Below, piece after piece: positions 1 through 64,000 of a stretch of DNA of 64,000 nucleotides (position 1 is its first letter; every line of letters begins with the position of its first letter). The stretch lies in NCBI RefSeq assembly GCF_005144585.1, contig NZ_SSMQ01000004.1, positions 62,001 through 126,000 on the forward strand, in the 5' to 3' direction. The notes under the pieces are model-generated. The model saw nothing but the letters and a program-made list of their open reading frames with translations, made no database searches and was not told where the DNA came from. The translations under genes were made by a program, and so were the position numbers. Source of the stretch: Polyangium fumosum (lineage in GTDB: Bacteria; Myxococcota_A; Polyangia; Polyangiales; Polyangiaceae).

Positions 1-825
1 GCCCACGCGCTCGAACTCGCTCTCCTGGAGCACGCGCAGGAGCTTCACCTGCATCTCGTTCGGGATCTCGCCGATCTCATCGAGGAAGAGCGTCCCGCCC
101 GAGGCGAGCTCGAAGCGCCCTGGCTTCGACGCGACCGCGCCCGTGAACGCGCCTCGCTCGTAGCCGAAGAGCTCCGACTCCATCAGGTCCTTCGGGATCG
201 CGGCGCAGTTCACCTTGATGAAGGGCCGATCGCGCCGGCCCGAATTCTCGTGCAGCGCCCGCGCCACGAGCTCCTTGCCCGTCCCGCTCTCGCCCGTGAT
301 GAGCACCGTCGTGGGCGTGTCCGAGACACGCTCGATGATCGCGTAGAGGTCGTGGATCGGCTGGCTCTCGCCGATGATGCCGAAGCGCGCGGAGCCCTCG
401 CGCGGGGACGCGGACACGGCGACGTCGCGCGACGCGTCGGCGCTCGCGAGGTCGCGCGTCCGCAGCGCCTTGCGCACCACGAGGCGCACCTCGTGCTGAT
501 CGAAGGGCTTCGTGATGTAGTCGAAGGCGCCGGTCTTCAGGGCCTCGACGGCGTTGTCGACCGTCCCGTGCGCCGTCAACATGACCACGGGGCGCGTCGG
601 ATCGTCCCGCATGGCGGCGCGGAGCAGATCCATCCCGTCCACCTTGGGCATCCGGAGATCGGTGATCACGAGGTCGATGTGGTGCTCTTTGAGGAAAGCG
701 AGGGCTTCCTCGCCGTCCTCGGCGGTGTGCACCTCGTAGCCGTCCCGGCCGAGCTGCGCGCTGAGCACGCGGCGCAGGTTGGCCTCGTCGTCCACGACCA
801 GGATCTGCTTCTTTTCAGGTAGCAC
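1..825 (-). CDS. NtrC-family sigma-54-dependent response regulator (3' end outside window)
   Basis: The protein is a two-component response regulator that activates sigma-54 promoters. The start is a GTG at 825, so the frame is easy to miss. The receiver domain comes first (VVDDE near residue 10, phosphoacceptor Asp in VITDLRMP, then the Lys in TKPF). The AAA+ domain follows, with Walker A GESGTGKE, the sigma-54 contact loop GAFTGA and Walker [12 protein letters not shown]. About 275 residues are present. The rest of the AAA+ domain and the expected Fis-type DNA-binding helix lie left of base 1. It is divergent from the TPR gene at 1035, with a 209-bp shared upstream region. The cognate kinase is not visible. 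Confidence 0.95.
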
Positions 826-1034
826 GCGGCGAGGTTACCAGAGCCCGGGGCCCGGGGGGACCAGCGGCAGGGCCCCGGGATCGGACGGGCCGGGACCCGG
901 ACGTTGGCTGGGGGTCGGGGGGGGCCAGGACGGGGAAAGAAGCGGGATCGCCGGCATCTTGCTCACCGTGTGCGCGCTTTTTTTCGCGGACGGCAGCACA
1001 TGCCATTATGCTCGGTACGAAGGACGAATACCGC

Positions 1035-1979
1035 ATGTGGGGAACGCGCGCGCAGGGGGTATCTCTGGTCGGGCTTGTCGTCGGGGTGACCCTGGCGACG
1101 GGCATGGCCATGGCCGATGGCTCGCAGAACCCGTTCGCCGGCAAGTGCAACCGAACGGCGACGGATGAGGATGTCGAAGGCGCCAAGGGCGCCCACAAGG
1201 CCGCACGGCAGTTTTACGAGCGTGGTGAGTACGCTCGGGCGATCCAGTACTGGCGCGATGTCTTCAACCTCGACTGCAACGCGGTCGGCACGCTGCTGAA
1301 CATCGCCAACGCATACGAGAAGCTCGGCGATCGGCAGAACGCGATCTTCGCGCTGGAGGCGTACCTCGAACGCGCGCCGGACGCGCCGGACGCGTCGAAG
1401 ATCCAGACGCGCGTGAAGAACCTGAAGGACCTGCAACAGAGCCAGGTGCCGACGGCCTCCGCATCGGCGACGGTCTCTGCGCCGCCCACGAGCTCGGCAA
1501 TCCGCCCCGAGCTCCCGCCGCCTCCCCCCGTCAAACCCTTCGGCATCGCGCCGTGGATCACGGTCGGCGTCGGCGGCGCGGCGCTCATCGCGGGCGCGAT
1601 CCTCTTGCCGATCGGCCTCGGCAACGTGTCGGGCGTGCAGAAGGGCAAGGACAACGTCGGGGACCCGTCGGGGTGCTTCCGGGTGAGCGACCCCGCGACC
1701 GCGACGAACCCGCTCGCGCCGGGCCAGGTCCTGACCTCGGGCGGCCAGTGGTTCTGTTACGACAAGGCTTCGTACGACCAGGCCGTCCTCGGACAGACGC
1801 AGACCCTCGTCGGCAAGATCGCGCTCGGCGTCGGCGGCGCGGCCGTCGCGGGCGGCCTCGTGTGGGAGCTGCTCTTCAACAAGCCCGTGCCGCAGGACGA
1901 GCAGAAGTCGGGCCGCGTGCACGTCACGCCGAGCGTTGGTCCCGGCATGAGCGGCGTCCTCGTCCACGGTTCGTTCTAA
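1035..1979 (+). CDS. Exported TPR-repeat protein
   Basis: A 314-residue exported protein of unknown role. The ATG at 1035 is preferred over the in-frame ATG at 1008 because GAAGGACG lies about 8 nt upstream and the signal peptide (MWGTRAQG...TGMAMA) then begins at residue 1. Two or three TPR-like helix pairs follow at roughly residues 40-130 (AARQFYERGEYARAIQYW, then NIANAYEKLGDRQNAIFALE). Next come a Ser/Ala/Pro-rich linker and two Gly/Ala/Leu membrane-like segments in the second half. This architecture (TPR, proline linker, two hydrophobic segments) is common in myxobacterial genomes but has no assigned function that I know of. It is convergent with the Nudix gene, with only 15 bp between stops. 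Confidence 0.85.
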   Translation: MWGTRAQGVSLVGLVVGVTLATGMAMADGSQNPFAGKCNRTATDEDVEGAKGAHKAARQFYERGEYARAIQYWRDVFNLDCNAVGTLLNIANAYEKLGDRQNAIFALEAYLERAPDAPDASKIQTRVKNLKDLQQSQVPTASASATVSAPPTSSAIRPELPPPPPVKPFGIAPWITVGVGGAALIAGAILLPIGLGNVSGVQKGKDNVGDPSGCFRVSDPATATNPLAPGQVLTSGGQWFCYDKASYDQAVLGQTQTLVGKIALGVGGAAVAGGLVWELLFNKPVPQDEQKSGRVHVTPSVGPGMSGVLVHGSF

Positions 1980-1994
1980 CGAACCGCTTGGCCC

Positions 1995-2645
1995 TCAAAC
2001 GGGCTCTCGATTCCCCCAAGGCATCTCGCGCTCCAGGATCGGCGGCGGCAACGTCGCCCCGATCCCGGCCGCGATCCGCTCGACGAGGTCGTGGAAGATG
2101 ACCGCGCTCGCGCCGTAGAGCACGCACGCGTCGAGCCGGAAGTGCGGCATCAGGATCTCCGCGCCCCGCCAGTTCAGCATCACCCCGTACCGCGGCGCCT
2201 CCCCGCGCAGATACGCGCCCAGCGGCAGCTCGAGCACCTGCGCGATCTCGCCCGAGCACGCCACCGGCGCGAGCCCCTCGCCCACGGCCACGACGTACGG
2301 GTGGATCAAGTACCGACCGTTGTACGTCGGCGTCGGCGTGAGCTCGCCGAGATGCGTGATCCCCTCCCCGGCGAGCCCCACCTCCTCGTCCATCTCGCGC
2401 AGCGCGGTCGCGTAGAGATCCACGTCGCTCGGCTCTCGTTTGCCGCCGGGGAACGCCACCTGGCTCGCGTGCTCGCGTAGCTCCGCCGATCGCAGGATCG
2501 CGATCACCACCGGATCACGCGTGAAGCGGATCGGGATCGCGACGGCCGCGGGGCGCGCGTTCGTCTGGAGCATCGAGATCCACGGGCTCTCCTCCGCCGG
2601 CAGACCGGCGAGGGAGCGGCGAACGTCGTCGGGGGAGATCCGCAT
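1995..2645 (-). CDS. Nudix hydrolase, CoA pyrophosphatase type
   Basis: A 216-residue Nudix hydrolase of the NUDT7/NudL kind, which in characterised members cleaves CoA and its derivatives into phosphopantetheine and 3',5'-ADP. The Nudix box is visible near residue 70: QVAFPGGKREP followed by ALREMDEEVGL, with the REMDEE metal-binding glutamates intact. The FPGGK lead-in to the box is typical of the CoA group. The chosen start is ATG 2645 (MRISPDD). A TTG seven codons upstream is possible. Substrate assignment is inferred from family resemblance. Confidence 0.85.
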   Translation of the reverse strand: MRISPDDVRRSLAGLPAEESPWISMLQTNARPAAVAIPIRFTRDPVVIAILRSAELREHASQVAFPGGKREPSDVDLYATALREMDEEVGLAGEGITHLGELTPTPTYNGRYLIHPYVVAVGEGLAPVACSGEIAQVLELPLGAYLRGEAPRYGVMLNWRGAEILMPHFRLDACVLYGASAVIFHDLVERIAAGIGATLPPPILEREMPWGNREPV

Positions 2646-2690
2646 GCTTCGAGGAGCCTGCCTCAAAGGAGCAGACCACGCCCGCGGCGG

Positions 2691-3821
2691 TCAATCCTTC
2701 TTGGCCTCGTCGCCCGTCACGAGGCCCGGCAGCACCACGCCGCGCGCGCGGGCCACGTCCATCACCTGATCGAGGCCCGCCGACAGGAACGAGAACAAAC
2801 TCCCGTCGGTCGTCGTCACGTTGACGCGATCGAACGAGGCGCGGAACGCGTTCGCGATCGAGGGCAGCGTCTCGGTCAGCATGATCTCCTGCAGCCGCGC
2901 CTCGCCGAGCTCCGGCACGCTGCGCTTCTTCGCCTCGATCTCGGCCTCGAGCTCGGCCGCCGCGCGGCGCGTTTCCAGCGCGATCCGCGCCTCGGCTTGC
3001 TCGGCCTCTGCGCGCTCGCGGGCGCGCGCGAGCTCCTCCTCGTGGGCCCTCCGCGCGAGGGCCTGCTTGTGCTCGAGCGCTTCCATCTCGCGCTTGCGCT
3101 CGGCCGTGATGCGCGCCTCCTCCTCGGCCATGATCGCGCGCCGCGCGTCCTCGGCCGCTCGCTTGCGCTCGAATGCGAGCCGGTTCTCCTCCACCGCGAC
3201 CTCCTCCTTCGCGCGCAGCGCATCGAGCGCGAGCTTCTCGCGGTAGGGCGCCTGCAGCCTCGTAAACACCTCCTGCGAGAGCACCTTCACGTCCTGGATC
3301 TCGATCGTGTCGATCACCACGCCCCAGCCCGTGCTCGTTCCATCCTGCAAACTCCCCTCGCCTGCGAGCACCGGCGCGATCTCGGCCATCAGCGCGGCCG
3401 CGACGCGCTCCTTGCGGTGCGTGAGGCACTCTTCGAGGCGCAGGCCCGCGACGATGCGCCGCGTGGCGCCGACGAACATCTCGCGCAGGATGTCGGTGAG
3501 CCCGTGGTGATCCCGATCGATCATCCGGTAGGCGAGCAGCGGCTCGACGATGCGGTAGACCGCGAGGCCCGTCACCTCCACGCCGGCCTTCTCCAGCGTC
3601 ACCTGATCGGCGCGGAACTGGAGCTTTTGGATCGTGGTCGGGATCAACGTGACGCTGTCCGACGGCCACTTGAAGACGCTCACGCCTTGGCCCGAGCGCT
3701 TCACCTTCCCGTCGCGGATCAGGATCAGAAACTCGTGCGGCTCTGCGGTGACACGGCCGAAGTTCGGGATCGTTCGCATGCCGGCGCGAGGGAGCAACCT
3801 CCGCGCCAGCGCTGAAATCAC
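2691..3821 (-). CDS. SPFH/band 7 domain protein
   Basis: A 376-residue protein of the SPFH (stomatin/prohibitin/flotillin/HflK-C) superfamily, which organises membrane microdomains. An SPFH-like beta-rich region spans about residues 20-210. A long charged coiled coil follows at roughly residues 205-305, dominated by Glu, Arg, Lys and Ala. No clear transmembrane anchor is visible at the N-terminus, so membrane attachment may be peripheral. The start is a GTG at 3821. An ATG at 3779 (MRTIPNFG) is an alternative. It lies downstream of the adenylate cyclase on the same strand with an 87-bp gap. Confidence 0.8.
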   Translation of the reverse strand: MISALARRLLPRAGMRTIPNFGRVTAEPHEFLILIRDGKVKRSGQGVSVFKWPSDSVTLIPTTIQKLQFRADQVTLEKAGVEVTGLAVYRIVEPLLAYRMIDRDHHGLTDILREMFVGATRRIVAGLRLEECLTHRKERVAAALMAEIAPVLAGEGSLQDGTSTGWGVVIDTIEIQDVKVLSQEVFTRLQAPYREKLALDALRAKEEVAVEENRLAFERKRAAEDARRAIMAEEEARITAERKREMEALEHKQALARRAHEEELARARERAEAEQAEARIALETRRAAAELEAEIEAKKRSVPELGEARLQEIMLTETLPSIANAFRASFDRVNVTTTDGSLFSFLSAGLDQVMDVARARGVVLPGLVTGDEAKKD

Positions 3822-3908
3822 GCGCAGCCAGCACGTTTGCGAGGCAAAGGGCCCGCCTCCCGCCTCGCGGCGCGCTCCATTCCGACGCGCGCCGATCCGT
3901 TTCGAAGC

Positions 3909-5543
3909 TCAGGCCGGATCCACGACCGCGTACACCACGATCGGCTCGGCCTTGCCGCGCACCGCCACCGGCGGCATCGGCCGCGCCGTCACGATGTCCT
4001 TCACCCGCTCGTGGGCCGCCTCGCTGAGGAGGATGTCCGTCCCGAGCTCCTTCGTGAGCCCCTGGATCCGCGCCGCCACGTTCACGACGTCGCCGATCAC
4101 CGTGTACTCCATCCGATCGGGGCTCCCCACGCTCCCGGCCACCATCTCGCCCGTGTGCAGGCCGATCCCGATCCGCAGCGCCGCGCGTCCCTCGGCCACC
4201 TCGCCCTCGTTGAAACGGGCGAGCGCCGCGCGCACCCCGAGCGCCGCGCGGGCCGCGCATTCGGCGTGATCGGGCGCTGGCACGGGCGCGCCGAACACCG
4301 CGAGCAAGCTGTCGCCGCCGAACTTGTTGATGAACCCGCCCTCGGCGCGGATCGGCGGGCTCACCGCGGCGAAGTACCGGTTGAGCAGGCTCACGACCTC
4401 CACGGGCGGCATCGCCTCCGAGAGCGACGTGAAGCCGCGGATGTCGGCGAAGATCACGGTCGCGCGCACGAGGCTCCCGCCCATCGACACGCCGTGCTTC
4501 ATCACCTGCTCGGCGAGCTCGGGCGCCACGTACCGGCCGAACGCGTCGCGCAGCCGCTCGCGCTCCACGAGCCCGCGCGTCATCCGGTTGAAGCCGCGGT
4601 ACGCCTCGGCGAACTCGTCCGTCGAGGCCACCACGAGCTCCGCGGACACCTCGCCTCGCTCGACGCGCCGCATGGCCTCGACGAGATCCTCGGCCGACGA
4701 CGCGATGTCGCGCGAGAGCATCGTCGCGAGGAAAAACGCCAGGCTCGATCCGCCGATCACGAGCAGCAGCACCCACACTTCGAGCGGATCCTCGATCCAC
4801 GCGAACTCGAACATCTGGGCCTTCACGAGCAGACGATCGAGCTTGAGCAGCACCGTGTACCCGAGCGCCGCGAGGGGCACGCACGCGACGAACGCGAACA
4901 CGAAGAGGAGCTGCGAGCGCATCTTGAGCGGCAGCACCTTGGGCACCGCGTCGCGCGAAGCCTCGTCCACGTGCGCGCGGATGTGCGGGAGCACGGGCTT
5001 CACGGCCGACTTCACCGCGAGGTACTCGTAGATCGCGTGGCCCGAGGCGAAGACCCCGACCGTCGCGTAGACGAGGGCGAACTGCCACGGCGCGAGGCCG
5101 AGCCCGAGCCACGCGTTCGCGAGCGAGCAGGCCACCGTCAGGCTCACCGCGAGGATCGGCGCGTGCAGGAAGAGCACACGCGCCGCCGTGTACAGCGGCA
5201 GGTTCAAGGCGCGCGCGAGCGCCGGCGTCGCGAGCGCTTTCGCCGAAGGCCCTGGCAGCGCCGCGAAGAACGCGCGGATCGGCGCGACGTGCCGCCCGAT
5301 CACCAGGATGTCGACGACCACCTGCGGCAGCGAGGCCAGCGGCGCGAGCAACCCGAGGACGAGCTGCTTCTGGTAGACGCTGAAGTCGAGGCCGAACAGG
5401 AAGAAGAGCGCGCCGATGCCCGTCGCGGCGAGGGCGGCGGTGAGGTAGATCAGGATCAACCGCCGATGCAGCAGCCGCCCCAGCTCGCCCCAGGCGCGCT
5501 CTCCGGCCGTCTTCTCGGGCGTCGCCGCCAGCGCCTCCGTCAT
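3909..5543 (-). CDS. Membrane-bound class III adenylate cyclase with HAMP-like linker
   Basis: A 544-residue membrane sensor predicted to make cAMP. The N-terminal half has about six hydrophobic segments (first ILIYLTAALAATGIGALFFL, last VWVLLLVIGGSSLAFFLA). A HAMP-like linker follows at about residues 285-335 and leads into the catalytic domain from about residue 350. Metal-binding aspartates sit in VIFADIRGFTSLSE and FGGDSLLAVFG, the adenine-selective Lys is in INKFGGD, and the transition-state Asn and Arg are in VIGDVVNVAARI. All key residues of an ATP cyclase are therefore present. The ATG follows GGGAGGAGC and lies 9 nt after the stop of the small gene at 5553, so the two are probably co-transcribed. 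Confidence 0.92.
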   Translation of the reverse strand: MTEALAATPEKTAGERAWGELGRLLHRRLILIYLTAALAATGIGALFFLFGLDFSVYQKQLVLGLLAPLASLPQVVVDILVIGRHVAPIRAFFAALPGPSAKALATPALARALNLPLYTAARVLFLHAPILAVSLTVACSLANAWLGLGLAPWQFALVYATVGVFASGHAIYEYLAVKSAVKPVLPHIRAHVDEASRDAVPKVLPLKMRSQLLFVFAFVACVPLAALGYTVLLKLDRLLVKAQMFEFAWIEDPLEVWVLLLVIGGSSLAFFLATMLSRDIASSAEDLVEAMRRVERGEVSAELVVASTDEFAEAYRGFNRMTRGLVERERLRDAFGRYVAPELAEQVMKHGVSMGGSLVRATVIFADIRGFTSLSEAMPPVEVVSLLNRYFAAVSPPIRAEGGFINKFGGDSLLAVFGAPVPAPDHAECAARAALGVRAALARFNEGEVAEGRAALRIGIGLHTGEMVAGSVGSPDRMEYTVIGDVVNVAARIQGLTKELGTDILLSEAAHERVKDIVTARPMPPVAVRGKAEPIVVYAVVDPA

Positions 5544-5552
5544 CGCTCCTCC

Positions 5553-5954
5553 CTATTCCTCGACGGGATCCCTCGGGCGCTCCGCCAGCACCGGCGCCGC
5601 GAGCGCGGCGAGAGATGTCGCGAGCGCGGCCGCCAGGGGCAAGAAGGTTCGTAAGGCCGGCCCCCCATCGATGCGTACCACGCGCGGCCGCGGATCTGCG
5701 ACCGGTGTGGTCGGCGAAAACGTCGCGAGGAGCCGCTCCCGCTCGAAGTCGAAGGAGAGCGCTCGGAGGACGACGCCTGGCTCGAACGACACGAGCGCCT
5801 CGAAGAGCGGCCCCGCCGCGGCGAAGGCCTGCGCGGCTCGCTCCCCGCGCAGATCGACCCCGGGCCCCGCGAAGGGGCACCCCGCGGCATCCGTCGTCGG
5901 CACCACGCGCACGTGGTGATCCGCGACGCGCAGCTTGAACGAACGGATCTGCAA
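5553..5954 (-). CDS. Small protein of unknown function upstream of the cyclase
   Basis: A 133-residue protein I do not recognise. A TTG at 5954 with GAGGGGG about 5 nt upstream is the best start and places the gene immediately after ygiQ on the same strand. The sequence is mixed alpha/beta (QIRSFKLRVADHHVRV at the N-terminus) and ends with one hydrophobic stretch, FLPLAAALATSLAALAAPVL. That could be a C-terminal membrane anchor. Its stop lies 9 nt before the cyclase ATG, so it could be a regulatory partner of the cyclase (inference). The TTG start lowers certainty about the N-terminus. Confidence 0.6.
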   Translation of the reverse strand: MQIRSFKLRVADHHVRVVPTTDAAGCPFAGPGVDLRGERAAQAFAAAGPLFEALVSFEPGVVLRALSFDFERERLLATFSPTTPVADPRPRVVRIDGGPALRTFLPLAAALATSLAALAAPVLAERPRDPVEE

Positions 5955-5971
5955 GGGGCCCCCTCGTGCTC

Positions 5972-7924
5972 TTAGCGCCGCACCTCGTGCGGCTTGCGCC
6001 CCTTGTTGGTGCACTTGCCACGTTCGGCCCGGGCGCGCTTCATCGCGATGGGCATCGAGCCCTTCCCCGACGCGGGCGGCACCAGGCAATGCGGCTTCGA
6101 CCCGATGAGATCCGCGCGCCCGGCCTTGATCAAGGCCTCGCGCGCCTCGTCGTGGTGGGCCTGGTCCCAGTAGAGCAAGAGCGCCTTCTGGAGCCGCTTT
6201 TCGTGCATCTCCTTGGCCGTATACACCGGCGCCTTCGTGAAGGGATCGATGCCCGTGTAATACATGCACGTCGCCATCGACATCGGCGTCGGAATGAAAT
6301 CCTGCACCTGCCGCGGCCGCATTCCCTTTTTCTTGAGCCAGAGCGCGAGGTCCACCATGTCCTTGAGCGCCGATCCCGGGTGGCCCGAGATGAAGTACGG
6401 CACGAGGAACTGGTTTTTCCCCGCGTCCTCGCTCGCGCACTGGAACTGCTCGGCGAAGCGCTCGTAGCTCTCGATGCCCGGCTTCTTCATCTTGTCGAGC
6501 ACGTCCTTCTTCGAGTGCTCGGGCGCGACCGAGAGCTGGCCGCCCACGTGCCATTTCGCGAGCTCCTCGATGAATTCGGGCGAGCGCTCGGCGAGGTCGT
6601 AGCGAATGCCCGAGGCGATGAAGACCTTCTTCACGCCCTCGCTCTCGCGCACGGCCCGCATCAGATCGAGCAGCGGCTCGTGATCCGTCTCCAGGTTCTC
6701 GCAGACCCCGGGGTGCACGCACGAGAGCCTGCGGCATTTGCTCTCGATCGCGGGGTCTTTGCATTTCATCATGTACATGTTGGCCGTGGGGCCGCCGAGG
6801 TCCGAGATGGAGCCGCGGAAATCATCCATTCGGCGAAGCGCGCGGATCTCCTTCAGGATGCTCTCGGCCGAGCGCGACTGGATGACCCGGCCCTCGTGCT
6901 CCGTGATCGAGCAAAACGTGCAGCCCCCGAAGCAGCCGCGCATCGTCACGATCGAATGCTTCACCGTCTCGAACGCCGGGATCGGCTCCGAATACGTGTA
7001 GTGGGCCGCGCGCGCGAAGGGCAGGTCGTAGAGCTCGTCCATGTCCTTCGTTTCGAGCGGGATGGCGGGCGGATTGAAATACACCGCCTCCTCGCCGTGC
7101 GCCTGCACGAGCGGCCGCCCGTTGCCCGGGTTCGTCTCGTACTGGAAGCGCCGGCTCATCTCGGCGAACGCCTCCTTGTCCCGGACGACCTCCTCGTAGC
7201 TCGGCAGGATCACGGCCTTGCCGTCGCTGACGAACCGGCTCGGCTCGATCTCCTCCCATTCGCCCTTGCGCAGCACGAGGGCCGTACCCCGCACGTCGCG
7301 GAGGTCGCGGATCGTCTGGCCCCGCCGCAGCCGCTCGGCGACCTCCCAGACCGGCCGCTCGCCCATCCCGAAAATGAGCAGATCCGCCTTGGCGTCGAGC
7401 AACACGCTGCGGCGCACCTGGTCCGACCAGTAGTCGTAGTGCGCGATCCGCCGCAGCGACGCCTCGATCCCGCCGAGCACGAGCGGCACGCCCGGGAAGG
7501 CGCGGCGGCAGAGGTTGCCGTACACGATCGTCGCGCGGTTCGGCCGGAGGCCCGTGCGTCCGCCCGGCGAGTACTGGTCCTCGCTCCGGATCTTCTTCTG
7601 CGCCGTGAGCTTGTTCAACATGCTGTCCATGTTGCCGGCCGTGATGCCCACGAAGAGCCGCGGCGGCCCCATACGCAGGAGGTCGTCCGTCGTGCGCCAG
7701 TCCGGCTGCGAGATGACCCCGACGCGGAAGCCGCGGGCTTCAAGGAAGCGGCCGATCAGGGCGGCGCCGAACGCGGGGTGATCAACGTAGGCGTCGCCGT
7801 TCACGAGGAGCACGTCGAGCTCGTCCCAGCCGCGCGCCTCCATCTCGGCGCGGGTCGTGGGCAGGAAACGGCGGAGATCACGCCCCGACGCGTGGGCGCT
7901 TTTGCGGATCTGGACGATGGTCAC
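5972..7924 (-). CDS. YgiQ-family radical SAM protein
   Basis: A 650-residue protein of the UPF0313/YgiQ radical SAM family, usual in length. The [4Fe-4S] cluster motif is CFGGCTFC (CxxxCxxC) around residue 335, within [21 protein letters not shown]. Upstream is the family's N-terminal region with [16 protein letters not shown], and the C-terminal half carries the usual GQLSVAPEH and DFIPTPMS stretches. The C-terminus is basic. The family's reaction is not established as far as I know, so no substrate is given. The start is a GTG at 7924. The gene heads a same-strand run to 2691. Confidence 0.93.
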
Positions 7925-8050
7925 GGCGCTGTGACCCTAGCTTGCCGGGAGCCGCGCGTCAGCGACGGCGGCGACGTAGGCGCGTTTTTCCACGCCCGCC
8001 CCCCGCGCCCGGTCCCGCGGATGGGATCCCATGGCCCCTCCGAAGCGCGG

Positions 8051-9334
8051 TCAGCGTGAGGATCCGGGGCGCTGCTCGGCGGGTGGTTCTCGGAGAGAAG
8101 CCGCGAGCGCACTGGCCCAGACAGGGGAGAAGGGCACGTGGGTGGGAGGCGGAAAGACGAAGGAACCCGAGGGGCGATGAAAAGCCGGCGCTGTGGGCAG
8201 CCCGAGGTACGGGCTCCTCGCCGCGGCCATCCAACGCGCGAACAGCGTCGTCTGCATCTGCGCGAGAGGCGATCTCGTCGCGAGGAGGGCCGGGGTCGGC
8301 GTCATGCCCGCGAGGGCCGGTTGGGCCCACGGGACCATTTGCATGAACAGGTCCTTGTGAACAGAGTTCATGAAAAAGCCACCCATGGGATGGCGAGGAA
8401 CTCCAAAAAACGCGCGGAGGTCCGTGGTCTTGTTCGTCCGCTCGGGCGTGCGATCCGTCGTGAAGACGCCTTCGCGGCGAAACATCTTGCTGCCGAGGGG
8501 ACCATTGCCCTTGGTGTAGCGCGACACGTTCTGTTGAATGTTCCCGTAGTGGATCAGGAGCTCACTGGGCGAGAGCAGGGCCGCTCTGACATGCGTCCTG
8601 GACTCCTCGTTGATGAACCTCACGGCCCTGTCCGTGACCAGCCTGGTCATGACGCTCTCGGTGCTTCCGCCGATGTCCCCATGGACGCCGGGAAGAACCG
8701 CGGCCTGGACGTCCCTGACGCCGGGGTCAATGCGGACGCGCATATTCTCGAAGCCAGGACGCGCTTCGTCCTGGGCCTGCATGAGCATGACTCTGTTGAC
8801 GAATGCCGGCACGGTGCTCTCCCGGCTTCGACCGGGACCCGGGACGGGATCGAGGAGCACCTGGGTGATGTGGAGATCGGTGACGGGAACGTCGACTCGC
8901 TTTCCCCCGATGCTGGACGTCACGCGACCGCCGTTCGCCTTCACGAAGTCGTTCCAATGGAGGACGCCCACGGCGCCGCGGCTGAACCCCACGACGACGA
9001 CCTCGCGACCGCCGCGGGCAACGTGCTCGGCCACGGCGTCGTTCACGCTTCTGACGTTCTCCTTGAGACCGTACCCGAACGCGGTGCCGGCGACCAACCG
9101 GAAGATGCCTCGCATGGCCACGGCGCCGACCGCCTCAGGGCTCATCTCGTGCGGGTCCAGCGTCGGATCGATATGGCGCCCCGCGGCTTCCATGGATCCG
9201 GGGCCTCCCACATGCGCCACCCGCCAATCCCCCGCCCCGCCGACCACACTCGCGAGGCGGTTCGTCACCTCGGACTTGGACGATTCGTCCATGGACGTTC
9301 CATGACAGACGACCAGAAGCTTTTCGCCGGGCAT
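8051..9334 (-). CDS. DUF2235/Tle1-like alpha/beta hydrolase
   Basis: A 427-residue serine hydrolase-like protein. The nucleophile elbow is GFSRGA (about residue 120), an Asp follows in VLLDPVPG, and the catalytic His context is LPGVHGDIGG. This set is characteristic of DUF2235 and the Tle1 type VI lipase effectors, which hydrolyse phospholipids of target cells. The C-terminal third is less conserved and Pro-rich. No signal peptide is visible and no VgrG, PAAR or immunity gene is recognisable nearby, so an effector role is inference only. The start has AAAGGT 6 nt upstream. The same-strand gene ending 93 bp upstream of this ATG (9420-10211) is unrelated in sequence. Confidence 0.78.
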   Translation of the reverse strand: MPGEKLLVVCHGTSMDESSKSEVTNRLASVVGGAGDWRVAHVGGPGSMEAAGRHIDPTLDPHEMSPEAVGAVAMRGIFRLVAGTAFGYGLKENVRSVNDAVAEHVARGGREVVVVGFSRGAVGVLHWNDFVKANGGRVTSSIGGKRVDVPVTDLHITQVLLDPVPGPGRSRESTVPAFVNRVMLMQAQDEARPGFENMRVRIDPGVRDVQAAVLPGVHGDIGGSTESVMTRLVTDRAVRFINEESRTHVRAALLSPSELLIHYGNIQQNVSRYTKGNGPLGSKMFRREGVFTTDRTPERTNKTTDLRAFFGVPRHPMGGFFMNSVHKDLFMQMVPWAQPALAGMTPTPALLATRSPLAQMQTTLFARWMAAARSPYLGLPTAPAFHRPSGSFVFPPPTHVPFSPVWASALAASLREPPAEQRPGSSR

Positions 9335-9419
9335 TGTATACCTTTACAGGCGAAAAAACGCTGGGTCAACGGCTCTGGACGCCGGCAGGGCTCTCCGCGT
9401 GGTGCTGGCCCTCGGCCTG

Positions 9420-10211
9420 TCAGGGTTTCGCCGGCGCCTCTGTCGGCCCGTCTTGCTCGATCTCGCCCGTCTCCGGGTTCACGTCCTCGATGGGCTTGCG
9501 CTCGCGCAGGTACCGGCGGATGGCTTCGTTTTGCACGAGAATGGGCTCGAGCAGCGCGCCGCGCGCTGTCCGATCGGCCTCGCTGTCGGAGGGGTACTTG
9601 CCGAGGATCATCGCCACGGCTTGCAGCAAGAGGGACTGCCCTTTGGCGCGCGCGTCCTTCACCTTGGCGAACGTCAACGCGCCGCCCGGCCCCTCGATGG
9701 CCGCGCGATATTGCCCTTCGAGGTCCTTGAGCCGCCCCACCTGCCGCGTGAGGCCGAGCTCCGTCACGAGCGGCTTGTAATCGGGCTCGTCGACGCGCGA
9801 CAGGATTCGCTGCACCTCCGCCAGCTCCTCCACGAAGGGGAGCGAGGTGATCGCGCCCGCGCCCTTCGGGAGCAGGACCGCGATCATCTTTTGCGCCGCG
9901 TCCGCGAGCGGATCGCCCGGCGCGGAGGCCCGGATCTGCGCGTCGGCGCCGTCGCGGAATGCGGTGATCGCGGCGTCCACGTAAATGTCGATCTGCCTCG
10001 CCTCCGGTGAATAGGTCGTGAGCTTGCGTCCCGCCCACTTCGCCTCCAGCGCGCGCGTCTCGGTGTCGTGCGCGATCGCGTGGGCCGCGTGCGCGGCGAG
10101 AGCCGCGTGCGACGCGGCCACAGCGGCCTTCCGCACCTGGAAGAGGGCGAAGAGGCGTCGGCCGGTCGAGAACGTATAGAAGCTGAAGAGGGACGCGAGG
10201 AGGGGATCCAT
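9420..10211 (-). CDS. Hypothetical alpha-helical protein upstream of the DUF2235 hydrolase
   Basis: A 263-residue protein of unknown function, probably largely helical. An aromatic N-terminal segment (LFSFYTFSTGRRLFALFQV) is followed by an Ala/His-rich helix (AHAAHAIAHDTE) and several amphipathic stretches. The C-terminus is acidic and Pro-rich (NPETGEIEQDGP). AAAGGA lies about 9 nt before the ATG. It is transcribed towards the DUF2235 hydrolase with an 85-bp gap, so the two may form a pair. Whether it is a chaperone, an immunity-like protein or unrelated cannot be told from the sequence. Confidence 0.7.
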   Translation of the reverse strand: MDPLLASLFSFYTFSTGRRLFALFQVRKAAVAASHAALAAHAAHAIAHDTETRALEAKWAGRKLTTYSPEARQIDIYVDAAITAFRDGADAQIRASAPGDPLADAAQKMIAVLLPKGAGAITSLPFVEELAEVQRILSRVDEPDYKPLVTELGLTRQVGRLKDLEGQYRAAIEGPGGALTFAKVKDARAKGQSLLLQAVAMILGKYPSDSEADRTARGALLEPILVQNEAIRRYLRERKPIEDVNPETGEIEQDGPTEAPAKP

Positions 10212-10943
10212 GCGAGCGGTCCTTTCGGAGATTGAGCCTCAACCTGGGTGGTAGTGAAGCAGCTCGCATGCTGCACGAGGCGCGGCGAGAAAGGCAAGGG
10301 AGTTCCGTAGGCGGGACCCCGGCGCGAGCGCGGGAGGGGGTGGGGCTCGTGGATCGCGACGTCGACCCCGAGGAAGGAGGGCGCGGGGGTCCTCGTTTGG
10401 AACACGCGCGCGGACCGAAGGGGAGCGCGAGGTCTTCACGTCTTGCCCGGCCCGCGCGCGAGGAGGCCCGTGCCGTCCTGCCTTGCCGCTCGGGTCCCGA
10501 GGAAAGCGCCCTTCGCCCTCCTGAGCTCACATCGAAGCACGAGGGGAAGAGGGGCACGGGCGCGTCGATCGGGGTCCGGGGTGGAAGGTTCGAGCGTGGC
10601 GGGCGGCGGTCGTCGGGTTCGGATCGGCGCTTTCGAGGGGGGAGCGCTTCCTAGTTCGCGCGTAAGGACGAGGCGGTGAAGGGCGGGTCCGGTTGGGTCC
10701 GCGATCGAGAAAGAAGAGAGGAGGCCGAGGGGGTCCCGGGGCGGCATGCGGGAGGCATGCGAGGAGGGCGCGGGGGTCTCGGCGGGGGGTCGAATCGGGG
10801 TCCCGGAGCGGAAGCGTCCGTGGGGGCGTCGAGCGCGAGGCGGTTTCGGGAGAGCTGCAGGCGGGCGTAGGCGGTCTTCAAGCTGTTCGTGAACGGTGCC
10901 TTCGAGCCGAAGCGCGGATCACCCCTCGGCGCCCGCGCGCCCG
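10212..10943. other. Intergenic region without a supported gene
   Basis: About 730 bp of extremely GC-rich DNA between two minus-strand genes. Several open frames exist on both strands, but their translations are Arg/Pro/Gly-rich and low complexity, with no start with a ribosome-binding site and no domain. One minus-strand stretch around 10830-10930 (reading KAPFTNSLKTAYARLQLSRN) is less biased and could be a decayed gene end, but nothing more can be supported. No clear terminator or promoter was seen. Confidence 0.5.
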
Positions 10944-12788
10944 CTATTTTTTCGCGCAAAGCTCGGCCCAGTTGGCCTGGTGAAGCGCGACCGGCCTCGG
11001 AACCGCGGTCCTCGTGGCGCGCGCCGGCGGAACGAGCACCTTGCCGGTCGGATCGAGGACGGCCACGTACACCTCGCTCACGCAATTGCCCGAGGGAGCG
11101 CATGGGCGCGGATCGTCATCGCGGGTATCGGTCCAGGTGGCGAGCAGCCGGCTCTTGTCCGCGGTCGCCCAGAGCCCGTGTGTCCCGCCGGCCGCTTGGC
11201 TCAGGAGGACCTGCGGCGCCTGCGCTCCAGGTTCCGACGCAAAGAGCAATCTTCGATCCTCGCTCCACACACGCGTGAGCCGGCTGTCCACCCACGCCGC
11301 GGCGCCGAAACGCGCCGTCTGCTGGTCCCAAGGACTCGCCGGCGCGTCGGAGAGCAAGCGGAAGTCGGCGGCCGAAAGCTCGATCGCGTGCAGACCCATG
11401 GTATCCCCCGCGATGGCATGATTCACGCCGTTATCGCCAACCACGATGCCCACCCGATCGCCACGCGTGCCGAGCGCGACGAGTGTCCCCATGTCCGCGG
11501 GCTTGACCGTGCCGGCGCTCCCCATGAGCGCACCATCGGCAGCAACGCGCTGGAGCCGAAGCTCGGGCCCCCCTTGGTGCCAGGCCAGCAAATAATCGCT
11601 GCCGACGGGCTCGAACAACACCTTTCCGCCCGCGAGACCGGCGCTCGATGAAATCGATACCGCGCTCCCCGTGGGCTCGCCCTTCAACCCGAGCGGCCTG
11701 AACCTCAAGACCTCGTCCCCGCCCACGCGGCCTTGCCAAACGATACCCGCGCGGGCTCCGGCGCGCGCCAGCGCGAGAAAAACGGGCCGCCCGGGCTCCG
11801 TCGAGATCGTCTTGATCGGCCCCGGCCTCGGCGCTCCCTGGCTCGTGTCCACGTACACCAGACGAACGTCGCGGTTCTCCTCGCCACGGGCCGTCGTGAA
11901 GGCCACGAGCAGCCCGCCCGGAACGTCCAGCGTCTCGACGAGCCCCAGCCAATCGTTATCGCTCCGCGCGAGCTCGACGGGCGCCCCGACCGGCTCGCCC
12001 CGAGGCCCGAGCGGCTGGACGAACACGGCCCCGATGGAGCGCGTCTCCCCAGGCCGCACGTGTGTCTCGGTCCGTCGATACACGAGGAGATAGCCGTCCT
12101 CGCGTGCGACGAGCCGAGAGGGCGAGTTCTCCGCATACACGTGCTGCTTGGCCCGCTCGGCCTGCGCGTTGCGGCAGGCCCAGAGCGCCTCCTTGCCGCC
12201 GCGAAGGGTGAGCTCGACAGGGTTCGAGACGAGCGCGAGCGGCGTGGCCCCGGGCAGGCCATCCGCCCGGTAGCGCACGCGGAGCGACACCACGCCGGGC
12301 CGGGCGTGCGCGAGGACGCGGAACGAAGGCGCCCAGGCGTGCGCGTCCTCGATCTGGAGCTTGCTCCGCGCGCCGAGGACACGTCGATCCTTCGGCTCGA
12401 TCGGGCTCGTGAGGCCACACCGCGCGTTGGGGGTGAAGCCCAGCGCGTGCGGCAGCGGCTGGCCTTTGGCATCCTCGAAGACGAGCTCATAGGCGGGCTG
12501 CCGCATGCCGTCCCAGGAGCCGTCGAGGGGCGGGACGACGACAGCCGCGTCCCCCGAGGCGTTGCGGAACGCGAGGTGAAAGCGGAGCTCATCGCCGACG
12601 GCGAGGTCGGTATCGTCGACCGTCAGGACGAGCGAGACGCCCCGCTGCACCTCTTGCGCGGCGACATTTGCAGGGGAAGCGGAGGTGGAGGTGGGCTCGG
12701 CGAGCGCCTGGTCCGCGCCGCAAGCGCCGAGCACGAGCAGGGAGAGGAACACGAAGCACCGGTGAGCGACGGGGCTTTGGCCTTGCAC
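10944..12788 (-). CDS. Large secreted lipoprotein, probable beta-rich
   Basis: A 614-residue lipoprotein. The signal peptide ends in the lipobox LVLGAC near residue 23, followed by a Ser/Thr/Ala-rich linker. Residues of about 50-200 look like a beta-sandwich (VSLVLTVDDTDLAVGDELRF). The remainder is a series of repeated beta-strand blocks with no invariant motif, compatible with a propeller. Cys pairs occur in the N-terminal third and near the end (RPCAPSGNC). The start is a GTG at 12788 (VQGQSPVAHR). The function is unknown. Periplasmic or surface location follows from the lipobox. Confidence 0.75.
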   Translation of the reverse strand: MQGQSPVAHRCFVFLSLLVLGACGADQALAEPTSTSASPANVAAQEVQRGVSLVLTVDDTDLAVGDELRFHLAFRNASGDAAVVVPPLDGSWDGMRQPAYELVFEDAKGQPLPHALGFTPNARCGLTSPIEPKDRRVLGARSKLQIEDAHAWAPSFRVLAHARPGVVSLRVRYRADGLPGATPLALVSNPVELTLRGGKEALWACRNAQAERAKQHVYAENSPSRLVAREDGYLLVYRRTETHVRPGETRSIGAVFVQPLGPRGEPVGAPVELARSDNDWLGLVETLDVPGGLLVAFTTARGEENRDVRLVYVDTSQGAPRPGPIKTISTEPGRPVFLALARAGARAGIVWQGRVGGDEVLRFRPLGLKGEPTGSAVSISSSAGLAGGKVLFEPVGSDYLLAWHQGGPELRLQRVAADGALMGSAGTVKPADMGTLVALGTRGDRVGIVVGDNGVNHAIAGDTMGLHAIELSAADFRLLSDAPASPWDQQTARFGAAAWVDSRLTRVWSEDRRLLFASEPGAQAPQVLLSQAAGGTHGLWATADKSRLLATWTDTRDDDPRPCAPSGNCVSEVYVAVLDPTGKVLVPPARATRTAVPRPVALHQANWAELCAKK

Positions 12789-12871
12789 GCGTGCATGATG
12801 CGAGCATCACGTGCGCCTTGGCAACGGCCGCGTACCGTCCGGAGGGCGATATCCGCCTTCGAGGCGCATGG

Positions 12872-13618
12872 TTATCTGCGGACGAGTTGTCCCGCGCGGT
12901 AGGTCGCCCACGCCCACGCGAGCACGAGCGTGGAGAACACGCCGACGCCATACGCGAGGACGAGCGGCCACACGCCGAGCGACTCACGAATCCCCGCGGC
13001 GACGCCGGCGGCGCTGGCGCGGCTGACGCGCTCGACGGAAAGATCCAGGCACTTCGCCGCGTCCTCGCCTTCACACGCGGGGAAAAACGCGCCGAGCTCG
13101 CCCCGCACGCCGCGCGCCATCGACGCGGCCATCTGCTCGGTCGTCGCGGAGAGGCTCGTCGCGAGCGGCCCCTGGCCCGTGCGGCCCAGATCGGCCGAGA
13201 TCCCCTGCGAAAATGCGCGCGCCGCCTGGCCCGCGATCAACTCGACCGGCGTCGCGCGTCGTCCCTCGCGAAAGCCGCCCTCGCTCATAGGCTCGACGTC
13301 GTGCGGCATCCCCGACGCCGCGCTCGACGCGCCGAAGACGGCGCCTGCCCCGAGCGCCGCCGCGATCCGCTCGATGTCGCCGAGCCGCTGCGGCTGGCCG
13401 AGCTCCTCCGTCACGCTGCCAATGGCGCGCCGTTTCACGCCCTCTGCCAGCTCCTTGATGCGCTCGGGATCGCCGATCTTGCCGGCCAGCTTGCCCATCG
13501 CCCCCTCGGCTGCGCCCCGGCCCGCGCGCTGCGCGACGCCACACCCTGCTTGCCACGTAAAAAGGAGCATCAGAGCAGGTCTGCACAAGGAGGCGACGAG
13601 ATGTGGAATCCTCTTCAT
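12872..13618 (-). CDS. Hypothetical lipoprotein with C-terminal transmembrane segment
   Basis: A 248-residue protein. The frame stays open well upstream, but the ATG at 13618 has GGGAGAGG just before it and begins a lipoprotein signal peptide (MKRIPHLVASL, lipobox WQAGC). The middle is helical and Gly/Ala-rich, with charged stretches such as PERIKELAEGVKRRA. Three Cys residues lie near residues 185-200 and one hydrophobic helix near the C-terminus (VWPLVLAYGVGVFSTLVLAW) could be a second anchor. No family was recognised. It follows the metallophosphoesterase gene with a 32-bp gap, so co-transcription is likely. Confidence 0.75.
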   Translation of the reverse strand: MKRIPHLVASLCRPALMLLFTWQAGCGVAQRAGRGAAEGAMGKLAGKIGDPERIKELAEGVKRRAIGSVTEELGQPQRLGDIERIAAALGAGAVFGASSAASGMPHDVEPMSEGGFREGRRATPVELIAGQAARAFSQGISADLGRTGQGPLATSLSATTEQMAASMARGVRGELGAFFPACEGEDAAKCLDLSVERVSRASAAGVAAGIRESLGVWPLVLAYGVGVFSTLVLAWAWATYRAGQLVRR

Positions 13619-13650
13619 AAAGCCTCTCCCGCTTTCTCCCGCGCTCGTCC

Positions 13651-15204
13651 CTATCGGAGAGGCGCCGCCGAGGCGGGGCCGCCGGGTCGCGGCGGGACGA
13701 ACGCCCGGATGAGCGCGGCCTTCTTCGGCAATCTTTGCCCGAAGACGCCGGCCAGCATCTCCCCTAGACCGTAATAACAGAGGTATCCGGCAAGCACGAA
13801 TTTGACCAGCGGCGCCGAGGGCGGCCACAAGAGCAGGAGGAGGCCGGCGATCATCAACCCGACGCCCACGATGGAGAGCCAACGCGAGTCGACCATTCCC
13901 TTGAACACGACCGACGCCGCGGCGCGCAGCGCCCCCGAAATGAACGCCCAGATGCCGATCAAGACGACGAAGATCTCAGCGGCATAACCGCGGCGGAGCA
14001 CCACGAGCCCGAGCAGGATGCCGGCCGCGCCGCGCAGGCGGGAGAAGAGGCGCTTGAGGGGTACCTCGGACCGCGCGGCCCAAAGCGAGATGACGCCGTC
14101 GACGAGGGCATAAAGGCCAAAGGTCGTCACGAGCACGCGCCACCCCGCGCTCGCCCCATGACCGATGGAGACGCTCAAGGTGCCGATACCCAAGGCGAAC
14201 GCCAGCGCGCCCTGCGCGAGGAGGATCCACCGCGCCCGCTCCGGCTTCTTCGGCCTGGGAAAGAGCGTCTTGACGGCGGACTTGGCCGATTGAAACGGAT
14301 TCTGCACCGCGGAGGGCTCGGCGCGGCGCGGCTCGTCGGGCGCCACGACGGGCATCTCGTGCTCGATGGCGCGGCCGCTCTTCCACGCGAGATGACGAAC
14401 GTGGCCGTCCGGCGAGATACGCAGGAAGTGGTTGAGCGGGCCCGTCCACGATCCGCTGTTGAAATACCAATCTCCGATCCGGCCCACTTTGTGGGTGTGC
14501 CCGAGCACCACCACGTCGTACCCGTCCTTCTGCCGCTCGGCGCGGACGCCGGCCACGTGCTCGCCGAGCCGGTCCGGGTTCTGCGCCGGCGTCAGGGCCG
14601 CGTCGGGGCGCAGATCCTCGCGCGTCGCGTGTTTCTTCATCGCTCCGAGGGCGCACCTCCAGATCGTCAACATCGAATCGCCGAACTGCTCGAGCACGTC
14701 CTCCGCGGCCTCGCCGCTCCGCAGCAGCGGAGAGCCGTTCTCGTCCTCGAAGACGCCGCCGAAGATGGCGAGCATGCGGCCGAAACCGGGCTGGTCCCCT
14801 GCATTGAAGGGATCGGTCTCGTGCCCGTGGCAGAAGCGGAATCGCTTGCCCCCGATCACCCGCTCGAACGGCGCGCGCATGTGGGCGAACAAGGGATGCG
14901 CGAGGAGGTCCGTCCCGGCGAAGTGGACGAGGTCGACGTCGTGATTGCCTGGCACGTAGAGGGTCTCCACGGCGGCCAGGTGGTCGAGCAGCTCCCGTCG
15001 CTTCACGAAGAGGAGGCTCATGTTCATCTGCCAGAGTTCAAAAAGATCGCCGAGGATGAAGAGCTCGCCTCCCTCGGCGCCGACGTGATCGAGGAACGCG
15101 CGCAGCTCTCCCGTCTTCTTGCCTGCCTCGAAGTTGTCGCGCGCGCCGCCGTCACCGAGATGAAGATCGCTGATGACGAAGATGTCTCTGGCTGTACGAT
15201 CCAT
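13651..15204 (-). CDS. Metallophosphoesterase fused to an HdeD-like membrane domain
   Basis: A 517-residue two-part protein. Residues 1 to about 270 form a calcineurin-like phosphoesterase with the full metal-site set: SDLHLGD, LGDLFE, GNHD, and later GHTHKVG. The layout resembles LpxH/UDP-diacylglucosamine pyrophosphatase relatives. The C-terminal part from about residue 315 holds six hydrophobic segments resembling the HdeD/DUF308 family. The ATG at 15204 is preferred over an ATG 15 nt upstream because GGGGGAGGG lies directly before it. The membrane half may anchor the phosphoesterase at the inner membrane. The substrate is unknown. Confidence 0.85.
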   Translation of the reverse strand: MDRTARDIFVISDLHLGDGGARDNFEAGKKTGELRAFLDHVGAEGGELFILGDLFELWQMNMSLLFVKRRELLDHLAAVETLYVPGNHDVDLVHFAGTDLLAHPLFAHMRAPFERVIGGKRFRFCHGHETDPFNAGDQPGFGRMLAIFGGVFEDENGSPLLRSGEAAEDVLEQFGDSMLTIWRCALGAMKKHATREDLRPDAALTPAQNPDRLGEHVAGVRAERQKDGYDVVVLGHTHKVGRIGDWYFNSGSWTGPLNHFLRISPDGHVRHLAWKSGRAIEHEMPVVAPDEPRRAEPSAVQNPFQSAKSAVKTLFPRPKKPERARWILLAQGALAFALGIGTLSVSIGHGASAGWRVLVTTFGLYALVDGVISLWAARSEVPLKRLFSRLRGAAGILLGLVVLRRGYAAEIFVVLIGIWAFISGALRAAASVVFKGMVDSRWLSIVGVGLMIAGLLLLLWPPSAPLVKFVLAGYLCYYGLGEMLAGVFGQRLPKKAALIRAFVPPRPGGPASAAPLR

Positions 15205-15348
15205 CGCCCTCCCCCACACGAGCGCCTAGGGCCGGCGAGCCCTGGGAGCAAGCAAACGAACGCATCTCGATCTGCGACGCGTGCCCCGGCCCCGGCAGCA
15301 CGTGCGCGCGACAGGTGGGCGAAGGTGGGAACAATCTCGCCTCCCTGT

Positions 15349-15375
15349 GAGCCGTTTTCGCGCGTCGATCCACTT
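15349..15375 (+). promoter_or_regulatory. Shared ECF-type promoter/operator element, copy 1
   Basis: GAGCCGTTT, 7 nt, then TCGATCCACTT. The same two blocks with exactly the same 7-nt spacer occur at 20645 and 23450, and nowhere else that I found. The element ends 8 nt before the ATG of the first TOS1-like gene, so a promoter here would give a very short or leaderless mRNA. Its presence before the ECF sigma operon itself suggests recognition by that sigma factor (inference). Confidence 0.75.
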
Positions 15376-15383
15376 GCTGCTCG

Positions 15384-16625
15384 ATGAGGCTCGTTTCGCT
15401 CTTCGTTCGTGTGGTTCTCGTGATGCTCGCCTGCGGCTGCGGAGGGGGCGGCGGCCCAGGCAACACTTCCTCCTCCGACGGGGCCGGGGGGAGCGGCGGA
15501 TCAACGGGCTCCGGCCCCCAGAACCCGGAGCCGAGCCCGCCGACGCGGGGCGGGACCATGACGTTCACCAACGTCGGCGCGCCCGGGTGGTGGCCCCGCC
15601 GAATCGACCGCGAGGCCGGCGATCCCGCGTGCACCTACAAGGATGGGAACGACACCTGGGGAGGGCACTGCTGCATGAAAGAGCAGCACACGACGAGCGA
15701 GACGCTCGCGCCCTTCGACGAGGAGATGACCTTGATCATGAAGGCCCTCCGCCTCAAGCAGCTCGCGGTCTACCAGCCGGGCGAAGACCCGTCGTCGTGG
15801 TCTTTGGTCTCGTCGTGGGACGCGCAGAGCGGCCACGGCAAGAACCTCGTCGTCACCAACGGGCAGATGACGTCCGCCGACTTCACGGGCGACCTCACGA
15901 AGAAGGATTGCGTCAACTACTTCATGCAAGAGACGCCGTTCGCGTGTGGAGACGGGAAGGATTACTATTGCCCGAACGATCCGGGCATCAACCACCTCGG
16001 CTGGAAGGGCTCGAAGCTCATCGTCTTCCGCGCGTCGATGACGTTCGACGACGCGGGCGTCGAGAAGTGCGACGGCGGCGGGCAAGGCCACCCGGGCCCG
16101 TGGGTCGCGTTCGTCGCGTCCGAGCTGATTCGCGACGGCGGCCGCAAGTGGAACGGGCTCTGCAATTGCTACTCGAAGACGGGCACGGTCGGTGACGGCT
16201 GCGGCGAGATCAACGTGTTCGAGGTGGTGATGGACAACAACCCATACTCGAACCGCGAGTTCATGAGCACCGGCGTCCGTTCGTTCCAGGCCGGCCACGT
16301 CGGCGGCAATGTCTGCGGGGAGGGCTGCGATCGCGACGCCTTCGCCGACGACGTCGAGGTCGTCGACGCCTGCACGAAAAAGGCCTACACGACGGGACCC
16401 GAGATCGCGGTCGGCGGCGATTCGGACGGCTGCCCTGTGTGGCGCCGGCCCGTCGGCGATCGTTATTTCATGATCCTGCTCGACGAGAAGCAGCGACAAA
16501 TCCAGGTCGCGGTGATGCACCCCGACAACGTGCCTGCCGCGGCCGCGGCGATGCTCCCGTCGCTGCCCGGCGGCCTCTCCCGAACGACCATCGACGCGCT
16601 CCTCTCGATGCGCCTGCCCGAGTGA
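15384..16625 (+). CDS. TOS1-like putative glycosyl hydrolase lipoprotein (DUF2403 + DUF2401)
   Basis: A 413-residue lipoprotein, with lipobox LACG followed by a Gly/Ser-rich surface linker. Residues of about 55-75 (RGGTMTFTNVGAPGWW) match the DUF2403 start of fungal TOS1/YJL171C proteins. The remainder matches the TOS1-like putative glycosyl hydrolase domain (DUF2401), including the Cys-rich core CNCYSKTGTVGDGCGEINVF and the closing QIQVAVMHP. The CGEINVFE segment resembles the E-x-D-x-x-E active-site signature of GH16-like glucanases, with Asn in place of Asp. Fungal relatives are covalently linked wall proteins. A bacterial secreted copy beside GH128 enzymes suggests beta-glucan cleavage. 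It is first in an operon with the next three genes. Confidence 0.82.
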   Translation: MRLVSLFVRVVLVMLACGCGGGGGPGNTSSSDGAGGSGGSTGSGPQNPEPSPPTRGGTMTFTNVGAPGWWPRRIDREAGDPACTYKDGNDTWGGHCCMKEQHTTSETLAPFDEEMTLIMKALRLKQLAVYQPGEDPSSWSLVSSWDAQSGHGKNLVVTNGQMTSADFTGDLTKKDCVNYFMQETPFACGDGKDYYCPNDPGINHLGWKGSKLIVFRASMTFDDAGVEKCDGGGQGHPGPWVAFVASELIRDGGRKWNGLCNCYSKTGTVGDGCGEINVFEVVMDNNPYSNREFMSTGVRSFQAGHVGGNVCGEGCDRDAFADDVEVVDACTKKAYTTGPEIAVGGDSDGCPVWRRPVGDRYFMILLDEKQRQIQVAVMHPDNVPAAAAAMLPSLPGGLSRTTIDALLSMRLPE

Positions 16626-16633
16626 TCGAACCC

Positions 16634-17542
16634 ATGCTTCACGACAAACGACTTCCATGGCTTTTGGCCGCGGTGATGGCGGCGCTCGTCTCGGTCTCTT
16701 GCGGCTCGAGCGAGCCGGCTCCAGGCCCCGGCGGCGGCGGGCCGCCGATCACCCATTCCACCGGCTGCAAGCGCGGCGTCGCTTACGGGTACCATTCGAA
16801 GGCGGACATGGCGGCGCTCTCGCCGGCGGTGTCGTGGTGGTACAACTGGGCGCACGTACCGGACGAGGGCGTGAAGCCCGACGTGTACAAGACGCTCGGC
16901 GTCGAATACGTTCCGATGGTGTGGGGCGGCGGCGGCCTCGATAGCAATCGCGCCGCGGAGATCGCGGCCGAGATCCCCGACGGGGTGAACTTCTTGCTCG
17001 GCTTCAACGAGCCGAACTTCGGCGAGCAGGCCAATATGTCGGCGGCCGAAGCCGCAGCGCTCTGGCCGCACGTGGAGGCGGTCGCCGACGCGCGTGGCCT
17101 CGCGCTGGTCTCACCCGCCGTGAACTTCTGCGGTGGATCGTGCCAGGAGACCGACCCCTTCAAGTACCTCGACGACTTCTTCGCCGCCTGCGAGGGGTGC
17201 CGCGTCGATTCCATCGGCATCCACATCTACACGGCCTGCCAGGGCGACGGGACGAACAAGGCCCGGTGGCTCATCAACCACATCGAAACGTACAAGACGC
17301 GGTTCGACAAGCCGCTCTGGCTGACCGAGTTCGCGTGCGACAACGCAGGCTCGCTCGCCGAGCAAAAAGCCTTCCTGGTCGACGCGCTCGATTATCTGGA
17401 GAACGAGCCGCGTATCGCGCGGTACGCGTGGTTCTCGGGTCGACCCGACAACGTGGCGAACGCGAGCCTGCTGGGGGACGACGGCGTGTTGACGGAGCTC
17501 GGCCAAGCGTACGTGGCCGCGCCCCAAACGTCCTGCGAGTGA
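16634..17542 (+). CDS. GH128-type endo-beta-1,3-glucanase, secreted lipoprotein
   Basis: A 302-residue lipoprotein (lipobox SVSC) with a Gly/Pro-rich linker and a Glyco_hydro_cc/GH128 catalytic domain, a TIM barrel cleaving beta-1,3-glucan. Visible signatures are KRGVAYGYHS and SWWYNWA at the barrel start, the proposed acid/base Glu in LLGFNEPNFG, VSPAVNFCGGSC mid-domain, and the proposed nucleophile Glu in WLTEFACD. Both glutamates are present. Its ATG lies 8 nt after the previous stop. The protein at 23485 is a clear paralogue. Fungal cell walls, curdlan or laminarin-like glucans are plausible substrates. Confidence 0.88.
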   Translation: MLHDKRLPWLLAAVMAALVSVSCGSSEPAPGPGGGGPPITHSTGCKRGVAYGYHSKADMAALSPAVSWWYNWAHVPDEGVKPDVYKTLGVEYVPMVWGGGGLDSNRAAEIAAEIPDGVNFLLGFNEPNFGEQANMSAAEAAALWPHVEAVADARGLALVSPAVNFCGGSCQETDPFKYLDDFFAACEGCRVDSIGIHIYTACQGDGTNKARWLINHIETYKTRFDKPLWLTEFACDNAGSLAEQKAFLVDALDYLENEPRIARYAWFSGRPDNVANASLLGDDGVLTELGQAYVAAPQTSCE

Positions 17543-17575
17543 CGGGTCCGCTTGATTGGAATGGAGGTGCTCTCG

Positions 17576-18922
17576 ATGAAAAGCGCAATCACGTTCGGAA
17601 TTGGCATCGGCATGGGCCTCCTGTCCGGCGTCCTCGCCGGCTGCAGCGGGGGCGAGGGCGCGGACGGCGACACCGGAAAGCCCTGGGTCGACAACGGCCC
17701 TGACAACCGCCCCGAGGACGCCTGCCTCGCGGAAGGTGTCGACAACACCACGCCCTTCTCCAAGACGTACCGGGTCAAGCACATCGGGGACACGACCTTC
17801 CAGGGGACTCCGTACGAGATCGTCGCCTCGATGCCGTGGACCTACACGCTTCAGGCGGTCCAATGCGAAAAGACATTCCCGATGGTGGAGACCGAGACCC
17901 ACTACATCGTGGAGAGCGACTTCGAGCTCCCGTACATCAAGGGAATCATGGACGACGTCGCCTGGACGCCCGGCGAAAGGAACAAGGGCTGGTCGATTGG
18001 ATCCAACGACGATCCCGGCGAGCTCATCGAGAAGAATGGAGGGATGCGCCCCTTCATTTATCACGTGAACGGCGGCTACGAGTACGGATACTCCGTCTAC
18101 AACAAGGACCCGCTCCCCGGCGACCCGATCAACTTCACGGGCTTCCGGCCGACGTGGGTCGTGCACCCCGACGGCGACGGCTACGAGATGTTTTTCCTCA
18201 ACCCGGCGGCGCCCGACTCGCAGGGGTTCGAGTGGCCTCGCCACGGCGCGAACTGGCAGCTCAACTTCGGGCTCTACGTCGATCCCACGGGCCACGTCTA
18301 CGTGCCGAAGCCGGAGAAGGCCAAGCTCGCCAGCCACGACGAGGGCTGGGACGATTACCACGGCTGCGTGACCATCAACAAAGCCAACGCGCCCATCCCG
18401 ACGACACGGACCCAGTTCCCCGGCAACGAGTCGTATTACGCGTCCGAGACCTTCCTGCCCGGCTACGCCGCGCCCGGCGCTCCTGGGCACAAGTACTGGG
18501 GCCACAAGGGCCGGCCCATGGAGGAGGTCGCCATCTGGGAGGACGACGGCGCCCCCGGCCTCAACTCACCCGGCAACTACCACAAGCCTTATTCGGGCGG
18601 GTGTGACAAGGCCGGCTACAACTTCGCCCACGCCGAGGGCTTCACGTGGCCCGAGCTGCGCGCCGCGCGGACGCAGATGGGCGACATCCCGACGAAGGAT
18701 CAGCTCTACAAGATCACGCTCTACAGGTACCTCGGCAAGGACGGGACGACCGAGCTGCTCGGCACGCTCTCGTACGAGCAGCAGGAGAACGGCGAGTGGA
18801 TCCCCACCGGATCGGGGCCCGAGGTCCATTCGCTCAACGACAAGAACGGACGCTGGATCATCAATGGCCCCGTCTTCCAGGACCGCGGGGATCATGTCTT
18901 TGCGATCCTCGAGGATCTTTGA
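17576..18922 (+). CDS. Secreted lipoprotein of unknown function in the glucanase operon
   Basis: A 448-residue lipoprotein. The start ATG at 17576 has GGAGG 8 nt upstream, and the signal ends in lipobox VLAGC. The mature protein is rich in Trp, Tyr, Gly, Asp and Pro, with few Cys, like a beta-rich extracellular enzyme or carbohydrate-binding protein. Examples are PTWVVHPDGDGYEMFFLNP, EWPRHGANWQLNFGLYVDP and HKYWGHKGRP. I recognise no known family. It sits 33 bp after GH128 and 2 bp before the second TOS1-like gene, so it should act on, or bind, the same polysaccharide (inference). An undescribed glycosidase or binding module is a fair guess. Confidence 0.85.
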   Translation: MKSAITFGIGIGMGLLSGVLAGCSGGEGADGDTGKPWVDNGPDNRPEDACLAEGVDNTTPFSKTYRVKHIGDTTFQGTPYEIVASMPWTYTLQAVQCEKTFPMVETETHYIVESDFELPYIKGIMDDVAWTPGERNKGWSIGSNDDPGELIEKNGGMRPFIYHVNGGYEYGYSVYNKDPLPGDPINFTGFRPTWVVHPDGDGYEMFFLNPAAPDSQGFEWPRHGANWQLNFGLYVDPTGHVYVPKPEKAKLASHDEGWDDYHGCVTINKANAPIPTTRTQFPGNESYYASETFLPGYAAPGAPGHKYWGHKGRPMEEVAIWEDDGAPGLNSPGNYHKPYSGGCDKAGYNFAHAEGFTWPELRAARTQMGDIPTKDQLYKITLYRYLGKDGTTELLGTLSYEQQENGEWIPTGSGPEVHSLNDKNGRWIINGPVFQDRGDHVFAILEDL

Positions 18923-18924
18923 GC

Positions 18925-20280
18925 ATGGGCTTCGCCATGAGGTTGTCTTCGCGTCGCCTCCTCGGGCTGGGTCTGCTCGTCGTCTCGGGCGTGATCACGG
19001 CCGGGGCGTGCAGCTCGAGCGAGGGCGGCGGCGGCTCCGGCCAGGCGGGAGACGGCCCGCCGCTCGGCGATCCGGACACGGGGACCTGGCTCGATCTCGG
19101 CAACACGCACGCGCCGCCGCACGAGCCGGCGGTCCCGACGAACACGGGCGTCGTCACGCGCGGCGGGACGTTGACGTTCACCAACATCGGGGCGGAGGGG
19201 TATTGGGGGCGTCGCATCGAAGCCGAGCCCGGGGACCCTCGCTGCGACGTGCAATCGGAGACCATCGACTTCGGGTGGGGCAGCGAGTTCTGCTGCCGGA
19301 CCAAACACGAGGTCACGTCGAACCTCCTGACCCCGTTCAACGAGCAGCTCACGATGGTGCTCGACGGGCCGCTGCGCGTGAAGCAGTTCGCCGTGTATCA
19401 GCCGCTCGCCGATCGCAAAGGCCCGTGGGCGATCCGTTCGTTCTGGGATCGGCGGACGCCGGAGACGCCCTACAATTTCCAGTTCTCCGGACCGAACAAC
19501 GCCTCGGTCTTCGGCGGTGACCTGGGCAATAGCTGCACCTTCTTCGCGATGCAGCAGAACAAGTTCCCGTGCGGGCCCGGCAGCGACCCGTACTGCCCGG
19601 GGTCGGGCCTCGACTACGACGGGTGGCCCGGCTCGAAGCTGGTCGTGCTCCTCGCGTCGATGCCTTATGCCGACGATCCTTCGGTGAAGCCGCTGAGCTG
19701 CATCGCGGCGGACCAGGACGAGCGAGAGCAGGATTCGCCGTGGATCGGGATTTCTCCCTCCGAGCTCAATCGTGACGGCTGGTCTGGGTACCACCCGTGC
19801 CATTGCTTCAACAACACGAACAACGGCCAGCTCGGAGACGGTTGTGGCCAGATCAACGTGTTCGAGGTCATCGCCGAGGCGTCCGGGCCTCAATGGGGCA
19901 ACCGCGACGTCATCAGCACGGGCATCCGCTCGTACCAGGTGGGCTCCCTCGGCGGCGTGACGTGCGGCATTCAGTCGTGCGGGATCGAGCAGTTCCCCGC
20001 GGACGCCGATCTCCTGGACGTGAACAGCCTGACCGCGATGCAGGCAGGCGCGGTCATCGACGCGGATCACCCCGCGACGAAGGAAGGCCCGGCGTGGCGG
20101 CGCGCCCTGGATGATCGTTACTACCTGTTCTTGCTCGACGAGCTCTCGCGCACGGTGCAAGTGGCCGTGATCCATCCGGGCAAGATCCCCGAAGCCGCGC
20201 ACGCCATCGTCCCCGCGCTCCCCAACACGGTCCCACGAGCCGTGATCGACGGGTTCGTGAGCCTCCGTCTGCCCCAGTAG
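18925..20280 (+). CDS. Second TOS1-like putative glycosyl hydrolase lipoprotein
   Basis: A 451-residue paralogue of the protein at 15384, with lipobox TAGAC and a Gly-rich linker. DUF2403-like TRGGTLTFTNIGAEGYW is followed by the DUF2401-like domain with CHCFNNTNNGQLGDGCGQIN and closing VQVAVIHPG. The segment aligned with CGEINVFE in the first copy reads CGQINVFE, so the first Glu of the proposed E-x-x-x-x-E pair is Gln here. If that Glu is catalytic, this copy may be inactive and act as a binding protein. The start codon follows the previous stop by 2 nt, and the gene ends the operon before the inverted hairpin elements. Confidence 0.8.
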   Translation: MGFAMRLSSRRLLGLGLLVVSGVITAGACSSSEGGGGSGQAGDGPPLGDPDTGTWLDLGNTHAPPHEPAVPTNTGVVTRGGTLTFTNIGAEGYWGRRIEAEPGDPRCDVQSETIDFGWGSEFCCRTKHEVTSNLLTPFNEQLTMVLDGPLRVKQFAVYQPLADRKGPWAIRSFWDRRTPETPYNFQFSGPNNASVFGGDLGNSCTFFAMQQNKFPCGPGSDPYCPGSGLDYDGWPGSKLVVLLASMPYADDPSVKPLSCIAADQDEREQDSPWIGISPSELNRDGWSGYHPCHCFNNTNNGQLGDGCGQINVFEVIAEASGPQWGNRDVISTGIRSYQVGSLGGVTCGIQSCGIEQFPADADLLDVNSLTAMQAGAVIDADHPATKEGPAWRRALDDRYYLFLLDELSRTVQVAVIHPGKIPEAAHAIVPALPNTVPRAVIDGFVSLRLPQ

Positions 20281-20298
20281 CCCGAAGCCGCCGCCGCG

Positions 20299-20412
20299 CC
20301 GGGGCGCTGCCCCGGTCCCCGCGGGGGGCTGTCCGCCCCCTCGACCCCGGACCAGCGAGGCGCTGGACCCAGGGTTGAAAAACTGCGCTCCGCGCAGTTT
20401 TTCAAACAGGCC
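20299..20412 (+). repeat. Inverted hairpin element, left copy
   Basis: About 114 bp that is repeated in opposite orientation at 20489-20599. Blocks in order are a GGGGC/GCCCC hairpin (20299-20315), a GGGGGCTGTCCGCCCC block, then CGGACCAGCGAGG and CGCTGGACCC, the hairpin at 20377-20403 and the end block AACAGGCC. The hairpin arms differ between copies, but each copy keeps perfect self-complementarity, so pairing has been conserved while sequence changed. It looks like a REP/MITE-like intergenic element. Confidence 0.7.
20377..20403. terminator. Strong hairpin at the end of the glucanase operon
   Basis: A perfect 12-bp stem (GAAAAACTGCGC paired with GCGCAGTTTTTC) with a 3-nt loop, about 100 bp after the stop of the second TOS1-like gene. 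The U-rich end of the right arm could support intrinsic termination in either direction, although no long T run follows. It lies within the left copy of the inverted element. Confidence 0.5.
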
Positions 20413-20488
20413 GACGAAGCACCCAGGTCGCCAGCCGAACCGGCAGCGCGGCTGTCTTGGTTGGCAGGGTCGTCGCCAGTCTTGACCG

Positions 20489-20599
20489 GGCCTGTTCGAT
20501 GAACTGCGCATCGCGCAGTTCATCGAGCTTGGGTCCAGCGCCTCGCTGGTCCGGGTGCAGGGGCGGACAGCCCCTGCTGGGGCCTGGGGCAACGCCCCA
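20489..20599 (-). repeat. Inverted hairpin element, right copy
   Basis: The reverse-orientation copy of the element at 20299-20412. Its own hairpin is at 20498-20524 (GATGAACTGCGC paired with GCGCAGTTCATC, 3-nt loop). It continues into the CCAGCGCCTCGCTGG, GGGGCGGACAGCCCC and GGGGCAACGCCCC blocks. The pair faces inward around about 75 bp of unrelated sequence, separating the glucanase operon from the ECF sigma operon. Confidence 0.7.
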
Positions 20600-20644
20600 G
20601 CTCCCGGTCGCCGAAGCGCGAAAAAAAAAAATCGCGTGTCGGGT

Positions 20645-20671
20645 GAGCCGTTTCGTGCGATCGACCCACTT
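20645..20671 (+). promoter_or_regulatory. Shared ECF-type promoter/operator element, copy 2 (sigma operon)
   Basis: GAGCCGTTT, 7 nt, then TCGACCCACTT: one substitution in the second block relative to the other two copies. It ends 16 nt before the ATG of the ECF sigma gene, which points to autoregulation of the sigma operon (inference). Confidence 0.75.
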
Positions 20672-20687
20672 TGCTCGTGGACCCTTC

Positions 20688-21272
20688 ATGGCCGAGCCCG
20701 TCACGAGACTGGACCCGCGGCGGAGCGACGCGGCGCTCGTCACGGCTGCGCTCGAAGGTGACGAGCGGGCCAAAGAGGCGTTGTTTCGCCGGTACGTGGG
20801 GATGGTGAGCGGACTCTCGTTCCGGCTGCTCGGACGCGACGAGGAGCTCGAGGACATCGTGCAGGAGAGCTTCGCCCAGGCCTTCGCCGCGCTCCACAAG
20901 CTCGAGCGGCCCCAGGCGTTCGCGGCGTGGCTCTCGTCGATCGTGACCCGTGTCACGATCGCGACCATCCGGCGCCGGCGGCTGCTTTCGCGCCTCGGGC
21001 TCCTGCGCGGCGAGCCGGTGCACCTCGAGACGATCATCGCGTCGACGGCGCCCCCGGACGTCGTCGCCGAGCTCACGGCGGTCTACGGCCTCATCGCCAA
21101 GCTGCCCGTGAAAGAGCGCGTCGTGCTGATCCTGCGGCGGGTCGAGGAGCTCTCGCTGGAGGAGGTCGCCGCGCAGACCGGGTGGTCGCTCGCCACCGTC
21201 AAGCGCGCGCTCGTCCGCGCGGAGGGCTTGCTCGACGTTTCGCGTGCGCGCGGGGGGGAGGAGGAGGGATGA
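20688..21272 (+). CDS. ECF-family RNA polymerase sigma factor
   Basis: A 194-residue sigma-70 family factor of ECF size. Region 2 includes ELEDIVQESFAQAFAAL. Region 4 includes LSLEEVAAQTGWSLATVKRA, a helix-turn-helix that would read the -35 block. Regions 1 and 3 are absent, as in ECF factors. The stop overlaps the ATG of the FecR-like gene (ATGA), so sigma and likely anti-sigma are translationally coupled. The same upstream element precedes this operon and the flanking glucanase transcripts, so this factor is the best candidate for controlling them. Confidence 0.93.
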   Translation: MAEPVTRLDPRRSDAALVTAALEGDERAKEALFRRYVGMVSGLSFRLLGRDEELEDIVQESFAQAFAALHKLERPQAFAAWLSSIVTRVTIATIRRRRLLSRLGLLRGEPVHLETIIASTAPPDVVAELTAVYGLIAKLPVKERVVLILRRVEELSLEEVAAQTGWSLATVKRALVRAEGLLDVSRARGGEEEG

Positions 21273-22390
21273 GATCGGTGTCGCGTCGCCGCACCGCGGA
21301 CTTCGTGAGCCCGCCGCTGAGTGAGGCGCGCATCACGCGGATGTGGTCGGCCATCGCGAGCGCCGAGCGTGCGCGGCTCCGAGGATCGGAGAGCCCACGT
21401 TCGGAGGCGCGCTGGACGATGCGCTGGCGGGCCGCCTCGATCCTGGCCGCGGCGCTCGGGGTCGTGGCGCTCGTCCTCGGCGTGCGGCTCCGCTCGCCGT
21501 CGAGCCCTGCGATGGCGGGGCTCGTGATCGACACGGGGGCGGCGGTCCAGGAGGTGTCCCTGCCCGACGGGAGCATCTTGAGCCTGGCCGCGGCGACGCG
21601 CCTGCACGTGCTCTCCGCGACCGCCCACGAGGTCCGCCTGCGCCTCGAGCGCGGCAGCGTGATCTGCGACGTCGTGCACCGCGAGGAGCGCCGCTTCGTC
21701 GTCGCCGCGGGAGACGTCGAGGTGGAGGATCGAGGCACGCGCTTCGCGGTCGACGTGCGCCCGGAAGCGGCGCGAGAGGTGGTCGAGGTGCGCGTCGAGC
21801 GTGGCGCGGTCGAGGTGCGCGACGCGACGCAAACGGTCCTCGCGACGCTCAAGCCGGGGCAGGATTGGAAGAGCCGCGGCCCCGAGCCGCTCACGGTGGG
21901 GCCCCTCCTCGCCCCGCAGGGCAGCGGCGAGCCGGCGGCGCCGAGCGCGTCGGCCTCGGCGGCGAGCGCGCCGACGAGCGCGCCGGCGCCTTTGGTGTCC
22001 GCTCGATCGGCGCGCGCTCTCTCGCCCGAGGCGCTCTTCGACCGCGCGAGCGCGGCGCGGCTCGACGGGCGCCACGCGGACGCGGCCGCCGACTTCGAGC
22101 GGTTCTACCGGCGCTTCCCCGACGATCCGCGCGCCGGGCTCGCCGCCTACGAGCTCGGGCGCATCCGCCTCGGATCACTGCGCGATCCGCAGGGCGCGGC
22201 CGCGGCGTTCGAGGCCGTCCTCGAACGGCCGAGTGATCCCTTTCGCGAAGACGCGGAGGCGGCCCGCGTCGAGGCGCTGGCGAACCTCGACGACCGGGAG
22301 GCCTGCCTGCGCGCGCGCGACGCGTTCCTCGCGCGTTACCCGCGGAGCCTGCAGGCCGGGCGCGTGGCGAGGCTCTGCGGAGGCCCATGA
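21269..22390 (+). CDS. FecR-like membrane protein with C-terminal TPR-like region, probable anti-sigma regulator
   Basis: A 373-residue protein beginning at an ATG that overlaps the sigma stop, after GGAGGAGGG. A cytoplasmic N-terminus of about 50 residues is followed by one transmembrane helix (ASILAAALGVVALVLGV) and a FecR-like periplasmic domain at about residues 85-195 (LPDGSILSLAAATRL, then RGSVICDVVHREERRFVVAAGDVEVEDRGTRF in part). An Ala/Ser/Pro linker leads to a TPR-like tail at about residues 250-370. FecR proteins usually relay an outer-membrane signal to an ECF sigma factor. The TPR extension is not standard for that family. Confidence 0.85.
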   Translation: MRSVSRRRTADFVSPPLSEARITRMWSAIASAERARLRGSESPRSEARWTMRWRAASILAAALGVVALVLGVRLRSPSSPAMAGLVIDTGAAVQEVSLPDGSILSLAAATRLHVLSATAHEVRLRLERGSVICDVVHREERRFVVAAGDVEVEDRGTRFAVDVRPEAAREVVEVRVERGAVEVRDATQTVLATLKPGQDWKSRGPEPLTVGPLLAPQGSGEPAAPSASASAASAPTSAPAPLVSARSARALSPEALFDRASAARLDGRHADAAADFERFYRRFPDDPRAGLAAYELGRIRLGSLRDPQGAAAAFEAVLERPSDPFREDAEAARVEALANLDDREACLRARDAFLARYPRSLQAGRVARLCGGP

Positions 22391-23448
22391 GGACAGGGCT
22401 TCGCCTCCGCCTCACCGGCGCTTTGCTGCTCGCGCTCGGCGCGCGCGCGGCCCCCGCCGAGGCCGCGCCTCCGCCCCCGCAGGCTGGGAGCGGTCGCGCG
22501 GTGGTCGAGCTCGTGCTGGAGGTCGAGCCTCCGGATCGCATCATCGGGACGGCCCTGGAGCGGCATCTCCGCGCCGAGCTCGGCGCGCGCGACATCGACG
22601 TCGTCGTCGTCCCGAGCGCGACGCCCGCGGCCCCGTCCACGGGTCCGCGCCCCATCGCTCGGATCACCCTTCACGTCGAGCACCAGGCGAGTGGTGCTTT
22701 CCTCGCGACCATCCGGGTCGGCGATCTGATCATGGACAAGCGCGTCGAGCGCACCCTCGATCTCGGACGAATCCCCGCGAACGGCCGGGCGCTCGCCGTC
22801 GCGGCGTCGACCGACGAGCTGCTCCGCGCGAGCTGGATGGAGCTGACGATCGCCGACGCGCCGGCGCCGATCCTCGCGCCGCCTCCGCCCGTCCTGCGCG
22901 CGATCTTGGCCCCGGCTCCGCCTGCGCGCGCGCGGCCGCCGTTCCTCGAGATCGGCCTCGCCGGGACCGCGGTCGACTTCTTCGGCCACCGCGTGGGGTT
23001 CGGCGGCGCGGCGTGGGTCGGCGCCTGGTGTATGTCGCGCCTCCTCTTGGAGCTTCGTTTCGCGGCCGATTTCGGCCTCCCGCGCGCGTCCCTGCACGGC
23101 TCGGCGCGCGCGGACACCCTCGGCCCGGGCCTCGGGTTGGCCTTCGCGTTCCTGCCTCCCGAAGCGCCGCTCGGCGTGCGGCTCGAAGCGAACGCGGACG
23201 TGGTGCGCGTCCACCTCGTCGGCTCGGCCTCCGGCTCTGCGACGGCGAGCGACGGAGCGCGCTGGACCGGTCTCGCCGGCGGGACGGTCCGCGGCTGGGC
23301 GCGGACCGGCCCGATCGCCTGGACCCTCGGCGTCGGCGCGGTCGCCGCGTTGCACTCGGTCGCGGCAACCGACGACGGCGCCGTGGTGACCGCGATCCAG
23401 GGCGTCGGGGGCAAGATCGACGCGGGGATCTCCTTCGACCTTCGCTGA
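22387..23448 (+). CDS. Predicted outer-membrane beta-barrel-like protein of the ECF operon
   Basis: A 353-residue exported protein. A signal peptide ending near AAPAEA is followed by a periplasmic alpha/beta part to about residue 160 and an Ala/Pro-rich linker. From about residue 180 come alternating Gly/aromatic/hydrophobic stretches (FLEIGLAGTAVDFFGHRVGF, GLGLAFAFLP, ending GISFDLR) that look like outer-membrane strands. The start overlaps the FecR-like stop (ATGA), giving a three-gene coupled set: sigma, inner-membrane FecR-like protein and outer-membrane protein. A role as surface sensor or glucan-responsive receptor is inferred from that order only. Confidence 0.75.
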   Translation: MRTGLRLRLTGALLLALGARAAPAEAAPPPPQAGSGRAVVELVLEVEPPDRIIGTALERHLRAELGARDIDVVVVPSATPAAPSTGPRPIARITLHVEHQASGAFLATIRVGDLIMDKRVERTLDLGRIPANGRALAVAASTDELLRASWMELTIADAPAPILAPPPPVLRAILAPAPPARARPPFLEIGLAGTAVDFFGHRVGFGGAAWVGAWCMSRLLLELRFAADFGLPRASLHGSARADTLGPGLGLAFAFLPPEAPLGVRLEANADVVRVHLVGSASGSATASDGARWTGLAGGTVRGWARTGPIAWTLGVGAVAALHSVAATDDGAVVTAIQGVGGKIDAGISFDLR

Positions 23449-23449
23449 C

Positions 23450-23476
23450 GAGCCGTTTCCGGCGCTCGATCCACTT
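23450..23476 (+). promoter_or_regulatory. Shared ECF-type promoter/operator element, copy 3
   Basis: GAGCCGTTT, 7 nt, then TCGATCCACTT, identical to copy 1 in both blocks. It starts 2 nt after the stop of the outer-membrane protein gene and ends 8 nt before the ATG of the second GH128 gene, giving that gene its own copy despite lying directly downstream of the sigma operon. Confidence 0.75.
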
Positions 23477-23484
23477 CCTCCTCG

Positions 23485-24411
23485 ATGCAAAGCCCTCTGC
23501 CTCTCCTCGCTCGTGTGTCCATCGGCCTCGCAGGGGCCCTCACCGCCTGCGGCTCGAGCAGCGTCGAGGTGCTGCACACGGGCACGGGGGGCTCCGGCGC
23601 GGACGCCTCGAGCGGGAGCGGCGCATCCGCGTCGTCGGGCACCGGCGGCGCTGCCCCGGCCGCGTGCAAGCGCGGGGTCGCGTACGGCTACCACTCCGTG
23701 GCCGACCTCACCGCGCTCTCGAAGGGGATCGGCTGGTGGTACAACTGGGCGACGAAACCGGACAACACCGACGTCGCCGATGCCCATGCCGGGCTCGGCG
23801 TGGAGTATGTGCCCATGGCGTGGGGGGAGGCCTCCCTCGTGGGGCTCTCCGCGGAGGTCCCGGCCGACGCGCGTCATCTCCTCGGCTTCAACGAGCCCAA
23901 TTTCGGCTCGCAAGCGAACCTCACGCCGACGCAGGCGGCCGCGCTCTGGCCTCAGATCGAGGACTTCGCGGAGCAGCACGACCTCGTGATCGTGTCGCCC
24001 GCCGTCAACTTCTGCGGGGGCACTTGCAACGTGGCCGACCCGTTCGAGTGGCTCGACCAGTTCTTTGCCGCGTGCCAGGGCTGCACGGTCGATGCTATCG
24101 CCATGCACTGGTACGCGTGTGACGGCAGTGCGCTCACCTGGTACCTCCAGCAATTCGAGAGCAAGTACACGCAAAAGCTCTGGCTCACGGAGTTCTCGTG
24201 CCTCGACGGGAGCGACACCTCCGAGCCCGCGCAACAAGCCTACATGAAGGCCGCGCTCGCGATCCTCGAGGCCGATCCCAGGGTCGAACGTTATGCGTGG
24301 TTCACCGGGCGGAGCGACTTCACGCCCAGCATCGATCTGCTGGGCGCGGACGGTGAACTCACCCCGCTCGGCCAGACGTATGTGAACGCCCCCGCGAGCT
24401 GCAAGCCGTGA
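23485..24411 (+). CDS. Second GH128-type beta-1,3-glucanase lipoprotein
   Basis: A 308-residue paralogue of the enzyme at 16634. Lipobox LTAC is followed by a longer Gly/Ser/Ala linker (residues 25-60). The GH128 signatures are present: KRGVAYGYHSVADL, GWWYNWATKPDN, proposed acid/base Glu in LLGFNEPNFGS, VSPAVNFCGGTC, MHWYAC, and proposed nucleophile Glu in WLTEFSCL. All catalytic features are intact. The initiator ATG is 8 nt after the shared element, so the transcript probably has almost no leader. No downstream gene on this strand is close enough to belong to the same operon. Confidence 0.88.
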   Translation: MQSPLPLLARVSIGLAGALTACGSSSVEVLHTGTGGSGADASSGSGASASSGTGGAAPAACKRGVAYGYHSVADLTALSKGIGWWYNWATKPDNTDVADAHAGLGVEYVPMAWGEASLVGLSAEVPADARHLLGFNEPNFGSQANLTPTQAAALWPQIEDFAEQHDLVIVSPAVNFCGGTCNVADPFEWLDQFFAACQGCTVDAIAMHWYACDGSALTWYLQQFESKYTQKLWLTEFSCLDGSDTSEPAQQAYMKAALAILEADPRVERYAWFTGRSDFTPSIDLLGADGELTPLGQTYVNAPASCKP

Positions 24412-24496
24412 TCGACCGCGCAGCCCCTCACGTCGTATTCGGCGCCGATGGAGGGCGCGGTCGAGTATGCCGGTATCTCGCGAGGCCGCCCGCCGC

Positions 24497-24979
24497 CTAC
24501 AGGGGCGCCCCCTCCGGATACACCAGCTTCAGCCGCTTCTCCCGCAGCCGGGCTTCTTCGACGCAGACCTCTTCGATTTGCCGGACCACGTCCTCGGAAA
24601 CCCCGAGCTTCGCAGCCATCCGGATCACCATGGCCCTCTCCGCGTCACTGTATTGTCCATCGGCGCTGCAGGCCTGGATCGCGTCGTAGACGAGGAAGCG
24701 CCGTGAAGCGTTCGTCGCCGGCGTGGTGGAGATGAACTTCTCGATGTCTTCGTCGGCCTTGTAGGACTTGAGCTCGTCCAGCACCGCGTCCGGCGCGCCG
24801 AAAGCAGCGAAGTACCCGATCACCCAGTCTCGCTCCAGGGGCGCAAGCTTGCCGTCTCCGTTGGCACAGATGAGGATCGCCTTCGAATAGCCTTCGAAAT
24901 CATCAGTCGTTGGGATCGTACTGAAGCTGGTCTTCTGCTTGAACAACCAAAGAATTCCTCGGTCTCTGTTCGTCGTCAT
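24497..24979 (-). CDS. TerB-like domain protein
   Basis: A 160-residue helical protein. The ATG at 24979 is chosen because GAGGG sits at the right distance, while the ATG 6 nt upstream would touch it. Residues of about 30-145 resemble the TerB/DUF533 fold, with two acidic helix-loop blocks: AILICANGDGKLAPLERDWV and DAIQACSADGQYSDAERAMV. The acidic loops (NGDGK, SADGQ) are in the position of the metal-binding site described for TerB. The role in tellurite-type stress or membrane signalling is unknown. It is divergent from the RCC1 gene across about 350 bp. Confidence 0.7.
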   Translation of the reverse strand: MTTNRDRGILWLFKQKTSFSTIPTTDDFEGYSKAILICANGDGKLAPLERDWVIGYFAAFGAPDAVLDELKSYKADEDIEKFISTTPATNASRRFLVYDAIQACSADGQYSDAERAMVIRMAAKLGVSEDVVRQIEEVCVEEARLREKRLKLVYPEGAPL

Positions 24980-25327
24980 GCTCATCCCTCGGTGTCGTGA
25001 TGGTCGCGTCTTCGCGCGGAACGCGCCTTCGCCTCCGCTTCGCCGTCGAACGCTAGCGCATCTTCGCGGCTTTGCGTTTGTATACGGAAGCGGGGAAGGA
25101 TCATGCCGGACACTGTCCGATTCGAAGGATTGCATCGCCCTTCGCCCGCTGCCAAGGGGAGCACGGGCGTGCGCTCGACGCGCTCCTCTTTGCTCTCACG
25201 ACGAAACGCCTGCGCTCCCCGCGCCGTCTGCTCTCGCGGTGGTCCGAGGCGAATGTCTCGGCACGCCTCTTCGGGGACCTCTCCCTCGTACATTGCTCTC
25301 CGCTTGCGGAGCCAAGGAACTGCCACG
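24980..25327. other. Divergent intergenic region
   Basis: About 350 bp between the divergent TerB-like and RCC1 genes, so it should carry promoters for both. A 13-bp palindrome, CGGACACTGTCCG, lies at 25107-25119 and could be an operator. The frame of the RCC1 gene stays open through most of the region, but its translation lacks a signal peptide before the ATG at 25328, so it is not taken as coding. Confidence 0.45.
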
Positions 25328-27511
25328 ATGAAACATTATGCTCATGGGCCGCTGTGGCTCGCGCCGCTTGCCTTGTTCGCGACCGCCTGTGGCGTCGATT
25401 CGTCGGGGATGAGCGCGGGAGGAGACGGGGGCGGGCAGGCTGCGAGTCCGGCATCGGAGACGACAGCCGAGGCGCGGGCGGCGTTGACGGCGGGCGCGGG
25501 CAGCCTGGGTGATTGCAACGGGAACCCGGCGCGCTGCGCGGCGGTGAACGTTGCCGCGGGCTACTACCACACCGTGGCGCTGAAGTCGGACGGCTCGGTC
25601 TGGGCCTGGGGATACAACAACCGCGGGCAGCTCGGGGACAACAGCACCACCGAACAACTCATACCTGTGCCTGTGGACGGGCTGAGCGGCGTCACCGCGG
25701 TCGCGGCGGGCGACGAACACACGGTCGCGCTGAAGTCGGACGGCACGGTCTGGACCTGGGGGCGTAACTACGAAGGCCAGCTCGGCGACAACAGCACCAC
25801 CAATCGACTCACGCCTGGACAGGTGAGCGGGCTTGTCGGTGTCGCCGCGGTGGCGACGGGCAACTACCACACGGTCGCGCTGAAGTCGGACGGCACGGTC
25901 TGGACCTGGGGGCGAAACGACTATGGCCAGCTCGGCGACAACACCACCACCGCTCGACTCACGCCCGTGCAAGTGAGCGGGCTCAGCGGCATCACCGCGG
26001 TGACGGCGGGCTACACACACTCTATCGCGCTGAAGTCGGACGGCACCGTCTGGGCCTGGGGATACAACGCCCGCGGGCAGCTCGGGGACAACACCACCAC
26101 CAATCGACACAAGCCCGTGAAAACGACCGGTCTGAGCGGCATCACCGCGGTGGCGGCGGGGGCAATGCACACCGTGGCGCTGAAGTCAAACGGCAGCGTC
26201 TGGGCCTGGGGGCGCAACTTCGGTGGCCAGGTCGGGGACGGCACGGCCACCGATCGACACGTTCCGGTCCAAGCAAGTGGAATGGTAGACGTGGTCGCGG
26301 TGGCGGCGGGCCACGACCACACCTTGGCGCTGAAGCCGAACGGTAAGGTCCACGTCTGGGGGGACAACAGCAGAGGCCAGCTCGGAGACAGCTCGACCCT
26401 CGACATACATCAGCCCGCAGAGCTGGCAGGTATTGGTGGCATCACCGCGGTGGCGGGGGGCTCCGCACATACCGTGGTGCTGAAGTCGGACGGCACGGTG
26501 TGGACCTGGGGGTACAACCTCCATGGCCAGCTTGGCGACAATACGACCGTCAATCACAACACGCCTGTGCAAATAAGCGGATTCGGCCTCTTCTCGATGT
26601 GCGGCACCAGGGCGGCATGCGACGTGGGTACGGGCGCATGCCTCACCGCGCCGGCGCCGAACGGGACGGCCTGCAACGACAGCAATGCTTGCACGCAGAT
26701 GGACGCCTGCCAGGCGGGCGTCTGCACCGGCGCGAACCCGGTGATGTGCGCCGCGTCCGACCCATGCCACAATGCGGGCACCTGCAACCCCGCGACGGGC
26801 GTGTGCTCCGGGAATCCGTCGAAGCCCAACGGCTCCTCGTGCGACGATGGCAATGCCTGCACGCAGACGGATACGTGCCAGTCGGGCACGTGCGTCGGCG
26901 CGATCCCGGTGACGTGCTCCGCGCCCGATCCATGCCACGATGCGGGCACGTGCGACCCCGCGACGGGCGTGTGCTCCACGCCGGCGAAGGCCAATGGGGC
27001 GGGATGCGACGATGGAGATGCCTGCACGCAATCGGACACGTGCCAGGGTGGGATCTGCACCGGAGCCGACGTGGTTGTCTGCCCGCCGGTGGGCGAGTGC
27101 GAAGTCGGGCTGTGCAACGCGGCCAATGGGGTGTGCGCGCCGAGCCCCAAGCCGGACAACACGCCTTGCGCAGGCGGGGTTTGCCTGGCCGGCGTGTGCC
27201 AGATCGAGGGACCGACGTCGAGTTCGAGCGCGACCGGCACCGGCGGCGGCGGCGGCACCGGCGGCAGCGCGACCGGCAGCGGCGGCAGCGGCGGCACCGG
27301 CGGCAGCGCGACCGGCACCGGCGGGATGATGGCGACGAGCACGACCACGGGAGCAGGCGGAGGCAACGGGGAAATCCCCTCCAGCGAGGATGGCTGTGGC
27401 GCATGCGTCGTTGGTGGCGGATCGGCGAAAGGCGCCCCTTGGGTCGGTCTTGGGCTCTTGCTCGCGCTGCGGCGGAGGCGGCAGAGCCCTCGGGGCGGCG
27501 CGCCATCGTGA
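25328..27511 (+). CDS. Secreted RCC1 beta-propeller protein with Cys-rich repeats and MYXO-CTERM-like tail
   Basis: A 727-residue protein starting with a signal peptide ending in lipobox-like FATAC. Seven RCC1 repeats of 50 residues follow (each [15 protein letters not shown] plus GQLGDN), enough for a closed seven-bladed propeller, at about residues 70-425. Then come three Cys-rich repeats (NACTQ-D-CQ-G-C pattern, about residues 430-600) and a Gly/Thr/Ser-rich stalk. The C-terminus reads CGACVVGGG, then a hydrophobic helix and RRRRQ, which fits a MYXO-CTERM-type surface sorting signal. It is likely displayed on the cell surface. Ligand unknown. The start follows AAGGA at a slightly long spacing. 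Confidence 0.88.
25552..26590 (+). repeat. Seven 150-bp tandem repeats encoding RCC1 blades
   Basis: The RCC1 blades are repeated at DNA level with a regular 150-bp period. Copies 1-5 are the most similar (for example GCTGAAGTCGGACGGCACGG recurs), and copies 6-7 are more diverged. Such near-identical in-frame units can expand or contract by recombination. Confidence 0.75.
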
Positions 27512-27839
27512 CCCCCCGTTTCGGGCATCGTGCTCGGAGGCGTGTCGAGGGACCTGGCCGGGGCGTGACAGCTCCGGTGCCGGGTGGCGCCGCTGGGAGG
27601 TACGCCGGTCAGGGGTGCCGGACCCCTTAGCGGGAGCGGACGCGGCGAGCGGAGGCGGCAGCGGGATAGGGTTCCGGTCGTTCTGACCCGGGGTCGCCAA
27701 CCCCGTGAATCTCGGCTGAATTTCGACGGGTCGGGGACCCCCTGCAATGCCCGGTTCGCACGAGCGGGCCCGAGAGAGAGTGGAAGGGCGATCGCCGGTG
27801 AGGTCGAGCTACAATCGACCTACCATCGAGGAGGACTTC
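27512..27839. other. Intergenic region with a repeated 20-mer
   Basis: About 330 bp with no supported gene. It contains GCGGGAGCGGACGCGGCGAG at 27630-27649, which recurs exactly at 28160-28179 on the other side of the small zinc-finger gene. A short GTCGGGGACCCC segment and GACCCGGGGTC near 27690 could form small hairpins. No clear promoter was seen. Confidence 0.45.
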
Positions 27840-28130
27840 ATGAGCACCAAGACGAGCGTGACCATGACCGCGCCGTGCGAGCACGTGGCGCAGGCGACCA
27901 TCGACTCGGTCGCTCGTCCCGCCCCCGGCTGCGAGGACTGCATGAAGATCGGCGGCCGATGGGTGCACCTTCGCGAGTGCCTCACGTGCGGTCACATCGG
28001 ATGTTGCGACTCGTCGCCGAACCGCCACGCGACGGCGCATTACCATCGGATGAAGCATCCCATCATCTCGTCGGCCGAGCCCGGCGAGACCTGGTGTTGG
28101 TGCTACGTGGACGGGCGCTTGCTGGAGTAA
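27840..28130 (+). CDS. UBP-type zinc finger protein
   Basis: A 96-residue protein that is essentially one UBP (BUZ) zinc finger. The ligands are visible in order: CEH near residue 13, CEDC, CLTCGHIGCCD, then HATAHYH and H. In eukaryotes the domain binds the ubiquitin C-terminus. In bacteria it occurs as a stand-alone protein of unknown partner. The ATG has GAGGAGGA just upstream, so the longer frame from 27747 is not used. Exact 20-bp direct repeats flank the gene at 27630 and 28160. Confidence 0.88.
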   Translation: MSTKTSVTMTAPCEHVAQATIDSVARPAPGCEDCMKIGGRWVHLRECLTCGHIGCCDSSPNRHATAHYHRMKHPIISSAEPGETWCWCYVDGRLLE

Positions 28131-28209
28131 CGGGTCGAGAAACGAAGGGAGCGCCGGAGGCGGGAGCGGACGCGGCGAGGGCCCTCCCGCGCCGGGATCT
28201 GCCCGCAGG

Positions 28210-29289
28210 TCAGGGGCCCGTGGAGCCCGATGCTTCGTGCGGAAGGGTGCGGGCGAGGCGAAAGCCGTGGGTCGAGACGATGAAGTCCCAACTGCTGCCG
28301 AGAGAGGATGCCGAACGAAGGAGCGTGGGCCAACCAATGGCCGACCCGCCTCGCGTCTGCCGATCGACGTAGATGACAATCTGCCCCCCGGGATCCGTGA
28401 GGGGCCCGGGCGGAGGCGCTTGCCCATGGGCCTCGTCATTGACCCACTCCCTGGCATTCCCTACCATGTCATAGAGGTGCCAGGCGTTGGGGCGCTTCTG
28501 CCCGACGGGATGCGTGAAGTCCCCCGAATTGGCGCAGTACCATGCTATCTCCGCGAGGGGCGGCCAGAGATCGCATCCGCTCGCTCCCGTGGGGATCCCG
28601 GTCGTGCTCGGCCCGAAGTAGAACGCCTCCCTGGTGCCGGCCCGCACGGCGTATTCGTACTCAGCGGCGGTCGGCAAGCGGTAGCCCGTGCAGTCGTAGA
28701 TCGTCGGCGCCGTGAGCGACACCGACGCGCAGGTCATTCCGTGCCCGATCTCGCCGCTGCACCCGGAAAGCTCGTAACACGCCGGAAGAGGCGGCTCGTG
28801 TGCCTTCGAGAGGAGGTTGGCGAAAGCCAACGCTTCGAACCAGGTCACGCTGCCCACGGGACAGCGGGGGTCATCCGTGCAATCGCCGCCCGGCTGCGCA
28901 GGGAAGGCCATGCTCGGGTCGTGGAGTCCGCGCGCCGACCATTGCTCCTGCGTAACCTCGTGCTGCCCTACCCAGAAATCGTGGGTGAGCGTGACGGCGC
29001 GCTGGTTCTCGATCTTCGCCGGATGGCCGGTCTCCTCCAGAGGCGACCCCTTGATGAAGCAGCCGGCCGGGATACGACAGAAGCCGTCGCGACAATCCGC
29101 CTGCACGGCAGGATGCCGGCAGGTGATGCCATCGAAGGGCACCTCCCATCCAGGCAGCGGGCCCGGAAGCGGCTGCTCCTCACCCGCGTCCCCATCCGCC
29201 GGAGCCGGCCCGCCGAGGGTCGGCTCCGAGCGAGCGCAGCCGGCGTGGAGCGCCGCCCCAAAGAGGAGGGCGGCGACGCGCAAAGCCAC
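28210..29289 (-). CDS. SUMF1/FGE-like lipoprotein, probably not an active formylglycine enzyme
   Basis: A 359-residue protein with an FGE-sulfatase (C-type lectin-like) fold. The signatures are FWVGQHEVTQEQWSA, PVGSVTWFEALAFANLLS, YRLPTAAEYEYAVRAG, MVGNAREWVND and the closing STHGFRLAR. In true formylglycine-generating enzymes the C-terminal part after RGGS carries catalytic Cys residues. Here it reads RGGSAIGWPTLLRSASS with none. Cys pairs in the N-terminal half are probably structural. The GTG at 29289 starts a lipoprotein signal (lipobox LHAGC). An ATG at 29403, overlapping the upstream gene's stop, is an alternative. Such proteins often act as surface binding or assembly factors. Confidence 0.78.
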   Translation of the reverse strand: MALRVAALLFGAALHAGCARSEPTLGGPAPADGDAGEEQPLPGPLPGWEVPFDGITCRHPAVQADCRDGFCRIPAGCFIKGSPLEETGHPAKIENQRAVTLTHDFWVGQHEVTQEQWSARGLHDPSMAFPAQPGGDCTDDPRCPVGSVTWFEALAFANLLSKAHEPPLPACYELSGCSGEIGHGMTCASVSLTAPTIYDCTGYRLPTAAEYEYAVRAGTREAFYFGPSTTGIPTGASGCDLWPPLAEIAWYCANSGDFTHPVGQKRPNAWHLYDMVGNAREWVNDEAHGQAPPPGPLTDPGGQIVIYVDRQTRGGSAIGWPTLLRSASSLGSSWDFIVSTHGFRLARTLPHEASGSTGP

Positions 29290-29389
29290 GCTCCTCCTGG
29301 GGTCGTGGCCTCGCGGATTCCGTAGGTCGACTCCGTGCGGACGGAGAGATGCAGCGCGTCGGCTCCAGGTCATTCTTCGATCGCCCGGA

Positions 29390-30205
29390 TCAAACGAATT
29401 CACCCCCCGCCATGACCGGTTGGTTCACTTGTGTCAAGTGGGCAGGCGGATCGACGCGGGTAAACCCGGTGGTATCTACATTCGTCCTCCAACCGGGTTG
29501 GACGCCGGGCTCGAGAGGCTCGACCTCCAAGGTCCTCGTCCACAGGTCCGGCGGCAGCGACTTGTCCACGCGCAGGTGTTGCTTCACCCTCCTCCAGACC
29601 GTGCCGCCTTGGACGCCGAGCGTGAAGAAGAGATACCGCTCCTTGACATCCCAGTCGCCGCTGAGGCCGATGCTGGGGACATCGTGTATCTCTATCGTGA
29701 GGATCCCGCCCTTCTTTCCAAGGTAGCGGCGGCTCGCCTCTGCCTGGTCGTCCGCCGTATGGACGTTCTCCGTCCTCGGATTCGCGTCCCCTCCTCGCCG
29801 GTGGAAAAGCTGCGCGCCCCCCCGAATGACGGAGCCCGGCATCCCAACGGCGGAGCGATACCCCTCGCGGTACCGCGCGAGCCATGGCGCGAAGTTGGGG
29901 CTGCCGGGGTTACGCGCGTACTGGTCGACGCTGACCTCCCACCACGTCCGCGACTCCTTGGTCGGCGCGGCGACAGGCGTGATCGCATCGACGCCGGCGG
30001 CATCCCCGGCCGGGCTGGGCCTCCCCCGAATGTCCATGCAAATGATATGCTCGTGCCATACGAGCCTCGGGGTCTCGTGGAACCTGCTCATCCGCGAGGC
30101 ATCATACCGCATCCGAAATAACGCGTGGACGTTATGGCCGAGGACCTCGTCGCTGGTGCGGTTCGTAGCGAAGATGGTGATATTCTCGAGGCGCCATTTT
30201 CCCAT
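29390..30205 (-). CDS. Hypothetical protein upstream of the FGE-like lipoprotein
   Basis: A 271-residue protein I do not recognise. The frame is open far upstream, but the ATG at 30205 (MGKWRLENITIFATN) has AAGGAA about 10 nt before it, and the upstream translation is low complexity. It is rich in Arg, Trp and His with beta-like segments (RLVWHEHIICMDIRGRP, ILTIEIHDVPSIGLSGDWDV) and has no signal peptide or membrane helix. Its stop overlaps the longest possible frame of the FGE-like gene, so the two may be one operon. Codon usage looks less GC-extreme than its neighbours, so acquisition by transfer is possible. Confidence 0.65.
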   Translation of the reverse strand: MGKWRLENITIFATNRTSDEVLGHNVHALFRMRYDASRMSRFHETPRLVWHEHIICMDIRGRPSPAGDAAGVDAITPVAAPTKESRTWWEVSVDQYARNPGSPNFAPWLARYREGYRSAVGMPGSVIRGGAQLFHRRGGDANPRTENVHTADDQAEASRRYLGKKGGILTIEIHDVPSIGLSGDWDVKERYLFFTLGVQGGTVWRRVKQHLRVDKSLPPDLWTRTLEVEPLEPGVQPGWRTNVDTTGFTRVDPPAHLTQVNQPVMAGGEFV

Positions 30206-30369
30206 AGACTCGATTCCTTCCTCATGAACCGAACGTCGGTTCTGCGCCAACGGACGTTCGAGACGGTATGTCGATGCGACGGCACCTCCGCTCGCCAAAG
30301 AAATCATGCGCCCCGTCCAGCTTAGCGCATCGAGCATCGCACCCCGCGCGGAGAGCACAGGTAGGTTCA

Positions 30370-30409
30370 CTAGAACATCGATCGGTTTGACAACCGCTCG
30401 ATGTTCTAG
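30370..30409. terminator. Long hairpin, terminator or operator
   Basis: An inverted repeat of 18 bp with one mismatch: CTAGAACATCGATCGGTT pairs with AACCGCTCGATGTTCTAG around the 4-nt loop TGAC. A short T run (CTCTTTTG) follows on the plus strand. It is AT-richer than its surroundings. No plus-strand gene ends nearby, so an operator or a mobile-element end is also possible. Confidence 0.5.
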
Positions 30410-30416
30410 CTCTTTT

Positions 30417-30533
30417 GTCCCGAGGGGGACGCCTCGCGTCCCCCTCTCGCCCGGGCAAAGCCCGGTCGATTCACCCCCCGAGGCGAGCTCGCTTCGCGAT
30501 CTCGCAGAGCGCCGAACGGGTCGGCGCTCTAGG
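30417..30533. repeat. Dispersed intergenic repeat, copy 1
   Basis: It shares two blocks with 47567-47730: GTCCCGAGGGGGACGCCTCG and the following CGTCC (23 of 25 positions), and about 40 bp beginning CGATTCACCCCC and ending near GCTCTAGG. Between the blocks the two copies differ in length. Copy 1 has an internal hairpin (GAGGGGGACG paired with CGTCCCCCTC). Confidence 0.55.
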
Positions 30534-30888
30534 AATTCGCAACACGACAAAACCTCCGCCCCGACGACCCACGCGAAGCGTGGCGAGGAGGGCGAGCACG
30601 GCCTGGCCCTGCAGAGGCCGAGCACGACGGTAAGCTCGCCATCCCCGAGCGAGATCCTCCACGTCCGCGTCCCCCCTTGCACGGGCGCTTGACTTTGGCC
30701 CGCTCCCGCTCCCGCCCCGCTCCCCCTGCGATGCGTGGAACAGATCGTCCCCGGCACACGCACGTCGGGCACGTTCGGGACTCACCTACCTCTTGCGGTC
30801 CCTTGGTGTTTCGTCCAAACATCGTTCGGCGGACGGACGCCAAAAAAGTTCGCCAGGTCCGAGCGACCGGGATACTTCCAGGTACAAC

Positions 30889-31326
30889 ATGAACCAAACG
30901 CGCTACATCACCGCTCTCTGCGCTGCCGTGCTGCCCCTCGCTCTGGCCCTCGTGGCCAATGGCTGCGGCAACAAGGAAGAAGAAGTTCCGCCCGCGCCCT
31001 CGGCCATCCCCGCGCCGACGCCGACGCCGGCCCCCACGCCGACGCCGCTCGTGGTCGAGGAGGATGCAGGCTCGGACGCCTCGGACGCAGGCGAGGACGC
31101 GGACGCCGGCAAGAAGGTCGTCGGTACGGGCGATTCGACGGGCATCCGCGCCTGTTGCTCCGCGCTCCGTCAGAACGCGAACTCCGCGCCGCTCGATCAG
31201 AAGGCCTCGTACCTGGCCGCGGCTGGCATGTGTGACGGCCTCGTCAACTCGCCGGAGGGCCGCCAGGCCCTCACCGCGGTCCGCAACATGCTGAAGGGCG
31301 CCGGCGCCCCCGCAGCTTGTAAGTGA
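30889..31326 (+). CDS. Small secreted lipoprotein
   Basis: A 145-residue lipoprotein. A signal peptide (MNQTRYITALCAAVLP) ends at lipobox VANGC, followed by a Pro/Thr-rich then acidic Asp/Ala-rich linker (EEDAGSDASDAGEDADAG). A compact helical domain follows at about residues 80-145 with three Cys (IRACCSALRQNA, AAAGMCDGLVNS), ending in PAACK. The family is unknown. The stop overlaps the GTG of the next gene (GTGA), so the two are translationally coupled and probably form a cell-envelope pair. Confidence 0.8.
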   Translation: MNQTRYITALCAAVLPLALALVANGCGNKEEEVPPAPSAIPAPTPTPAPTPTPLVVEEDAGSDASDAGEDADAGKKVVGTGDSTGIRACCSALRQNANSAPLDQKASYLAAAGMCDGLVNSPEGRQALTAVRNMLKGAGAPAACK

Positions 31327-31760
31327 GACGCCCCCGCGTCCCGAGCGCCGCGGCCCGCCGATCGGCGGATGCGAGCCCGCGCGCGCGTCGCGTGGCCCTC
31401 GCCGCAGCGCTCGGGTTCGTGGTCGCCTCGTTCCCTTTCCGTACAGCGAACGCGCTCGAACCCCCGCCGAGCCCAGGCCGCGCGAAGATCACCTCCGGCA
31501 TCGCCTTGATGGTGAGCGGCGCGGTCGTCACCGGCCTCGGCGCGGGGCTCTACATCGCGAACGAAAACGCCGATCGCGCCGCGTGTGTCCCCTGCGCGAA
31601 GTCGTCCTGGGTCTTTCCGACTGTGCTCATGGGGATCGGCGGCGCCATGTTCGTCGCGGGTATCCCTGTGTTCGTCCTCGGACAGGTCGAACGTTCTCGC
31701 GAGCCCGCCGCCGTCGTCTCCCTCGGACCGTTGGGCGCGTCCGCTCGTTTCACGTTCTAG
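31323..31760 (+). CDS. Small membrane protein coupled to the lipoprotein
   Basis: A 145-residue protein starting with a GTG that overlaps the previous stop. A basic N-terminus and signal-like helix (VALAAALGFVVASFPF) are followed by two further hydrophobic helices, SGIALMVSGAVVTGLGAGLY and TVLMGIGGAMFVAGIPVFVL. Between them is a CVPC pair that could bind metal or form a disulfide. The C-terminus (SLGPLGASARFTF) ends in an aromatic residue, as in some outer-membrane proteins. No family was recognised. Confidence 0.72.
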   Translation: MRRPRVPSAAARRSADASPRARRVALAAALGFVVASFPFRTANALEPPPSPGRAKITSGIALMVSGAVVTGLGAGLYIANENADRAACVPCAKSSWVFPTVLMGIGGAMFVAGIPVFVLGQVERSREPAAVVSLGPLGASARFTF

Positions 31761-31801
31761 CGACCTGGGACCGACGTCCCTCGAAGAACGCTTCCCGCGG
31801 G

Positions 31802-32086
31802 GGTCGACGCGTGGCGACCCCTTCGCGTCACGACGACCAGCGGAGGTCGACACGTGGTGACCCCCTTCGCGTCACGCTGACCGGCAGCGGTCGACACGTG
31901 GCGACCCCTTCGCGTCACGACGACCAGCGGAGGTCGACACGTGGCGACCCCCTTCGCGTCACGCTGACCAGCAGCGGTCGACACGTGGCGACCCCTTCGC
32001 GTCACGACGACCGGCGGAGGTCGACACGTGGCGACCCCCTTCGCGTCACGACGACCGGCGAGGGTCGACGCGTGGCGACCCCTTCG
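31802..32086. repeat. Tandem array of alternating 43- and 44-bp units
   Basis: Unit starts (GGTCGAC) fall at 31802, 31845, 31889, 31932, 31976, 32019 and 32063, so the spacing alternates 43, 44, 43, 44, 43, 44 and the higher-order period is 87 bp. Each unit contains a near-perfect 18-bp palindrome centred on CACGTG (GGTCGACACGTGGCGACC), except the first and last, where the core is GCGTGG. The units then run CCCTTCGCGTCACG and end in alternating forms. The array fills the space between the convergent genes ending at 31760 and 32105. It is not a CRISPR array because there are no variable spacers. Confidence 0.9.
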
Positions 32087-32104
32087 GCCGCCCCTCACGA
32101 CCGC

Positions 32105-33604
32105 TCAACCCCCGTGCGTCCACACGAGCGTCCCGCCTTCGAGGTTGACGGCGCCGTGCCACTCGGGGGGGACGACGGGGTCGGTCCAGTCGAAGAGCCA
32201 CTTCGCGTCGGCTGGGGCGAGGTTCACGCAGCCGTGGCTGCGCGCCTTGCCGAACTCGTCGTGCCAGTACGCCCCGTGCAGCGCGTAGCCCTCGTGGAAG
32301 TACTGGATGTAGGGCACGTCGCGTAGATCGAACGAGTCCGAGCCTTCCTCGCCGTCCATCGTCCCGGAGACGTGCTTCGCGTGCACGTAAAACACCCCGC
32401 GCATGGTGGCGGTCGTCTTCTCGGGATCACTCATCCCGCCGCGCCCCGTGGACACGAGCGTCGCGAACACCGGCCGCGTCCCCTCGTACGCCACGAGGAG
32501 CTGCTTCTTGATCGACACGTCGATCCACTTCTTGCCCGCGCGCGCGTGCCCGACGGGATCCTCGCGCGGCGTCCCGATCAGCATCGTCTCGGCGGGCAAC
32601 CAGAACCCCTCGGTCGTCTCCCACAACCCGCGCTCGCCGCCCTTCGTGTTGCCCGTCAGGATCCAGCCCGAGCGCCAGGGCGCGATCCCTTGCTCGCGCA
32701 TCCGGCCGTCCGCCCCCTCGACGAGCTTCGTCGCGCCGTGGCTGACGACGATGCCCGGCAGGCCCGGTTTGTCCACGACCACGCCGTGGTGCGCGCTGAT
32801 CTTCGCGGGCTTCGTGCGATCGAGCGGGATCAGGTCGAGCTCGGTCGTGAGGCCGAACTTGCGGCTCGTCCATTCGAAGGCCGTGATCAGCCCGAAGGCC
32901 GACTCTTCCTTCGCGCGGCCGGCGTGCACGGTGTAGCGGAGCGGCTCGACGGCGCCGTATGGCTTCGGCAGATCGCGGCCCTCGCCGAGGAACGCGGGCA
33001 CGGTGTCGAGCGGGACGTTCGGCGTGATCGCGAGGCGGACGTGCTCGCGCACGGTGGGCCCTTCGACGCGGCGTTGGTCCTTGTCGGTCGGCAGACGGAA
33101 GTAGAGGTGGGGCGCGGGCGAGCGCGACATCACGTAGGCGTAAGGCAACGTGGCGGCGCGGTCGGGGCCTCGCAGGGCGGCCTGGATGACCTGGTGATCG
33201 ATCGCGAGCGTCGCGCCTTTGCCGACGCACACGTAGCCGCGCGGCACGATGCGGTACCAGCCGCCCTCGCAGCGCCGGGTGCCGGCGGAGGCCTCGGCGC
33301 GGTCGACGACGGCGCCGGCGCGCAGGTAGCCGAGCTTCGTCGAGCGATCGTCGGGCGCGACGTAGATCCACGTCCGCATCGCGATGCTGCCGATCTTCGC
33401 GCCGTGGCCCGGCTCGGTGTCCTCCGCGGCGCGTTTGTCGGCGGCGGGGGTGCCTTCGGGCTTGCTGGGACGCTCGAGCGTCGCGCCGGGGGGGGTCCGA
33501 TCGAGGACGCGCCCCGGCGGATCCTCGACGTTGCCGCAGCTCGGGAGAGCGAGCAGCAGGGCGAGGAGCGCAGGCCTTCGGGAGGGACGCGCGCGCGGGG
33601 ACAT
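32105..33604 (-). CDS. L,D-transpeptidase (YkuD family) lipoprotein
   Basis: A 499-residue envelope protein. The ATG at 33604 begins a lipoprotein signal (lipobox LALPSC). An ATG 45 nt upstream would give a long Arg-rich extension. The C-terminal YkuD domain has the catalytic set HGAYWHDEFG and SHGCVNLAPADA, with the nucleophile Cys in SHGC. The central 250 residues, including an SH3-like stretch (RTWIYVAPDD), are an extension not typical of minimal YkuD enzymes. The family forms 3-3 peptidoglycan cross-links or attaches lipoproteins to the wall. The extension may target it. Confidence 0.88.
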   Translation of the reverse strand: MSPRARPSRRPALLALLLALPSCGNVEDPPGRVLDRTPPGATLERPSKPEGTPAADKRAAEDTEPGHGAKIGSIAMRTWIYVAPDDRSTKLGYLRAGAVVDRAEASAGTRRCEGGWYRIVPRGYVCVGKGATLAIDHQVIQAALRGPDRAATLPYAYVMSRSPAPHLYFRLPTDKDQRRVEGPTVREHVRLAITPNVPLDTVPAFLGEGRDLPKPYGAVEPLRYTVHAGRAKEESAFGLITAFEWTSRKFGLTTELDLIPLDRTKPAKISAHHGVVVDKPGLPGIVVSHGATKLVEGADGRMREQGIAPWRSGWILTGNTKGGERGLWETTEGFWLPAETMLIGTPREDPVGHARAGKKWIDVSIKKQLLVAYEGTRPVFATLVSTGRGGMSDPEKTTATMRGVFYVHAKHVSGTMDGEEGSDSFDLRDVPYIQYFHEGYALHGAYWHDEFGKARSHGCVNLAPADAKWLFDWTDPVVPPEWHGAVNLEGGTLVWTHGG

Positions 33605-33722
33605 CGGGGAGGTTCGCCGCTGCTTAGGACGAACGCGCGGCTCGGGCAACGTCTTGGCGAGGGGACTGCGTGGGAGGGTGGGTCAGGTTACGGGGTGGCA
33701 GACGGGCGGGCGGGGGCGCGGC

Positions 33723-35099
33723 TCAGCCGCAGGTGCCATTGGTGCACACCATGTTGAGACAATCCGTATTTTTGAGGCAGGTCTTTCCGGGAGCACATTT
33801 GGTGCAGCTCCCCCCGCAATCGACATCGCTCTCGGTCCCGTTCTTCACACCGTCATTGCAAGCCGGGGGCGCGCATATGCCGACGCTGCATACGCCCTGC
33901 GCGCAGTCGGCCCCTACGTTGCAGCCCTCGCCGAACCCGCACTTCACCGCGCAAACGCCACCGCAATCCATGTCCCCTTCCGTGCCGTTCTTCACGCCGT
34001 CGAAGCAATCCACGCAGACGCCGTTGTCGCACTCGCCCTCGCAGTCGACTGTCCCGTTGCAGCTCTGGCCCCGTGCGCACCGGTCGATGCATTCGCCGCC
34101 GCAATCGACGTCCGTCTCGGTGCCGTTCTTCATGGCGTCGCTGCAACTGAAGCACGTGTTGACCTTCACGTCGCACGTGTGCCACGGGGGCCCACCCCCG
34201 CAGTCGGCCGTTTGCGAACACCCGAGGCACACGCCGAGGCCGTCGCACTTGCCCATTCCCGTCGGGTTGTTCGGCGTCGCGCAGGACGAGTGCACCGGGA
34301 GCGGCGGGTTTACGGGGGACGTGTCGTTGCACTGATCGGCCGTGCAAGATTTGCCGTCGTTGAAGGGGTCCGTCGCATCCGCGATCGTCACGACCTTCCC
34401 GCCCTGGCAAACCTTGACCTTGCAGTTGCCGCTCGACTGCTCACTCTGGGGCAGCAGCAGCCCTTCGTTCAGCGGCGTCGCAACGCATTGCTTCTCCATG
34501 CACGACCAGTCGCGGCAAAAATCATCGCCGGGGCAATCCGTGTCGCTTCCGCACCCCGTGCAGACGCCCATGTCGTTGCACGTGCCATTCGTCCCGCACG
34601 GCGCCCCGTTCGCCGGCGTGTGGCTCTCCTTGCCGCCCGCGCAGACGTCGAGCGTGCACGGGTTCATGTCGTCCGGATCGGCGCCGGTGGTCACCGCGAA
34701 CATGCAGACCTGGCCGATGCACGCATCCACCGTGCACCGGTTCTTGTCGTCGCATTGCGCCGCCCCCGTACACGGGATCTCGCAGGACCCGGACACGCAT
34801 TCGCCCACGCCGTCGCCGATCTTGCACGTCGTCCCGTTCACTGCGACGTGTTGAGGCGCCCCGTCCGAGCAGATGTCCTGCGTGCAGGGATTCGCGTCGT
34901 CCGGCACCTCGATGTCGCTCGCCACGGAGACGAACGTCCCCCCCTGGCATTCCTTGCGGATGCAATCGTCGGGCGTGGTCGGGTCCGTCTGCCCCGCCTC
35001 GCACGCCGCCGGCCCACCCGTGTCGAGCTCCAGACATCCGCCCGCCCAGACGACCATCGTCGTCAGGATGATCCCCCCCGCTCGACGTCCCCATGCCAT
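33723..35099 (-). CDS. Cys-rich repeat lipoprotein A
   Basis: A 458-residue secreted lipoprotein. The start ATG at 35099 has GAGGT 6 nt upstream and leads to lipobox WAGGC. About one residue in ten is Cys. N-terminal modules follow the pattern DC-x4-CxGG-x-VxVxxD-DxPDDxNPCTxDxC. C-terminal modules follow NGTETDVDCGGxC. It is a close paralogue of the protein at 41250, and large parts are identical (CTVDACIGQVCMFAV, NGTCNDMGVC). Probably a disulfide-rich surface adhesin. No catalytic motif is visible. It is last in the same-strand set of four. Confidence 0.85.
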   Translation of the reverse strand: MAWGRRAGGIILTTMVVWAGGCLELDTGGPAACEAGQTDPTTPDDCIRKECQGGTFVSVASDIEVPDDANPCTQDICSDGAPQHVAVNGTTCKIGDGVGECVSGSCEIPCTGAAQCDDKNRCTVDACIGQVCMFAVTTGADPDDMNPCTLDVCAGGKESHTPANGAPCGTNGTCNDMGVCTGCGSDTDCPGDDFCRDWSCMEKQCVATPLNEGLLLPQSEQSSGNCKVKVCQGGKVVTIADATDPFNDGKSCTADQCNDTSPVNPPLPVHSSCATPNNPTGMGKCDGLGVCLGCSQTADCGGGPPWHTCDVKVNTCFSCSDAMKNGTETDVDCGGECIDRCARGQSCNGTVDCEGECDNGVCVDCFDGVKNGTEGDMDCGGVCAVKCGFGEGCNVGADCAQGVCSVGICAPPACNDGVKNGTESDVDCGGSCTKCAPGKTCLKNTDCLNMVCTNGTCG

Positions 35100-35127
35100 C
35101 ACACACCTCGCCCGAAAAAAACCTCGC

Positions 35128-38100
35128 TCACGGCGCGCACACGTCGTTCTCGCAGTGGTTCGAGAAGCACTGCGCGTTGTCGGTGCACGTGAAGCCCGTG
35201 TCGCCGAGGCACACGCCCGCGCCGTCGCAGACCTCGGGGCCCGCCGCGTCGCACGTGCCGTCGGTCGTGCCCGCCGGGACCGGCATGCATTGGCCCTCCA
35301 TCCCATCGAGCGCGCAGGAGAAACAATCGTCGGCGCAGACCACGTTGCAGCAGACGTCGTCCACGCAATGACCGCTCGCGCAGTCCGCGTTCGCCTCGCA
35401 CGTGTCGCCGAGGTCGCCGATGCACATGCCCGCGCCGTCACACGTGCCCGGTGTCGTGCACTCCATGTCCGGATCGGTGCCGAGCGTGATCGGCCCGCAG
35501 ACGCCGTCGGCGCCGCTGCCCTTTTTCCCCGCCGAGCACGCCTCGCAGATGCCCGTGCAGGCGTCGTCGCAGCAGACGCCGTCCACGCAATGGCCGCTCA
35601 GGCATTCCGCGTCCGCGCCGCAGAGCTTGCCCTGCAGGGTCTTGCACGCGCCCGCGCCGTCGCAGGTCTCGTCCGCGAAGTCGCAGGTGCCGTCGTCGAT
35701 TTGCCCGCTCTCCACGAACGAGCAGACGCCCGGCGAGGCCGCGAGGTCGCACGCCAAACACGTGCCCGCGCACGCCGTGTCGCAGCAGACGCCGTCCACG
35801 CAGTTTCCGCTGAAGCACTCGGCGTCGGCGTCGCACGTGGCCGCGTTTTCTTTCTTGCACGCGCCCGCGCCGTCGCACGACTGGCTCATCCCCGTGCACG
35901 TCATCGGGTCGTCCTGCCCATTCGCGACGAACGAGCAGACGCCCGGCGAGGCCACGAGGTTGCATGCCAAGCACGTGCCCGTGCACGCCGTGTCGCAGCA
36001 GACGCCGTCCACGCAATGGCCACTCATGCACTCCGCGTCGCCGCCGCACGTGGCCGCGTTCTCTTTCTTGCACGCGCCCGCGCCGTCGCACGACTGGTTC
36101 ATCCCCGCGCACGTGGCCGCGTCGTCTTGCCCCGCGGGGACGTTCGTGCAGGTGCCCGCCGAGCCCACGAGGTTGCACGTCTGGCACGTGCCAGCGCACG
36201 CGCTCGTGCAGCAGACGTTCTCGTCGGTGCAGAACCCGAGCACACACTCCCCGCCGTCCTGGCAGGGCTCGCCCGGATCCTTCTTGCACGCGCCCGCGCC
36301 GTCGCAGGAGTTCGTTCCGACGCATCCCGGCGCGTCGTTCGTCGAGATCGGCACGTTCGTGCAGGTGCCGACGCTGCCCGCGACATTGCAAGCCGTGCAC
36401 GTCTCGTCACAGGCCGCATTGCAGCAGACGCCGTCGGCGCAAAACCCGCTCAGGCACTCCGCCGCCCCGGCGCACGTTTCGCCCGCGACCTTCTTGCAGA
36501 TGCCCGCGCCGTCGCAGGATTGGTTCGCCCCGGCGCACGTCCCCATGTCGTCCTGCCCATTCGCGACGAACGAGCAGACGCCGGCCGCGCCCACGAGGTT
36601 GCAGGCCTTGCACGCGTCGGTGCAATCCGTGTCGCAGCAGACCCCGTCGACGCAAAACCCGCTCAAACAATCGCCGGAGGCCAGGCAAACGCCGCCGTCC
36701 TTCGATTTGCAGGCGCCGGCCGCGTCGCAGGACCGCGTGCCCGCGCAGGCGTTCGTGGGGTTCGTGTCCTCCGCGGAGACGAGCGGGGCGCACGCGCCGA
36801 CGCTGCCCATGAGGTTGCAGGCGAAACACGCGGCGTCGCAGGCGCCATTGCAGCAGACGCCGTCCACGCAGAAGCCGCTGACGCAATCGACCGCGCCCGC
36901 GCACGTCTGGCCGCTGTCCTTCTTGCACGCGCCCGCGCCGTCGCAGGCGTTCGCGTTCGTGCAGGTCGGCGCGTCCTCGGTCGCGGCGGGCACGTTCGTG
37001 CACGTGCCGACGCTGCCCGCGACGTTGCACGCCTTGCACGTGTCGCTGCAGGCCGCGTCGCAGCAGACGCCGTCCACGCAATGGCCGCTCAAGCACTCGA
37101 GGGCCCCGCCGCACGTCTGCGCGGGCGCCTTCTTGCACACGCCGTCGCCGTTGCACACGGTGCCGCCGTTCTGATCACACGCGGCGTTGACGGGCCGGTT
37201 CGGGTTCGAGGGCACGCCGGCCGCGCTGCACACGTCGTCGGTGCACGTGTTGCCGTCGACGGGTTTGTCGGCCGTGTCGGGCGACGTGACGATGTGGCCC
37301 TGGCCGTCACATTCGACGACCTTGCAATCGAGGGCCGTCTGGCCGTCCGGCAGCGCCGTGCCCTCGGGCGTGTAGCTCACGCCGCACTGGTTGTTGATGC
37401 ACGTGCGGACCTTGCAGAAATCGTCGGCGCCGTCGCATTGCGCGGCCTCGTTGCAGCCGACGCATGTCCCGCCGCCGTCGCAATAGAGCCCGGCGCCGCA
37501 CGCCGTGTTGATCGCCTCGCTCGGGAACGACGGCGCGCCGTTCGTGCAGACGTTCTTCGTGCAGGCGTTGTCGTCGTTCGGCAGGTCGGCATCGTCGACG
37601 ATCTCCTTCGTCGCGCCCGCGCCGTCACACACGACCTGCATGCAATCGCCGGCCGCCTGGCTGGAGAACGGGGTGCCGTCCGCCGCGAACGTCTGTCCGC
37701 AGACGTGGTTGTCGCACGTGCGCTGCTGGCAGACGTCGTCCGGCGGCAGGTGGCCGCAATCGGCGGGCTCGTTGCATTCGACGCAGCCCGACGCGCCGTC
37801 GCAGACCTCGGGTTTGCCCGGCTCGCAGGGCTCGCCCGCGCTCACGGGCGGGTTCGTCGCCGCGCCCATCGTGCACACGTCGAGCGTGCAGGTGTTCATG
37901 TCGACGGGGATGTCCGTGTCGTCGACGACGGCCGTGTCGTCGCCCGCGACGCAGATGTGCTGCAAGCAATCCCCGGGCACGGGGACGTAGCCCGGCGTGG
38001 GCAATCCGTCGAGATCCGTGAAGAGGCAGGTGCCCGCGCCCGCATTGCAAGCGTCCTCGGTGCAAGAATTGCCGTCGTCACACGGCTTTTGCGCGCTGCA

Positions 38101-38544
38101 CTCGACCGAGCACGCCCCGCCCTGGCACGTCCCCTGCGCCGTGCCGAAGAGGCAGCTCGCCCCGTTCTGCGCCGGCGTGTGGACCGGAGCGCCCATCACG
38201 CACGCGTCGTTCGTACAGCTCTCGCCGTCGTTCTCGATGTCGGCGTCGTCGTTCGTCGTGACGACGGCGCCGGCCACGCAATCGACCCGCTGGCAATCCC
38301 CGGCGACTTGTCCCGGCATCGGCCCGTCGTCGACCGGCACGAGGACACACGTCCGATCGTTGCCGCACACGTCGACCGTGCAGGGGTTCTGGTCGTCGCA
38401 GTTCTCGTTGACGAGGCAGGCCTTCGTATCCTCGATCGGTAGAGACCCGTTGGTATCGAGCCCACACGAGGCGATCGGGGAGACGAGGGCGGCGGCGAGG
38501 AGCGTGGTGAGGAGAGAGGCGAGGATGCGGGGGCGATTGGGCAT
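35128..38544 (-). CDS. Giant Cys-rich repeat lipoprotein B
   Basis: A 1138-residue lipoprotein (lipobox SPIASC). The N-terminal half has modules built on NPCTVDVC and DDxDxPxDxNTCT. From about residue 465 come nine full tandem modules of about 71 residues plus a partial tenth. Each runs CDGAGACKK, then C-x5-ECLSGHCVDGVCC, then AC-x-TC-x-ACNxxGS-GxC. This pattern resembles Dickkopf-like Cys-rich repeats found in many myxobacterial surface proteins. Modules 6 and 7 are nearly identical. The start is ATG 38544. A TTG 27 nt upstream is possible. The stop is 28 bp before gene A. Confidence 0.88.
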   Translation of the reverse strand: MPNRPRILASLLTTLLAAALVSPIASCGLDTNGSLPIEDTKACLVNENCDDQNPCTVDVCGNDRTCVLVPVDDGPMPGQVAGDCQRVDCVAGAVVTTNDDADIENDGESCTNDACVMGAPVHTPAQNGASCLFGTAQGTCQGGACSVECSAQKPCDDGNSCTEDACNAGAGTCLFTDLDGLPTPGYVPVPGDCLQHICVAGDDTAVVDDTDIPVDMNTCTLDVCTMGAATNPPVSAGEPCEPGKPEVCDGASGCVECNEPADCGHLPPDDVCQQRTCDNHVCGQTFAADGTPFSSQAAGDCMQVVCDGAGATKEIVDDADLPNDDNACTKNVCTNGAPSFPSEAINTACGAGLYCDGGGTCVGCNEAAQCDGADDFCKVRTCINNQCGVSYTPEGTALPDGQTALDCKVVECDGQGHIVTSPDTADKPVDGNTCTDDVCSAAGVPSNPNRPVNAACDQNGGTVCNGDGVCKKAPAQTCGGALECLSGHCVDGVCCDAACSDTCKACNVAGSVGTCTNVPAATEDAPTCTNANACDGAGACKKDSGQTCAGAVDCVSGFCVDGVCCNGACDAACFACNLMGSVGACAPLVSAEDTNPTNACAGTRSCDAAGACKSKDGGVCLASGDCLSGFCVDGVCCDTDCTDACKACNLVGAAGVCSFVANGQDDMGTCAGANQSCDGAGICKKVAGETCAGAAECLSGFCADGVCCNAACDETCTACNVAGSVGTCTNVPISTNDAPGCVGTNSCDGAGACKKDPGEPCQDGGECVLGFCTDENVCCTSACAGTCQTCNLVGSAGTCTNVPAGQDDAATCAGMNQSCDGAGACKKENAATCGGDAECMSGHCVDGVCCDTACTGTCLACNLVASPGVCSFVANGQDDPMTCTGMSQSCDGAGACKKENAATCDADAECFSGNCVDGVCCDTACAGTCLACDLAASPGVCSFVESGQIDDGTCDFADETCDGAGACKTLQGKLCGADAECLSGHCVDGVCCDDACTGICEACSAGKKGSGADGVCGPITLGTDPDMECTTPGTCDGAGMCIGDLGDTCEANADCASGHCVDDVCCNVVCADDCFSCALDGMEGQCMPVPAGTTDGTCDAAGPEVCDGAGVCLGDTGFTCTDNAQCFSNHCENDVCAP

Positions 38545-38631
38545 CGGTCGGGTGTTCTGTTCGTTCTGCAATCGGTCTTCGAGGGGAACGAGGCCGCCGT
38601 CATCCCCCGCAGGACGGCGGCCTCGGCGATG

Positions 38632-41226
38632 TCACGGCATACAGGTGTTGCCGCCCGGGCACTTGTTGCTCACGCAGTCGCTGTCGCTGCTGCAGTTCTG
38701 GCCGTCGTCGAGCTTGCACGCATTGGATCCGTCGTTCGATCCATCGCAGCTCTTGTTTCCGACGCATGCGTTCGTGGGGAAGGTGTCCTCGGCGTATTTC
38801 GCGACGGGCTCGCACTGCCCCAGATTTCCCTCCTGGTTGCAGGAGAAGCACGCCGTATCGCATTCGCTCTCGCAGCACACGTTGTCGACGCAGAGGCCAT
38901 TCAGACAATCCGCCGCGCCGGCGCAGGTCGCGCCCAGGTCGCCCTTGCACTCGCCATTGCCGTCGCACGACTGGCCCATGCCGGTGCAAACGTTCGCCGG
39001 GAAATTATCGTCCTGTCCCTTGGGAATGTCCGTGCACGTGCCGACGCTCCCCGAGACGTCGCACGCCCGGCAGGTCCCCATGCAGGCGTCATTGCAGCAA
39101 ACGCCATCCACGCAGTTCGTGGAGAGGCACTGCGACGCCATCATGCACGTCTTCCCGATGTCCGTCTTGCAGCCGCCGTTGCCGTCGCACGATTGATCAC
39201 CCGAGCAGGGACCGTCATCCTGGCCCGACGGGACGTTCGTGCAGGTGCCGAGGTGCATCGCGACGTTGCACGCCTGGCAGGCCCCGCAGCTCGACGAGCC
39301 GCAGCAGACCCCATCGACGCAGTTGTTGCTGAGGCACTCACCCGCCCCACCGCAGCTCGTCCCGTTGGACTTCCTGCAGACGCCGGAGCCATTGCACACG
39401 CTGCCGTTGTCGCACGTCATGCTCGCGCTGACGTCGGGCTGACCGGAGGGGATGTTGACGCACTTGCCCTCGTTCGCCATGACGTTGCACGCCTGGCAGG
39501 TCGTGGTGCACGACGACTCGCAGCACCGGCCGTCGACGCAGAAGTTGCTGACGCACTCGCTCGTGCCGCCGCACCCCTGCCCGTCGTCCTTCTTGCAAGC
39601 AGAGTTGCCGTTGTTCGTGCCATCGCACGAGCTCGCGCCCGTGCACGAAGGCGCGTCCTCTTGCCCCTTCGGCACGGGGCTGCACGTGCCGAGGCTGCCC
39701 GCCAGGTTGCACGCGCGGCACGTCCCGTTGCAGTTCGTCGAGCAGCAGACCGCGTCGTTGCAGAACGTGCTCGCGCAATCGCTCCCGTTCGCGCAGCTCT
39801 TGCCGGGCGACTTCTTGCACTGCCCTCCGCTGTTGCAGACGTCGCCGCCGTTCTGGTTGCACGCCGTGCCCGAGGGCTGGTTCGGGTTCGACGGCGTGGT
39901 CCCGTTGCACGTGTCCTGCGTGCAGTCGATGCCGTCGACCTTGGGATCCGTGGGATCCGCGACGGTGACCGTGTTGCCCGCGCCGTCGCAGACGAGGCGC
40001 TTGCAGTCATCCTCGGTTTGTCCGTTCGGGAGCGCCGTGTTGTTCGCCGTGTAGTCGACGCCGCACACGTTGCTGATGCACGTGCGCTTCTTGCAGAAAT
40101 CGTCCGTGCCCTCGCAATCGGCGGCCGTGTTGCAACCGACGCAGCCGCCGGTCGCATTGCAGACCTGGTTCATGCCACAGGCCGTGCCTTGCGAGACGGG
40201 CGTGGAACTCCCCACGCCGTTCGAGCAGGTATCCGTCGTGCAGGCTTTGCCGTCGTTCGGCTTGTCGGTGTCGTCGTTGACCTCCGTCGTGCCGCCGTTG
40301 CCGTTGCAGACGATCTTCTTGCAGTTGCCCGCGGTCTGGAGGGCCGGGCTCGCCAGCGTGTCCGTCCCCATGTACTTCGGGACGCACGTATTGCCGACGC
40401 AATCGGCCTTCGTGCACTCGTCCTCGGTGATGATGCCGATGCAATGTGTGGCCAGGGTGCACTGGACGCAGTTGCTCGCGCCGTCGCACACCTTCGTCTC
40501 CTCGGGCGTGCACAACGTCCCCGAGGCCGTGGGCGGGTTCGACGGGGCGCCGTTCGTGCAGACGTTCTCCGTGCAGGGATTCACGTCGACGGGCACGTCC
40601 GTGTCGTCGGTGACGTCCGTGTCCTTGCCCATGACGCAGAGCTTCTGCTTGCAATCCCCCGGGGGCTGCGTCGCGCCCGGGGTGGGCAGGCCGTCGATGT
40701 TCGTGAAGACGCACTTGCTCGTGGCGATGTTGCAGAAATCGTCCGTGCAGGCGTTGTCGTCGTTGCACGGGTTCTGCGCGTCGCACGAGATCTGGCAGAC
40801 GCCCATCTCGCACGTGCCGCTCTGGTTGCCGCGCTGGCACGCCTCGCCTTCGGGCGCGTCCGTATTGCTCGGCGCGCCGGCCATGCAGGCGTCGATCGTG
40901 CAGGGCTCGTTGTCGTCCGGGATGTCCGCGTTGTCGGTGACGGTGACTGCCTTGCCAGCCACGCAATCGATCCGCTGGCAATCACCGACGGTCTGCGCCT
41001 GGAGCGTCCCGTCCTCGACCGGCGTGTAGACGCAGATCTTCTCGTCGCTGCACGTATCGACGGTGCACGCGTTCTGGTCGTTGCAATTTGCGGCAGCCTC
41101 GCAAGGCTCCTGGGTCTTCACAGGCTCCGAGCCGTTCGTGTCGAGCGCGCAGGAGGAAGCCTGCACGAGCGCGGAGGCCACGAACGCCGTGGCGAGGAGG
41201 GCGGACAAAAAACGGGGGCGTGTCAT
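38632..41226 (-). CDS. Cys-rich repeat lipoprotein B'
   Basis: An 864-residue paralogue of the protein at 35128, with lipobox VQASSC and the same N-terminal start (ALDTNGSEP versus GLDTNGSLP). It has the NACTVDTC and DDTDVPVDVNPCT modules and then five and a half CDGNGxCK / CVDGVCC modules, against nine and a half in B. Several modules carry an insertion (CDGTNNGNSACKK, CDGSNDGSNACK) not found in B. AAGGC lies before the ATG. The role is unknown. The repeat number differs between the paralogues, as expected for an adhesin-like protein under diversification. Confidence 0.88.
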   Translation of the reverse strand: MTRPRFLSALLATAFVASALVQASSCALDTNGSEPVKTQEPCEAAANCNDQNACTVDTCSDEKICVYTPVEDGTLQAQTVGDCQRIDCVAGKAVTVTDNADIPDDNEPCTIDACMAGAPSNTDAPEGEACQRGNQSGTCEMGVCQISCDAQNPCNDDNACTDDFCNIATSKCVFTNIDGLPTPGATQPPGDCKQKLCVMGKDTDVTDDTDVPVDVNPCTENVCTNGAPSNPPTASGTLCTPEETKVCDGASNCVQCTLATHCIGIITEDECTKADCVGNTCVPKYMGTDTLASPALQTAGNCKKIVCNGNGGTTEVNDDTDKPNDGKACTTDTCSNGVGSSTPVSQGTACGMNQVCNATGGCVGCNTAADCEGTDDFCKKRTCISNVCGVDYTANNTALPNGQTEDDCKRLVCDGAGNTVTVADPTDPKVDGIDCTQDTCNGTTPSNPNQPSGTACNQNGGDVCNSGGQCKKSPGKSCANGSDCASTFCNDAVCCSTNCNGTCRACNLAGSLGTCSPVPKGQEDAPSCTGASSCDGTNNGNSACKKDDGQGCGGTSECVSNFCVDGRCCESSCTTTCQACNVMANEGKCVNIPSGQPDVSASMTCDNGSVCNGSGVCRKSNGTSCGGAGECLSNNCVDGVCCGSSSCGACQACNVAMHLGTCTNVPSGQDDGPCSGDQSCDGNGGCKTDIGKTCMMASQCLSTNCVDGVCCNDACMGTCRACDVSGSVGTCTDIPKGQDDNFPANVCTGMGQSCDGNGECKGDLGATCAGAADCLNGLCVDNVCCESECDTACFSCNQEGNLGQCEPVAKYAEDTFPTNACVGNKSCDGSNDGSNACKLDDGQNCSSDSDCVSNKCPGGNTCMP

Positions 41227-41249
41227 GATTCGGCCTTAGCGCAGAAGGG

Positions 41250-42665
41250 TCAGTTGCAGATGTTGTCGACGCAGTCGTTGATACAATCGTTGTTGCCGTT
41301 GCACTTCTTGCCCGCCGGGCAGTCGGGACAGGGGCCGCCGCAATCGACATCGGTCTCGCTGCCGTTCTGGACCTGATCGCTACAGGTCGCCGCAGCGCAC
41401 TTGCCATTGGTACAAACGCCGTTGGCGCAATCCGACGCGACGTTGCACGAGGCGTCGGTCGTGCACTTCTGCGCGCAACTGCCGCCGCAATCCTTGTCCC
41501 CTTCCGTGCCGTTCTTCTTGTTATCGAAGCAATCCACGCAGACCTTGTTGTCGCACTCCCCCTCGCAGTCGGCCGTGACGAGGCACTTCTGGTCGCGCAC
41601 GCACCGCTCGATGCATTCGCCGCCGCAGTCCACGTCCGTCTCGGTGCCGTTCTGCACGTCGTCGCTGCAACTGAAGCAGGTGTTGACGGTCACGTCGCAC
41701 GTGTGCCACGGAGGCCCGCCCCCGCAGTCGGGCGTCTGCGAGCATCCGAGGCAAACGCCGACGCTGTCGCACTTGCCCATCCCCGTCGGGTTGTTCGGCG
41801 TCGCGCAGGACGAGAGCGCCGGGAGCGGCGGGTTCACGGGGGACATGTCGTTGCACTGATCGGTGGTGCAAGAATTGCCGTCGTCGAAGGGGTCCATCGC
41901 GTCCGCGATCGTCACGATCTTCCCGCTCTGGCAAACCTTGGCTTTGCAGTCGCCGTTCGACTGGTCGCTCGAGGGCAGTTGCATCCCTTCATTGAGAGGC
42001 GTCGCGACGCATTGCTTGTCCGTGCACGCCCAATCGCTGCAGTAATCATCGACGGGGCAATCCGTTTCGCTCCCGCAGCCGATGCAGACGCCCATGTCGT
42101 TGCACGTGCCGTTCGTCCCGCATGGCGCCCCGTTCGCCGGCGTGTGGCTCTCCTTGCCGCCCTCGCAGGCGTCGACCGTGCACGGGTTCATGTCGTCGGG
42201 ATCGGCGTCACCGCTCACCGCGAACATGCAGACCTCGCCGACGCACGCGTCCACCGTGCACCGGTTCTTGTCGTCGCATTCCTCCGACTTCGTACACGGG
42301 ATCTCGCATTGCCCGGACACACACGCGCCCGTGCCGTCGCCGAGCTTGCACACCGTGCCGTTCACCGCGGTGTGCTGGGGCGTGCCCGCCGCGCAGGTGT
42401 CCTGCGTGCAGGGATTCCCGTCGTCCGGCACCTCCATGTCGTCCGGTACCGAGACGAATTTCCCTCCCTGGCATTCCTTGTGAACGCAATCGACGGGCGT
42501 GGTAGCGTCGATCTGCCCCGTCGTGCACTCGTTCGAAGGGCTCGAACCTTGTTGATCGAGACACCCGGGCGCCGACGCGATCATCGCGGATGTGATCACG
42601 AAGATCGACGCCAAGCCGTACGAGCGCACCGTGCTCCTGCGGAGGGAAGTCGCGAAGTTGGTCAT
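41250..42665 (-). CDS. Cys-rich repeat lipoprotein A'
   Basis: A 471-residue paralogue of the protein at 33723. The ATG at 42665 is chosen because GGAG lies 6 nt upstream and the lipoprotein signal then starts correctly (MTNFATSL, lipobox SAPGC). The architecture matches A: CTQDTC-type modules, then GGGPPWHTCDVTVNTCFSC, then NGTETDVDCGGEC repeats. It ends in a variant Cys cluster (CPAGKKCNGNNDCINDC). It is first of the four in transcription order, with gaps of 23, 87 and 28 bp between successive genes, so a single long transcript is likely. Confidence 0.86.
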   Translation of the reverse strand: MTNFATSLRRSTVRSYGLASIFVITSAMIASAPGCLDQQGSSPSNECTTGQIDATTPVDCVHKECQGGKFVSVPDDMEVPDDGNPCTQDTCAAGTPQHTAVNGTVCKLGDGTGACVSGQCEIPCTKSEECDDKNRCTVDACVGEVCMFAVSGDADPDDMNPCTVDACEGGKESHTPANGAPCGTNGTCNDMGVCIGCGSETDCPVDDYCSDWACTDKQCVATPLNEGMQLPSSDQSNGDCKAKVCQSGKIVTIADAMDPFDDGNSCTTDQCNDMSPVNPPLPALSSCATPNNPTGMGKCDSVGVCLGCSQTPDCGGGPPWHTCDVTVNTCFSCSDDVQNGTETDVDCGGECIERCVRDQKCLVTADCEGECDNKVCVDCFDNKKNGTEGDKDCGGSCAQKCTTDASCNVASDCANGVCTNGKCAAATCSDQVQNGSETDVDCGGPCPDCPAGKKCNGNNDCINDCVDNICN

Positions 42666-42764
42666 GGAGAACTCCAAGGCAAGGCGCCGAGCCAAGACGC
42701 CGCCGCCAGTTTCGCCGATCTCGCCTCGCATGGGCGCAAAAAATCGGCGGCGCCGAGCGTGATC

Positions 42765-44189
42765 TCAGGGGCGCCGCAAGACCGCCACGGCACGCGCCGA
42801 CGTCGCCGCCACGAGCGCGAGACGCCCCCTGGGAGCCACCGAGACCACGTGGGATCCCTCCCCCGTTTGCAGCGTGGAAACGATGCGCAGCGGCTCGCCG
42901 CCGAGCACGACCGTGGTCGCGCCCTTGCCACGAGGCCCGCCGCCGAGCGCGACGAGGATCGTCCGGCCCTCGGGCGAAAGCGCGGCCGAGGAAGGGACGC
43001 CCCCGAGCGCGACCGTGGCGAGCACTTCGCGGCGCTCCAGGGATACGAGCGTCCCCTCCCCCGCCACGCCAATCACCACGGCGCGATCCTCGGGCCAAGG
43101 GAATGCCGCGATCGGCTGCGGCCCCGCAGGCGCGAGGCGCGGCTCGGCCCCCACGGAAAACCCCACGACCTTCGCCGTGGCCCGATCAAAGAGCAAGGCG
43201 CGCTCGGAGGAGGCCACCCGAGGCGCCGCCGAGGCGCGCGGCTCGAGGAGCGACGACCACGCCGCCCGGGCGCCGCCGAAGGGTTTTGCCGCAGGATCGA
43301 GGACGACCACGGATCCCGACTCGGTGGGCGTGCGCCCGTCGAGGAGCACGAGGAGCCGATCGCCGGCGGACGAAGGCAGGGGCGAAAATCCGCGGATCGG
43401 GGCCGGGAAGAGGATCTCGCCGTCCGGCGCGAGATCGGTCCCCGCGAGGCGGACGACGCGGCTCCCCTGGGTACTCGCGGCGACGAGGACGGGCGGATCC
43501 CCGATCGCCGTGATGTCGAGGGCGCCCTTCACGTCGACTTTCTTCAGGTAGGCCGATGGCGCCGCGCCCGAGAGCCACGGCGCCGTATGCACGAGGGGCA
43601 GGCCCGTGGAGACGCCGAGCACAGCGAGCCGGCCCGCGGGGAGCCGCCGGAGGGCCGTGCCCTTGCCCGGGAGGCGCGCGCGGGCCTTCTCCGCGCCGGA
43701 ATCGAGGGCGTGCGCCCGGAGCGTGCCGTCCTCACAGAGGACGAAGAACATCGCCTCGTCGTCCGCAAAGGCGACGTCGACGGGCGGGGCGTCGAGGCGA
43801 ATCGTGGAGGCCACGGCAAATGCGGCGGGCGCCTCGGGCGACGGAGGAGGCGTGTCCGCGGCCGGAGCGGCCGAGGCCAAAGCCGAGGACGCGGCGCTCG
43901 CAGAGGGCGCCGGGGGCGCCGCGGCCGAGCCGGGGAGCGCAGGTGGCGGCGCCGAGACGGGCGCGCGCGGGCCGCCGAGGCGGCCTTGCGAGGCGAGGAC
44001 GGCCGCGCCGCCGGCGAGCATGCCGAAGCCGCCGAGCCCCGCCGCGAGGAGCACGAGCCCGAGCGCGCCGAGCTGCACGCGGCTGCCCGCGAGCTTGGGC
44101 GAGCTCACCCAAGCGCGGCACGCGGGGCACTTCGTCGCCCCCTGCCGGATCGAGAGCGATCCGCATTTGGGGCACTTCGTCTTGCTCAT
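42765..44189 (-). CDS. Zinc-ribbon membrane protein with beta-propeller-like C-terminus
   Basis: A 474-residue protein starting at an ATG that overlaps the stop of the upstream gene (ATGA). The first 30 residues are a zinc ribbon (CPKCGSLS and CPACRAW). A transmembrane helix follows (ALGLVLLAAGLGGFGMLAGG), then an Ala/Pro/Ser linker to about residue 120. The remaining 350 residues are Gly/Ala/Val-rich strands in repeated pattern (VDVAFADDEAMFFVL, VVVLDPAAKPF), consistent with a propeller. No enzyme motif is visible. It pairs with the GYF-like protein at 44186. The function is unknown. Confidence 0.78.
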   Translation of the reverse strand: MSKTKCPKCGSLSIRQGATKCPACRAWVSSPKLAGSRVQLGALGLVLLAAGLGGFGMLAGGAAVLASQGRLGGPRAPVSAPPPALPGSAAAPPAPSASAASSALASAAPAADTPPPSPEAPAAFAVASTIRLDAPPVDVAFADDEAMFFVLCEDGTLRAHALDSGAEKARARLPGKGTALRRLPAGRLAVLGVSTGLPLVHTAPWLSGAAPSAYLKKVDVKGALDITAIGDPPVLVAASTQGSRVVRLAGTDLAPDGEILFPAPIRGFSPLPSSAGDRLLVLLDGRTPTESGSVVVLDPAAKPFGGARAAWSSLLEPRASAAPRVASSERALLFDRATAKVVGFSVGAEPRLAPAGPQPIAAFPWPEDRAVVIGVAGEGTLVSLERREVLATVALGGVPSSAALSPEGRTILVALGGGPRGKGATTVVLGGEPLRIVSTLQTGEGSHVVSVAPRGRLALVAATSARAVAVLRRP

Positions 44190-46033
44190 CGGAGCACCCA
44201 CACGCGACGCGCGCGGGCCGAAAATGCCGTCGCGCTGCCGGCGTCTTTGCCGAATCGGACGCTCGTGACCTCGTCGGTGACGTCGACCCGAATGGGCTCG
44301 CCCGTCGTGAGATCCACGACGTACACGCCGGGAGAAGGTGCGCCCGTGGCGACGAGCGCCTGGTCGCCGGAGGGCGAGATTTCCAGCGCGGTCACGGGGC
44401 TGCCGAGCTCGAGGCGCGTGTCCTGCGCGAGCGTGGCCGGCGCATGCAACGAGAGCGCGCGGCCCACCCTGCAGCCGACGACGAGCGTACGGGGCGCGGC
44501 CCGAACCAATACGGGATCGGTGCACGTGTCGCGGGAAAGGTCGGGCGGCGCGAGGAGGCCCTTTCCTTCGAGCGGGATGCGCGTGATGCGGGAGGAGCCG
44601 AGCACGGCGAAGGCAAACCCCGACCGGACGGCGACGGCCGCGACGGGATCGACGAGCGAGAGGTGGCGGACGAGCTGCGCGCTCGGCGGCGTCCGAGGCG
44701 CGAAGACCTCGATCGCGTCGGGATAGGCGCGCGGGCGTGGATCGGCGACGGCCACGACGGCCCATGTGCCTTCAGCGTCGAGCGCAACGGCGCTCGGGAT
44801 CGCGCCTCCGAAGCGAAAACGCGCCATCTCGACGTGGTGCTCGGTGCCGACGACGAGGACGCTGCGGTCCACGGCCGAAGGAAAAATCGCGAGGCCGGCC
44901 GAGGAGGCAGCGGCGCCCGGGAGGAGCTGCGTGCGCGGCTCGATCCAGCGCAGGACACGGAGCGTGTCGGGTTCGAGCGCGCCGACACGGGTCTGGCCGA
45001 GCGCATAAAGAGCGCCGCCGACGCGCTCAATCACGCGCGCGGATTGCGCCTCGCGCGAGCTCGTCATGACCACGCCGCTCTGCGGATCGACAACGTCGAG
45101 CGCGACACGACGCGCGACGGCCACGTGGCCTTGCGGCAGGAGAATCGCGGCCTCGGCGTCGGCCGCGACGTCGATCTTCGCCGCGACCTTGCCTTCGAGC
45201 CGCTTCGCCCGAGCCGGCTCGACCGGCGGGCTTGCCTGGGGATCGGCCGGTGCGCTCTCGGCGCTCGTCGTCACGGAGGCGCTCGACGCCGGCGCCGCCG
45301 ATCCGGCCGGTGAAGGCGCGGCGCTCGCCGAAGGAATCTCGCCCCCCGCGCCGCGCCCTTCCCCACGCACCGAGAGCGCGCCCCCGAGGAGCGGCGCGAC
45401 CACGAGCGCGAACCCGAAGATCACGAGGCCCACCACGCGCCCCAGCCCGAGCCGCGGCTGCGCGATGCCCACGAACTCGCCGCACATGAGGCAATGCGTG
45501 CTGCCGACCATCACGGGTTCGAGGCAATACGGGCAGGTGAACGTGGACAGCGGGCGCTTGCGGATCGCGGTCGCGCCTTCGAGCGCGGCCGGAAACACCG
45601 CCGTGCCGCGGATCCACCCGGGGACACTGACGAGCGAGACGCCCGAGGAAATCGGGATCCGGCCGGTCATGAGGCCCCGCACCACGAAGGCGCCCGTCAC
45701 GGGCCCCATGACGCCGTCGGTGTCCTCGACGAACCAGAGGAGCTTGTCGCGGGCCTGGGGTTCGAGCTTGGCGAGGTCGCGCGGCAGCGCCTCGGCGACG
45801 GTGCCCTCGGGCCGATCGGGCGGGCTCGGCGAGGGAAAGAGGTCCGAGAGCGGATCCCACGCGGCGCCGGGGAGAAACCGCTTGCACCCTTCCATACGGA
45901 AGAGCGGCGCCTTCATCGCGCCCCCGCCGATCTCGCGGCGGACCGCCTCCAGCCGCACGGGTCCGCGGATGTTGCCCTGCTCGGAGACGTAGAATTCGAC
46001 GTTCTGGGACACAAGCGCCCGAAAGGGGCGCAT
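44186..46033 (-). CDS. GYF-like, zinc-ribbon membrane protein with beta-propeller-like C-terminus
   Basis: A 615-residue protein. Residues of about 10-150 contain two GYF-like units (VEFYVSEQGNIRGPVRLEAV, then KLLWFVEDTDGVMGPVTGAF), a domain usually binding proline-rich peptides. A zinc ribbon follows (CPYCLEPV and CLMCGEF), then one transmembrane helix (GLVIFGFALVVAPLLGG), an Ala/Ser/Pro linker and a propeller-like region to the end. It has the same order (ribbon, helix, linker, propeller) as its downstream partner, with which it is translationally coupled. The two may be partners in an envelope complex. Unrecognised beyond these parts. Confidence 0.78.
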   Translation of the reverse strand: MRPFRALVSQNVEFYVSEQGNIRGPVRLEAVRREIGGGAMKAPLFRMEGCKRFLPGAAWDPLSDLFPSPSPPDRPEGTVAEALPRDLAKLEPQARDKLLWFVEDTDGVMGPVTGAFVVRGLMTGRIPISSGVSLVSVPGWIRGTAVFPAALEGATAIRKRPLSTFTCPYCLEPVMVGSTHCLMCGEFVGIAQPRLGLGRVVGLVIFGFALVVAPLLGGALSVRGEGRGAGGEIPSASAAPSPAGSAAPASSASVTTSAESAPADPQASPPVEPARAKRLEGKVAAKIDVAADAEAAILLPQGHVAVARRVALDVVDPQSGVVMTSSREAQSARVIERVGGALYALGQTRVGALEPDTLRVLRWIEPRTQLLPGAAASSAGLAIFPSAVDRSVLVVGTEHHVEMARFRFGGAIPSAVALDAEGTWAVVAVADPRPRAYPDAIEVFAPRTPPSAQLVRHLSLVDPVAAVAVRSGFAFAVLGSSRITRIPLEGKGLLAPPDLSRDTCTDPVLVRAAPRTLVVGCRVGRALSLHAPATLAQDTRLELGSPVTALEISPSGDQALVATGAPSPGVYVVDLTTGEPIRVDVTDEVTSVRFGKDAGSATAFSARARRVWVLR

Positions 46034-46079
46034 GCACTGTACTACGAAGCGTCCGCTCGCCGCATCTTCTCGGCGAAGA

Positions 46080-47540
46080 CTAGGGGACGCGCTTCGACAT
46101 CGCCGAGCGATACACGTGCACGTAGCGGCGCGCCGGGCGATCCCAGCCGAGGTCGAGGCGCATCACGCGGCGCCGGAGCGCCGGCCAGCGGGGCGAGGCC
46201 ATGGCCGCGAGGGCCCGCTGCACCGCGCCGACGAGGTGCGTCGACGTGGGTTTGTCGTACAAGAACCCCGTCCCGGTCTCGAGCGCCGCGTCGCAATCGA
46301 CGATCGTGTCGAGGAGGCCGCCGGTCCGATACGCGACCGGGAGCGCGCCATAACGCTGCGCGTAGAGCTGCACGAGGCCACAGGGCTCGTAACGCGAGGG
46401 GACGAGGACGATGTCCGCGGCCGCAAACAGACGGTGCACGAGCGGCTCGGCGGCGTCGCCGAGGAGACGCGCGCGCTCGGGGGCCTTGCCGATCGCGGCT
46501 TCGAGCTTCGTGACGATCGCGCGATCCCCCGCGCCCGCCACGACCACGGTCACGTCGCTCTTCAGGAGCTTGGGCAGCGCGGTGGCGAGCAGATCGCCGC
46601 CCTTCTGCGTGGAGATGCGGCCGACCGAGACGACGAGCGGGCGCTCGATGTCGATCGGGAGCCCGAGCTCGGCGAGGAGCGCGCTCTTGCAGCGCGCCTT
46701 GTTCGTCGTGTCCTCAGCGTCGTACCGCGCAGGCAGCGCGGGATCGGTCATCGGGTTGTACACGGCGTAATCGATGCCGTTCACGATGCCGACGATCTCG
46801 CTCTCCTTCGCGCGCGTCGCGAGCACGCCGTCGAGCCGCTCGCCGTGGTCGGGCGTGAGGATCTCGCGGGCATACGTCGGCGACACCGTGGTGATGGCGT
46901 CGGCAGCGAGCAGGCCCGCCTTGAGGAAGCTCACCTTGCCATAAAACTCGAGGAGCGAAGGCTGGAAGTGCTCGTCGCCGAGGCCGATGACCCGGAGCGC
47001 CTCGCGCGGGAAGAGGCCCTGGCGCGCGAGGTCGTGCAGCGTGAGCACCGAGGCCGGGCGCGCGTCACCCTCCCGATCCCGCAGGAGGTACGGGACGAGC
47101 GCCGCAGGCCAGTCGTGCGCGTGGACGACCTCGAACGGCGTGCCCGCGAGCGCGCGCTGGCGAACGAGCTCGACGACGGAGAGCGCGAACACGCCGTACC
47201 GCCGCGCGGCCGCGAGATCCCCCTCGTCCTCGTCGGCGAGGCGCGACGGGCCCTCGCTGAAGAGCCCCGGGACGTCGAAGAGCACGAGCTCCACGCCCGA
47301 GCCGAGCCGCCCGTCGAAGACCGTGACCTCGACGCGCTCGCCGCCCATGGTGAGGACGAGCGGGGTCAGGCGCCGCGCGATCATGACGCCGGAGGCTTCG
47401 ATCCCAGGGTAACGCGGCAGCGCGAGGGTGACCTTGTGCCCGAGGAGCCGGAGCGCCTTCGAGAGCGACGCGACGACGTCGGCGAGGCCGGTGACCTTCA
47501 CCATCGGCGCGATCTCGGAAGCGACGAAGAGGATGTCCAT
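46080..47540 (-). CDS. glgA: Glycogen synthase (ADP-glucose), GT5 family
   Basis: A 486-residue GT-B glycosyltransferase of usual GlgA length. It begins MDILFVASEIAPM. The ADP-glucose loop, normally K-x-G-G-L, reads KVTGLADVV, with Thr for the first Gly. Other GlgA signatures are VVHAHDWPAALVP, TLHDLARQG, TVSPTYAREI, GIVNGIDYAVYNP, SVGRISTQKGGDL, and PSRYEPCGLVQLYAQRYG near the C-terminus, with the retaining-enzyme Glu-x7-Glu context altered to E-P-C-G-L. It is divergent from the pseudouridine synthase gene. It transfers glucose from ADP-glucose to the growing alpha-1,4-glucan. Confidence 0.92.
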   Translation of the reverse strand: MDILFVASEIAPMVKVTGLADVVASLSKALRLLGHKVTLALPRYPGIEASGVMIARRLTPLVLTMGGERVEVTVFDGRLGSGVELVLFDVPGLFSEGPSRLADEDEGDLAAARRYGVFALSVVELVRQRALAGTPFEVVHAHDWPAALVPYLLRDREGDARPASVLTLHDLARQGLFPREALRVIGLGDEHFQPSLLEFYGKVSFLKAGLLAADAITTVSPTYAREILTPDHGERLDGVLATRAKESEIVGIVNGIDYAVYNPMTDPALPARYDAEDTTNKARCKSALLAELGLPIDIERPLVVSVGRISTQKGGDLLATALPKLLKSDVTVVVAGAGDRAIVTKLEAAIGKAPERARLLGDAAEPLVHRLFAAADIVLVPSRYEPCGLVQLYAQRYGALPVAYRTGGLLDTIVDCDAALETGTGFLYDKPTSTHLVGAVQRALAAMASPRWPALRRRVMRLDLGWDRPARRYVHVYRSAMSKRVP

Positions 47541-47566
47541 GCGCGGGCGGGTGTAGCACGACTCGT

Positions 47567-47730
47567 GTCCCGCGGGGGATGCCTCGCGTCCGTGGTTTCC
47601 GCTCGGGGCTTCGCCTGGACAAGCCAGTCTTCGCCCCGCACCCCGTCGTCCAGCGGAGCCTGGCCGATTCACCCCCTCGAGGTGAGCTCACTGCGCGAAC
47701 TCGCGGCGCCGATCCGGTCCGTGCTCTAAG
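47567..47730. repeat. Dispersed intergenic repeat, copy 2
   Basis: Copy 2 of the element described at 30417. The GTCCCGCGGGGGATGCCTCG block is at 47567 and the CGATTCACCCCCTCGAGGTG block begins near 47664. It fills most of the divergent promoter region between glgA and the pseudouridine synthase gene, and copy 1 also lies between divergent genes. The middle 70 bp is not shared. Confidence 0.55.
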
Positions 47731-47740
47731 ATGCCCCGCC

Positions 47741-48865
47741 ATGACGCGCATCAGCGCGCACGAGCTCGGCGCCACGGAAGGCCCTTTCGGGCGAGGGATG
47801 AAGGTCGTACGCCCGGACGAGGTGCCCGAGGGGTCCGTCGTCTCCATCCTCCGCGTGCCCCCGGAGGCGAAGGGCATGCGGCTCGACCGGTTCGTGCAAT
47901 CGCAGCTCAGGCGGACGAGCCGAACCCGCGCCCAGAAGATCATCGCGCTCGGCGCCTACGCCCCGGATGCGCGCCGCCTGCGCGGCAACGACCGCGTGCA
48001 GCCCGAGCAGCTCATCCTGCTCTGGCGCCCGCCGTGGGACGAGAAGGCGCCCGACGTCACGCTGCGCATCCTGCACGAGGACGCGCACCTGCTCGCGGTG
48101 GACAAACCCGCCGGCATCCCCGTGCATCCCACGGCGCGGTACCACCAGAGCACCGTGGTCAAGCTCCTCGAAAACGCCCGCGACGGCGAGCGGCTCATGC
48201 TCTCGCACCGCCTCGACCGGGAGACGAGCGGGGTCCTCTTGCTCGCGCGGACGAGCGAGGCGGACAGGCAGGTGAAATGGCAGTTCGCCCGCGGCGCGAC
48301 GCGGCCCGGCGCGCAAGAACGCAGCGTGCACAAGGAATACCTGGCGATCACCTGGGGCGCGGACGAAGAGGATGCCTTTCGCGTGGAGGCACCGCTCGAG
48401 CTCGATCCGACGAGCCGCTACGGCGTGAAGATGCGCGTCGCCCGGCCCGGCGAGGGTCTTCCCTCGGCCACGCGTTGCGCGGTGCTCGGGAGGCGGAGAA
48501 ACCCGGCGACGGGGCGGCTCTACGCGCTCGTGCGCTGCACGCTGGAGACCGGCCGGCAGCACCAGATCCGCGTGCACCTCGCGTCGCGTGGGACGCCGGT
48601 CGTCGGGGACAAACTGTACGGGCCGGACGACGAGCTCTTCGCCCGCGGCGCGGACGGCCTGCTCACGGACGAGGATCGCGAGACACTCGAGCTCGACCGG
48701 CACGCGCTGCACGCGGCGGTGCTGGAGCTCGATCACCCGGCGGACGAGGGGCGCCGGCTCCGCGTGGAGGCGCCGCTGCCGCCGGATCTCGCAGACTTCT
48801 GGGCGAGCCTGGAAGATGTCGCGGCTTCCGTTTCTGCACCAACGGATCAGTACATCGGGATCTGA
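47741..48865 (+). CDS. RluA-family pseudouridine synthase
   Basis: A 374-residue RNA pseudouridine synthase. The N-terminal part has an S4-like RNA-binding region (GMRLDRFVQSQLRRTSRTRA). The catalytic motif HRLDRETSGVLLLART carries the essential Asp, and RQHQIRVHLASRGTPVVGDK completes the RluA active site. It could be rRNA- or tRNA-specific (RluA/RluC/RluD-like); the target uridine cannot be read from sequence. The frame is open upstream, but the ATG at 47741 starts the conserved part. Its last 19 bp overlap the convergent membrane-protein gene. Confidence 0.9.
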   Translation: MTRISAHELGATEGPFGRGMKVVRPDEVPEGSVVSILRVPPEAKGMRLDRFVQSQLRRTSRTRAQKIIALGAYAPDARRLRGNDRVQPEQLILLWRPPWDEKAPDVTLRILHEDAHLLAVDKPAGIPVHPTARYHQSTVVKLLENARDGERLMLSHRLDRETSGVLLLARTSEADRQVKWQFARGATRPGAQERSVHKEYLAITWGADEEDAFRVEAPLELDPTSRYGVKMRVARPGEGLPSATRCAVLGRRRNPATGRLYALVRCTLETGRQHQIRVHLASRGTPVVGDKLYGPDDELFARGADGLLTDEDRETLELDRHALHAAVLELDHPADEGRRLRVEAPLPPDLADFWASLEDVAASVSAPTDQYIGI

Positions 48866-49554
48866 TCCCCCGACGAAGGCCGAGGCGCCGGTGGGAGCGC
48901 GCCGCCGCGACGGCGCCCCACGGCGCCGAGCGCGCCGCCGAACGTCGCCGCGAGGAGCGTGATCACGGCGCCGCCGAAGCTGAGCCACGCGGCGCGGATG
49001 AGCTCGCCGTGCTGGAAACGGAACGACGGGGGGAAGGGCTCGGTCCGCTGTGCGAACGTGATCGCGGATTCGAAGCCGGTCGGACGGCCGAGCTCCTCCG
49101 TGCCGAAGAACGGCGGCGCCCCGTTGCCGACGACGAACACGAGCAGCGCGAGCGAGACGGCCCAGGTGAGCACACCCGCGAGCGCGCCGTCCCCGCGGCG
49201 GATCGCGCCGCCAAGCTTGGCCGCCGCGTAGCTGCCCACGAAGAGCGCGACGAGCGAGGCGAAGCCCATCCACAAGGCCATGCCCGTAGCGAGGCGTTCG
49301 AGCGACGTGCGGCCGCTCGGATCGAGGACGGACACGCCGGTCGCGAACCCGAGCAGCCCGAGGAGCACGAGCGTGCCGAGCGAGAGGAAGAGGCCGGCGA
49401 GCACCGAGCTCCACCGGATGCGCGAGAGGTCTCGCTCCTCGAAGGCGTCGAGCATCTTCCGCACGCCGGACGGCGGCATTTGCTCGTCGATCGTGGGCGT
49501 CGCAGGGACTTCGCCGAGATCCTGGGGGGGTGGCTTGAGGGGCGCGTTCGACAT
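48847..49554 (-). CDS. Hypothetical four-helix membrane protein
   Basis: A 235-residue membrane protein. A Pro-rich cytoplasmic N-terminus of about 40 residues is followed by four hydrophobic helices (VLAGLFLSLGTLVLLGLLGF, GMALWMGFASLVALFVGSY, LAGVLTWAVSLALLVFVVG, SFGGAVITLLAATFGGALGA). It ends in an Arg/Pro-rich tail. No motif identifies a function. It follows the ribbon-helix-helix gene on the same strand with a 37-bp gap and overlaps the end of the convergent pseudouridine synthase gene by 19 bp. Confidence 0.75.
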   Translation of the reverse strand: MSNAPLKPPPQDLGEVPATPTIDEQMPPSGVRKMLDAFEERDLSRIRWSSVLAGLFLSLGTLVLLGLLGFATGVSVLDPSGRTSLERLATGMALWMGFASLVALFVGSYAAAKLGGAIRRGDGALAGVLTWAVSLALLVFVVGNGAPPFFGTEELGRPTGFESAITFAQRTEPFPPSFRFQHGELIRAAWLSFGGAVITLLAATFGGALGAVGRRRGGALPPAPRPSSGDQIPMY

Positions 49555-49591
49555 CGCCCCGGCGCGGTGCAAGCGCCGAGCCGCGGACGGA

Positions 49592-49900
49592 TCAGATCCC
49601 CTTCGGGACCTTCTCCAGATCAACTTGTTCGAGCGCGTGACGGATGAGCGCGCTGCGGCTCGCCTTGGTCAAGCCGCGCGCCTTCAAGGCCTCGACCATC
49701 TCGTCCAGGCGCTCGAGGTCGTCCGTGTACATCGAGATGCAGATGACCTTGTAATGCGTCGGGCGCTCCGCGGCGGGCTTCGGCGCCCGCGCGCTCGGCT
49801 TCCCCGCGGGCGTGTAAAACGCCCCGGAGAGGACCCCTTCGACCTCGTCGCGATCGAGGAGCGCGTGCGCGGCCTCGGAGAATTCGCCCTCGTGCTTCAT
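49592..49900 (-). CDS. Ribbon-helix-helix-like DNA-binding protein paired with ParA-like ATPase
   Basis: A 102-residue protein. The C-terminal half (YKVICISMYTDDLERLDEMV, then LTKASRSALIRHALEQVD) has the strand-helix-helix pattern of CopG/MetJ-type ribbon-helix-helix proteins. The N-terminal 45 residues are acidic then Pro/Ala-rich and may be a flexible arm that stimulates a ParA ATPase, as in ParG-type partners (inference). It starts 9 bp after the ParA-like gene's stop, so the two form one operon. It may both bind DNA and regulate its own operon. Confidence 0.8.
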   Translation of the reverse strand: MKHEGEFSEAAHALLDRDEVEGVLSGAFYTPAGKPSARAPKPAAERPTHYKVICISMYTDDLERLDEMVEALKARGLTKASRSALIRHALEQVDLEKVPKGI

Positions 49901-49909
49901 CGTCCTCTC

Positions 49910-51286
49910 CTAAGCGGTCGCTGCGGCGGTTCGCGCGGGCTTCGTGTCCTTCGTGTCCTTCGCGCCCTTCGCCGCGCCCTCGCGGCTCTGGATGATGCGG
50001 TCCACGACGACGCCGTAGTCCTCCGCGGCAGGCGTGCCGGCGGCGTACTCGAAGATCGTTTGCCCCTGCGCCGGCGCTTCCTTCACCTTCATCGCGGCGC
50101 GCACCGGGGGGAGGCATCGATCGCCGAAGTGCTGCTTCAACGTGGTGACGGCCTCGCGGCAGATCTTCGCGCGTGAATCGAAGAGCGTGGGGAGCACGCC
50201 CCAGATCTGCACCGGGTGGTGCAGGAGCGCGTTCACGTTCTTCACGGTCTTGATGACCTGGCGCACGCCGACGAGCGAGAGGTAGTCGCAAGCGACGGGC
50301 ACGAGCACGCTGTCGGCGAAGACGAGCGCATTCTGGTTCATCAAGGACAGGCTCGGCGAGCAGTCGAGCACGACGTAGTCGTAGCCCGCGGCGGCGGCGC
50401 TCAGGCGCTCGCAGAGCACGCGGTCGCGGTTCTGCCGGCCCGCGAGGTAGAGCTCCGCGGCGGCGAGCGTCTCGTTGGAGCCCAAAAGGTCCAGGTTCGG
50501 ACGAACGACGCGCGTCGCGTCCGCGACCCGGAGGCCCATCACGAGGACGTGGTAGAGCGAGCGCTCGACGTTCGCGCCGAGCGAGACGGACACGTTGCCC
50601 TGCGCGTCCGTGTCGACGAGCAGGACCTTCTTGCCGCGCGACGCGAGGCCGGCCGCGACGCTCACGGCCGTCGTCGTCTTGCCTGTGCCGCCCTTGTGGT
50701 TGAACACGGCGAGGTACCGCGGCACGGACGCGTCCGCGGCCGGCTCCTTCGGCGCCTCGGGCGCGGCGGGCGTCGCCTGCGAGGCCTGCGCCCCCGGGGC
50801 CGTCCGCTTGTTCGCGACCTGCGGCACCACGGGCACGGCCACGGCCGGCGAGGTCGACGAGGAAGCACGCTTCGGAGACGTCGTGGCGCTCGACGGGCCC
50901 GACGCGCGCGTCGCCACGGCCCGCGGCACCGCCTGCGGAGGCGGCGAGGGCGCGACGGCCTGCGGCGTGACCTCGGCGGCGATCTCGCCGAGCCGCACGC
51001 CGCTCGCTTCGCGCTGGAGCTGGGTCCGGCAGGGCATCGAGCACGCGTAGGTGCGACGGCCCCCGAGGTACATCACCTGCGACGCGAGCTCGGGCTGGAA
51101 CCGCTTCGCGCAGGCATCACACGTCGCGAGCTTGTCCCCCTGCCCTTCGCCGCCGAGCTGGCTCTTCTCCAGGCACTTCTGGGAGCAGTAGAACGAGAAC
51201 CCGCCGCCCCGCTCCTCCATCTGGTAGCGGAACTGGACGTCGAAATCCGACCCGCAAACGCTGCACGACTCCCTGATCCCGGCCAC
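49910..51286 (-). CDS. ParA-family ATPase with N-terminal zinc-ribbon region
   Basis: A 458-residue protein. A GTG at 51286 with AAGGAG 7 nt upstream is the best start. The first 110 residues carry Cys pairs (CSVCGSD, CSQKC, CDAC, then CSMPC), suggesting one or two zinc-binding ribbons. A Pro/Ala/Ser linker (about residues 110-190) leads to a ParA/MinD-type ATPase with deviant Walker A FNHKGGTGKTTTA, Walker A' LLVDTDAQGNVS and LDCSPSLSLMNQNAL. The C-terminus is Lys/Ala-rich (GAAKGAKDTKD), possibly DNA-binding. It is separate from the chromosomal ParA at 60704. A cargo-positioning or orphan segregation role is inference. Confidence 0.88.
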   Translation of the reverse strand: MAGIRESCSVCGSDFDVQFRYQMEERGGGFSFYCSQKCLEKSQLGGEGQGDKLATCDACAKRFQPELASQVMYLGGRRTYACSMPCRTQLQREASGVRLGEIAAEVTPQAVAPSPPPQAVPRAVATRASGPSSATTSPKRASSSTSPAVAVPVVPQVANKRTAPGAQASQATPAAPEAPKEPAADASVPRYLAVFNHKGGTGKTTTAVSVAAGLASRGKKVLLVDTDAQGNVSVSLGANVERSLYHVLVMGLRVADATRVVRPNLDLLGSNETLAAAELYLAGRQNRDRVLCERLSAAAAGYDYVVLDCSPSLSLMNQNALVFADSVLVPVACDYLSLVGVRQVIKTVKNVNALLHHPVQIWGVLPTLFDSRAKICREAVTTLKQHFGDRCLPPVRAAMKVKEAPAQGQTIFEYAAGTPAAEDYGVVVDRIIQSREGAAKGAKDTKDTKPARTAAATA

Positions 51287-51504
51287 CGCCACGCTCCTTG
51301 ACGCTCGCCGCGGCGCCCCGCCGCGACGCTGTAAGCCACCAACAGCACAACTAGATCGGGGGGCCAAATTTTTGTGTGCGTTTTTTTTGCCGGGATCCGC
51401 GAGGCTGGATCCATCGGCGGTGCCCAAGGACACCACGAGAGGCCTAGGCCAGCGCGTTTGGCGAGGCGGGGGCGGCGCGGCGGCCAGGGCGGGAGACGGC
51501 GCGA

Positions 51505-53085
51505 TCAGTGCCGGAAATGCCGGACGCCCGTGAAGATCATCGCAGCGCCGGCCTTGTCGGCGGCCGCGATCACGTCGGCGTCCTTCACGCTCCCGCCCGG
51601 CTGCACGAAGGCGGTGACGCCCGCTTCGAGGGCAAGCTCGACGCCGTCCGGGAACGGGAAAAACGCGTCGGAGGCGAGCACGGCGCCGCGGGCCTCGGCC
51701 TCGGCCTTGCGGCACGCGATGCGCACGCTCTCGACGCGCGACATCTGCCCCGCGCCCACGCCCACCGTGCGGCCGTCCTTGGCGAGGACGATGGCGTTCG
51801 ACTTCACGTGCTTGCAGACCTTCCACGCGAGGTCGAGCGCCGCGAGCTCCTCCGGCGTCGGCGCGCGCCTCGTGACGACCCGCGCCTTCTCGACCTCGCC
51901 GCGCGCCGTCGCGTCGCGCCCCTGCACGACGAGGCCGCCGCCCACGCGCTTCCAGGTGAGCTCGTCGAGCTCGGCCGGCAGGAGCACGCGCGTGGCGAGC
52001 AAGCGCAGGTTCTTCTTCGCGCGGAGGACCGGGAGCGCGTCGTCCGCGAACGAAGGCGCCACGACGCACTCGAGGAACGTCTCGGCGAGCGCCTCGGCCG
52101 TCGCCCGATCGACGGGCCGATTCAGCGCGACGATCCCGCCGAAGGCGCTGAGGGCATCGGCGTCTCGCGCGAGCCGATACGCGCGCTCGATGGAATCGGC
52201 CACGGCCACGCCCGAGGGGTTCGCGTGTTTCACCACGACGGCCGCGGGCCGCTCGTGCTCACGTACGGCTTCGAGCGCGGCGTCGACGTCGACGAGGTTG
52301 TTGAACGAGAGCTCCTTGCCGCCGGCGCCGAGCGCGTCGGCGAGCGAGAGCGAGCCTTCGGGCGCCACGCGCTCGCGATAAAACGCGCCCGATTGATGCG
52401 GGTTTTCGCCGTACCGGAGGCCGTACGCGCGTTCGAACGTGAGCGTCAGGTACCGCGGATACGCCTCGCGCTTCGGCTGCGCCTTCTCCTCGGCCGGATC
52501 CGGATCCCCGAGCGACGACAGATACGCCGACACCGCGCCGTCGTACGCGGCCGTGTGCGCGAACGCCTTGGCCGCGAGCTTGCGGCGCGTCGCGGCCGAC
52601 ACCTCGCCGCTGCTCGCCTCGATCTCGGCGAGCACGGCCTCGTAATCGGCCGGATCACACACGACGGCGACGCGCCCGTGGTTCTTCGCGGCGCTGCGCA
52701 CCATCGCGGGCCCGCCGATGTCGATCTGCTCGATGACCTCCGCGAGGAGCACGCCCGGCTTCGCGACGGTCTGCGTGAAGGGGTAGAGGTTCACGGCGAC
52801 GAGGTCGATCGGGGCGCCGCCGAGGCGCTCGAGATCGGCTTGATCGATGTCGCCGCGCATGAGGATGCCGCCGTGCACGCGCGGATGGAGCGTCTTCACG
52901 CGCCCGCCCATCACCTCGGGCGAGCCCGTGAAGGACTCCACGCTGGTGACGGCGAGCCCCGCGTCTGCGAGCGCTTTGAGCGTGCCGCCGGTCGAGAGGA
53001 TCTCCACGCCCCGCGCCGCGAGCGCGCGCGCGAACGGAAGGAGTCCCGCCTTGTCGTAGACCGAGATGAGGGCTCGTCGGATCAT
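51505..53085 (-). CDS. purH: Bifunctional AICAR transformylase / IMP cyclohydrolase
   Basis: A 526-residue PurH of full length, catalysing the last two steps of purine synthesis (AICAR to FAICAR to IMP). The N-terminal cyclohydrolase (MGS-like) domain has [21 protein letters not shown] and [13 protein letters not shown]. The transformylase domain has the catalytic Lys-His in [13 protein letters not shown] and the [13 protein letters not shown] and [13 protein letters not shown] stretches. The C-terminal [14 protein letters not shown] and GVRHFRH are also typical. It follows lon on the same strand with a 78-bp gap. Confidence 0.97.
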
Positions 53086-53163
53086 GGCGGCGAGCGACTA
53101 GCGCGCCGCGGCGATCCTTGCCAGCAGGGAGACGAGAGGAAACGAGGAGGGAGAGCGCTGGGC

Positions 53164-55656
<2,493 letters not shown>

Positions 55657-55787
55657 CCGACGTCTTTCTCGCCCCGGCGCGCGGGCCGGGGCAAACGGGC
55701 CTACGGGTGATCGCTCGCTCGTGACGATGAGCGAGGCGACGCGAGGAAGAGGATTGGAGTTGGGGGGAGGACGCGCCTCCCCCGGCG

Positions 55788-57044
55788 CTAAGCGAGCTCC
55801 GCTTCTTTCTGGTAAACGATCAGCGGGGCTTCGTGCTTGAGGATGACGTCCTCGCTGACGACGACCTCTTTCACGCCCGCGCGCGAGGGGACGTCGTACA
55901 TGATGTCGAGCATCGCCGCCTCGAGGATGGCCCGCAGGCCACGCGCGCCGCTGTTGCGGTCGAGCGCCTGCCGCGCGACGGCGGTGAGCGCGCCCTTCGT
56001 GAACTTGAGCTTCACGCCGTCCATCTCGAGCAGCTTCTGGTACTGCTTCACGAGGCTGTTCTTCGGCTTCGTGAGGATGTCGATCAGCGCATCCTCGTTC
56101 AGCTCGTGCAGCGTCGCGATGATGGGCAAACGGCCGATGAACTCCGGGATCAGGCCGAACTTGAGGAGATCCTCGGGCTGGACCTGCGAGAGCAGGTCGC
56201 CCAGCTTGAACTCCTTCTTCGACCTGATCTCGGCGCCGAACCCGAGCGTGTTCTGCCCGACGCGGCGCTGGATGATCTGATCAAGCCCGACGAACGCACC
56301 GCCGCAGATGAACAGGATGTTTGTCGTGTCCACCTGCAGGAAATCCTGCTGCGGGTGCTTGCGGCCGCCCTTCGGAGGCACGTTCGCGATCGTGCCCTCG
56401 ATGATCTTCAGGAGCGCCTGCTGCACGCCCTCGCCCGAGACGTCACGCGTGATGCTCGGGTTGTCGCTCTTGCGGCTGATCTTGTCGATCTCGTCGATGT
56501 AGACGATGCCGCGCTGCGCGCGCTCGACATCGTGATCGGCGTTCTGCAAGAGCTGGACGATGATGTTCTCGACGTCCTCACCGACGTAGCCCGCCTCGGT
56601 CAGCGTCGTGGCGTCGGCGATCGCGAAGGGCACGTTGATGATCTTCGCGAGCGTCTGCGCGAGCAGCGTTTTGCCGGAGCCGGTCGGACCGAGCAAAAGG
56701 ATGTTCGACTTCTGCAGCTCGACGTCGTCCGCGTGCACCCGGCTGTCGATGCGCTTGTAGTGATTGTGCACCGCGACCGAGAGGACCTTCTTCGCTCGGT
56801 GCTGCCCGACCACGTACTCGTCGAGGATGGCCTTGATATCGGCCGGCTTGGGGATCGGGGCGGAGCCGGCGTACGGCTCGTCCTTCTCGACCTCCTCGGC
56901 GATGATGTCGTTGCAGAGCCCGATGCACTCGTCGCAAATGTACACCGTCGGCCCAGCGATGAGCTTCTTCACTTCCTTCTGCGATTTGCCGCAAAAGGAG
57001 CAGCTCAGATTGCCGTTCGAGTGATCGTCCCGCCTTCGCTCCAC
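55788..57044 (-). CDS. clpX: ATP-dependent Clp protease ATP-binding subunit ClpX
   Basis: A 418-residue ClpX. The N-terminal zinc-binding domain has [11 protein letters not shown] and CDECIGLC. The AAA+ domain has Walker [13 protein letters not shown], Walker [12 protein letters not shown], the pore loop GYVGEDVEN and the IGF-type ClpP-binding loop variant LGFGAEI. It unfolds substrates for ClpP. The start is a GTG at 57044 after GAGAGGCG. A 439-bp gap separates it from clpP, longer than in many genomes, so a separate promoter is plausible. Lon follows on the same strand with a 131-bp gap. Confidence 0.97.
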
Positions 57045-57483
57045 TTCGCCTCTCGCCTCTCTCGCCTCGCCGCGGCCCTCGCGCCGAAACGGCTGAGGGC
57101 CCTTTTCATTCGAGCGTTCCCGGTGTCCGCAGAGGCGATCACCGAGGCGCTCGACGACGAAAACGATGCTGAAAATCCGCGTTTTTCCAGCGTATCGCCG
57201 TGAGCGGATTCTAGTCCCCTACCCTGTGACCCGCAAGTTAACGCTCGTGCTTCGCGCGCTCGGTCGCCGCCCGTCCCTACGGCTCCAGGCGGCGCGAGGC
57301 GTGCATTTCATGCACCTCGGGGCGCATTCATCTGACCGCAAGTCCCACCCACGACACGGCAAGACGCGTACGGACGGATTGGTTTCGTCCAAGGCGCGTC
57401 CCCTTTCACGCGGCTCCTCATAGCCCGGGCCGCGTGCTCCCCGCCCCCGCCTGCCCTCCGCGGGCGGGCGTCGCGATCCTGCT
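57045..57483. other. clpP-clpX intergenic region
   Basis: About 440 bp between clpP and clpX on the same strand. It is the likely site of a clpX promoter. Short hairpins are present (GTGCATTTCATGCAC near 57301), and a GC-rich stretch near 57440-57470 (GCCCGCC and GGCGGGC) could end clpP transcription. No CIRCE operator or obvious heat-shock element was recognised, and no gene is supported. Confidence 0.45.
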
Positions 57484-58197
57484 TCACAAAGCCTGGGGCG
57501 TGCCCTTGATGCGCTTCGGCAAGACCTCGTCGATCAGGCCGTACTCCTTGGCCTGCGGCGCGCTCAGATAGAAGTCGCGCTCGATGTCCTTGGCGAGCTC
57601 CTCGCGATTCTTGCTCGTCGCGTCGGCGAGGATGTCGATCAAGGTCTCTTTCATCTTCTTGATCTCACGCGCCTGAATCTCGATGTCCGTCGCCTGGCCG
57701 CGCGCGCCGCCGAGGGGCTGATGGATCATCATGCGCGCGTGCGGCAGCGCGTACCTGCGGCCCTTGTGGCCCGCCGCGAGCAGCACCGCGCCCATCGACG
57801 CAGCCTGGCCAATGCACATCGTCGAGACCGGGCAACGGACGTACTGCATCGTGTCGTACATCGCGAGGCCGCTCGTCACGATGCCGCCAGGGCTGTTGAT
57901 GTAGACCTGGATGTCCTTGTCCGGATCCTCGCTCTCGAGGAAGAGGAACTGCGCGATGACGGCGTTCGCCACGAAGTCGTCGATCTCGGTCCCGATGAAG
58001 ACGATCCGGTCCTTCAGCAGACGGCTGAAGATGTTCCACTCGCGCTCGCCGCGATGGGTCACCTCGGTGACCGTCGGCAGGACGTAGCCCTGCTCCCGGA
58101 GCGTGGTGAGGCCCGACGCCCGGTCGCGTTCCACCGCATCGTGGTCCCGCTCGAGAAACTCCATCGCCTGCTTACGTGTCTCGACTCGTCGGATCAT
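57484..58197 (-). CDS. clpP: ATP-dependent Clp protease proteolytic subunit ClpP
   Basis: A 237-residue ClpP. The catalytic triad is complete: Ser in [11 protein letters not shown], His in [12 protein letters not shown], and Asp in [38 protein letters not shown] gives the oxyanion and strand signatures. The N-terminus is about 35 residues longer than E. coli ClpP. An internal ATG (MEFLERDHD) could be the real start or the product may be processed. GGAG lies before the ATG at 58197. Pairs with ClpX. Confidence 0.96.
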
Positions 58198-58406
58198 CCA
58201 GGGCTCCGCTGTGGTTCGGCAAAAGGGTGCCGGGAGGCCCTAGTCGTGAGCCAGAAGCCTGCCGTTCGCAAGCCCGAACCGTGGGGTCGGTGTGAAGAAA
58301 TGCGACGGCCGAGCGTGAGCCGTTTTCGCGCTTCCGCGCGGGAATTTCGTTCGCGCTGGGAGAAGGAAGGAAGCCTGGAGAGGCGTCGAACGACGTGAAG
58401 ACGAAA

Positions 58407-58437
58407 ACGGGCGTGCTGGGAACACCAGCACGCCCGT
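58407..58437 (-). terminator. Intrinsic terminator downstream of tig
   Basis: A perfect 13-bp stem (ACGGGCGTGCTGG paired with CCAGCACGCCCGT) with a 5-nt loop. Read on the minus strand it follows the tig stop by about 30 nt and is followed by a short T run (TTTTCG), so it should end the tig transcript and separate it from clpP. Confidence 0.85.
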
Positions 58438-58467
58438 TCGTGAAACCGCAGATCGAGTGCGAAGCTC

Positions 58468-59733
58468 TCAGGCTTCCGTGATCTTCGAGGCGGCCTCGAT
58501 GAGATCGAGGATCTTGTCCTCCAGGATCATGCCGATCAGCATCTCCTGCTTCTTCGGATCGCGGTACTCGGCCTTGACCTTGGCGACGTTCTTGCCGGTC
58601 TGCTCGGCGAGCTCCTCGTAGCCCTTGTCGATGTCCTGCGGCGTGACCTGGACCGTCTTCGCCTTCGCGATCTCGGCCATGAGCAAGCCCGCGCGGACCT
58701 TCGTCTCGGCGTCGGCGTGCACGCGCGCGCGAAGCTCGGGCGTCATCTCGAGGCGCTGGCCCTGGCGGCGCGCCGCCGTGACGAGCTCGCGCTCCGTGAG
58801 CTGCGCCTGCTGCTCGACGAGCGAGGGCGGCACCGGGATCGGGTTCGCCTTGCAGAGCTCGAAGACGAGCTTCTCCGCGACGGAGTCGGTCGCCTTCTGC
58901 TTGAGCTCCTTCTCGATCTTCGCCGAGAGCGCCGTGCGCATGGCCTCGAGGTTCTCGTGGCCCACGTCCTTCGCAAACTCGTCGTCGACCTCGGGGAAGT
59001 TCCGCTCGCGGACCTCCTTCAGCAAGACGTGGAACGTGCCCGTCTTGCCGCGGAGCGACTCGTTCGTGTGACGCTCCGAGAAGCTCACCGTCGCGTCCTT
59101 GGACTCGCCGACGTTCATGCCGGTGAGCACGTCCTCGATCTCCTTGAAGACCTGACCGCTGCCGATCTCGGTCTCGATCTCCTGCTCTTTCCCCTCACGG
59201 ACCTTGCCGTCGACGTCGAGGGTGAAGGCGATGCGCACGAGGTCGCCAGCCTTCGCAGGACGCTCGGGCTCGGGCGCGGAGAGCGTCGCGTGCTCGCGGC
59301 GGAGGCGCGCGACCTCGGCGTCGATCGCGTCGGCCGTGACCTCGGTCTTCGGCCGGCTGACCTCGAAGCCCTCCCACTTCACCTCGGCGATGTCGGGGCG
59401 GACCTCGAAGCGCGCCTTGTAGGAGAACGACTCCTCCGGGCGAAGCTCGACGGGGGCAATGTCAGGCTGCGAGAGCGGCTGCACCTGCTGCGACGCGAGG
59501 GCACGGTTCAGCGTGGTGTCGACCAGCCGGCGGGCGACGTCCGCGTGGATGCTGCCCGCGTAAAGATGGGCGAGCACATGGCGCGGCGCCTTGCCTTGGC
59601 GGAAGCCCCTCACGCGGGCGGAGCGCTGGAGGTTGGCGTAGGCCTTGTCCACCTCGGTGCGAACCTGCTCGGCAGGAATCTCAACCTTGAGCTCGACGAG
59701 GACCGGGGAGAGCTTTTCGACGGTGACTTGCAT
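58468..59733 (-). CDS. tig: Trigger factor, ribosome-associated chaperone
   Basis: A 421-residue trigger factor with all three domains. The ribosome-binding domain begins MQVTVEKLSPV and includes RGFRQGKAPRHVL (the GFRxGKxP ribosome-docking signature). A PPIase/FKBP-like domain occupies about residues 150-240. The helical C-terminal domain ends LDLIEAASKITEA. It assists folding of nascent chains at the ribosome exit. The ATG at 59733 gives the conserved N-terminus, though no good ribosome-binding site precedes it. An ATG 33 nt upstream exists. It is upstream of clpP, as in many bacteria, with its own terminator. Confidence 0.95.
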   Translation of the reverse strand: MQVTVEKLSPVLVELKVEIPAEQVRTEVDKAYANLQRSARVRGFRQGKAPRHVLAHLYAGSIHADVARRLVDTTLNRALASQQVQPLSQPDIAPVELRPEESFSYKARFEVRPDIAEVKWEGFEVSRPKTEVTADAIDAEVARLRREHATLSAPEPERPAKAGDLVRIAFTLDVDGKVREGKEQEIETEIGSGQVFKEIEDVLTGMNVGESKDATVSFSERHTNESLRGKTGTFHVLLKEVRERNFPEVDDEFAKDVGHENLEAMRTALSAKIEKELKQKATDSVAEKLVFELCKANPIPVPPSLVEQQAQLTERELVTAARRQGQRLEMTPELRARVHADAETKVRAGLLMAEIAKAKTVQVTPQDIDKGYEELAEQTGKNVAKVKAEYRDPKKQEMLIGMILEDKILDLIEAASKITEA

Positions 59734-59803
59734 GGGCGTTCGTTGGAAGGAACGGCGCCATGCCATGCACGGCGGGAGGGGTCAAGCGAGGGCGGGTTTG
59801 AAG

Positions 59804-59844
59804 ACAAAAAAAGAGCCCCGACGGAGAGGCGCCGTCGGGGCTCT
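59804..59844 (-). terminator. Intrinsic terminator downstream of the small acidic protein gene
   Basis: A 13-bp perfect stem (AGAGCCCCGACGG paired with CCGTCGGGGCTCT) with a 7-nt loop. On the minus strand it is followed by seven to eight T residues (plus strand GACAAAAAAA at 59804). It lies between the small gene at 60076 and tig, so it should end the transcript of the small gene. Confidence 0.85.
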
Positions 59845-60021
59845 GGTGGACGTTCGGGACTTCGGATCACCTTCGGTGTCCTGCGCCCCGAACCCCCGCG
59901 GGTCCAAGCAACCCAGGAGGTCTGGCGAGACGTAGGGCTCGGCCCCCCGATGCGTCCGATGCCGGAGGGCATCGGGTGGACGCTCGGGGCTTCGGATCAC
60001 CTTGGGTGTCCTCATGCCCCG
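59845..60021. repeat. Pair of 46-bp imperfect direct repeats
   Basis: GGTGGACGTTCGGGACTTCG followed by GATCACCTTCGGTGTCCTGC at 59845 recurs, with about six substitutions, at 59975 (GGTGGACGCTCGGGGCTTCG, then GATCACCTTGGGTGTCCTC). Both copies read on into a CCCCG block. The repeats lie in the 342-bp gap between tig and the small acidic protein gene, next to the terminator. Nothing else coding was seen in this gap. Confidence 0.7.
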
Positions 60022-60075
60022 CGCTCCCTCGGGCGCATCGGGGGACGGAGGCCCGCCCGCGGCGGGCCCCCTGCC

Positions 60076-60246
60076 TCAGAAGTCGCGCATCGAAGCGAAG
60101 GGATCGTCGTCCTGGTCGAGTTCGATCTCCTCCTCGAAGGAGGTGTCCTCGACGATGTCCTCGAGGCTCAGGTTGACGCGGGTACCCGCGCGGATGATCT
60201 CACGCTCGAACTCGGCGAAGTTCTGGAAGCTCTTCGGCAGCGGCAT
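60076..60246 (-). CDS. Small acidic protein upstream of tig
   Basis: A 56-residue protein missed by longest-frame calling because the frame is open upstream to 60402. The ATG at 60246 has GAGGAGAG 5 nt before it. The first half is mixed (MPLPKSFQNFAEFEREIIRA). The second half is strongly acidic (EDTSFEEEIELDQDDDPF) and ends SMRDF. No family was recognised. A clean intrinsic terminator lies downstream at 59804-59844, which supports a real monocistronic gene. It could be a small regulatory protein. Confidence 0.7.
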   Translation of the reverse strand: MPLPKSFQNFAEFEREIIRAGTRVNLSLEDIVEDTSFEEEIELDQDDDPFASMRDF

Positions 60247-60703
60247 GGCTCTCTCCTCGGCAGCGCGCAGGTTCGGCAGCCCGCGCGCGAAATCAGCGCT
60301 CAGGTCGATCGGCGGTCGTGGTTCGGGAAAAGCGGCAGGACGCGGGCAGACGCGGGCAGGCTCGGCGCGGCCCAAAAGGCACGCGCGAGCACGCGGTCGC
60401 ACGCGGTCGACTCGTGGTGGGTGGCGAGAGCGCTCGCGAGCCGAAGCCCGTGCGCCCCAGCGCCCCTTCGGCCCCCGGAACGGCGCGACGTCGTGGACGT
60501 CGATGACGTTGTCCTACATGCACCCACAGCGAGCGACATGTGCGCCACTGTAGATACTGGTGAGTCAAGGGCCAAAAAAACGTGATCGACGTGCCCTCGA
60601 CGGGGGGGCGAGGGTCGTGTAATCAGCCGCTATCCACGGGATCGTCCCCCGGGACGGACGACCCTCCACCGCGCCTTCAGGCGCGGCGTTCCCGGCACAT
60701 TTC
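60247..60703. other. Divergent region upstream of parA
   Basis: About 460 bp between the divergent small acidic protein gene and parA. Open frames on the plus strand here are Arg/Pro-rich and without a ribosome-binding site. The part nearest parA carries nested inverted repeats (60610-60686). I looked for a parS-like site (CACGTG-centred TGTTNCACGTGNAACA) and saw none here. Confidence 0.5.
60610..60686. promoter_or_regulatory. Nested inverted repeats in the parA leader
   Basis: GAGGGTCGT (60610-60618) is complementary to ACGACCCTC (60658-60666). Inside this pair is a small CGTCCC/GGGACG hairpin (60643-60656), and just after it a perfect 7-bp stem with a TTCA loop (CCGCGCC paired with GGCGCGG, 60669-60686). 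The last hairpin ends 17 bp before the parA ATG. It could be an autoregulatory operator or an RNA structure in the leader. Confidence 0.5.
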
Positions 60704-61501
60704 ATGGCCCCTTCGCCCCTCATCTATGCCGTCGCCAACCAGAAGGGCGGCGTCGGCAAAACGACGACCTCGGTGAACCTGGCCGCGAGCCTCGCCGCAG
60801 CCGAGAAGCGGACGCTGCTCGTGGACTGCGATCCGCAGGGCAACGCTTCGAGCGGGGTCGGCGTGCGCCGGCCCAACATCGAGCGCTCGCTCTACGACGT
60901 GCTCATCGGCCGCTCGACGCTGCGCGAGTCGGTGATCTCGACGTCGGTGCCGCGGCTCGACGTGGTGCCGGCGACGCAGGACCTCGTGGCTGCAGAGATC
61001 GAGCTGGTCGACGCGCCCGACCGCGCGACGAAGCTCCGTGACGCGCTGCGGCCCCACGTCGCGGGCTACGAGTACGTGATCCTCGACTGCCCGCCGAGCC
61101 TGGGGCTGCTCACGCTGAACGCGCTCGTGGCCGCGGACCGGGTGCTCGTGCCGCTGCAGTGCGAGTACTACGCGCTGGAGGGGCTCACGTACCTGATGGC
61201 GACCATCGACCGCGTGAAAGCGGCCTTCAACCCGGACCTCGGCGTCGAGGGGATCGTGCTCACGATGTACGATGGGCGGACCTCGCTGACGCACCAGGTC
61301 GCTGACGAGGTGAAGGGTCACTTCAAGGTCTTCGACTCGATCATCCCGCGCAACGTGAAGCTCTCCGAGGCGCCGTCGCACGGGAAACCGGTGCTGCTCT
61401 ACGACGCCTCGTCGAAAGGCGCGCAGGGCTACCTGAGCCTGGCGCGCGAGATCCTCGACGTGAACCGGCCGAAAGGCAAAGCCGCGAGGCCGAGGCCATG
61501 A
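60704..61501 (+). CDS. parA: Chromosome partitioning ATPase ParA
   Basis: A 265-residue ParA/Soj. The deviant Walker A motif is VANQKGGVGKTTTSVNLAAS, Walker A' is LLVDCDPQGNASSG, and Walker B context is YVILDCPPSLGLLTLNAL. It is the short chromosomal type without an N-terminal HTH. Its stop overlaps the ATG of parB (ATGA), so the pair is translationally coupled. ParA binds DNA non-specifically as an ATP dimer and moves the ParB-parS complex. It is distinct from the zinc-ribbon ParA at 49910. Confidence 0.96.
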   Translation: MAPSPLIYAVANQKGGVGKTTTSVNLAASLAAAEKRTLLVDCDPQGNASSGVGVRRPNIERSLYDVLIGRSTLRESVISTSVPRLDVVPATQDLVAAEIELVDAPDRATKLRDALRPHVAGYEYVILDCPPSLGLLTLNALVAADRVLVPLQCEYYALEGLTYLMATIDRVKAAFNPDLGVEGIVLTMYDGRTSLTHQVADEVKGHFKVFDSIIPRNVKLSEAPSHGKPVLLYDASSKGAQGYLSLAREILDVNRPKGKAARPRP

Positions 61502-62409
61502 GCACGGATCCGAAAAACGCGCCGCGCCGCGCCCTCGGACGCGGGCTCGACGCGCTCCTGCCCGCCGCCGCGCCCCCGTCGCCGTCCGGCGCGTCGTACG
61601 GCGACAAGAGCGTGTTCACGTGCCCGATCGAGCGCATCGGCCCGCAGCCCGGTCAGCCGCGGCAGCACTTCGACGACGAGGCGCTCGAAGAGCTCGCCGC
61701 GTCGATCCGGGAGCACGGGATCCTGGAGCCGATCGTCGTGCGCCGCGCGCAGGCGGGCGCCGACAAGTACGAGATCATCGCGGGCGAGCGGAGGTGGCGC
61801 GCGGCGCAACGCGCGGGCCTGAAGGACGTGCTCGTCGTCGTGAAGGACGTCTCGCCGAAGGAGGCGTTCGAACTCGCGCTCGTCGAGAACGTGCAGCGCG
61901 AGGACCTGAACCCGATCGAACTTGCTGAGGCCTTCGACAGGCTGCTCCGGGAGCACGGCTACACGCAGGAATCGCTCGCGGAGCGCGTGGGCAAGAACCG
62001 CACGACGGTGACGAACAGCCTGCGGCTCTTGAAGCTGCCCGCGCGCGTGCGCTCGATGGTGATCGGCGGCGACCTCACCGAGGGCCACGCGCGCGCGCTG
62101 CTCGGCGCGCCCGACGACAAGGCGATGGAAGAGATCGCCGACAAGGCGGTGCGGGGTCGGTTGCCGGTGCGGAAGGTCGAAGAACTCGTGCGCACCTCGC
62201 GCGGCCCGAAGGAGGGCGGCGGAGGCAAAGGCACGAAGGCCGACGCGCCCGCGCCGAAGTCGCCGGGGGTGAAGGACCTGGAAGCGCGGCTCATGCGCAA
62301 GCTCGGCGCGAAGGTCGAGGTGCGCGACAAGGACGGGAGCGGCGAGATCGCGATCGCGTACGGATCGCTCGACGAACTCGAGCGCATTCTTTCCCTGCTC
62401 GGCGCCTGA
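61498..62409 (+). CDS. parB: Chromosome partitioning protein ParB
   Basis: A 303-residue ParB. The N-terminal ALGRGLDALLP is the ParA-contact region. The CTP-binding domain follows with QPRQHFDDEALEELAASIRE and the box GERRWRAAQRAG, then ALVENVQREDLNPIELAEAF. The helix-turn-helix (ESLAERVGKNRTTVTNSLRL) reads parS. A Lys/Gly-rich linker leads to the C-terminal dimerisation domain (LEARLMRKLGAKVEVRDKDG). All CTPase motifs are present. No parS site was recognised within this window, although parS is usually close. Confidence 0.96.
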   Translation: MSTDPKNAPRRALGRGLDALLPAAAPPSPSGASYGDKSVFTCPIERIGPQPGQPRQHFDDEALEELAASIREHGILEPIVVRRAQAGADKYEIIAGERRWRAAQRAGLKDVLVVVKDVSPKEAFELALVENVQREDLNPIELAEAFDRLLREHGYTQESLAERVGKNRTTVTNSLRLLKLPARVRSMVIGGDLTEGHARALLGAPDDKAMEEIADKAVRGRLPVRKVEELVRTSRGPKEGGGGKGTKADAPAPKSPGVKDLEARLMRKLGAKVEVRDKDGSGEIAIAYGSLDELERILSLLGA

Positions 62410-62437
62410 ACGAGACGTGTGAGGGCGGGCGCTTGCG

Positions 62438-62989
62438 GTGCCCGCCGGCTCGCCGCACGATGCCCAGGTGCCGAACGTCGTGCCCGCGCTCGCGATGTTC
62501 TTCGGGCTGATGGTGCTCGCTGGCTTCGTGCCACAACCGCTGACGCCCGCGACGCTCCTGGCCGCGAAGACAGCGCCGCCGTGGGCCCTTGCGCTCGTCG
62601 CGGCCGTAGCGGCGGCGAGCGCGGCGTTCGTGGATCATCGGCTCGTGCGCACGACCTTCCAGATCAAGGCGCTCGCGGAGATCCGGAAGAAGCCGCTTTT
62701 CCAGCGCGCAGAAGGCTGGGTGAAGGTCGCGCCGTTCCTGACGACGGCGGCATTCGCGGCGCTGCCGCTGCCGTTCATCATCGTGCGTGTCTTGATGCCG
62801 CTCACGGGGTACCCGGCGTGGCGATACGCCGTGGCCGTGGGGCTCGGGCGGGCGCCGCGCATCTACGTGATCGCGGTCGTGGGCAAGGAGCTCGACATCC
62901 CGACCGAGCTCCTCGTCGGGGCCCTCGCGCTCGGCGCACTCGTCTCGATCGCCGCGTACGTGCAGCAGAGGCGCGCGCCGAAGGCGTGA
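62438..62989 (+). CDS. Small VTT/DedA-like membrane protein
   Basis: A 183-residue membrane protein, smaller than standard DedA proteins. It has about four hydrophobic segments. The region FAALPLPFIIVRVLMPLTGY, then RYAVAVGLGRAPRIYVIAVV resembles the core of the VTT (SNARE-associated/DedA) domain, a family of lipid scramblase or transporter-like proteins. The start is a GTG at 62438. A GTG at 62468 (VPNVVPAL) is an alternative. It lies 28 bp after parB on the same strand, so co-transcription is possible. Family assignment is tentative. Confidence 0.65.
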   Translation: MPAGSPHDAQVPNVVPALAMFFGLMVLAGFVPQPLTPATLLAAKTAPPWALALVAAVAAASAAFVDHRLVRTTFQIKALAEIRKKPLFQRAEGWVKVAPFLTTAAFAALPLPFIIVRVLMPLTGYPAWRYAVAVGLGRAPRIYVIAVVGKELDIPTELLVGALALGALVSIAAYVQQRRAPKA

Positions 62990-64000
62990 TCAGCGCTTGT
63001 TGATCGCCTTGATCTCGCGGAGTTTGTCCTTCGCGGCCTTGCCGATCGGCGCGTCCTTTCCGAGCTCCACGGCCTTGCCCATGGAGAACTCGGCGCTCTG
63101 CGGCTTCTGGAGCGCGAGCTGTGCGAGGCCCATGTAGTAGTACCCCGCGGCGTAGTCGGGCTTCACCTTCACGGACTCCTGGTAGTCCGCGAGCGCGCCG
63201 GCCTCGTCGCCGAGCTCGTGCTTGCAGGTGCCGCGGCGGACGAACCACTCGGGGTCGGTCGCCTTGAGCTTGATCGCTCGGTCGAACGCGGCCACGCAGT
63301 CGCCGAACGCCTTGCCGTAGCCGAGCATGCGACCGACCGTGACGAGCATCGCGGGGTCGTCCTTCGTGCCTTCGAGGACCTTCTTCAGGTGCGGCACGGC
63401 CTTCTCGTGTTGCTTCGCCTCGGCGAGCATCGCGGCGTACTCGAAGCGCACCTCGACGGTGTCGCCCTTCGCGATCGCCGTGTCGTAGGCCTTCGACGCG
63501 CCCTCGACGTCGCCCTTCAGGCCGAGCGCGTAGCCGAGGTTGCGCAACATGCCGACATCACCGGGCACCTTTTCGAGCGCCGCGCGGAGGTGCTTGATGG
63601 CGTCGTCGGTGCGCGGCGGGCTCGTCGAGAGGTAGATCGCCGCGAGGTTCTGCGCGGCCGCGGCGAGCCCCGGCTTGAGCTTCAGCGCGGCGAGGTAGGA
63701 CGCCTCGGCGCCGGCGAGGTCGTTCTCCTTTTCGAGCACGAGGCCCATGTACGCGTGCGCCTCGGCGTTGTCCGGCGACGCCTTGAGCGCGCGTTCGAGG
63801 TGGACTTTGCCGGCCGCGTACTGCTCCTTGTCGATGTAGGCCACGGCGCGCTGGAAGTCGGTCTGCGCGGCGCCCTCGTTGATGCCTTCGTTCCCGCCGA
63901 GCGGCGGATCGGCGACGAGATCGGGATCCTTCGGCGGCGGCGTGCTGCCGCCGCACGCCATGAGGAGGAGCGCCGTGGCGCAAGGGAGGAGGAAGGCTCT
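62990..64000 (-). CDS. TPR-repeat lipoprotein (5' end outside window)
   Basis: The visible 336 residues contain at least seven TPR motifs (EAHAYMGLVLEKENDLAGAE, LRNLGYALGLKGDVEGASKA, YYYMGLAQLALQKPQSAEFS). An internal ATG at 63961 looks like a start, but the frame continues upstream as a hydrophobic signal (RAFLLPCATALLLMAC) that completes a lipobox, so the true start lies beyond base 64000. The mature protein starts CGGSTPPPK. Probably a periplasmic scaffold lipoprotein. It is convergent with the VTT-like gene, with adjacent stops. Confidence 0.88.
   Translation of the reverse strand, partial: RAFLLPCATALLLMACGGSTPPPKDPDLVADPPLGGNEGINEGAAQTDFQRAVAYIDKEQYAAGKVHLERALKASPDNAEAHAYMGLVLEKENDLAGAEASYLAALKLKPGLAAAAQNLAAIYLSTSPPRTDDAIKHLRAALEKVPGDVGMLRNLGYALGLKGDVEGASKAYDTAIAKGDTVEVRFEYAAMLAEAKQHEKAVPHLKKVLEGTKDDPAMLVTVGRMLGYGKAFGDCVAAFDRAIKLKATDPEWFVRRGTCKHELGDEAGALADYQESVKVKPDYAAGYYYMGLAQLALQKPQSAEFSMGKAVELGKDAPIGKAAKDKLREIKAINKR

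Follow-up and report, generated by a model that had tools for sequence, protein, structure and literature searches.

A candidate ECF sigma-controlled regulon for beta-1,3-glucan digestion in the myxobacterium Polyangium fumosum

How might a predatory soil myxobacterium switch on the enzymes with which it digests glucan walls? The question is raised by a group of eight genes within a 64,000-nucleotide stretch of the Polyangium fumosum genome (the window; assembly GCF_005144585.1, contig NZ_SSMQ01000004.1, positions 62,001 to 126,000, forward strand). The original prediction, made from sequence alone, described two operons and a single gene encoding two TOS1-like putative glycosyl hydrolases, two GH128-type glucanases, an unknown secreted lipoprotein, an ECF sigma factor, a FecR-like protein and an outer-membrane-like protein, with all of the enzymes being lipoproteins. 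It inferred a self-regulated surface system for attacking fungal or yeast walls, or for feeding on glucan. We find that the described gene set is present as stated, and that comparison with other genomes supports the inferred regulon, although no transcript, binding or enzyme data were available to us and the fungal target is likely rather than demonstrated.

Gene content and predicted products

The eight genes form three transcription units (Table 1). The four genes of the hydrolase operon are separated by gaps of 8, 33 and 2 nt, and are followed by a 407-nt gap. The genes for the ECF sigma factor, the FecR-domain protein and the outer-membrane protein (OMP) overlap by 4 nt at each junction, indicating a second operon. 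The second GH128 gene (GH128 H) begins 36 nt after the OMP gene and has its own promoter-like motif. The five secreted enzymes or enzyme-like proteins each show a signal peptide ending in a lipobox Cys (identified by eye). The arrangement is more than chance, as a tblastn comparison showed the cluster to be conserved gene for gene in three other Polyangium genomes.

Table 1. Features of the candidate regulon, with positions in the window.
Positions	Strand	Feature	Support
15348..15375	+	Candidate ECF promoter 1, TGAGCCGTTTTCGCGCGTCGATCCACTT, 8 nt before the ATG of the four-gene hydrolase operon; no Shine-Dalgarno between, probably leaderless	Conserved in three congeners and before the TOS1A operon of Minicystis
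15384..16625	+	TOS1-like lipoprotein A (predicted circularly permuted beta-1,3-glucanase type); keeps EINVFE motif	Pfam PF10290 2.6e-5 and PF10287 2.4e-4, both just under cut-off; alignment
16634..17542	+	GH128 endo-beta-1,3-glucanase-type lipoprotein A, subgroup-II-like; catalytic Glu motifs NEPNF and LTEF kept	Pfam 8e-60; PDB 6uax (ScGH128_II), E 2.5e-155
17576..18922	+	Unknown secreted lipoprotein	Faint, sub-threshold resemblance to fungal SUN/GH132 family; structure model unusable
18925..20280	+	TOS1-like lipoprotein D; Q instead of E at the first position of E/Q-I-N-V-F-E	Pfam PF10290 1e-9, over cut-off; alignment
20644..20671	+	Candidate ECF promoter 2 (autoregulation), TGAGCCGTTTCGTGCGATCGACCCACTT, 16 nt before the ECF ATG	Motif scans and comparison with relatives
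20688..21272	+	ECF sigma factor	Pfam Sigma70_r2 3.6e-13, r4_2 1.7e-13; NCBIfam sigma70-ECF 4.6e-18
21269..22390	+	FecR-domain regulator: short N-terminal segment with conserved R-x-W, one hydrophobic segment, FecR domain, C-terminal YbgF-like TPR with two invariant Cys	Pfam FecR 1.2e-14 and TPR; YbgF-type TPR 6.7e-9; alignment
22387..23448	+	Outer-membrane protein: signal peptide, predicted periplasmic alpha/beta domain (about residues 38-180), predicted 8-stranded OmpA-like barrel (183-353)	AlphaFold2 mean pLDDT 89.6; OmpA/NspA Z about 17, CadC periplasmic domain Z 10.1; no Pfam family
23449..23476	+	Candidate ECF promoter 3, CGAGCCGTTTCCGGCGCTCGATCCACTT, 8 nt before the GH128 H ATG	Motif scans and comparison with relatives
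23485..24411	+	GH128 lipoprotein H: N-terminal tail CGSSSVEVL, long Gly/Ser/Ala linker, GH128 domain with both catalytic Glu motifs	Pfam 2.6e-61; tail signature

Both GH128 proteins score far above the curated cut-off for the Glyco_hydro_cc domain (202.8 and 207.7 bits vs 21), and the two catalytic glutamates (NEPNF and LTEF) are present in each. The glutamate assignment draws on alignment to PDB 8j3x and 8j3y, in which the NEPNF Glu is Q in the 8j3y chain, and on an E168Q inactive mutant (PMC10956234). GH128 A is very close to ScGH128_II, to which it aligns over 283 residues, but differs in its placement, as a lipoprotein, in a sigma-controlled regulon. Hydrolysis of beta-1,3-glucan was not assayed for either protein. 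Assignment of the other two putative hydrolases to the fungal TOS1/YJL171C family is less secure. TOS1-like D exceeds the cut-off of the N-terminal Pfam model (39.1 vs 27 bits), A falls just under it (25 vs 27), and both are under the cut-off of the C-terminal model, so that the profile scores leave family membership undecided. The TOS1 profile matched no PDB chain. Bacterial members were found here only in Myxococcota (44 loci). Because D has Q where A has E, it may not be catalytic.

The unknown lipoprotein does not qualify as a member of the SUN/GH132 family (PF03856, 13.7 vs 25 bits), although a weak hit was seen in 14 of 16 homologues (best E 0.016). Its profile found nothing convincing in the PDB, and its AlphaFold2 model (mean pLDDT 39) was not used. 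It is often paired with TOS1-like D or A in other myxobacteria. Across 184 genomes of the order, TOS1 and GH128 co-occur (26/33 vs 6/151).

A two-block motif marks the three units and recurs in relatives

We identified a 28-nt two-block motif, TGAGCCGTTT-N7-TCGAYCCACTT, that lies 8-16 nt before the first start codon of each unit. The original prediction did not mention it, although the start it gave for the locus, 15349, is the start of the motif. The motif is expected 0 times in the window but was found 3 times, and these are the only three good sites in the 13-Mb genome; two other hits, with 3 mismatches, are one unrelated repeat. Only one full copy of this OMP is in the genome, so the pairing of sigma factor and promoter is unambiguous. 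The ECF protein is about 200 aa long and has sigma regions 2 and 4 only, as expected for an ECF sigma factor, and a two-block promoter near its operon that is known by comparison only.

Co-occurrence of the gene set in related genomes, proposed in advance as a test of the regulon, was found. Three other Polyangium genomes retain the eight genes in the same order, along with all three sites. In Minicystis rosea the genes are scattered over 11 Mb, yet the pattern blindly recovered exactly four sites in 16 Mb (1 in the reversed control). These lie before the ECF gene, GH128 H, a sigma/TOS1A/GH128A operon 11 Mb away, and the only GH64 beta-1,3-glucanase gene. GH64 is absent from the Polyangium genomes tested, so it is not part of the regulon here.

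A separate instance of the design occurs in a distant family (labelled G053), where ECF-FecR-OMP-GH128-TOS1 lies between GH18 and GH64 genes. TGAGCC-N16-CGACC precedes ECF and GH128, and a weaker TGAGCT version (T for C, shifted TCG) precedes GH64, whereas the GH18 gene lacks the motif. A degenerate pattern for this promoter gave 28 hits against 21 in the reversed control and is not specific alone; only the positions next to the ECF and GH128 starts count. ECF genes of diverged modules carry the same upstream architecture (25 of 41 by a strict pattern, against a 6.5% background). However, the -10 variants were defined after inspection, so their significance is optimistic, and the modules are related by descent. 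Some sites in relatives are weak.

These distributions bear on two alternatives. The hydrolase cluster could simply lie beside an unrelated ECF module, as clusters of the unknown lipoprotein with TOS1, and of TOS1 with GH128, occur widely without any ECF gene. We consider this very unlikely given the shared promoters at all units, the conservation in four Polyangium genomes, the instance in G053 and, in particular, the trans-linked sites in Minicystis. Alternatively, the motif may be the binding site of another regulator (activator, repressor or RNA-level element), with the ECF factor among its targets rather than its reader. The unusual proximity of the motif to the start codons, which requires leaderless or nearly leaderless mRNAs, is compatible with this, as is the weakness of some sites in relatives. 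We regard it as unlikely because the motif follows ECF genes of this module through the whole order with a fixed 15-16 nt spacer between two blocks, the geometry of a sigma promoter, and the second block changes by clade while the first stays. In Minicystis it marks scattered targets and the ECF gene itself, and no other regulator gene travels with all sites.

A proposed surface-signalling circuit

We predict, with fairly good confidence, that the locus is an autoregulated surface-signalling regulon for digesting beta-1,3-glucan. In this view, the ECF sigma factor recognises TGAGCC-N16-CCACTT-type promoters and transcribes its own operon, the hydrolase operon and the lone GH128 lipoprotein gene. 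This part, ECF autoregulation plus control of the glucanases, is well supported by comparison, though unproven by experiment; the steps that follow are inferred, from gene order and protein domains in the case of the FecR contacts, and from enzyme families in the case of wall digestion. Without ligand, the FecR protein would hold the sigma factor at the inner membrane, with its periplasmic FecR/TPR part contacting the periplasmic domain of the OMP. GH128 H would be tethered to the OMP barrel through its conserved C-x(3-6)-V-L tail and present its glucan-binding domain at the surface, a sensor role that is untested. Contact with beta-1,3-glucan, or with products of a basal level of enzyme, would change the complex and free the sigma factor, and the induced lipoprotein hydrolases would then open beta-1,3-glucan walls for feeding. 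Paralogous TOS1-GH128 clusters in the same genome and in many relatives have no motif and no ECF gene, so beta-glucan digestion does not need this switch.

The FecR relay is not the textbook one, and we reject an ordinary FecIRA system. As in FecI-FecR-FecA signalling, an ECF gene is followed by a gene for a single-span FecR-domain regulator with a short cytoplasmic N-terminus, next to an outer-membrane protein, and a surface signal is inferred. However, the 353-aa OMP has no Pfam plug, STN or receptor match, models as a small OmpA-like barrel with a CadC/TolB-like periplasmic domain, and no gene for a TonB-dependent receptor with a signalling domain lies elsewhere in the cluster. The FecR protein carries a C-terminal YbgF-like TPR, the ECF operon appears autoregulated (E. 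coli fecIR is sigma70/Fur controlled; PMC9249621), and the targets are glucanases rather than iron uptake. A polysaccharide utilisation locus of the Bacteroidetes SusC/SusD type is also rejected, as no SusC/SusD pair or TonB transporter is encoded among the eight genes. The Leptospira LIC_12757/LIC_12756 pair (PMC12155086) likewise combines an ECF factor and a FecR-like regulator without a matching FecA-type transducer, but no barrel-lipoprotein partner or glucanase regulon is described for it in the text examined.

The switch belongs to an ECF-FecR(TPR)-barrel-lipoprotein module that we found about 45 times in the order, and for which, as for the regulon, literature searches limited to open-licence papers returned no report. 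The lipoprotein beside the barrel carries a conserved C-x(3-6)-V-[LI] tail (9/9 vs 0/114, a pattern also defined after inspection). Its outer domain is an RCC1 propeller in most copies, an unknown domain in some, and GH128 here. It is possible, although we put it at slightly less than even, that this locus is one specialised copy of a widespread, undescribed envelope-signalling module, in which the lipoprotein docks by its tail and its exchangeable outer domain lets the module read different surface ligands. If so, a glycosidase has been recruited as the sensor of the very regulon that it serves.

Likely substrate and role in the organism

Beta-1,3-glucan is the main fibre of fungal and oomycete walls, and the enzyme families suggest that walls of fungi or oomycetes are the most likely target. 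Feeding on non-fungal beta-1,3-glucan (oomycete wall, plant callose, algal laminarin or curdlan; storage glucans are likewise not excluded) is a possible but less likely alternative. GH128, GH64 and TOS1 all point to beta-1,3-glucan and none is exclusive to fungal walls, and only one of the regulon loci (G053) has a neighbouring chitinase gene, the GH18 gene without the motif. On the other hand, TOS1 is best known from yeast walls, the G053 copy does sit next to that chitinase gene, and myxobacteria lyse fungi with glucanases and chitinases. Surface-located attack on fungal wall glucan has a precedent in GluM, an outer-membrane beta-1,6-glucanase of Corallococcus reported to be needed for initial sensing (PMC10800785). 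GluM is itself the barrel enzyme and of a different family, whereas here the barrel protein is the apparent signalling partner and the enzymes are lipoproteins for beta-1,3-glucan.

The enzymes could instead remodel the bacterium's own glucan or matrix (fruiting body, spore coat), with the ECF module acting as an envelope or developmental switch. Myxobacteria have complex matrices, and RCC1-bearing relatives of the module control DUF1592-DUF1552 genes of unknown role. We consider this improbable because the enzyme set is patchy, unlike a core developmental function: TOS1 occurs in 37 of 184 genomes of the order, and of six genomes of the genus one lacks TOS1 and two have no ECF module.

The literature on myxobacterial attack on fungi describes the switching on of wall-degrading enzymes mostly at the enzyme level. 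The locus provides a concrete, testable promoter and sigma factor for how a predatory bacterium would switch on wall-degrading enzymes, and the motif predicts targets in other genomes, as it did for the single GH64 gene of Minicystis rosea. It also exposes a TonB-free class of ECF-FecR surface signalling, with a barrel and an exchangeable lipoprotein sensor, in many myxobacteria, which could be used to find other regulons.

Gene content and the shared promoter-like motif

The region lies in a 13-Mb genome whose relatives in the same genus are Polyangium species. The eight genes named in the original prediction are all present, so the observation on which it rested holds. They lie on the + strand in three units, with successive gaps of 8, 33, 2, 407, -4, -4 and 36 nt. 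Pfam searches clearly confirm GH128, ECF and FecR plus TPR, and confirm TOS1 weakly to moderately, whereas the unknown protein and the outer-membrane protein (OMP) match no family over threshold. All five enzyme-like proteins have lipobox signal peptides, as judged by eye.

Coordinates of the units and of related features in the window and in other loci
Location	Position	Strand	Feature
Window	15384-20280	+	TOS1A-GH128A-unknown-TOS1D
Window	20298-20601		Two nested long imperfect inverted repeats
Window	20688-23448	+	ECF-FecR-OMP
Window	23485-24411	+	GH128H
Window	25328-27511		Large RCC1-repeat-like lipoprotein
L039 (same genome, contig C152)	6701-10438	+	Second cluster: unknown' (43%), TOS1A' (about 80-88%), GH128A' (about 78-91%)
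L047 (Minicystis rosea)	12558-13396	-	ECF-like sigma gene at the head of the TOS1A-GH128A operon
L121 (other module copy)	13105-14751	-	DUF1592/DUF1588 - DUF1552 gene pair with TGAGCC-N16-(GGTAC/GGCAC) promoter
L126 (other module copy)	12101-13768	+	DUF1592/DUF1588 - DUF1552 gene pair with TGAGCC-N16-(GGTAC/GGCAC) promoter
L109 (other module copy)	7056-8318	+	Lipoprotein in the place of GH128H
L111 (other module copy)	2918-4171	+	Lipoprotein in the place of GH128H

A two-block motif, [T/C]GAGCCGTTT-N7-TCGAYCCACTT, stands 8, 16 and 8 nt before the three first start codons. It is found three times in the window, where shuffled sequences lead us to expect none. In the whole genome these are the only clear sites, and the only two others, at 3 mismatches, are one repeated unrelated sequence. 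Sequence similarity between the three places does not extend much beyond the motif, so it is not a copied element. No Shine-Dalgarno sequence fits between motif and ATG in units 1 and 3; we infer that a start at or near the ATG (leaderless mRNA) would fit a -10 block at that distance. The inverted repeats between TOS1D and the ECF promoter fill that gap, with arms of 67 and 42 nt that are 84% and 81% complementary. Their core occurs nowhere else in the window, and they could be a terminator-like or mobile palindromic element.

Conservation and recurrence of the motif in other genomes

Whether the same gene set occurs together in related genomes had been proposed in advance as a test, and three other genomes of the genus (G149, G150 and G151) keep all eight genes in order, along with all three motifs with 0-2 mismatches. 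The genus members without the ECF module (genomes G152 and G153) have no good motif (one hit each at 2 mismatches), and G152 has only a paralogous unknown-TOS1-GH128 cluster. This second cluster also exists in the genome studied here (locus L039), where it carries neither the motif nor any ECF gene, and it is conserved in several relatives.

Minicystis rosea (CP016211) provides a predictive test. It has the module ECF-FecR-OMP-GH128H at 13.73 Mb (locus L108), whereas the TOS1A-GH128A operon (locus L047) is 11 Mb away. A relaxed pattern gives exactly four sites in its 16.0 Mb, with one hit for the reversed control. The sites are before ECF, before GH128H, before the operon sigma-TOS1A-GH128A and, at a place to which nothing had pointed beforehand, directly before a gene for a GH64 beta-1,3-glucanase lipoprotein. 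GH64 occurs in only two of twelve genomes searched, with one locus in each, and both have the promoter architecture upstream. Thus, the motif selects beta-1,3-glucan hydrolases and the regulator, in trans. The motif-headed operon of M. rosea begins with a second, different ECF-like sigma gene with C-terminal repeats, a possible cascade.

A distant instance was identified in G053, a MAG of another family, in which a GH18 chitinase gene is followed by ECF, FecR, OMP, GH128 and TOS1, and then by a GH64 gene. The shared proteins are 34-62% identical to those of the window. The promoter there is TGAGCC-N16-CGACC before ECF and GH128, and TGAGCT-N16-CGACC before GH64, but the chitinase gene lacks it. 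The changed second block is shared by the sites of that genome, as expected if promoter and sigma factor evolve together.

The wider module and its proteins

A profile of the OMP finds relatives in 54 of 184 genomes of the order. The genome studied here has only one full copy of this OMP. Of 45 loci examined, nearly all of those away from contig edges have ECF-FecR-OMP in the same order. Upstream of ECF, 25 of 41 fit TGAGC[C/T]-N16/17-(GGTAC, CCAC, CGAC and similar), compared to 6.5% of random 320-nt stretches, and several more fit with a 15-nt spacer. The list of second blocks was drawn up after inspection and the modules share ancestry, so the figure is descriptive. Some copies carry the same promoter before DUF1592-DUF1552 pairs (e.g., loci L121 and L126), linking these unknown proteins to surface signalling.

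The gene after OMP encodes a lipoprotein whose mature N-terminus carries C-x(3-6)-V-[LI]. This tail was found in 9 of 9 by an automatic call, as against 0 of 114 other lipoproteins in the same loci (the pattern was defined after inspection), and in more by eye. The outer domain is RCC1 in four proteins scanned and in about 20 by motif count, of no known family in loci L109-L111, and GH128 in the window group, Minicystis and G053. The lipoproteins of L109 and L111 have the same tail but a Cys-rich outer domain without any Pfam match. In a tree of the three concatenated proteins, the GH128-bearing and unknown-domain modules group together with support 1.00, apart from RCC1 modules. The large RCC1-repeat-like lipoprotein just downstream of the cluster lacks the C-x-V-L tail and an adjacent OMP, and was not counted as part of the module.

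The AlphaFold2 model of the OMP, based on 37 sequences, has a mean pLDDT of 89.6. In this model, residues 183-353 match 8-stranded barrels (OmpA and NspA; Z about 17, rmsd 2.5-2.8 over about 150 residues), and residues 38-180 match the periplasmic domain of CadC (Z 10.1, rmsd 3.5, 115 residues). Foldseek also lists TolB at low TM-score. The FecR protein has a short N-terminus with a conserved R-x-W, a hydrophobic segment, the FecR domain and a YbgF-like TPR with two invariant Cys. A periplasmic contact between OMP and FecR is thus plausible, although it is not shown. The system is not of the FecA type, which needs a TonB-dependent receptor with a signalling domain (PMC9249621).

GH128A aligns to PDB 6uax, named as ScGH128_II of subgroup II (PMC10956234), over 283 residues at E 2.5e-155. 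Both GH128 proteins keep the two glutamate motifs. Tos1 has been predicted to be a circularly permuted beta-1,3-glucanase (Steczkiewicz 2010, as cited in PMC5872309; also PMC11657238). In bacteria, the TOS1-like proteins were found only in Myxococcota (44 loci), and across 184 genomes they co-occur with strong GH128 matches (26 of 33 compared to 6 of 151, without correction for phylogeny). TOS1D and nine others of the 28 aligned proteins have Q where TOS1A has E in the E/Q-I-N-V-F-E motif; no evidence on whether that residue is catalytic was obtained here.

Predicted function of the regulon

Comparison of genomes supports the conclusion that the ECF factor reads the motif, drives its own operon and controls the beta-1,3-glucanases. 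The remaining steps are inferred. FecR may restrain the sigma factor, and the OMP and its partner lipoprotein GH128H may form the outer sensor, so that contact with glucan would release the sigma factor and the lipoprotein enzymes would then open glucan walls. The core of the interpretation made in the original prediction, a self-regulated surface system for degrading beta-1,3-glucan, is supported: the regulatory logic is well supported for a computational case, whereas the sensing mechanism and the prey are hypotheses. Likely prey are fungi or oomycetes, since myxobacteria are known to attack both with glucanases (PMC10800785), but other glucan sources are not excluded. We conclude that this is a real regulon, in which a new form of ECF-FecR surface signalling, distinct from the FecA type, is coupled to a beta-1,3-glucan degradation set.
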